Below, piece by piece: positions 1 to 23,476 of a stretch of 23,476 bases of DNA. Source of the stretch: a virus; IMG/VR virus record IMGVR_UViG_3300042890_001101, positions 1 to 23,476 of that record; one strand, 5' to 3'. The notes under the pieces were generated by a model that was given only the letters and a program-made list of their open reading frames with translations, did no database searches and had not been told where the DNA came from. Position numbers and translations under genes: made by a program. Numbering within the stretch: position 1 is the first letter of the stretch; every line of letters begins with the position of its first letter.

Positions 1-154
1 CAGCAGTTTTTGCTACTAATGTTCCAACTTGTCCAACATACAATCCTGATGCAACGAATGGTAAACTTCCAATTGGATTTGACCCTGTGATGTTTTGTCC
101 ACCACTAAATTGTCCGTTTTCTACATTACCTGCTAAATTGAATACTTTGCTCAT
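1..154 (-). CDS. Partial structural-type protein, N-terminal 51 residues
   Basis: A reading frame starts with ATG at 154-152 and runs off the left end of the window after 51 full codons. It begins MSKVFNLAGNVENGQFSGG and is rich in Gly, Asn, Ser and Val, like a small virion protein. The start is supported by the leader between it and the upstream gene: that gene's TAA stop is followed by A-rich sequence and then the ATG, the same arrangement seen before the genes at 10530 and 20710. I do not recognise the family. Its place after the tape measure and protease suggests a minor virion or tail component, but that is inference only. Confidence 0.7.
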   Translation of the reverse strand, partial: MSKVFNLAGNVENGQFSGGQNITGSNPIGSLPFVASGLYVGQVGTLVAKTA

Positions 155-169
155 TTTATTTTATTTTTA
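155..169 (-). promoter_or_regulatory. A-rich stop-to-start translation leader
   Basis: The minus strand reads ATTAAAAATAAAATAAA and then ATG, with the upstream TAA stop inside it. ATTAAAAATAAA also precedes the genes at 10530 and 20710. There is no Shine-Dalgarno sequence. A-rich leaders of this kind are known to support initiation in Bacteroidota, so this is probably a translation signal. Confidence 0.5.
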
Positions 170-490
170 ATTTATTGTATATGTTTTTCCCTCAAACTTA
201 AATGAGGATATGTTATCGTATGTTAATGTTCTCCATCCTTCTCTTGTAGTAGGTGCAACTAAGTTCACCATACCTTCTTCTGCTTTAGTTTCACTTTGGT
301 CAGAATTACTATAAAACTTTCCCCAATACACTTCATATGATGCTCTATGTGTTGGTGCTATTGCAGTTCTCCATTTTACAAACATAGGATTACTTGCAGT
401 GCTTCGTTTAAGCATATTCTTAAACTTAACCATTGATACTGATGGTAAAGCAAACTTTTGTAAATTCTTTATGTAAGTATCACTATTCAT
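167..490 (-). CDS. Small protein of unknown function, 107 aa
   Basis: This small protein follows the prohead protease and overlaps its end by 8 nt (AATGAATAG contains the start of one gene and the stop of the other), so the two are probably translationally coupled. The N-terminal half is basic and helical in character. The C-terminal third, around GWRTLTYDNISSFKFEGKTY (residues 85-104), has the pattern of a small beta-barrel with alternating aromatic and polar residues. I recall similar short C-terminal segments in other phage proteins but cannot name a family. It has no signal peptide, membrane segment or catalytic motif. A minor structural or assembly role is inferred from its position. Confidence 0.75.
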   Translation of the reverse strand: MNSDTYIKNLQKFALPSVSMVKFKNMLKRSTASNPMFVKWRTAIAPTHRASYEVYWGKFYSNSDQSETKAEEGMVNLVAPTTREGWRTLTYDNISSFKFEGKTYTIN

Positions 491-1553
491 TTCCTAACAA
501 TGCTGGTGCAATGATTAAATTCTTTTTATCTTTCTTTTTTGCAGGTTCTCCTGCATAACTGCTTCCTGGAATAGAAGGCATTGTTTCCGTTTCCGTTAAC
601 AAACCTAATTGTCTTAATTTATTTCTGCTCCATCCTAATGCTGCTTTGCCGCCCCATGCATCATACATCAATTTACCACATCCGTCTCCGTATGCAGTTG
701 ATGTTTCCAAATCTTTTTCATGTCTACTTAAAAAAGAATACATTCTCTTTATAGTATCTACACTAATAGGTTCTCCTTTTGCCAATTGGGATGCTCGTTG
801 CTTACCAACAGGAGTTCCACATGAACCCCATCCATTCTTATCTACATAGTCTAATACTCTTTTAGCATTTCCTTTTACACCATCCGGGTAGTCTGAATAA
901 CTTTCCATGTCTATTCTCTTACCACCTCTATATCTGCTATCTTTACGAATTGTATTTTTGATATAAGATAAAACTACATTAGCTTCTGCTTCTGATAATT
1001 CATTGATATCTTTTAATAGTATATCTTCTTTACTAGCTTCAACTAATTTGTGTTCAAATAAACCTTCAATAGAAAATCCTTTCACTTTACCTGTTTTCAC
1101 ATAGTCTTTCCAAATCTTCTCATCAGCAACTTTAAACATTCCCATCCAAGCTCCTTCAGGGACATTTAAGCCATACACATTACTCTTATCTAATTTCCCT
1201 TCTTTAATCCAACTCTCAACTAAATGAACTTTTCCATTTATAGACTCATCATGTTCCAAAGTAGCCTTATCGTTATACTTCTTCATTAAATAGTTTTGAG
1301 CAACCTTCTTAACCGTTTCTTTTGACAGAAACACATTATATGGTTGTCCTTCACCATCTATTCTTAATATCTTTTTATCAGGTATTAAAATAGGCCCAAT
1401 TAACATTCTTTGTTCATTGTCTACTGCTGCAAAAAGAGTTTCTTCTTTACCAAAGGCAATCCAATCCATTTCTATTGCAGGACTTTCTACCAATGATATA
1501 GCAAACACTTCATCAACACCTTCTTCTTCAACCTTTAATTCAAATAGTTTCAT
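483..1553 (-). CDS. Prohead serine protease, XkdF/S78_2-like, with extra C-terminal domain
   Basis: This is probably the head-maturation protease that trims scaffold and capsid proteins in the prohead. The N-terminal 165 residues fit the XkdF-like peptidase S78_2 pattern: a beta-rich start (residues 50-78), a Glu-His-Asp motif with candidate catalytic His101, a VESW motif (112-115), GAWMGMFKV (134-142) and a GFSIEG motif with candidate nucleophile Ser161. Residues about 219-315 form a second conserved domain: DYPDGVKGNAKR, NGWGSCGTPVGKQRA, then a C-G-K-L segment and a DAWGG motif near 298-302. I recall this domain in other phage head-protease genes, but its function is unknown to me. The gene lies downstream of the tape measure, far from the capsid and scaffold genes. 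A weak copy of the module's promoter-like element (1555-1588) precedes the ATG. Confidence 0.85.
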   Translation of the reverse strand: MKLFELKVEEEGVDEVFAISLVESPAIEMDWIAFGKEETLFAAVDNEQRMLIGPILIPDKKILRIDGEGQPYNVFLSKETVKKVAQNYLMKKYNDKATLEHDESINGKVHLVESWIKEGKLDKSNVYGLNVPEGAWMGMFKVADEKIWKDYVKTGKVKGFSIEGLFEHKLVEASKEDILLKDINELSEAEANVVLSYIKNTIRKDSRYRGGKRIDMESYSDYPDGVKGNAKRVLDYVDKNGWGSCGTPVGKQRASQLAKGEPISVDTIKRMYSFLSRHEKDLETSTAYGDGCGKLMYDAWGGKAALGWSRNKLRQLGLLTETETMPSIPGSSYAGEPAKKKDKKNLIIAPALLGNE

Positions 1554-1554
1554 A

Positions 1555-1588
1555 TAGTAAAAACATTATTATTTCAAAAAATCATTAT
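1555..1588 (-). promoter_or_regulatory. Promoter-like bipartite element, weaker copy
   Basis: On the minus strand ATAATGAT (6 of 8 positions match ATAACTAT) is followed after exactly 13 nt by AATGTTTTTACTATATG, which runs into the start codon of the protease gene. Spacing and box order match the three strong copies near 13600, 16150 and 21030. It overlaps the tape measure stop codon. If it is a promoter its start site would be at or past the ATG, so the role is less certain here. Confidence 0.4.
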
Positions 1589-3348
1589 CCACCTACAAAT
1601 GTTGCAGCTCTACTTGTTCGTCTGTCTAAAGCTTGTTGTGAACTAATTTCACCACTTACTACATATGCTTTAATTGGTCTCTGTGCAGATGCAATAGTTT
1701 CACCTATTTGTGCAGTTGGATTTTGTCCTCCACCTGTTTGTATTTGTGGTGCTGCAGTTACTGCTACTGTTGGTGGTGCAGGAACACTTGCAGTGGAAGT
1801 TCCACTAGATGAACCTGCCTGGCCTGAACCTGACGATTTACTTTTACCTGCTCCTAAGATTGCTGCAATTTGTGCAGCTGATGATACACCTACTGCCGTA
1901 ATTTGTAATGCAGTATTTATTTTATTTGATGCCTTACCAGCTATACCACCTGCAACTGCTGCTTTACCTGCTGCAGCTTCTGCAATACCTAATGGTGCAG
2001 TGATTGGGTTTACTAATTTTGGTATTGCCATTAAGATTGCTGCATTACCTGTTGCAATTGCTTTATCGTATTCAAATCCTGCAGCTTTACTATTAACTAA
2101 TATTTGTCCAATAGATGATGCAGCATTGATTGCAACCTGTGCAATACCAAATGCTTTGGCCATTGCCGAACCTTGTTCAAATACATTTATCAAACTTCCA
2201 AATATACCTTGAATATTTTGACCTAAACTAACCCATGATTGTGCTACTGCCTGATTAGTTCTAAATGTTACATCTTCTCTATCTTGTTCTAATTTCTTAA
2301 TCTTTTCAAATTGGTCTAATTGAAATTTAGCACGCTCATCTGCATCTTTTAATCTTTTCTCTTTATCCTTCTCTTCTTGTTCTCTTTGTTTAGCTAAATA
2401 CTTATCATCAATTTCTTTTAATGCGTCAGCCTGTGCTTGTTTTAAAGTAGTTGTATCTTCACCATATTTAGTTGCAAGAAATAATAGTCTAGAATAATGT
2501 TCGTTTACTTTAAATTCTTCTTGTTCTCTTTCAGAAAGTAATTCTAACATTGCTTCTTTCTGTCCAGCCATCAATTCTTTTAACTCCTCTTCTCGTATTT
2601 TTTTCGTTTCATCCGTATGGTCTTTTAAATCTTTCTTTTGTTTGTCTAAGTTTTCTTTTTGAGTTTTAGTCATTTTCTTTTGACCTGCCTCAAATCTACC
2701 AACTGCTGCTTCGTAGTTATCGGTAAATCCTGTTACTGATGATTTAGCATCTTCCCATGCACCTTTGAAATCTCCTTTGAATAATTTTACAACTGCTGAA
2801 CCTAACTTACCCAATGATTGGAATACTGCAGTAACAGCTGAATAAACTACCTTAAATGCTTTTGTGACATAAGGCATCACATTCAATGCTAACTCTATAA
2901 ATCCGTCTATTAAGGGTTGTAATGCACCTAATATACCATTCAATGCCTGTTCAAACATAATAAGGATAGGTTCAAACTTTTTCATTGTCTCTTCCGACTT
3001 TGACAAAGCTGCAACAAATCCTCCAATTAAAGAAACGATTAAACCAATTACAGATGCTTTTAATGCAGCATTAAATGAAGAAAATGTTTTCTCTGCATTT
3101 CTAATTGCTTTACCAAACATACCTAATGGACCTGATGCATTTTCCAAGTATCCAGCAAAGTCATCAGCGGTTGCACTAGCATCTTTAATAGCATCATCCA
3201 TATCACGGATTTGAGCCGATATCTTATTAAATTCAGCAGAGCCTGCAGCCGTTTCTCTTAATTGTCTCTTTAATGCTTTTAGATTAGCTATTGTAGGTTC
3301 TATGTTAGTTTCTACATCAACTTTTACTTTGATTTTCTTATCGGCCAT
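1585..3348 (-). CDS. Tail tape measure protein
   Basis: This is the tape measure that sets tail length and is threaded through the tail tube. The 587 residues have the expected build: a charged helical N-terminus (about 1-60), a hydrophobic segment IGLIVSLIGGFVAAL (101-115) with further apolar stretches to about 190, a long Lys/Glu/Gln coiled coil (about 215-365), an Ala/Gly-rich apolar region (about 395-500), and a flexible Ser/Gly/Pro linker. The tail end contains IKAYVVSGEISSQQALDRR (559-577), a pattern I associate with tape measures of Bacteroidota phages. At about 0.15 nm per residue a tail near 90 nm is expected. It overlaps a 52-codon gene by 25 nt at its start. The start ATG at 3348 is followed by MADKKIKVKVDVETN. 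The gene lies after the hub genes, whereas tape measures commonly precede them. Confidence 0.93.
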   Translation of the reverse strand: MADKKIKVKVDVETNIEPTIANLKALKRQLRETAAGSAEFNKISAQIRDMDDAIKDASATADDFAGYLENASGPLGMFGKAIRNAEKTFSSFNAALKASVIGLIVSLIGGFVAALSKSEETMKKFEPILIMFEQALNGILGALQPLIDGFIELALNVMPYVTKAFKVVYSAVTAVFQSLGKLGSAVVKLFKGDFKGAWEDAKSSVTGFTDNYEAAVGRFEAGQKKMTKTQKENLDKQKKDLKDHTDETKKIREEELKELMAGQKEAMLELLSEREQEEFKVNEHYSRLLFLATKYGEDTTTLKQAQADALKEIDDKYLAKQREQEEKDKEKRLKDADERAKFQLDQFEKIKKLEQDREDVTFRTNQAVAQSWVSLGQNIQGIFGSLINVFEQGSAMAKAFGIAQVAINAASSIGQILVNSKAAGFEYDKAIATGNAAILMAIPKLVNPITAPLGIAEAAAGKAAVAGGIAGKASNKINTALQITAVGVSSAAQIAAILGAGKSKSSGSGQAGSSSGTSTASVPAPPTVAVTAAPQIQTGGGQNPTAQIGETIASAQRPIKAYVVSGEISSQQALDRRTSRAATFVGG

Positions 3349-3482
3349 AATCTTCGTTTAATGTTTTTACCCAAATCTTTCCAAGTTGTAGGAATTTGAT
3401 ATTTTCCTTTTGCTATATCAACTCTTTCAGAAATACCATAATGGTTTCCTGAATTCAAAATGCTTATTATTATTGGTATCAT
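3324..3482 (-). CDS. Small basic protein, 52 aa, overlapping the tape measure start
   Basis: An ATG at 3482-3480 opens a 52-codon frame that ends at TAA 3326-3324, inside the first codons of the tape measure gene (25-nt overlap). The product starts MIPIIISILNSGNHYGISER and continues with a basic region, KGKYQIPTTWKDLGKNIKRR. It fills an otherwise empty 173-nt gap, has natural-looking amino-acid use, and its start sits directly behind a promoter-like element (3485-3517). Overlapping small genes upstream of tape measures often belong to tail assembly, but I cannot assign a family. The frame could also be a non-coding leader. Confidence 0.55.
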   Translation of the reverse strand: MIPIIISILNSGNHYGISERVDIAKGKYQIPTTWKDLGKNIKRRLWPIRKSK

Positions 3483-3484
3483 AT

Positions 3485-3517
3485 ATTAAAAACAACTTTA
3501 TTGTAATAAATAAGTAA
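3485..3517 (-). promoter_or_regulatory. Promoter-like element before the small gene and tape measure
   Basis: The minus strand carries GTTGTTTTTAATATATG directly at the start codon of the small gene. At 13-nt spacing upstream lies a degenerate first box, TTACTTAT (5 of 8 matches to ATAACTAT). The second box is a strong match and the first is weak. It sits in the gap between the second hub gene and the tape measure unit, where a new transcript would make sense. Confidence 0.4.
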
Positions 3518-3521
3518 TGAA

Positions 3522-4943
3522 TTAACACTGCACTGATGAAAGGTCTATTACAATACCTGTTACTGGACTAATATCCCAAGTTGAACCATTCATAAACACA
3601 TTATTATATCCTGTTAATGGATTAGGGAATGTATCAACATACACATAACATCCAACACCAAAATCAAATGTATCACAATCCGAATAGAATGTTCTATTAT
3701 TAACTACATCACTACATGTTTCCGATACATTGTCTCCTCTACCACATCCAGTATATTCATATACACTACTTATTGAATAATAATATGAGTTAGAGAATGA
3801 TGATGTTAATGCTCCACAAGTTTCATACATTCTATAATAAGTAGATGCAGTTGGTGCAGTAATTACTCTTGGAGAATTACATCCTGCAGTATTGTTTCCG
3901 CCCCATGTTGAACCATCTAATGAAGTTTGTATTGTTGTCGCAGTGCAACCAGAACATCCACTACCTGTTGTAAAGAAAATACTAATATCTCCTCCACTAA
4001 CCGATGCAGAAGTAATCGTTGGAGTGCAACAACTTCCAGTTTGTATAACATTAGTGCTACCTGAAATTGTAATATTGTGTCCTGCCGTAAATGTTGTTGA
4101 GAATGTTATAACCGTATCACCACTACCCGAATAAATGTATTGGGTTGAACTTGTTATCAATGTTCCATTATCAAAAGTTGTTAGTGTTGCAGATGCCGTA
4201 GTATACGGGCCCCATACAGTTGAACCACCATCTTTACCTTCCAATGTTACATTTGCAACAGTTCCACCTGCAATAGATTGTGTGAAATCACCACTAAAGA
4301 AATACGAAGTACCTGATACAAATAAATTAGCGTCTATGAATGCAGTTGGACTTGCATTATATTCTTCTAAATGTATTGATGCAGTTGCATCTGGGGTTGG
4401 TGGTGGAGGTGGTTCTGGTTGTGCATCAGAAATAGTATCTGCAATAATAGGGCCTAATAATTGTAAACTACACTCACCTGTTTTAAGTGAGTAATCGTTT
4501 ATTGCTCTTAAATGATAATAGTTACCTCTAAAGTTTACCACATCATTCAATTCCATTTTTACATAATCAGCTAAAGGAATAATTGCTTCACAAGTTAATA
4601 ATCTAGTATATGGATTATAAAGTAAACTTACATATCTTTCCCAATAAGTAGTGTATAAATTGTTTGTTGGCACCTCACCATATGATGCTCCTTCATTATT
4701 AAAAAGTAATGATAAACTATCAGTTGTAGGAAAACTACCTGATACTACATTATAATTGTCAAAGTATGGAAATGCATTTTGTTGAAATGTTACTCCACCA
4801 AAAGCAGCCGAACCACTTTCAATCCAATAAGTTTCACAATCTATTAATCCGTTATAAAAATAGATATGTGGTAAAACTCTTGTAGGATTATAATTTTGGT
4901 CACCTATAAATGTTGGTATGTATATTGGTATAATTTGACTCAT
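3522..4943 (-). CDS. Tail hub C-terminal-like protein with Cys-rich adhesin-like domains
   Basis: Residues 1-168 resemble the closing domain of Bacteroidota-phage tail-hub proteins: TYWERYVSLLYNPYTRLL (99-116), then LADYVKMELNDVV and YYHLRAIND. A proline linker, PEPPPPPTP (176-184), leads to beta-rich repeats. Residues about 305-390 look fibronectin-like, with Cys pairs (305/306, 330/333). The last 75 residues (Cys400 to the terminal Cys473) share a pattern with the end of the neighbouring 670-residue hub protein: CS, then Y-x-D, then P-L/V-T-G-Y, a late G-x-I and a final Cys. I infer a tail-tip protein that carries an exposed adhesin-like tip. Its A-rich leader (4944-4957) contains the upstream gene's stop codon. 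The hub assignment of the N-terminus is from memory of family patterns. Confidence 0.75.
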   Translation of the reverse strand: MSQIIPIYIPTFIGDQNYNPTRVLPHIYFYNGLIDCETYWIESGSAAFGGVTFQQNAFPYFDNYNVVSGSFPTTDSLSLLFNNEGASYGEVPTNNLYTTYWERYVSLLYNPYTRLLTCEAIIPLADYVKMELNDVVNFRGNYYHLRAINDYSLKTGECSLQLLGPIIADTISDAQPEPPPPPTPDATASIHLEEYNASPTAFIDANLFVSGTSYFFSGDFTQSIAGGTVANVTLEGKDGGSTVWGPYTTASATLTTFDNGTLITSSTQYIYSGSGDTVITFSTTFTAGHNITISGSTNVIQTGSCCTPTITSASVSGGDISIFFTTGSGCSGCTATTIQTSLDGSTWGGNNTAGCNSPRVITAPTASTYYRMYETCGALTSSFSNSYYYSISSVYEYTGCGRGDNVSETCSDVVNNRTFYSDCDTFDFGVGCYVYVDTFPNPLTGYNNVFMNGSTWDISPVTGIVIDLSSVQC

Positions 4944-4957
4944 AATATTTTATTTTA
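4944..4957 (-). promoter_or_regulatory. A-rich stop-to-start translation leader
   Basis: On the minus strand the upstream TAA stop runs into TAAAATAAAATATT and then the ATG of the second hub gene. It is a shorter version of the ATTAAAAATAAA leaders at 155, 10531 and 20711. Confidence 0.4.
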
Positions 4958-6967
4958 ACAGAAGAAACCACTTCCATATCCTATCACTCCATTTATTCTA
5001 TTGATTTCAATTATTTCAGCACCTGAATATGTTTCAACAAAATAAAAATATCCAGTCACAGGAGATGAAGCATATCTATCAAAATATAAAACCTCACCTT
5101 GCGTTAATGTTCCTGAAACTGTGTATACATCAAATATCGATGCAGCAGAACATGCATAAATTGGATTAGATGATGGTGAAAGTATCACTTGACCCGCATA
5201 GAATGTAGTAGGTGTAGGGTTTATACCACTAACACTTCCAGATAAACCTGTTCCTGCAATTCTAATCAATGGGTCTGATGCAAATGTAGTTTTTACATTA
5301 TACTCACCTTGTGAATAGAAATTAGTAGTGTCAATATAATATTGCTTACCATATTCTCTATTTGCCTGTTTACTAAATTGTTGAGATATATAATCAGTAT
5401 CTAAAGTATCTCCAAAGTTTAATTTATTAACTGCAAGGTTATTTGCAGGAATTACTTCTATATTTTTATCTAAGTTAATGTATTTATTAAAATCTTTTAC
5501 TTCACCTCTCTTATAAAAATCATTAAATGTTTCAATTATAAATTCATTTAATTTAGTTTTATTAGGATAGATTACTAAGTTAAACTTTCTTTGTAATCCT
5601 AATATAAAATCAATCTGTTTAATACCTGTTGTTCCATATGGCATATTAGAAGGTATATCCATTATTCTACCATCAGCAGCCTGTTTAACTTCTTTAATTT
5701 CTATAAAAGATTTAGTTGTTCCTTGTGGGTCTAATGTCACAAGTGGTTGAACAGTTGGTGGTGCATTATTTGGTGATTGTCTTATTTGAAAATAATAACT
5801 ACCAGATGGAATAGTATTGAATTTAAACTCACTTGCTAATTCATATGTTGTATTGATACCACCAGTCCTACTTTGTTGTAATTGGTCAAAGAAATTAATA
5901 TACGATGATACTGCTTGTGTAGAATAAGGTGTTAAACTACCTGTCTCTAACATTCTTAACTGCCATGTTCCATTTGCAGAAAGTGTACCTGGCATATTAT
6001 TTACCGAGCAACTTACATTGATATTTATGTTTAATGCACCTTTTAAGTTAGTCGTTTTCTCAACTGTATATGCACCATTATTGTAAAAGTTTTGTGGGTC
6101 AGATAATTTATTATACCAAGGTAAAGTTGTCCAACTACCAGATGCTAATGTTATGTCTGTCATACCACTACCTGATACTGCACCTACTTTTATTTTACCA
6201 TATGTTTCTAAATCAATACCACTAAACTCAGGATATTTTAATCCATAATTACAAACCATATAAACATCATCTAAAAATGCTTGGTTCATAAATGAAGATG
6301 AGTATGTGTATCCTGCTTCTGCAAATATTGCATCTAATACAGGTTTAACTCTAATTGCAGGTTTGAAGTTTTGAACACATAATGCACCATCTTGGTCATC
6401 TACACCAAATAAATTCAATGCACCTTGTGTGAATGTATATCCACTACCATAATCGGCAAGTGGATAAACTATATCTCCATTAAATAAATTTCCACTCCAA
6501 CTTGCTGTAATATTTTCGTAAGATGCAGTGTGATTGTATTGTGAAAGAGAAGTTAAGTCAGTCAAAAAGTTTCTATTAATATCTCTACCAAAAGAGGAAA
6601 GAGTTCCATAAACAGTTACTTCGTATGAGTCAATAAATTTATTTGCAATTACATTTACTTTATTTAATTGAATGTATCCATTTGCAAGATAAACTGAGTC
6701 AAAATCAAAATATGCAGGAACTTTTATATTCGTTGCAAATAAAAATGGATTTTGAATACTAATATCGTATACATGTTCAAAGAATGCATTATTTACTTTT
6801 GTTCCAGGCAGAGTAATCTGTCTTGTAAAGTCAGATGGCAATTGTCCTATGTCAAATAAACCAGTTACATTATTTGATAATTTTATATCTTCATCTTCAA
6901 ATATATCTAACTGTGTTCCGTTTGCTATTAATCTAAAAGTAAATGCTTGAGTAGAAATTATTCCCAT
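4955..6967 (-). CDS. Tail hub / tail-associated baseplate-type protein
   Basis: This is a large tail-tip protein, probably the hub at the end of the tail tube. The N-terminus has the signature I associate with hub proteins of Bacteroidota phages: DIFEDEDIKL (21-30), FDIGQLPSDFTRQITLPGTK (38-57) and a following NN-x2-FF-x-H motif. A middle beta-rich region has few recognisable motifs. Residues about 434-525 (KQIDFILGLQRKFNLVIYPN and the following segments) again fit the hub family. The last 66 residues (Cys606 to the terminal Cys670, with NGVIGYGSG near the end) form a small domain shared with the next gene, 3522-4943. The upstream gene's stop and this start overlap by one base (TAATG), so translation is probably coupled. 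The hub appears divided between this gene and the next. Confidence 0.82.
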   Translation of the reverse strand: MGIISTQAFTFRLIANGTQLDIFEDEDIKLSNNVTGLFDIGQLPSDFTRQITLPGTKVNNAFFEHVYDISIQNPFLFATNIKVPAYFDFDSVYLANGYIQLNKVNVIANKFIDSYEVTVYGTLSSFGRDINRNFLTDLTSLSQYNHTASYENITASWSGNLFNGDIVYPLADYGSGYTFTQGALNLFGVDDQDGALCVQNFKPAIRVKPVLDAIFAEAGYTYSSSFMNQAFLDDVYMVCNYGLKYPEFSGIDLETYGKIKVGAVSGSGMTDITLASGSWTTLPWYNKLSDPQNFYNNGAYTVEKTTNLKGALNININVSCSVNNMPGTLSANGTWQLRMLETGSLTPYSTQAVSSYINFFDQLQQSRTGGINTTYELASEFKFNTIPSGSYYFQIRQSPNNAPPTVQPLVTLDPQGTTKSFIEIKEVKQAADGRIMDIPSNMPYGTTGIKQIDFILGLQRKFNLVIYPNKTKLNEFIIETFNDFYKRGEVKDFNKYINLDKNIEVIPANNLAVNKLNFGDTLDTDYISQQFSKQANREYGKQYYIDTTNFYSQGEYNVKTTFASDPLIRIAGTGLSGSVSGINPTPTTFYAGQVILSPSSNPIYACSAASIFDVYTVSGTLTQGEVLYFDRYASSPVTGYFYFVETYSGAEIIEINRINGVIGYGSGFFC

Positions 6968-8130
6968 TACATGATTAATTTATAAGGTTGGCCGTATTGG
7001 AAATCAAATTGATATTGAATTACTTTATCTACCACACCTGTTTTAAATACTACATTTTGAGTTGTAATAGTCAAAGGTCTAACTAAATTGTTTGCCTCAT
7101 CATATACCCAATAAATCTCATCACTTACTAATAATTGTTTTAGAATATCATTGTAATCTTGTGGTAACCAATTTGAGTTTACACTCAATCCTTGTTTACT
7201 ATCTACAATGTATGCCTGATTTGCAGTATCATATGATTGATAAGATAAAGTTGAACTTTCCCATGTTCCTAATTGTGGTTGATATAATCTCTTTTCAGTT
7301 GAAAATGAATTTTTACTTATCATATTGAAATTCATATAATCAAACTGACCAAATCTATTTTTCCATTTTATTCTTACATTTGGATATTTTTGTTCACATG
7401 TTAATTCATATCTAATTGCACTACCTAATGGTGTTGAACTTGCATAAGGTTGAACTGAAAACCATTCCATTCCTATTGTAGAAAGAGGGAAACCACTTTG
7501 TGCAGGGCCTATTGGATATCCTGCAATCTGGCCAGATGATGATGCATTAGTTGCAACTGCATAATCTGCACTTCCTAAATTAGAAGTATAAACTACTTTT
7601 GTAGGTTGTGTTGAACCAATATCACCTGTATATACTCCTGACATTCCTTTGTTAGTTATAAATGCAGATTGAGTTGTAGGCCCATCAGTCATTAAAGGCC
7701 AATATATTGATGATGTAAATAATGGTTGTCCTATTGGTTGAGGAAATATACCATAACCATCCAATGCTTTATATGTTGATGTTTTTAAATGAGACCCAGT
7801 CACATAAGTGCTACCTGATAACCATTGATAATAAAAATCAACTGCAAAGTATTCAACAGATGATGTATTAGCAATTGCTAAATCAGTAAGAGTAGAATTT
7901 ATAATTCTATTTAAGTCAAAAATACCTGAACCTACTGTGTTTGGGAATTTAGCTATTGTGTAATTTGCAAGAGACGATGATTGAAACTGCGAACCTGTCC
8001 AAAAGTAAAGTTCTCCTATATATTGAAATGAAGAAGAAGTGTATACTGGTGTGCTTTCCAATACCGAAAATATAATCGGTGATTGTGCTAAAGATGCAGT
8101 TGCTGGTGTTTGTAGTAATGATAAAGCCAT
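6967..8130 (-). CDS. Tail structural protein, distal-tail candidate
   Basis: A 387-residue, mostly beta protein with many Ser, Thr and Tyr residues. It lies directly before the hub and overlaps it by one base (TAATG). The middle carries CEQKYPNVRIKWKNRFGQFD followed by YMNF, and the C-terminus has a LLVSDEIYWVYDEANNLVRP segment and ends YQFDFQYGQPYKLIM. I recall this layout (arginine and lysine-rich strand, then Gly-x-Phe-Asp, then a short final beta domain) in tail proteins next to Bacteroidota-phage hubs. A distal-tail or tail-tip adaptor role is inferred from the order neck protein, this gene, hub. No lectin or enzyme motif was found. The leader on the minus strand has GGTTTTTATATAAAGGAAAT, which holds both a T-rich box and an AAGGA-like stretch. 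Confidence 0.65.
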   Translation of the reverse strand: MALSLLQTPATASLAQSPIIFSVLESTPVYTSSSFQYIGELYFWTGSQFQSSSLANYTIAKFPNTVGSGIFDLNRIINSTLTDLAIANTSSVEYFAVDFYYQWLSGSTYVTGSHLKTSTYKALDGYGIFPQPIGQPLFTSSIYWPLMTDGPTTQSAFITNKGMSGVYTGDIGSTQPTKVVYTSNLGSADYAVATNASSSGQIAGYPIGPAQSGFPLSTIGMEWFSVQPYASSTPLGSAIRYELTCEQKYPNVRIKWKNRFGQFDYMNFNMISKNSFSTEKRLYQPQLGTWESSTLSYQSYDTANQAYIVDSKQGLSVNSNWLPQDYNDILKQLLVSDEIYWVYDEANNLVRPLTITTQNVVFKTGVVDKVIQYQFDFQYGQPYKLIM

Positions 8131-8181
8131 TTATATTTCCTTTATATAAAAACCACTAAATCAAAAAAAGTATGTGATACT

Positions 8182-8592
8182 CTATTCTAACTCTCTTACA
8201 ACATTATCTGCAATACTTTCACCAATTAAATCTAATAAATCGTCTAATCCCCTTTGAAATTCAGGAGTTAATATTGCTTTCTCTGCAAAGTTAATTGATT
8301 GAGGAATATTTTTAGTTTTACCTTTCTTTATATTCTTTGCAAGAGTTGGGTCATTCCAATATTTACCATATGGTGCATCATCAGGTGCATAGTTTATAGA
8401 AAACTCAAATGATTGTATAGGAATGTTTTTAGAAAAACCACCTGTATTTTCTAACACAGTATTTACTGTATTTGCTTTTTTAAGTGCTTTCCTTAATCTA
8501 CCAGTTTTTATAGGTGCTTTATCTACTACCTGTTTGACTAATACATCAACGATAGTCTTTTGCTTTCTTTGTAATTGTGCTAAAGTTGCCAT
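8182..8592 (-). CDS. HK97 gp10-like neck / head-tail joining protein
   Basis: A 136-residue protein with the features of the HK97-gp10-like family, which sits in the neck or upper tail of siphophages. The N-terminal helix is followed by DKAPIKTGRLRKALKKA (24-40), the family's typical 'aPvdTGrLr.s' motif. A beta segment, FEFSINYAPDDAPYGKYWND (62-81), matches the usual 'Y..yvEfGt' region in a modified form, and a C-terminal helix has GLDDLLDLIGESIADNV. It starts at the fifth TAATATG junction, one base after the stop of the LamG-like gene. In most siphophages this gene sits beside the head-tail adaptor. Here the fibre cassette separates them. Confidence 0.78.
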   Translation of the reverse strand: MATLAQLQRKQKTIVDVLVKQVVDKAPIKTGRLRKALKKANTVNTVLENTGGFSKNIPIQSFEFSINYAPDDAPYGKYWNDPTLAKNIKKGKTKNIPQSINFAEKAILTPEFQRGLDDLLDLIGESIADNVVRELE

Positions 8593-8593
8593 A

Positions 8594-9325
8594 TTAATAT
8601 AATGTAGATGCAGATACTGCTAAATAATTTGTAGTCATTTCTTCATTTGATAACATTGTATCATATATTCCAATAATTCCAACTGTACCTGTATATAATC
8701 CTGATGATGAACTACCAAAAAGTAATGGTTGAGTATATGGAAATAAAACACTACCTGATGTTATTAAACTTTGCCAAGGGTTAAAGGTTCCACTTACCGC
8801 GTTTGCCCATGCACCATATATTAAAGAAGAAGTAGTTTCTGTTGATTGAAATCCTATAAAATTCATACTTCCTGTTGATGGGCCTGTAAATCCTTGATTG
8901 AATGTTCCAGTTCCACCTTGTCCTATCCAAGCTATATAATCTCTTGTTGCAGTTAAACGAAATTGGTGAACTGAATTAAATCCATTATTGCTTCCAACTC
9001 TTTTATTAAATAATGTTTGTAAATAAGCAGTATCTCTATTTGGAAAAGAATAATTTACATCACCCCAAACCATCATTGTTAATGCAGAACTTCCTGAAAA
9101 TGTTGGTAAGTTCAAATAATTAGTTCCATTAAATAAAAGACCCTTATTGGTTGAAGATAAATCATTACCGACTACTGTAATATTATTATTATTTCCACTT
9201 AAATCATACCATATATTATTATTAGCATTATAAGATGAAATATCATAATATCCAATCAAACTACTTGTTAGGAATAATATATTATCTCCACTATTATTTT
9301 CAAAAGCAATAGGTGCAAATCTCAT
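8594..9325 (-). CDS. LamG-like lectin protein, putative receptor-binding protein
   Basis: A 243-residue protein made of one concanavalin/LamG-like beta-sandwich. Signature parts are KGLLFNGTNYLNLP (61-74), ALTMMVWGDVN (81-91), FRLTATRDYIAWIG (122-135) and the closing strand TGTVGIIGIYDTMLSNEEM (212-230), which matches the 'G.I..v.iYn..Ls..Ei' end of LamG-type domains. The family binds glycans, so a role in binding host surface sugars is likely. The start overlaps the fibre stop by one base (TAATG). Its N-terminus, MRFAPIAFEN, matches that of the propeller protein at 16177-17319, which also directly follows a fibre with the same C-terminal domain. I infer that the FAPIA segment docks this protein on the fibre tip. 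Confidence 0.75.
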   Translation of the reverse strand: MRFAPIAFENNSGDNILFLTSSLIGYYDISSYNANNNIWYDLSGNNNNITVVGNDLSSTNKGLLFNGTNYLNLPTFSGSSALTMMVWGDVNYSFPNRDTAYLQTLFNKRVGSNNGFNSVHQFRLTATRDYIAWIGQGGTGTFNQGFTGPSTGSMNFIGFQSTETTSSLIYGAWANAVSGTFNPWQSLITSGSVLFPYTQPLLFGSSSSGLYTGTVGIIGIYDTMLSNEEMTTNYLAVSASTLY

Positions 9326-10530
9326 TATACTAAATTTTTAATTGCTGCAGTATATAAACTTGATGAGTCGAATGATATAAATGTTAAAATATCAACTGCA
9401 TTTGCAGAAGTTGTTGCCGAATATGGATTAGTTGCTGGTTGTTCTATTGAACTACCAAATGTAATTGTTCCAAATCCAACAGATGGTTGTGTTATTCTTA
9501 AATTGATTGTTTGTCCTTGTCTTATATTAGATGCTTCTAATCTTGTAGCAGACCCACTAACTAAACTTAAAGTAAAAAAGTTACCGTTAACTAAATTCAT
9601 ACTAGCAGTTTGTGATGAGATACTTAAACTAGTTAAATTTCCATAAACACTACCCGTAATTATTTGACTTCCTGTAAATGAGTTACTGCCTGTTGTTGCC
9701 AATGAAGCACTTAATGAATTTAATGCAGTAATTGAAGTTTTCGCACTTGCAGTAAATGCATTTGTTCCTGCAATTGATGCGGTAAATGGATTTAAATTAT
9801 CATTTACGGAAATAAGTAAAGATGAAGTTACAGGTTGTAAATCATTCCACTTTGTATCGTTATTATTTTCGTAAGTTAATACATCATTAAATTGTTGGTG
9901 AACACTCTGACTAAAATCACTTACAGTAGTTCCTCCCAATCCTTCTATTCTTGAAGATGAGATATAAGATGCAGATACTTCACCTCTAATAGATAAGTTA
10001 GCAGAAATACCCATAGAGCCCGTTATTTGACTGCTTCCTGACACTCTAACTAATCCGTTGAGTGTTTGTATATCCGAACTACTATCTCCCAAAATATTAG
10101 ACCCTGATGAGAATATAATAGATGATGACTCAATCAAAGTATTTATTCTAGTTGCGTTTAAAGTTCCTATTATTTCAACATCACCTGTAATATTTTGATT
10201 TCCTATAAAAGTATTCGAGCCAGTAGTTGCATAACTTCCAGTTTGATTGATTAAAGATGAAGTTACATTCTCTAATGCCTGTAATTGTGTAGATACTGAT
10301 GATGAAAAATCAAATGGATTACCTAAACCATTTAATATAGATGCACTTACTTGAGATGCACTAATATGATTATTAACTTTTAAATTACCTGCAGTATTTA
10401 CAAAAACACCTACTCCATTTCCCAATGCATCTTGTATCTCTGTCAAAGTTGCAGATGCAGTCGTATCACTACCTAAATGAAGTAGAGATTGAAATGATTG
10501 TGAGATATATTGATTACTTAAATTTCCCAT
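9325..10530 (-). CDS. Second tail fibre protein
   Basis: A 401-residue Ser/Thr/Asn-rich fibre. The N-terminus, MGNLSNQYISQSFQSLLHLG, followed by TLTEIQDALGNGVG, is likely the virion attachment part. A module IIFSSGSNILGDSSSDIQTL (about 138-157) also occurs in the large fibre gene as IIYSSGSNQFGDELSDIQTL. Short heptad-like stretches of uncharged residues follow. The C-terminal 105 residues (from about 296) form a domain shared with the large fibre: SLSISS, NGNFFTLSLVSGS, GQTINL, ILTFISFD and the final IKNL. The leader is ATTAAAAATAAAATAATAAT before the ATG, with the upstream stop inside. The gene lies in the portal-to-hub region directly before the LamG-like protein, so the two probably act as fibre and tip. 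Confidence 0.8.
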   Translation of the reverse strand: MGNLSNQYISQSFQSLLHLGSDTTASATLTEIQDALGNGVGVFVNTAGNLKVNNHISASQVSASILNGLGNPFDFSSSVSTQLQALENVTSSLINQTGSYATTGSNTFIGNQNITGDVEIIGTLNATRINTLIESSSIIFSSGSNILGDSSSDIQTLNGLVRVSGSSQITGSMGISANLSIRGEVSASYISSSRIEGLGGTTVSDFSQSVHQQFNDVLTYENNNDTKWNDLQPVTSSLLISVNDNLNPFTASIAGTNAFTASAKTSITALNSLSASLATTGSNSFTGSQIITGSVYGNLTSLSISSQTASMNLVNGNFFTLSLVSGSATRLEASNIRQGQTINLRITQPSVGFGTITFGSSIEQPATNPYSATTSANAVDILTFISFDSSSLYTAAIKNLV

Positions 10531-10548
10531 ATTATTATTTTATTTTTA
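10531..10548 (-). promoter_or_regulatory. A-rich stop-to-start translation leader
   Basis: The minus strand has ATTAAAAATAAAATAATAAT just before the fibre's ATG, and it contains the upstream TAA. The first 15 bases match the leader before the gene at 154, and the first 12 match the one before the gene at 20710. Confidence 0.5.
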
Positions 10549-11400
10549 ATCTGTTATCCATGTTCTAAAATCACCATACACACCACTCCATTTTGCTGGT
10601 GTTGTGTTCCATATCTTTGGTTCTATCCACAACTCACACTCATCACAATTGAATAAGTTTGATTGTGGCCAATCTACCATTGGAATATTTACTAAATCCC
10701 AATTAGCCTCTTCCAATCCTTCGCCTACACTAAAACATTTTAAATTACCATAGTTTGCAGGTAATGATGAATTTATTTTAGTTGCAAATGCTCCACCTAT
10801 GTTCTGACCCTCACCAACCGATATAATTGCATTATAAGGAATACCTGTAATACAATCCGTTATTCTATATCCTAAAAAGTTCGGGTCAATTAAAAAAAAA
10901 AGACAACGATTTTTATCATTGTGAGTGGTAAGTGTGAATGTTGCACTCCACCCAGCTAATCCATTGTTAAACCTATCACTAAAAGGTTCACATACAATTT
11001 CTGTATTGATTTCAAATCCATCTACACTTCTTTGAGTATATGAAGTTAAATCATTTAGGATACTCAATGTGTTTGCATGAATATCAACTAAATCATCTCT
11101 TTTATAAAATGGAATTGTAATCTCATTTGTTTCAGGATTACTTTCGTTATTTTTATTTTTAACTTTATCTGCTATTATCAATTGTATTTGATAATCAGTT
11201 GTAGATGTTCCCCAATTCGTTTGTATAATATTTACATTACCAATTGGATAGTTAGGAAACTCATCATAGTCAACATCACTCAATGCACCCTGTGATACCA
11301 TTTCAATAGAAGGATGGTTTGTCATTATAGTTTTAAAATAATTTAAAACATTATAATACAATGAGTAATTAATTCCTGAATTATGAACGATTGCTGCCAT
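10546..11400 (-). CDS. Tail terminator-like protein with Cys-rich C-terminal extension
   Basis: Residues 1-166 resemble the tail terminator/completion protein of Bacteroidota phages, which caps the tail tube and joins it to the neck. The pattern includes YYNVLNYFKTIMTNHPSIE (15-33), FPNYPIGNVNII (48-59), DDLVDIHANTLSILNDL (102-118) and a beta end FNNGLAGWSATFTLT (144-158). Residues about 178-260 add a second domain with Cys183, Cys222, Cys252 and Cys255 (TDC, KCFSV, CDEC), of a type I have seen appended to phage structural proteins. The boundary between them, residues 167-170, is encoded by a run of ten T. A -1 slip there would give a 171-residue protein and a +1 slip 169 residues, both ending right after the first domain. 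The start is supported by its place shortly after the adaptor gene. Confidence 0.75.
   Translation of the reverse strand: MAAIVHNSGINYSLYYNVLNYFKTIMTNHPSIEMVSQGALSDVDYDEFPNYPIGNVNIIQTNWGTSTTDYQIQLIIADKVKNKNNESNPETNEITIPFYKRDDLVDIHANTLSILNDLTSYTQRSVDGFEINTEIVCEPFSDRFNNGLAGWSATFTLTTHNDKNRCLFFLIDPNFLGYRITDCITGIPYNAIISVGEGQNIGGAFATKINSSLPANYGNLKCFSVGEGLEEANWDLVNIPMVDWPQSNLFNCDECELWIEPKIWNTTPAKWSGVYGDFRTWITD
10892..10901 (-). other. T10 run at the domain boundary, candidate slippery site
   Basis: The minus strand reads C, ten T, then AATTGACC. In frame the run encodes Leu-Phe-Phe-Leu (167-170). A -1 slip leads to AAT then TGA, and a +1 slip leads straight to TAA. Either event would release the tail terminator domain without its Cys-rich extension. 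No slippage has been shown. The run could also simply be a neutral homopolymer. Confidence 0.35.
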
Positions 11401-11406
11401 AGTTTA

Positions 11407-11925
11407 TTATAATTGTATCCCTGACCAGTATTGATTTGACATATCGGGATAGATTTGAGTTTGATTTCCAACACTTTCTAAATACTGCGGAATGTTATTT
11501 GAATATGCAATTAAATAGTTTTGTAATCTTAAAGCATAATAATCTGCATTATTAGTTGCCTTTTGTAAAAGATAATCAATCTCATTCTTTGCTGGAGCAG
11601 TTCCTTGTTCACTTGCTTGTTTTACTGCACCATTAGATTTAAATTGAATTGAACTAAATGGAATGTATTCTACACAAGCATACCACAATAAAGTGTATTT
11701 AATATGGTCATCCAATAAGTCTTGATAATAAACCGATAGATTACCAACTGTCCCTGCACTTATTTGTGCTTGTAGATAATCAAATAAAACTGTTCCTAAT
11801 AAGTTCTTTAAATACTTATCTTGTGCCGTTCTAACGAATGGCAACAAAGCATCTGCATCTATTGAACCCTGAAGTATTGAGTTCTTTATGATATCGTTTC
11901 TGTTAATGAATAAAGCGTAGCTCAT
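11407..11925 (-). CDS. Head-tail adaptor (gp6-like connector)
   Basis: A mostly helical protein of 172 residues directly after the portal, in the normal place of a head-tail connector. I chose the ATG at 11925-11923 (MSYALFINRNDIIKN), one base after the portal stop (TAATATG), because the same junction occurs at four other gene starts. A longer frame exists up to 12006, but it overlaps the end of the portal. Typical parts are a short beta start, DADALLPFVRTAQDKYLKNL, a helix with a HIKYTLLWYACVEYIPF stretch, then KNEIDYLLQKATNNADYYA and a Tyr-rich C-terminal tail. I recall such proteins in Bacteroidota phages beside the portal. The adaptor function is inferred from helix pattern, size and position. 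Confidence 0.75.
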   Translation of the reverse strand: MSYALFINRNDIIKNSILQGSIDADALLPFVRTAQDKYLKNLLGTVLFDYLQAQISAGTVGNLSVYYQDLLDDHIKYTLLWYACVEYIPFSSIQFKSNGAVKQASEQGTAPAKNEIDYLLQKATNNADYYALRLQNYLIAYSNNIPQYLESVGNQTQIYPDMSNQYWSGIQL

Positions 11926-11926
11926 A

Positions 11927-13213
11927 TTATTTGTATATTTCGTATTCTTTTGATAAAATTGTTGGCATCTTAAATCTTTGTGGTTCTGCATCCGGTATTG
12001 GTTCATTCACTACTGCATCCGTATTATCTTCTGTTGTAGCAGGATTTTCCATACTATCGTTAGTCTCATCTTCTACTTGCTCAATTGATTTACCAGTTTC
12101 TTCTGCAGTTTGAGAAAGAATTACTAACGGAGTTAATTGTTCAAAGTATAATTCAGTATCGTTATATCCAGAACATGCTAATGCATAATCTAAAGTATTT
12201 AAAATTAAATTTTGGAAAGGTGCAATAGTCATTGTTTGCATGATACTAAATGCAGTCTTCATTTCTTCTGATTGTGAACTGAAACCATTGTTTTTTGTTC
12301 TAATACCAAATAATAAAGGTGAGGTTACTCTATGTGCAACTAATATTCTATCTTGAACATATTCTGCAACATAATCATACTTCTCATGTAAGTTTTCTAC
12401 ATTAATTGTGTCGATTGTAGGTTTAGTAGTCACATCATCGTTGAATGAAACCATAAATCTACCTGCGTTATCCGTTCCTGTAAACTTAGCCTGTATCAAA
12501 TCTTCAATAGTTTCTCTTTCTTCAGGTGCAGGAACTCCATTATTAAAGTTAATCATTACTGCTGGTAAGAAACCATTGGTAATGTTATTAAAGTGTAAAT
12601 TAGAGATTTCACCATCAGACATTGCTAATTGTAAAGCTGATATCCAATCAGGTAGGGAATAATAATATAAACCTGGACAATAATTCTTAATGTAAAGTAT
12701 TTCCATCTTTTCATTACTGGTTTCAAATGCAGGTATTTTCTTTTTATCTCTTACCTTTTTCATATCATTCCAATCTGTGCAATAATAGTAATTTTCTATC
12801 TTTGGACTACCATAAAGTTTTTCAGCACGAAGTGTTTGAACTGGAACATGATACATTTTTTTAATCTTTGTATGTGTCTCATCCCAATATACTTGAAATG
12901 CTGCATTACCAAATAACTTTAAGTCAAATGATACTTTCTTCAATTCTTCTTGTGGTAAAAGTTTATTTAGAATTTCATTGAATGGTTCATTCTTAGAATA
13001 AATTCCTTTACCATATATTAAATCTGCAATACCTTCTACCGATGCTGCATTAGTTGTTGATACATTGAACGCTGATATAATTGCATCAAAAAAATCATCT
13101 TGTCCATAAACACCAAAAGGCACCCATGTATAACGAGTTTTAGTATCCTCTTGAATTATAGGAAGTTGATTATTGTTTACATTTACTATTGCGAAGTTTT
13201 GTTTCCCTTTCAT
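11927..13213 (-). CDS. Portal protein
   Basis: The portal forms the twelve-subunit ring at one capsid vertex through which DNA is packaged. The 428 residues fit the HK97-type portal pattern: FNVSTTNAASVEGIADLIYG (49-68) for the wing start, LKKVSFDLKLFGNAAFQVYW (91-110), the clip-and-stem region near NLHFNNITNGFLPAVMINFN (205-224), a segment with QDRILVAHRVTSPLLFGI (287-304), and the helix with FSSQSEEMKTAF. The last 60 residues are acidic and disordered. It starts one base after the previous gene's stop (TAATATG at 13217-13211) and ends with the same junction to the adaptor. The gene lies after the capsid and tail tube genes, whereas portals usually come right after the terminase. Confidence 0.85.
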   Translation of the reverse strand: MKGKQNFAIVNVNNNQLPIIQEDTKTRYTWVPFGVYGQDDFFDAIISAFNVSTTNAASVEGIADLIYGKGIYSKNEPFNEILNKLLPQEELKKVSFDLKLFGNAAFQVYWDETHTKIKKMYHVPVQTLRAEKLYGSPKIENYYYCTDWNDMKKVRDKKKIPAFETSNEKMEILYIKNYCPGLYYYSLPDWISALQLAMSDGEISNLHFNNITNGFLPAVMINFNNGVPAPEERETIEDLIQAKFTGTDNAGRFMVSFNDDVTTKPTIDTINVENLHEKYDYVAEYVQDRILVAHRVTSPLLFGIRTKNNGFSSQSEEMKTAFSIMQTMTIAPFQNLILNTLDYALACSGYNDTELYFEQLTPLVILSQTAEETGKSIEQVEDETNDSMENPATTEDNTDAVVNEPIPDAEPQRFKMPTILSKEYEIYK

Positions 13214-13214
13214 A

Positions 13215-13586
13215 TTAGTTATAGATTATATACTTGTTCTCACTTTCATGTGATGTTATTGGCGGTATTTGGTTTTCGTATTCTGATTTTTCTGCAGTAG
13301 TTGGTTTATATACTTGGAATGTTCCTCTCCATATATCTACACTGCCTGATGGTGTTCCATTATATAGAACTGCACGATATTCATCGCCTGGAAATGTTCC
13401 AGAAATACTGGCAGTAAATCCAATATAACTTTCATAACCTTCGTATGTAATACCACTTAATGATGCGGTAAATGTATTTAAACCCATCATATCAGTCAAA
13501 GACATTGTGAATTCGTTTAATGTAGATGCCGTAGGTTGTGTTCTAAAGGTATATGAGTTGCTCTGTGATATATAATAACTCTGCAT
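13215..13586 (-). CDS. Beta-rich structural-type protein, 123 aa, function unknown
   Basis: A 123-residue protein rich in Tyr, Ser, Thr and Gly, made mainly of short beta strands: ESYIGFTASISGTFPGDEYR (51-70) and VDIWRGTFQVYKP, ending with SHESENKYIIYN. I recall short proteins of this type beside the portal in Bacteroidota phages, but I know no function. It opens the portal-to-hub transcription unit, directly behind a terminator and a strong promoter-like element. The start ATG at 13586 is 14 nt past the end of that element. An early role in neck or capsid decoration is possible but not shown. Confidence 0.75.
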   Translation of the reverse strand: MQSYYISQSNSYTFRTQPTASTLNEFTMSLTDMMGLNTFTASLSGITYEGYESYIGFTASISGTFPGDEYRAVLYNGTPSGSVDIWRGTFQVYKPTTAEKSEYENQIPPITSHESENKYIIYN

Positions 13587-13600
13587 TATCTATGTTTTAT

Positions 13601-13635
13601 ATAATAAAAACAATGCATTTGGTAAAAATAGTTAT
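13601..13635 (-). promoter_or_regulatory. Strong bipartite promoter-like element
   Basis: The minus strand has ATAACTAT, exactly 13 nt, then ATTGTTTTTATTATA. It begins only a few bases after the U-tract of the terminator at 13641-13670 and lies 14 nt before the next ATG. The boxes and the 13-nt spacing match the elements at 16134-16167 and 21015-21048. It does not fit the Bacteroidota TTTG / TAnnTTTG consensus. A phage-specific promoter is likely. Confidence 0.6.
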
Positions 13636-13640
13636 GAAAC

Positions 13641-13670
13641 AAAAAAACCCCACTCAAAAGAGTAGGGTTT
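13641..13670 (-). terminator. Rho-independent terminator after the tail tube gene
   Basis: On the minus strand AAACCCTACTC, a TTTT loop, then GAGTGGGGTTT form an 11-bp stem (one G-U pair), and seven T follow the C/G part. It lies 25 nt past the stop of the tail tube gene and directly before a promoter-like element, so it likely ends the capsid and tail tube transcripts. Confidence 0.85.
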
Positions 13671-13694
13671 CAATATTTTAATTCACAATATTAA

Positions 13695-14255
13695 TTATGA
13701 ACCGTAAACAATAGTTGGTTGAACCGATAAACCTGCAAAAGGGTTATTTACTGTGCTTCCAGATAAGAAGTAAGCTGGTTCTTTCTCCAAACCTGTAAGA
13801 GTTACTGAATAACCGAAAAGGTCACCCAATGCTCCACCTGTTTGAATAGTTCCTGCAGTTACATCACATCCTTCTTTGTTACCAATAAGTAATGCTTCAC
13901 CATTCATAGTCCAAACTACAACCTTGGGACGCCCGTATGCCATAAGTTTAAGCTGCGTAGTCATCTCGTTAGTCAACTTCTTTAAGTTTAATGTCAATTC
14001 TTGTTGGAAGAATGTTGTTCCATTCTCTCTAGAAGAGTTAACTGTTTCTGTGTAAGAAGAATTGCCTTTAAGTTCATAATAATAAACCGAACTACCTGAT
14101 GGATTGTTTAATGCTGTTACCAAATCGTTAGAGTCAGTTGCTGCAGATGCAGTGTAATAGTTTATAAAGTATACACCTTGTAAACCACCAACACTTTCTT
14201 TACATACTTCCTTTCTACCTGCTGATAATACGCATTGTCCTGATGTGTAAGCCAT
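13695..14255 (-). CDS. Major tail tube protein
   Basis: This is the likely major tail tube subunit, found in many copies in the tail. The 186 residues are mostly beta: the N-terminus carries CVLSAGRKEVCKESVGGLQG (8-27), followed by VYFINYYTAS and a strand-rich middle including TTFFQQELTLNLKKL (80-94). The C-terminal GCDVTAGTIQTGGALGDLFG (128-147) and YSVTLTGLEKEPAYFL (148-163) are a pattern I associate with tail tubes of Bacteroidota phages. Terminator hairpins stand on both sides (14278-14308 and 13641-13670), as expected for a highly expressed single-gene transcript. No promoter-like element was seen between the first terminator and this start, so expression may rely on read-through. Codon usage looks similar to the capsid gene. 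Confidence 0.82.
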   Translation of the reverse strand: MAYTSGQCVLSAGRKEVCKESVGGLQGVYFINYYTASAATDSNDLVTALNNPSGSSVYYYELKGNSSYTETVNSSRENGTTFFQQELTLNLKKLTNEMTTQLKLMAYGRPKVVVWTMNGEALLIGNKEGCDVTAGTIQTGGALGDLFGYSVTLTGLEKEPAYFLSGSTVNNPFAGLSVQPTIVYGS

Positions 14256-14277
14256 GTTATTATTATTTAGTTTGTTA

Positions 14278-14308
14278 TTAAAAAGGGTGAGTGTTTAACC
14301 CACCCTTT
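14278..14308 (-). terminator. Rho-independent terminator after the major capsid gene
   Basis: The minus strand has AAAGGGTG with three more pairs (GGT / ACT, one G-U), a TAAAC loop, then CACCCTTT followed by further T and AATAA. It lies 12 nt past the capsid stop. An 11-bp stem with a U-tract is a good terminator, though some read-through would be needed to reach the tail tube gene. Confidence 0.82.
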
Positions 14309-14320
14309 AATTAGTTTTTA

Positions 14321-15340
14321 TTAGTAAGCTCCGTAGTAAACGATGTCTTGACCGATACCAAACTGAACACCAGCAGTGTATCTCATGATAATTCTATAAT
14401 TTTGAGAACCATCAATGTTAGCCATATCAATTACTTTAACCTCGTTCATATCGCTTAAAAGGCCGGTTCCAAAGAACAAATTGCTCTTTTGTGCTGCAAC
14501 GATTTTGTTGTCAGACATACCAGGACATAATACGATATCAATACCATTAAAGTTGTATGGTTTTTCACCAATTACAAATTGATTTTGGTAACCATTCGCA
14601 CCCACGTTAGCCAATGTAGTACCTGTTGAAGTTAAACCAGCAGTTGCTAATTGGTATTCTTTTGCTACATTTGTTCCTACATAGATAACTAAGTCTTGCT
14701 TACCATATACAGTTGTAGGGATAGTTTCAACTACTGATTGTAATTTTTGGATTACATTCGCTGAAGTTACACTACCAGATATGATTGCAGAACCACTACC
14801 TGTTAATCTTGCAGGTAAAACTGAGTCAGCTGCAGCTAATGCTACTGAAGCAGAGAATAATGTTTCAAAACCAGAGAATTGACCATTTGTTGCAGTGTCA
14901 CCTTGCCAAATAGATTGTTCAACAGCTTGAGCCACATTACCACCAACATAAGAGATTAAGAAGTCGTTAAAGTTCTTAGGGATTTCGTCAAATGCAGAGA
15001 AACCTAATTGTAAAGCTTCCCATGATTGAACGAATTGTTGCTTACATAATTGTAAGTTAACTTGGAATTCTTCTGGAGTTAAAACTCTTTCAGAGATTGA
15101 TGCAGTTGCAGTTGCGTTAAAGTCACAAGATGCATCTGAAATCAAAGAGGATAAAGCAAGTTTTTGGATTACGCTCTTAAATTTTACATTAGGCATAATC
15201 GTTACTAACTTCTTATCCAAAGTGTTTGCCGATAAAAGGGCAGCCGCAATATAGCCTGATGCCGCCTCACCTGCGTAGGTAGAGTTTCCGGTAGGGCCAA
15301 TGCCTTCTGGCATTGTTGCGAATTTTTGAATTTTGTTCAT
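14321..15340 (-). CDS. Major capsid protein (HK97-fold type)
   Basis: The major capsid protein builds the icosahedral head. It has 339 residues, normal for this type. The N-terminus is flexible and Gly/Ala-rich (TYAGEAASGYIAAALLSANT, 21-40), then comes a segment TIMPNVKFKSVIQKLAL. The middle has ERVLTPEEFQVNLQLCKQQF (84-103) and FSGFETLF. The P-domain-like part includes LVIYVGTNVAKEYQLA, and the C-terminus has YRIIMRYTAGVQFGIGQDIV (316-335). I recall this layout in capsid proteins of Bacteroidota phages, and the HK97 fold is inferred. The gene follows the acidic scaffold-like gene and is ended by a terminator. The leader before the ATG is A-rich (AAAAAACAAAAAACG). Confidence 0.88.
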   Translation of the reverse strand: MNKIQKFATMPEGIGPTGNSTYAGEAASGYIAAALLSANTLDKKLVTIMPNVKFKSVIQKLALSSLISDASCDFNATATASISERVLTPEEFQVNLQLCKQQFVQSWEALQLGFSAFDEIPKNFNDFLISYVGGNVAQAVEQSIWQGDTATNGQFSGFETLFSASVALAAADSVLPARLTGSGSAIISGSVTSANVIQKLQSVVETIPTTVYGKQDLVIYVGTNVAKEYQLATAGLTSTGTTLANVGANGYQNQFVIGEKPYNFNGIDIVLCPGMSDNKIVAAQKSNLFFGTGLLSDMNEVKVIDMANIDGSQNYRIIMRYTAGVQFGIGQDIVYYGAY

Positions 15341-15369
15341 GTTAATTCGTTTTTTGTTTTTTAATATTT

Positions 15370-16116
15370 TTAATTATATAATCTTGATAAGAAAGAAGAC
15401 TGTGGGTCTTGTAATTTCTTACCAAAGTTTTTTCTGTTTGTTTCAAATTTCATAATAGAATTAGGGTCTTCGATTGGAGCACCATCTAATTTCGGTAACT
15501 CTTCTTCGTCAACTTCAGCCATTTTAATACCATCTATTTCTTGTGCTACTTCAGATGATAATGGTGGCATCATTGTTTCCATCATTTTCATTTTCTTTTC
15601 CATCTCATCGATACGATAAGCCATTTCTTCCATTTTCTTACCCATATCTACTTCTTTGTCTTCACCAGCTTCATCTTCTGCTTCAGCATCTTCAGGTAAA
15701 GTTTCAACTTCTTCAGTCTCTTCTTCCATCTTTAATGTTCCTGATTTAACTTGACCTTCTGAGTCTGGCATTACATTTTTCTTGTCTTCGTTGCCTACTG
15801 ATGGGATTGGTTTTTCTTCAATCATTTCTGCATCAGCGTCAGCCATTTCAACATTCTCTCTTTCTACAATCTTACCATCTTCTGTGATAACTTTCAAAAG
15901 AGTTTCATTACCTTCTGTATCTTTCAACATTAAGTCATGTGTTCCGTTAGGTGCTGGGGATTTAGTTCCATCTTCAGAAACTACAAAAAGTTCTTCACCT
16001 ACATCGAATGTTTTACTTTCTACGATTGTTCCGTCTGCTAATTTAGCATAAGTTAATTCAACTTCGTTAGTTGATAAAAACTCTACAATCTTATTTAATA
16101 CATTTTTAGCGTTCAT
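15370..16116 (-). CDS. Acidic scaffold-like protein
   Basis: A 248-residue, highly acidic protein directly before the capsid gene, the usual place for a scaffold. Residues 21-85 form a repeated beta domain with LADGTIVESKTFDVGEELFV and EDGKIVERE. Residues about 90-155 are a Glu/Asp-rich disordered linker. Residues 158-184 are a coiled coil very rich in Met (KMEEMAYRIDEMEKKMKMME). The C-terminus is basic and ends FLSRLYN, a probable capsid-binding tail. I have seen proteins with a repeated 'DGT/EDGK' N-terminal domain, an acidic middle and an 'SR' tail next to Bacteroidota-phage capsid genes. No protease motif is visible; the candidate protease is at 483-1553. A strong promoter-like element precedes the gene. 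Confidence 0.75.
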   Translation of the reverse strand: MNAKNVLNKIVEFLSTNEVELTYAKLADGTIVESKTFDVGEELFVVSEDGTKSPAPNGTHDLMLKDTEGNETLLKVITEDGKIVERENVEMADADAEMIEEKPIPSVGNEDKKNVMPDSEGQVKSGTLKMEEETEEVETLPEDAEAEDEAGEDKEVDMGKKMEEMAYRIDEMEKKMKMMETMMPPLSSEVAQEIDGIKMAEVDEEELPKLDGAPIEDPNSIMKFETNRKNFGKKLQDPQSSFLSRLYN

Positions 16117-16133
16117 ATTTTTTTGGTTTATAT

Positions 16134-16167
16134 TATTAAAAACAATGTTTTTTAGTTTTATAGTTAT
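16134..16167 (-). promoter_or_regulatory. Strong bipartite promoter-like element
   Basis: The minus strand has ATAACTAT, 13 nt, then ATTGTTTTTAATA. It lies in the gap between the propeller stop (16177) and the scaffold ATG (16116), 17 nt before the latter. Boxes and spacing equal those at 13601-13635 and 21015-21048. It would drive scaffold and capsid genes. Confidence 0.6.
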
Positions 16168-16176
16168 TTTTTTGTG

Positions 16177-17319
16177 TTATAATCCTTTTCCACTTGTCAT
16201 AATTGGATTTGCTGCACCAATTGAAGAGAATGTGGTATTATTTGGTAAATATGTTACATAAGCCCCTCTACCAGAATTATTTTGTCCTGGCATATTAATC
16301 AATCTACCATCTGATAATGAAAAAAGGTCTTGATATCCCCTACTCGTTGTCATACCGGTAAGTGCAACATTTGTTTTATAACCAGCACCTGTGGTTGTAT
16401 TATACCCATATATACCGCTACTTGTGCCGGTAACTTGTCCTACTATATCTCCATTTTGTCCTATACAAAGACCGGTATTATATCCAAAATTAGTTCCTGT
16501 TTTAGTTTCAATTGATTTATTTACAGGATTTATAATGTAAATATTTATGTTACTAGAACCTAATGCACAAACTGCAACATTACCATTTGGTAAGTTTACA
16601 GGTCCATATCCAGTATTTCCAACTAATGTTCCAAAATAACTACCTGAGTCGGTTATTGTATTGTATTCGTATATTGAATTATTTGTTGCTGCAGCTTCTC
16701 TTGCAAAGTATATAGTTCCAACCGAAGTTAAACATGCTCCCCAAAATCCTCCACCGGTAGCTATACCAAGTGTTACAGATGATGTAGTTGATGTATTTGC
16801 AACTAAATCAAATATGGCTACTCTAGTAGAAGCATTAACACTAACCAAAGGCATAGCATATGCTTTACCACCAAATGCAACTACTGCAGGATATTGACTT
16901 CCTTGATTTGTTGGAACTGATATTGAAGCAGATACCGCTAGATTGGCACAACTTATTTTCACAAATGCACTACTTCCACAAATTACCCAACTATTAGTTA
17001 CATTATCCCATACAACATTTCTGACCGTACCAGGAGAATGACTACCATGCGTAGTCATAGTATCAGTATTAGCATCCCACTTATAAACAGTTCCACCACT
17101 TTCAGATATTCCCAATATTTGATTATCAGGTCCCATTCCCCATCTCATAATCGCATTAATAGCTGCCGCACTGAATGATGCAGAAGTATATAAAGATGAA
17201 GTTACTGAATAATTTGAATATGCAGCAAATGCTTCAAAACTCTCCGGAATAAAATCCAAAGTGGAGAGTGATGAACTTTGTGGAAAATCTATATTATCTA
17301 CTGCTATTGGTGCAAACAT
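16177..17319 (-). CDS. Beta-propeller-like protein, putative receptor-binding protein
   Basis: A 380-residue protein with repeated strand units that look like propeller blades: a Tyr/Phe/Ile-x-x-Asp/Asn core repeated as VYKWDANTDTM, VAIFDLVANTSTT, SIYEYNTITDSG, IYIINPVNKSIET and IYGYNTTTGAGYK, with phrases such as LPNGNVAVCA and GQNGDIVGQV between them. Six or so blades are likely. I chose the ATG at 17319 (MFAPIAVDN), one base after the fibre stop (TAATATG). A longer frame to 17376 would overlap the fibre. The N-terminal FAPIA segment matches that of the LamG-like protein at 8594-9325, which also follows a fibre. I infer a tip protein that binds the host surface. Propeller folds also serve in enzymes and scaffolds, and no catalytic motif is visible here. 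Confidence 0.7.
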   Translation of the reverse strand: MFAPIAVDNIDFPQSSSLSTLDFIPESFEAFAAYSNYSVTSSLYTSASFSAAAINAIMRWGMGPDNQILGISESGGTVYKWDANTDTMTTHGSHSPGTVRNVVWDNVTNSWVICGSSAFVKISCANLAVSASISVPTNQGSQYPAVVAFGGKAYAMPLVSVNASTRVAIFDLVANTSTTSSVTLGIATGGGFWGACLTSVGTIYFAREAAATNNSIYEYNTITDSGSYFGTLVGNTGYGPVNLPNGNVAVCALGSSNINIYIINPVNKSIETKTGTNFGYNTGLCIGQNGDIVGQVTGTSSGIYGYNTTTGAGYKTNVALTGMTTSRGYQDLFSLSDGRLINMPGQNNSGRGAYVTYLPNNTTFSSIGAANPIMTSGKGL

Positions 17320-17320
17320 A

Positions 17321-20300
17321 TTATGATAAGTTTTTAACTTGTGCTGCGAATATTTGTGTTGTATCAAATGTAACAAATGATACTAAATCTTGTGATGCAG
17401 TAATTTGTGTTGGTGTGTAATCAAATCCACCAGCAAATTTAAATGTTGGTGAGAATGTTAAACTACCAGATGCTGCTGCCGAACCACTCGCCATTTTAAC
17501 TAATAAGTTAATTGTTTGACCAGCTTTAATATTTGCTGCAGTTAAGTGTGTGATACTTCCTGATACTAATTGTAGTGTAAAGAAGTTACCATTATTAAAA
17601 TCTAATGATGCAGTATTTGATGAAATACTTAATGAATTAACCAATCCACTAACACTACCTGTTACTCCTAAACTACCTGTAATTTGTGCACTACCTGTAT
17701 AAGGGAATGCAGCACCTCCTCCACCTCCACCACTACCAGTATCAACTGTCAATGCAAATGTAGAATTATCACCTTTGGTAAATGTAATTGTGTTAAGATT
17801 TACCGATGCGGTTTTTAAATTCAATGAAGTTGATGTAAATAAACTTGCAGTTGCAGTATTTAAATTACTAATAGAGATTAATGCAGATGCACTAAATGTT
17901 TCTAAATTAGCAGTTTCAATTAGTAAACTTGCAGTAGTTGTTTCAATGTTATTCAATCTACCATCAGTAGAAGAAGTATATGCGTTGAATGAAGAAGTAG
18001 TCGTATAACTTCCAGTTGCTGCAATTAAACTATTTACCTTTTGGTCGTTAGATGCAGTATATGAATTGAATGATGCACTACTTGCAAATGAAGCAGTAGT
18101 TATTTCAACTGGTTGATTAGTTGTTCCACCTACCCACATATATCCTGTATCTAAACCTGGTAATTGAGCAGGACCTGGATTTAATACTAATCCTTTTCCA
18201 CCACTACCACCTTTAGTTATTACACCTAATAATTGAGTAATTGAATTACTTCCTGACGGTAAGTTAAGTGAATATCCTCCACCTTCTGCTACATATATTG
18301 TTTGTCCTGCTGCATAGCCTGTCAAATCTATTCCTTCTATTAAACCTAATACAATTGCATTTGTTGTGTTTGCTGCTCCAATAGTTTCATTTGATATAAA
18401 TGTCACAGGCATTTTAGCCGGATTACTTGCATCTGCTTTATAAACAATTGGGTTAGCACCTTGTGAGCCCGAAATATATAATGGGTCTCCTTTAGTTATA
18501 TTCTCACCTGTATAAACTACTTCAATTACCGTTGTTCCTGCACTGCCACTAACATCAGGAATAACTACACCAAATGTAGTTCCGTTGCCTTTTGTAAATG
18601 TTAAAGTATTTCCTGCAAATGATGCAGTAGTTAAACCTAAACTTGCAGAAGTAAATAAACTTGCAGTTGCAGATTGTAATGAAGCAGTAGCTGAATTTAA
18701 ATTACTTATTGAAGTTAATGCAGATGCACTAAATTGATTTAAGTTATCGATTGATGTTACTAATGATGCAGTTGATTGAGATGCAGTAAATGTGTTTAAT
18801 GCAGTTATTGATATATTAACACTTGCACTATTCGTTTCTAATGAACTAACTCTTTGGTCATTACTTTGTGTATAAGCATTGAATGATGCAGTTGTTGCAA
18901 AACTACCAGTATCTATTGGTGTTGATGCTACACTTACATTAAATGTAGATGCATCACCCTTTGTAAAAGTTATTGTGTTACCTACTGCAGATGCAGTTAT
19001 TAATGAACTTGCAGTGATTGCAGATGTTGCATAAGATGCAGTTGCGTTAATTAAACTATTTACTTTATCATCATTAGATTGTGTATATGCATTAAATGAA
19101 GCAGTTGTAACTAAACCACTAATATCAACAGATGAAGTCAATACAGGTGTTCCATTAACTGTCAAACTACCTTGCACTTTAACACTACCTGAAAGAGTTT
19201 GTATGTCTGATAACTCATCTCCGAACTGGTTACTACCTGAAGAGTATATTATACTTGAAGTTTCGTATGTCGTTTGAACATATGTAAATGATGCAGATAC
19301 TGCAGTTATGTTTGTGAATGTTTGATTTGCAGTAAAGTTATTATCTACATTTGTTCTTGCAAAAGAAGCAGTCTCACTTTCTGTAACATAAGATGATGTT
19401 GCAGAGTTTAATGAGTTTATTGATACTTCTGCAGATTGAGTGAATTGATTTATATTAGTTACCGATGTATTTAAACTTTGAGTAGTCGTATTCAAATTAC
19501 TTATCGATACCAATGCAGATGCACTAAATGTATTTAATTCGTTTATTGAATTTACTATACTTGCAGTTGATTGTGAAGCAGTGAATGTATTTAAAGCACT
19601 TACCGATGTATTTAAACTTGCAGTAGTTGTATTGATATTAGTGATAGATGTATTAACACTAGCGCTATTTACTTCTAAACTACTTACTCTCTGGTCGTTA
19701 GATGATGTATAAGAGTTGAATGATGCAGTTGTTACAAAGTTACCCGTTGAACCGGTCACATCAGGAATGTTTACACTAAATGTAGTTGTATCACCTTTTG
19801 TGAATGTTAAGTTTCTTGTGCCTGTATTAAACGATGCAGTAGTCAATGATAAACTAGTAGAAGTAAATAAAGATGCAGTTGCAGTATTTAAATTACTTAA
19901 TGATGTTAATGCAGATGCAGAAAACAATTCTAAGTTTTGTGTTTCAATTAAAAGACTTGCAGTCGTTGTATTCAAATTATTAATACTAATCTGTTGAGAT
20001 GCAGATGATTGATTTAAATTAGCTACTGATGTGAATAAACTTGCAGTTGCTATTTCTAAACTAGTTACTTTATTTGATATCGCAGTATTGTATATCTCTT
20101 GTGATGCAGTAAATGAATTTAATTCAGTAATTGAGTTTACTATACTTGCAGTCGATTGTGATGCAGTATATACATTTAATGCATTTATACTAATCTGTTG
20201 AGATGCAGAACTTGCATTCAATTGAGATATAGATGATGAAGCACTTTGAGTAAATTGATTTGTAGATGAAGTAAATGCATTAAAAGATGCAGTCGTTACT

Positions 20301-20710
20301 AACCCAGCACCTTCTATGTTTACTTGCACTACGGCAGTTCCTGCAATAACTTGTGCAGATATAGCACTACCTGTAAAGTTCATTGATGTAGCAAATCCTT
20401 GCAATACACCCTCATCTAATATAGGTAATGCAGTAGATGCAGTTATGTTTGTTAATTTAGAACCATCACCTATAAAGTTACTTGCAGATACAAATGCAGA
20501 TGCAGATATAGAAGTAAAATTATTTGTTTGAGTGAAGTCGTTTGTAATATCCGTTCTAGCAAAACTACCTGTATCTAAACTATCTACAAGTGTGTCAATT
20601 ACATTTGTATTGTAATCACGCAAAACTTGTGGAGTAATTAGTTGTGAGTTATTATTCGGAAACGATGATGAGTTTGCCGCTTGTAATTGTGCTTTAGTTA
20701 ATATAGCCAT
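17321..20710 (-). CDS. Large tail fibre protein
   Basis: A 1129-residue fibre, the largest gene in the window. The N-terminus has LITPQVLRDYNTNVIDTLVD (24-43) and a SNFIGDGSKLTNITAS motif (77-92), common in phage fibres. Most of residues 120-700 are Ser/Thr/Asn heptads such as SLNTSVS or ALNTFTA, almost free of charge. Four units with TFTKGD/N and a TF turn, and several F-N-x-Y/F-T units, divide them. Residues about 730-865 form a beta-rich globular domain beginning VIEVVYTGENITKGDPLYIS. A Gly6 linker follows near 1000, and the last 110 residues are a domain shared with the second fibre (SLSISS, NGNFFTLQLVSGS, GQTINL, VSFVTFD, VKNL). The leader is ATTAAAAATAAATAACTGAT before the ATG. The propeller protein starts one base after its stop. 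Confidence 0.85.
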   Translation of the reverse strand: MAILTKAQLQAANSSSFPNNNSQLITPQVLRDYNTNVIDTLVDSLDTGSFARTDITNDFTQTNNFTSISASAFVSASNFIGDGSKLTNITASTALPILDEGVLQGFATSMNFTGSAISAQVIAGTAVVQVNIEGAGLVTTASFNAFTSSTNQFTQSASSSISQLNASSASQQISINALNVYTASQSTASIVNSITELNSFTASQEIYNTAISNKVTSLEIATASLFTSVANLNQSSASQQISINNLNTTTASLLIETQNLELFSASALTSLSNLNTATASLFTSTSLSLTTASFNTGTRNLTFTKGDTTTFSVNIPDVTGSTGNFVTTASFNSYTSSNDQRVSSLEVNSASVNTSITNINTTTASLNTSVSALNTFTASQSTASIVNSINELNTFSASALVSISNLNTTTQSLNTSVTNINQFTQSAEVSINSLNSATSSYVTESETASFARTNVDNNFTANQTFTNITAVSASFTYVQTTYETSSIIYSSGSNQFGDELSDIQTLSGSVKVQGSLTVNGTPVLTSSVDISGLVTTASFNAYTQSNDDKVNSLINATASYATSAITASSLITASAVGNTITFTKGDASTFNVSVASTPIDTGSFATTASFNAYTQSNDQRVSSLETNSASVNISITALNTFTASQSTASLVTSIDNLNQFSASALTSISNLNSATASLQSATASLFTSASLGLTTASFAGNTLTFTKGNGTTFGVVIPDVSGSAGTTVIEVVYTGENITKGDPLYISGSQGANPIVYKADASNPAKMPVTFISNETIGAANTTNAIVLGLIEGIDLTGYAAGQTIYVAEGGGYSLNLPSGSNSITQLLGVITKGGSGGKGLVLNPGPAQLPGLDTGYMWVGGTTNQPVEITTASFASSASFNSYTASNDQKVNSLIAATGSYTTTSSFNAYTSSTDGRLNNIETTTASLLIETANLETFSASALISISNLNTATASLFTSTSLNLKTASVNLNTITFTKGDNSTFALTVDTGSGGGGGGAAFPYTGSAQITGSLGVTGSVSGLVNSLSISSNTASLDFNNGNFFTLQLVSGSITHLTAANIKAGQTINLLVKMASGSAAASGSLTFSPTFKFAGGFDYTPTQITASQDLVSFVTFDTTQIFAAQVKNLS
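17655..20290 (-). repeat. Internal low-complexity repeats of the fibre gene
   Basis: The coding sequence holds many short related units rather than exact tandem repeats: the ACTGCATC-type codon string for Thr-Ala-Ser, the F-N-x-Y/F-T unit, and the TFTKG unit at about 19785-19820, 18935-18990, 18560-18610 and 17750-17800. They encode heptads and beta turns of the shaft. Such stretches can recombine with one another or with the second fibre. Confidence 0.7.
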
Positions 20711-20728
20711 ATCAGTTATTTATTTTTA
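20711..20728 (-). promoter_or_regulatory. A-rich stop-to-start translation leader
   Basis: The minus strand has ATTAAAAATAAATAACTGAT before the ATG of the large fibre and contains the upstream TAA. It shares ATTAAAAATAAA with the leaders at 10531-10548 and 155-169. Confidence 0.5.
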
Positions 20729-21001
20729 ATCAATTTCAAATCCATCGCTAAATCCAAAAGAGAATGCCCCTAAGTCTTGTGGTATAAATGGAACACCTTG
20801 TATTACACCTATTCCTTGTGACATTAACGCACCTTTACAACACTTCACATCATAAGTATCACTATGCACACATAGACATGCTCTTCTGCTATTCTTAGGA
20901 CTTGATAGACCTCTAGTTGGCCCTATGTATATACCCGAGTTATTCTCACGATTAACCGAGTATCTTAAATTACCATTACGACTATTAGACCATCTTCCCA
21001 T
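20726..21001 (-). CDS. Small Cys-rich structural-type protein, 91 aa
   Basis: A 91-residue protein with a compact Cys motif: Cys42-x-Cys44 in RRACLCVHSDTYD and Cys54-Cys55 in VKCCKGALMSQGIGVIQG. The N-terminus, MGRWSNSRNGNLRYSVNREN, is basic and Arg/Asn-rich. I recall similar short proteins with a 'C.C....TY...CC.G.L..QGIG' core in Bacteroidota phages, often beside fibre or hub genes. Their function is unknown to me. The four Cys could bind a metal or form disulfides. The gene lies 14 nt behind a strong promoter-like element and leads into the large fibre, so it may be a small attachment protein of the fibre. It has no signal peptide or membrane segment. Confidence 0.75.
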   Translation of the reverse strand: MGRWSNSRNGNLRYSVNRENNSGIYIGPTRGLSSPKNSRRACLCVHSDTYDVKCCKGALMSQGIGVIQGVPFIPQDLGAFSFGFSDGFEID

Positions 21002-21014
21002 TGTGGATTTCTTT

Positions 21015-21048
21015 TATTAAAAACAATCCAATCCTAAAATATAGTTAT
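21015..21048 (-). promoter_or_regulatory. Strong bipartite promoter-like element
   Basis: The minus strand has ATAACTAT, 13 nt, then ATTGTTTTTAATA, 13 nt before the ATG at 21001. The first box overlaps the TAA (21047-21045) that ends the -1 frame of the chaperone gene. It would drive the Cys-rich protein, fibre and propeller genes. Confidence 0.6.
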
Positions 21049-21808
21049 TGGTTTTTCTTTAATGCTTCTTTATGTAATATGCCTTCTAATAGAGATTTAT
21101 CTGCTTTATAACATAAGTAAAGTAAACATTGTTCTAAAGGCATAGTTAGGATTTCACCGAATTTGGTAATGTTTCCTTCGGCGAGTTCATAAATCGAGGA
21201 ATAAGCTCCCCACTTTTTTCCAAAATTAACTTGATGTTGGGAGGAAGCTCCTCCTCCTTCAAAGATTTCAGGGTAGAACTGAACAAGTCTATTGACAAAT
21301 GAACAAAAAAAAACAAGGCACCAAAGTGTATATCCATTCCAACTGATAACCATTTACTCTCATCTTCACCTATTGTATAAGGTTTGATTTGATACATGTC
21401 ACCATTCTTCTTAATTACAGGCCTATATAGTATATTCATTATCTTTGCCCAATTCTTATCTATACTAAATGTTTCAAACTTACTTATATCGACATATGCA
21501 CCATACGCCATTTCAGATAAATTAGGTTCAAATCCATACTCAACACCATCTATCTTTACAAATCTTTGCAAGGGTAAATCAGTATTAGACAAAAATTTAT
21601 TTAGCTCTGCCATTATCTTATTGAATGAGTCTATGTCTAAACCATTAATCCAATTTGCATCTAATCCACATAAGTGATACAACATAATTGCATTCACTGC
21701 TTCTTCATCATCTTTATACGATTGCATTTGTTCTTGCAAGTCTAACCATTTCTTTAAAGTTATATCACCATACGATTGTGGTATACTAAGTTCTATCTCC
21801 TGCACCAT
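21045..21808 (-). CDS. Tail-assembly chaperone fusion product made by -1 frameshift
   Basis: The -1 frame takes over at the T9 run (21313-21305) and stays open for 86 more codons to TAA at 21047-21045. A fusion product of 254 residues would result: 168 from the 0 frame and 86 from the -1 frame. The extension starts CSFVNRLVQFYPEIFEGGG and includes NFGKKWGAYSSIYELAEGNI then TKFGEILTMPLEQCLLYL, a segment that reads like a real conserved protein domain. A pair of products sharing an N-terminus and made by slippage is the hallmark of tail-assembly chaperones (lambda G/GT). The alternative is one gene broken by a homopolymer error; both options would make the -1 part coding. This lies right after the terminase, not between tail tube and tape measure. 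Confidence 0.65.
21146..21808 (-). CDS. Probable tail-assembly chaperone, short form
   Basis: A 220-residue, acidic and mainly helical protein with the 0-frame stop at 21148-21146. The N-terminal part includes IPQSYGDITLKKWLDLQEQM (9-28), LKKW being typical of a small helical packing domain, and a region VEYGFEPNLSEMAYGAYVDI. After the T9 run it continues for 52 codons, including LKEEELPPNIKLILEKSGEL. It overlaps the small coiled-coil gene by 23 nt at its start, so they are probably translated together. The chaperone role is inferred from the frameshift arrangement and size, not from a family match I can verify. A terminase-associated role is a reasonable alternative because of its position. 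Confidence 0.6.
   Translation of the reverse strand: MVQEIELSIPQSYGDITLKKWLDLQEQMQSYKDDEEAVNAIMLYHLCGLDANWINGLDIDSFNKIMAELNKFLSNTDLPLQRFVKIDGVEYGFEPNLSEMAYGAYVDISKFETFSIDKNWAKIMNILYRPVIKKNGDMYQIKPYTIGEDESKWLSVGMDIHFGALFFFVHLSIDLFSSTLKSLKEEELPPNIKLILEKSGELIPRFMNSPKETLPNSVKS
21305..21313 (-). other. T9 slippery site for -1 frameshift
   Basis: On the minus strand the codons read TTG TTT TTT TTT GTT, so the run contains the U_UUU_UUU form of a -1 slippery heptamer in the right frame. The -1 frame behind it is open for 86 codons with a conserved-looking protein. A hairpin (GGAGG, AGCTT loop, CCTCC at 21254-21240) lies about 50 nt downstream, too far away to be a classic stimulator. Confidence 0.6.
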
Positions 21809-21977
21809 TTGTTAAAAATTTTATCATGTTATTTAATCTAATTACTTTCTTCTCTTCTCTTTCTAATGCAGCATTCATCATTATTAGTTTTGCATTTGCA
21901 TCATCTACTTCACCTTGCAATCTCTTTGCATATATTATTAATTCTCTTATTTCACTTTCTGTCCAACTCTGTTCCAT
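21786..21977 (-). CDS. Small coiled-coil protein, 63 aa
   Basis: A 63-residue protein, nearly all helix with heptad spacing: SEIRELIIYAKRLQGEVDDA (8-27) then NAALEREEKKVIRLNNMIKF (35-54). It starts one base after the large terminase stop (TAATATG) and overlaps the next gene by 23 nt, so it is part of the packaging operon. I do not recognise a family. Small coiled coils in this place can be packaging or assembly cofactors, but nothing here shows which. Confidence 0.7.
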   Translation of the reverse strand: MEQSWTESEIRELIIYAKRLQGEVDDANAKLIMMNAALEREEKKVIRLNNMIKFLTNGAGDRT

Positions 21978-21978
21978 A

Positions 21979-23145
21979 TTAATACTTTACATTTCCTATT
22001 GTGATAGCATACTTACCTTTCGTTGTTGCCTTCTGTGTTAGTTTCATCATTGCAACATACCTAGCAGCATCCAGTAAGTGGTCTAAACCTGACTCTGGAT
22101 TATCGGTAGTGTATCCGTATTTGTCCGATGCATATTGATAAGCATACATCTCATTAACTAAATTGGTTGATGATTTAAGTATGTGTATATTATAATTCTG
22201 CATGACTGATATACCAAACTTAATACTATCAGGTCCTTTCTTAACAGGTTTTGCATTAAATCCACTTCTATATAATTCCTCTACGCTTCTCGGTTCTGAA
22301 CTATCACACCATATCTCATAAGACTTATCTATGTCTTTTTTATTTAGTGCAGTTATTATATCGTTCATTACTAATCCTCTTTCATACAATACCTCTTCCA
22401 AATACAAATCATTACCATTCTTATAAACAGCAACTACTGCAGTTGGGTCTTGTGAATAACCCCAATCTAATCCGAATGCAACAAAGTCTGCTTCAAAGTC
22501 ATCAACGATGTCAAACTTATAGATTGCTTTTTCATTTGCAGCAAACTCACCTTTACCATAGATTAAATACTTTTTAGGTGATGTGAATTGTAAATCCTCA
22601 ATTGCTTTAACCATTTCTTTTGGTATGTAAGGATTGTCTTTGTATGTTGTAACAAATCTCTCACAATCTTGCATTTGTCTTAACCAATTAAAGGGACTTA
22701 CCGTAGGATTGTATGCAAGTATTATCTTACCTGTTGTTCTAATACTTAGCTGAAAATAACTTTCCTCATCTATCTCACTTGCCTCATCTATAAAGAGTAT
22801 GTCTGATTTTAAACCTCTTAACTTCTCAGGGTCATCAGAATTAATAAACTGAACTAAACTATCTTGCAACTTATAAGTTCTATCACTTACATTCCAATTA
22901 TCATCACGCCATACATCAATTGATTTAAGTATGTCAATGAAATCTTTTATAACTGTTCTCTTTGTTGATGGTATAGTTCTTCTAACAATAGTAATGGTTT
23001 GTGCCTCTCTAATTGCTTCAACGATAAGATACTGCAAGATACCAAATGTTTTACCACTTCTAGTCCCGCCGATATGATGCGTAACTCTATGTTTACTATC
23101 TACTAAATGTTGAAATGTAATTGTAGTATTAATCTCTATGTTCAC
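21979..23145 (-). CDS. terL: Terminase large subunit
   Basis: The large terminase is the ATPase and nuclease motor that packages DNA through the portal. The 388 residues hold the full set of motifs: Walker A GGTRSGKT (26-33), Walker B ILFIDEASE (116-124) with the catalytic Glu121, a coupling motif LAYNPT (143-148), and an RNase H-like nuclease domain starting at FGLDWG (224-229, Asp227), with Asp281 (WCDSSEP) and a late LLDAARY (357-363, Asp359) as the likely metal ligands. The pattern fits the Terminase_3/Terminase_3C (PBSX-type) group. It overlaps the small subunit gene by 17 nt and is followed by TAATATG into the next gene. Family length and motifs are normal, and no frameshift is seen. 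Confidence 0.96.
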   Translation of the reverse strand: MNIEINTTITFQHLVDSKHRVTHHIGGTRSGKTFGILQYLIVEAIREAQTITIVRRTIPSTKRTVIKDFIDILKSIDVWRDDNWNVSDRTYKLQDSLVQFINSDDPEKLRGLKSDILFIDEASEIDEESYFQLSIRTTGKIILAYNPTVSPFNWLRQMQDCERFVTTYKDNPYIPKEMVKAIEDLQFTSPKKYLIYGKGEFAANEKAIYKFDIVDDFEADFVAFGLDWGYSQDPTAVVAVYKNGNDLYLEEVLYERGLVMNDIITALNKKDIDKSYEIWCDSSEPRSVEELYRSGFNAKPVKKGPDSIKFGISVMQNYNIHILKSSTNLVNEMYAYQYASDKYGYTTDNPESGLDHLLDAARYVAMMKLTQKATTKGKYAITIGNVKY

Positions 23146-23428
23146 TATCTGCTCTGTTTATATTAATACTTACCTGTTGTATTCTATGGTCTATCTCTCC
23201 ACTAATCTCCATTGATGATTTCTTTGGCACAATATACTCTAGCAATTTTAAATAAAGCTTTGCTGCTTCTGTTGGATTGTCCTTTCTTATCTTATCAAAG
23301 TCCTCCATTATATTATCTAATCCTCTATTTGCCAATCTAGCAATAGTTAATTTTGCCTGTTCGGTGCTTCTATTCAAAGAACCTGGCTTTCTTCCACCTA
23401 ATTTATTTCCTACTTCAAACTTTCCCAT
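23129..23428 (-). CDS. Terminase small subunit-like protein
   Basis: A 99-residue basic protein upstream of the large terminase and overlapping it by 17 nt, the usual place of the small subunit that recognises DNA for packaging. The N-terminus has the GGRKPGSLNRSTEQAK motif (11-26), found in phage small terminase and DUF5681-like proteins. A helical middle (LANRGLDNIMEDFDKIRKDN, 32-51) and KLYLKLLEYIVPKKSSMEIS (62-81) follow. It is short for a small terminase, and no clear helix-turn-helix is visible. The start ATG at 23428 lies 38 nt behind a truncated T-rich box at the window edge. It could instead be a packaging accessory protein. Confidence 0.75.
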   Translation of the reverse strand: MGKFEVGNKLGGRKPGSLNRSTEQAKLTIARLANRGLDNIMEDFDKIRKDNPTEAAKLYLKLLEYIVPKKSSMEISGEIDHRIQQVSININRADSEHRD

Positions 23429-23465
23429 AATTGTTTTTTGCCCGTTATTTATTCGGATTTCTATA

Positions 23466-23476
23466 TATTAAAAACA
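23466..23476 (-). promoter_or_regulatory. Promoter-like second box, cut by the window edge
   Basis: The minus strand starts with TGTTTTTAATATATAG, which matches the second box of the elements at 21015, 16134 and 13601. The first box, expected about 13 nt further, lies outside the window. The site is 38 nt before the small terminase ATG. Confidence 0.35.

Follow-up and report, generated by a model that had tools for sequence, protein, structure and literature searches.

Two-box elements before late genes in a family of uncultured viruses: candidate late promoters for a phage-encoded ECF-type sigma factor

The window analyzed here, a 23.5-kb virus fragment (23,476 nt in full) with 33% GC, carries every gene on the minus strand: terminase genes, a unit of unknown function that includes a long repetitive protein, then capsid, portal, and tail genes and one resembling a head protease. 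A two-box element stands before several of these genes, and the locus raises the question of which factor reads it. The original prediction described the element as ATAACTAT-N13-ATTGTTTTTA, and our search recovered this pair as three exact copies on the minus strand (21048-21018, 16167-16137, and 13635-13605), together with the copy previously scored at six of eight matches (1588-1558) and the one described as weak (3516-3487). We restate the core consensus as TAACTAT-N15-TGTT(T/A)TTA; the sites in the window, and the terminator that had been placed directly before the 13601 site and was found there, are as follows.

Site A, 21018..21047, minus strand: TAACTAT (21047-21041), N15, TGTTTTTA (21025-21018); exact copy, with an ATG 16 nt past the box.
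Site B, 16137..16166, minus strand: TAACTAT (16166-16160), N15, TGTTTTTA (16144-16137); exact copy, before 15370-16116 and then the major capsid gene.
Site C, 13605..13634, minus strand: TAACTAT (13634-13628), N15, TGTTTTTA (13612-13605); exact copy, before 13215-13586 and the portal operon.
Site D, 1558..1587, minus strand: TAATGAT (1587-1581), N15, TGTTTTTA (1565-1558); the ATG of 483-1553 lies 4 nt past the box.
Site E (weak), 3487..3516, minus strand: TACTTAT (3516-3510), N15, TGTTTTTA (3494-3487); before a 52-aa ORF (3324-3482), and found also in the close relative G001.
TerS site, 23469..23476, minus strand: TGTTTTTA, cut by the window edge; its -35 box, TAACTAC with N16, is at L106:4867-4897.
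Intrinsic terminator, 13644..13671, minus strand (13671-13644 in gene direction): 12 pairs and a T tail, just upstream of site C.

The truncated copy noted at the right edge is real: the overlapping contig L106, which shares 99.95% identity with the window across 9,249 nt, completes it as TAACTAC-N16-TGTTTTTA, with a spacing of 16 rather than 15. The genes behind the sites are listed below.

Terminase small-subunit-like gene, 23129..23428, minus strand: named by its position before TerL; first gene of the TerS site unit, with weak PHROGs matches, all of unknown function.
Terminase large subunit (TerL), 21979..23145, minus strand: phrog_2, E 2e-34.
First gene behind site A, 20726..21001, minus strand: 91 aa, unknown.
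First gene behind site B, 15370..16116, minus strand: 248 aa, without a PHROGs match; precedes the major capsid gene and is, by position, probably scaffold-like.
Major capsid protein (MCP), 14321..15340, minus strand: phrog_11320 / phrog_1623; within the site B unit, without an element of its own.
First gene behind site C, 13215..13586, minus strand: 123 aa, followed by the portal gene (11927-13213).
First gene behind site D, 483..1553, minus strand: 356 aa, head maturation protease families phrog_34096 / phrog_3017.

Three other features of the window were observed. A terminator-like hairpin (14305-14289) lies directly after the major capsid gene and before the gene 13695-14255, which lacks a preceding element; this hairpin may set the ratio of capsid to downstream product. 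The region 17321-20710, which encodes a 1129-aa protein with internal repeats (stretches 80% identical by blast, approximately 2 kb apart), shows the greatest divergence between the window and G001. The previously unlisted 52-aa ORF at 3324-3482 overlaps the start of the 587-aa gene 1585-3348 and is conserved in G001; its end resembles a short ORF preceding a long gene in the Nonlabens phage P12024L, and it is possibly a tail chaperone-like gene.

With up to three mismatches allowed, the window contained five matches to the element against 0.27 expected, and none of 100 shuffles reached five, so that chance does not explain these copies. On the gene strand, each of the six TGTTTTTA boxes precedes a gene, and a three-mismatch match at 5795-5825 (+), antisense within a gene, is probably accidental. 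The proximity to start codons stood, but the range of 13-18 nt originally given did not hold generally: the box-to-ATG distance is 4 to approximately 30 nt. As had been claimed, the boxes lie outside the Bacteroidota TTTG / TAnnTTTG consensus; such boxes are absent at the three exact sites, and no TAnnTTTG -7 box was found between element and start. In the relatives described below, TTTG-N17-22-TAnnTTTG was rare and without strand bias, and the few host-type promoters found there formed no clear pattern. A sigma-70 promoter scan gave fewer matches than were obtained in shuffles.

A capsid search yielded 80 related viral contigs, and ten long relatives (301 kb) were taken for close analysis; this family of uncultured viruses probably infects Bacteroidota. 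When the gap was left free between 12 and 18 nt, all 39 matches, from 24 records, had a gap of 15, and the reversed control gave none. The ten relatives contained 30 box pairs at spacing 15 in the direction of the genes, none in reverse, and at most two at any other spacing. Whether the pair is as frequent inside genes as before them had been proposed as a test, and all exact copies in these ten relatives were intergenic and in gene direction; the one-mismatch forward copies with an intact second box were also all intergenic. Searches of bacterial genomes with the sigma and capsid profiles revealed no relative and no prophage. An Rfam scan found only tRNAs, in two relatives (L090:1294-1365, relative G004, and L096:1771-1841, G007); no tRNA gene was found in the window.

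Dozens of related viral contigs carry the element before these same late genes. Scored over distinct upstream regions per gene with up to two mismatches, it was present before 30 of 35 orthologous starts of the site A gene, 53 of 58 of the site B gene, 42 of 47 of the site C gene, and 9 of 12 of the site D gene; in the last case, the box-to-ATG distance was 4-5 nt in all nine. It was found before none of 33 orthologous MCP starts and before no orthologous portal, TerL, 13695, or 1585 start. In most relatives it stands before the first genes of units A-D and not before these other genes, and so the element marks unit starts. At these orthologous positions the element is conserved while the spacers are unrelated, which agrees with the earlier argument against simple duplication.

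A further copy of the element is followed by a conserved structured RNA of approximately 110 nt and not by an ORF, at the following positions.

L085:11523, minus strand: small-RNA element copy.
L086:12868, plus strand: small-RNA element copy.
L090:4146, minus strand: small-RNA element copy.
L095:11984, minus strand: small-RNA element copy.
L096:4370, minus strand: small-RNA element copy.
L110:1656, plus strand: small-RNA element copy.

The RNA consists of an outer stem, an inner stem, a GCU/AGC hairpin, and then a strong terminator, the loop of which often carries GUGCCAU. All 15 pairs were kept in five distinct sequences, and seven of them had changed on both sides. RNAalifold on the raw MAFFT alignment missed the outer stem owing to misaligned gaps, and a trimmed alignment recovered it. 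The RNA had no Rfam match; it is possibly a phage small RNA or a leader.

The candidate reader is encoded outside the window. In L106, a gene ending approximately 750 nt beyond the right edge of the window, just before the terminase genes, encodes a 182-aa ECF-type sigma factor with regions 2 and 4, which is conserved in relatives (182-194 aa) at a position matching that of the P12024L sigma gene before TerL. This is the layout of ECF (group 4) factors, which are short and contain regions 2 and 4 only. The sigma ORFs match Sigma70_r2, and ECF sigma models align to them across regions 2 and 4. The ECF profile TIGR02937 (cut-off 42.9) was scored in six family members: L086 (49.2) and L120 (44.8, aligned over 6-163 of 165) were above the cut-off, and L085, the closest of the six to the window's phage, was below it (28.7), as it was below the curated Pfam and NCBIfam cut-offs. 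Searching PDB sequences with the sigma profile gave no match. The AlphaFold model (pLDDT 81.5, pTM 0.43) contains seven helices, with H10-86 corresponding to region 2 and H105-176 to region 4; since the pTM is low, the fold match is supported by the individual domains rather than by their relative placement. Of the 17 highest-ranking PDB fold matches, nearly all were annotated as ECF sigma factors or their complexes, and none had another fold. The best was 6dv9_F (SigL, E 7e-4), followed by SigH, SigK, RpoE/sigma-E, and AlgU, mostly in initiation complexes. Phage ECF sigma factors were also among the fold matches, including those of P12024S and GAP52 (annotated "RNA polymerase ECF sigma factor"), the latter phage being a relative of the 7-11 group.

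The cultured Nonlabens phages P12024L and P12024S (Inhavirus) are distant relatives that share a capsid homologue (26% identity), an annotated, ECF-like sigma-70 region 2 gene (gp35) a few genes before TerL, and a late dyad with 15-nt spacing immediately before start codons. They differ in the dyad itself, AAACAA-N15-CGTTA, and in a distant sigma sequence: a tblastn comparison of the sigma with named phages gave no match, and the link to P12024 is through fold and position. In P12024L (L104), the exact dyad occurs six times, always on the gene strand, at spacing 15, and a few nucleotides before annotated genes; the other strand contained none at that spacing. The copies, which are unannotated in the published phage and abut start codons, are listed below.

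P12024L 146-180, gene strand: dyad.
P12024L 2998-3032, gene strand: dyad.
P12024L 5379-5413, gene strand: dyad.
P12024L 22058-22091, gene strand: dyad.
P12024L 25978-26012, gene strand: dyad.
P12024L 27579-27613, gene strand: dyad.

A seventh dyad, with spacing 14, lies just before 24771. The -10 box CGTTA is similar to the CGT box in one flavobacterial ECF motif (PMC9723704). Since only 5.5% of mRNAs are leaderless in the flavobacterial species with that motif (PMC9723704), the short distance from dyad to ATG would be predicted to be unusual.

Within a phage, the -10 box is uniformly TGTTTTTA or TGTTATTA: this held in 74 of the 75 contigs that carry at least two sites, against an expected mean of 29.6 and a maximum of 47 in 20,000 shuffles, although the shuffle test is only a first look because the contigs are kin. 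A genealogical comparison provides the stronger test. On a phylogeny of 57 sigma proteins, the T/A label switches a single time, along a branch whose SH-aLRT support is 97%. For the same rows, the site-A protein tree required eight changes against one on the sigma tree. The site-B tree required five against one, and the TerL tree nine against two, the extra sigma change being a "C" label; the two "C" labels in this comparison derive solely from the small-RNA site. An MCP tree built on an initial, smaller taxon set gave two changes against one, too small a difference to decide; the 5-9 against 1-2 given above come from the larger set. The pair G004 and G006 illustrates this pattern: they share 98% identity in the capsid, 95% in the portal, 96% in the site-A protein, and 65% in the sigma factor, and their -10 type differs at all four late promoters compared. 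At four loci, the promoter segments of G006 are 77-84% identical to those of G002 versus 67-80% to those of G004; its capsid-side flanks are nearer G004, as are most of its flanking genes. Sigma residues 66, 70, 74, and 162, as well as 27-28, divide by -10 type, a division that is confounded with sigma phylogeny. Residue 162 lies within the region 4 helix-turn-helix, and residues 66, 70, and 74 are at the start of the third region 2 helix, where -10 reading presumably takes place, as would be expected from solved ECF complexes.

Sigma gene and promoter type are thus inherited jointly. Among the readers originally offered, a phage-specific sigma factor is favoured, since an ECF-type sigma gene is present in the family and the -10 variant tracks the genealogy of this gene rather than that of flanking genes. 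Very probably, then, the elements are late promoters read by this factor, with promoter activity itself inferred. The sigma product would bind the host core RNA polymerase through regions 2 and 4, with region 4 reading the -35 box TAACTAT, whose AAC is characteristic of the -35 boxes of ECF factors, and region 2 reading the -10 box TGTT(T/A). Late in infection, the resulting holoenzyme would initiate at each unit in turn (packaging, head, and tail), with start points approximately 6-9 nt downstream of the -10 box, a distance known from phages 7-11 and phiEco32; the site D mRNA is therefore predicted to be leaderless or nearly so. A broader reading, which we advance tentatively and regard as slightly more doubtful than probable, is that sigma and promoters form one specificity module, or dialect, that structural cassettes move freely between dialects, that the promoters act as borders filtering recombinants, that many late mRNAs are leaderless, and that one promoter makes the structured small RNA.

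The main competing explanation is that a distinct phage activator binds the boxes and brings in host sigma-A polymerase, as do MotA/AsiA or RinA/Ltr, and that the sigma-like gene has some other role. On its own, a bipartite element upstream of late genes would fit an activator, the sigma gene occupies the RinA/Ltr position upstream of terS (PMC13123087), and the C-terminal helices of some sigma members have weak matches to phrog_36, "transcriptional regulator". However, a TAnnTTTG -7 box is missing between element and start, the two boxes are spaced like the -35 and -10 boxes of an ECF promoter, the protein has a sigma region 2 in which residues 66, 70, and 74 divide by -10 type, and the promoter type tracks the sigma gene; we therefore consider an activator improbable. 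A host ECF factor is less probable still. Flavobacteria possess ECF sigma factors, one of whose motifs has a CGT -10 box (PMC9723704), but a host factor gives no reason for the -10 type to switch with the phage sigma clade between phages of nearly identical structural genes.

The proximity to start codons, in Bacteroidota, which lack Shine-Dalgarno sites (PMC6847099), could instead suggest an RNA leader that aids translation initiation. This is hardly credible given an ATG distance that varies from 4 to approximately 30 nt at a fixed box spacing of 15, the absence of the element upstream of internal genes with high expression, MCP among them, and the conserved copy before a structured RNA without an ORF. 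Chance or local duplication might be suspected in a window of 67% AT, but the shuffles, the spacing histogram, and the conservation at orthologous positions with unrelated spacers refute it, leaving it a negligible probability.

The phage-encoded sigma factor thus remains the preferred reader. The analysis yields a concrete promoter class, a likely factor to read it, and a pair of naturally occurring specificity variants, set apart by a single base in the -10 box of their promoters. How small Bacteroidota phages control their late genes appears to be little described; no late promoter or late sigma factor was found in the open-access literature on these phages. Similarly, no description of a concerted exchange of sigma and promoters was found in the open-access literature searched. 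The joint switching of sigma and promoters in a recombining family is a natural experiment on regulator-site coevolution, the cultured pair P12024L/P12024S makes the system testable now, and the sigma/promoter pairs could become orthogonal expression tools in Bacteroidota. The kind of system is already known from phage 7-11 gp47; the present case was found in no Bacteroidota-phage paper.

Among known systems, the T4 late sigma factor gp55 directs the host core polymerase to late genes, as is proposed here; T4 late promoters, however, lack a -35 box and depend on gp33/gp45. RinA and Ltr of Firmicutes phages are likewise encoded upstream of terS and control packaging and structural genes, but they are activators of approximately 130 aa acting on a sigma-A-type promoter and are not region 2 sigma factors (PMC13123087), whereas the protein described here has 182 aa and region 2 matches. 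phiEco32 gp36 is a phage sigma factor for later genes, with starts 6-8 nt after its box; it differs in using a single box, tAATGTAtA, without a -35 box and in lacking region 4 homology (PMC8948821), whereas both boxes and both regions are present here. The closest described system is gp47 of phage 7-11, a phage-borne sigma factor that works with the host polymerase on bipartite late promoters (GTAAtg-(16)-aCTA), several of which precede late genes (PMC8948821). The two differ in their box sequences, share no close sequence kinship, and the present system, from a probable Bacteroidota host, is described by computation. The consensus GTAAtg-16-aCTA does not occur in our elements, which points to another specificity of a shared kind: as in phage 7-11, bipartite boxes at fixed spacing stand only before late genes in a phage with its own sigma factor.
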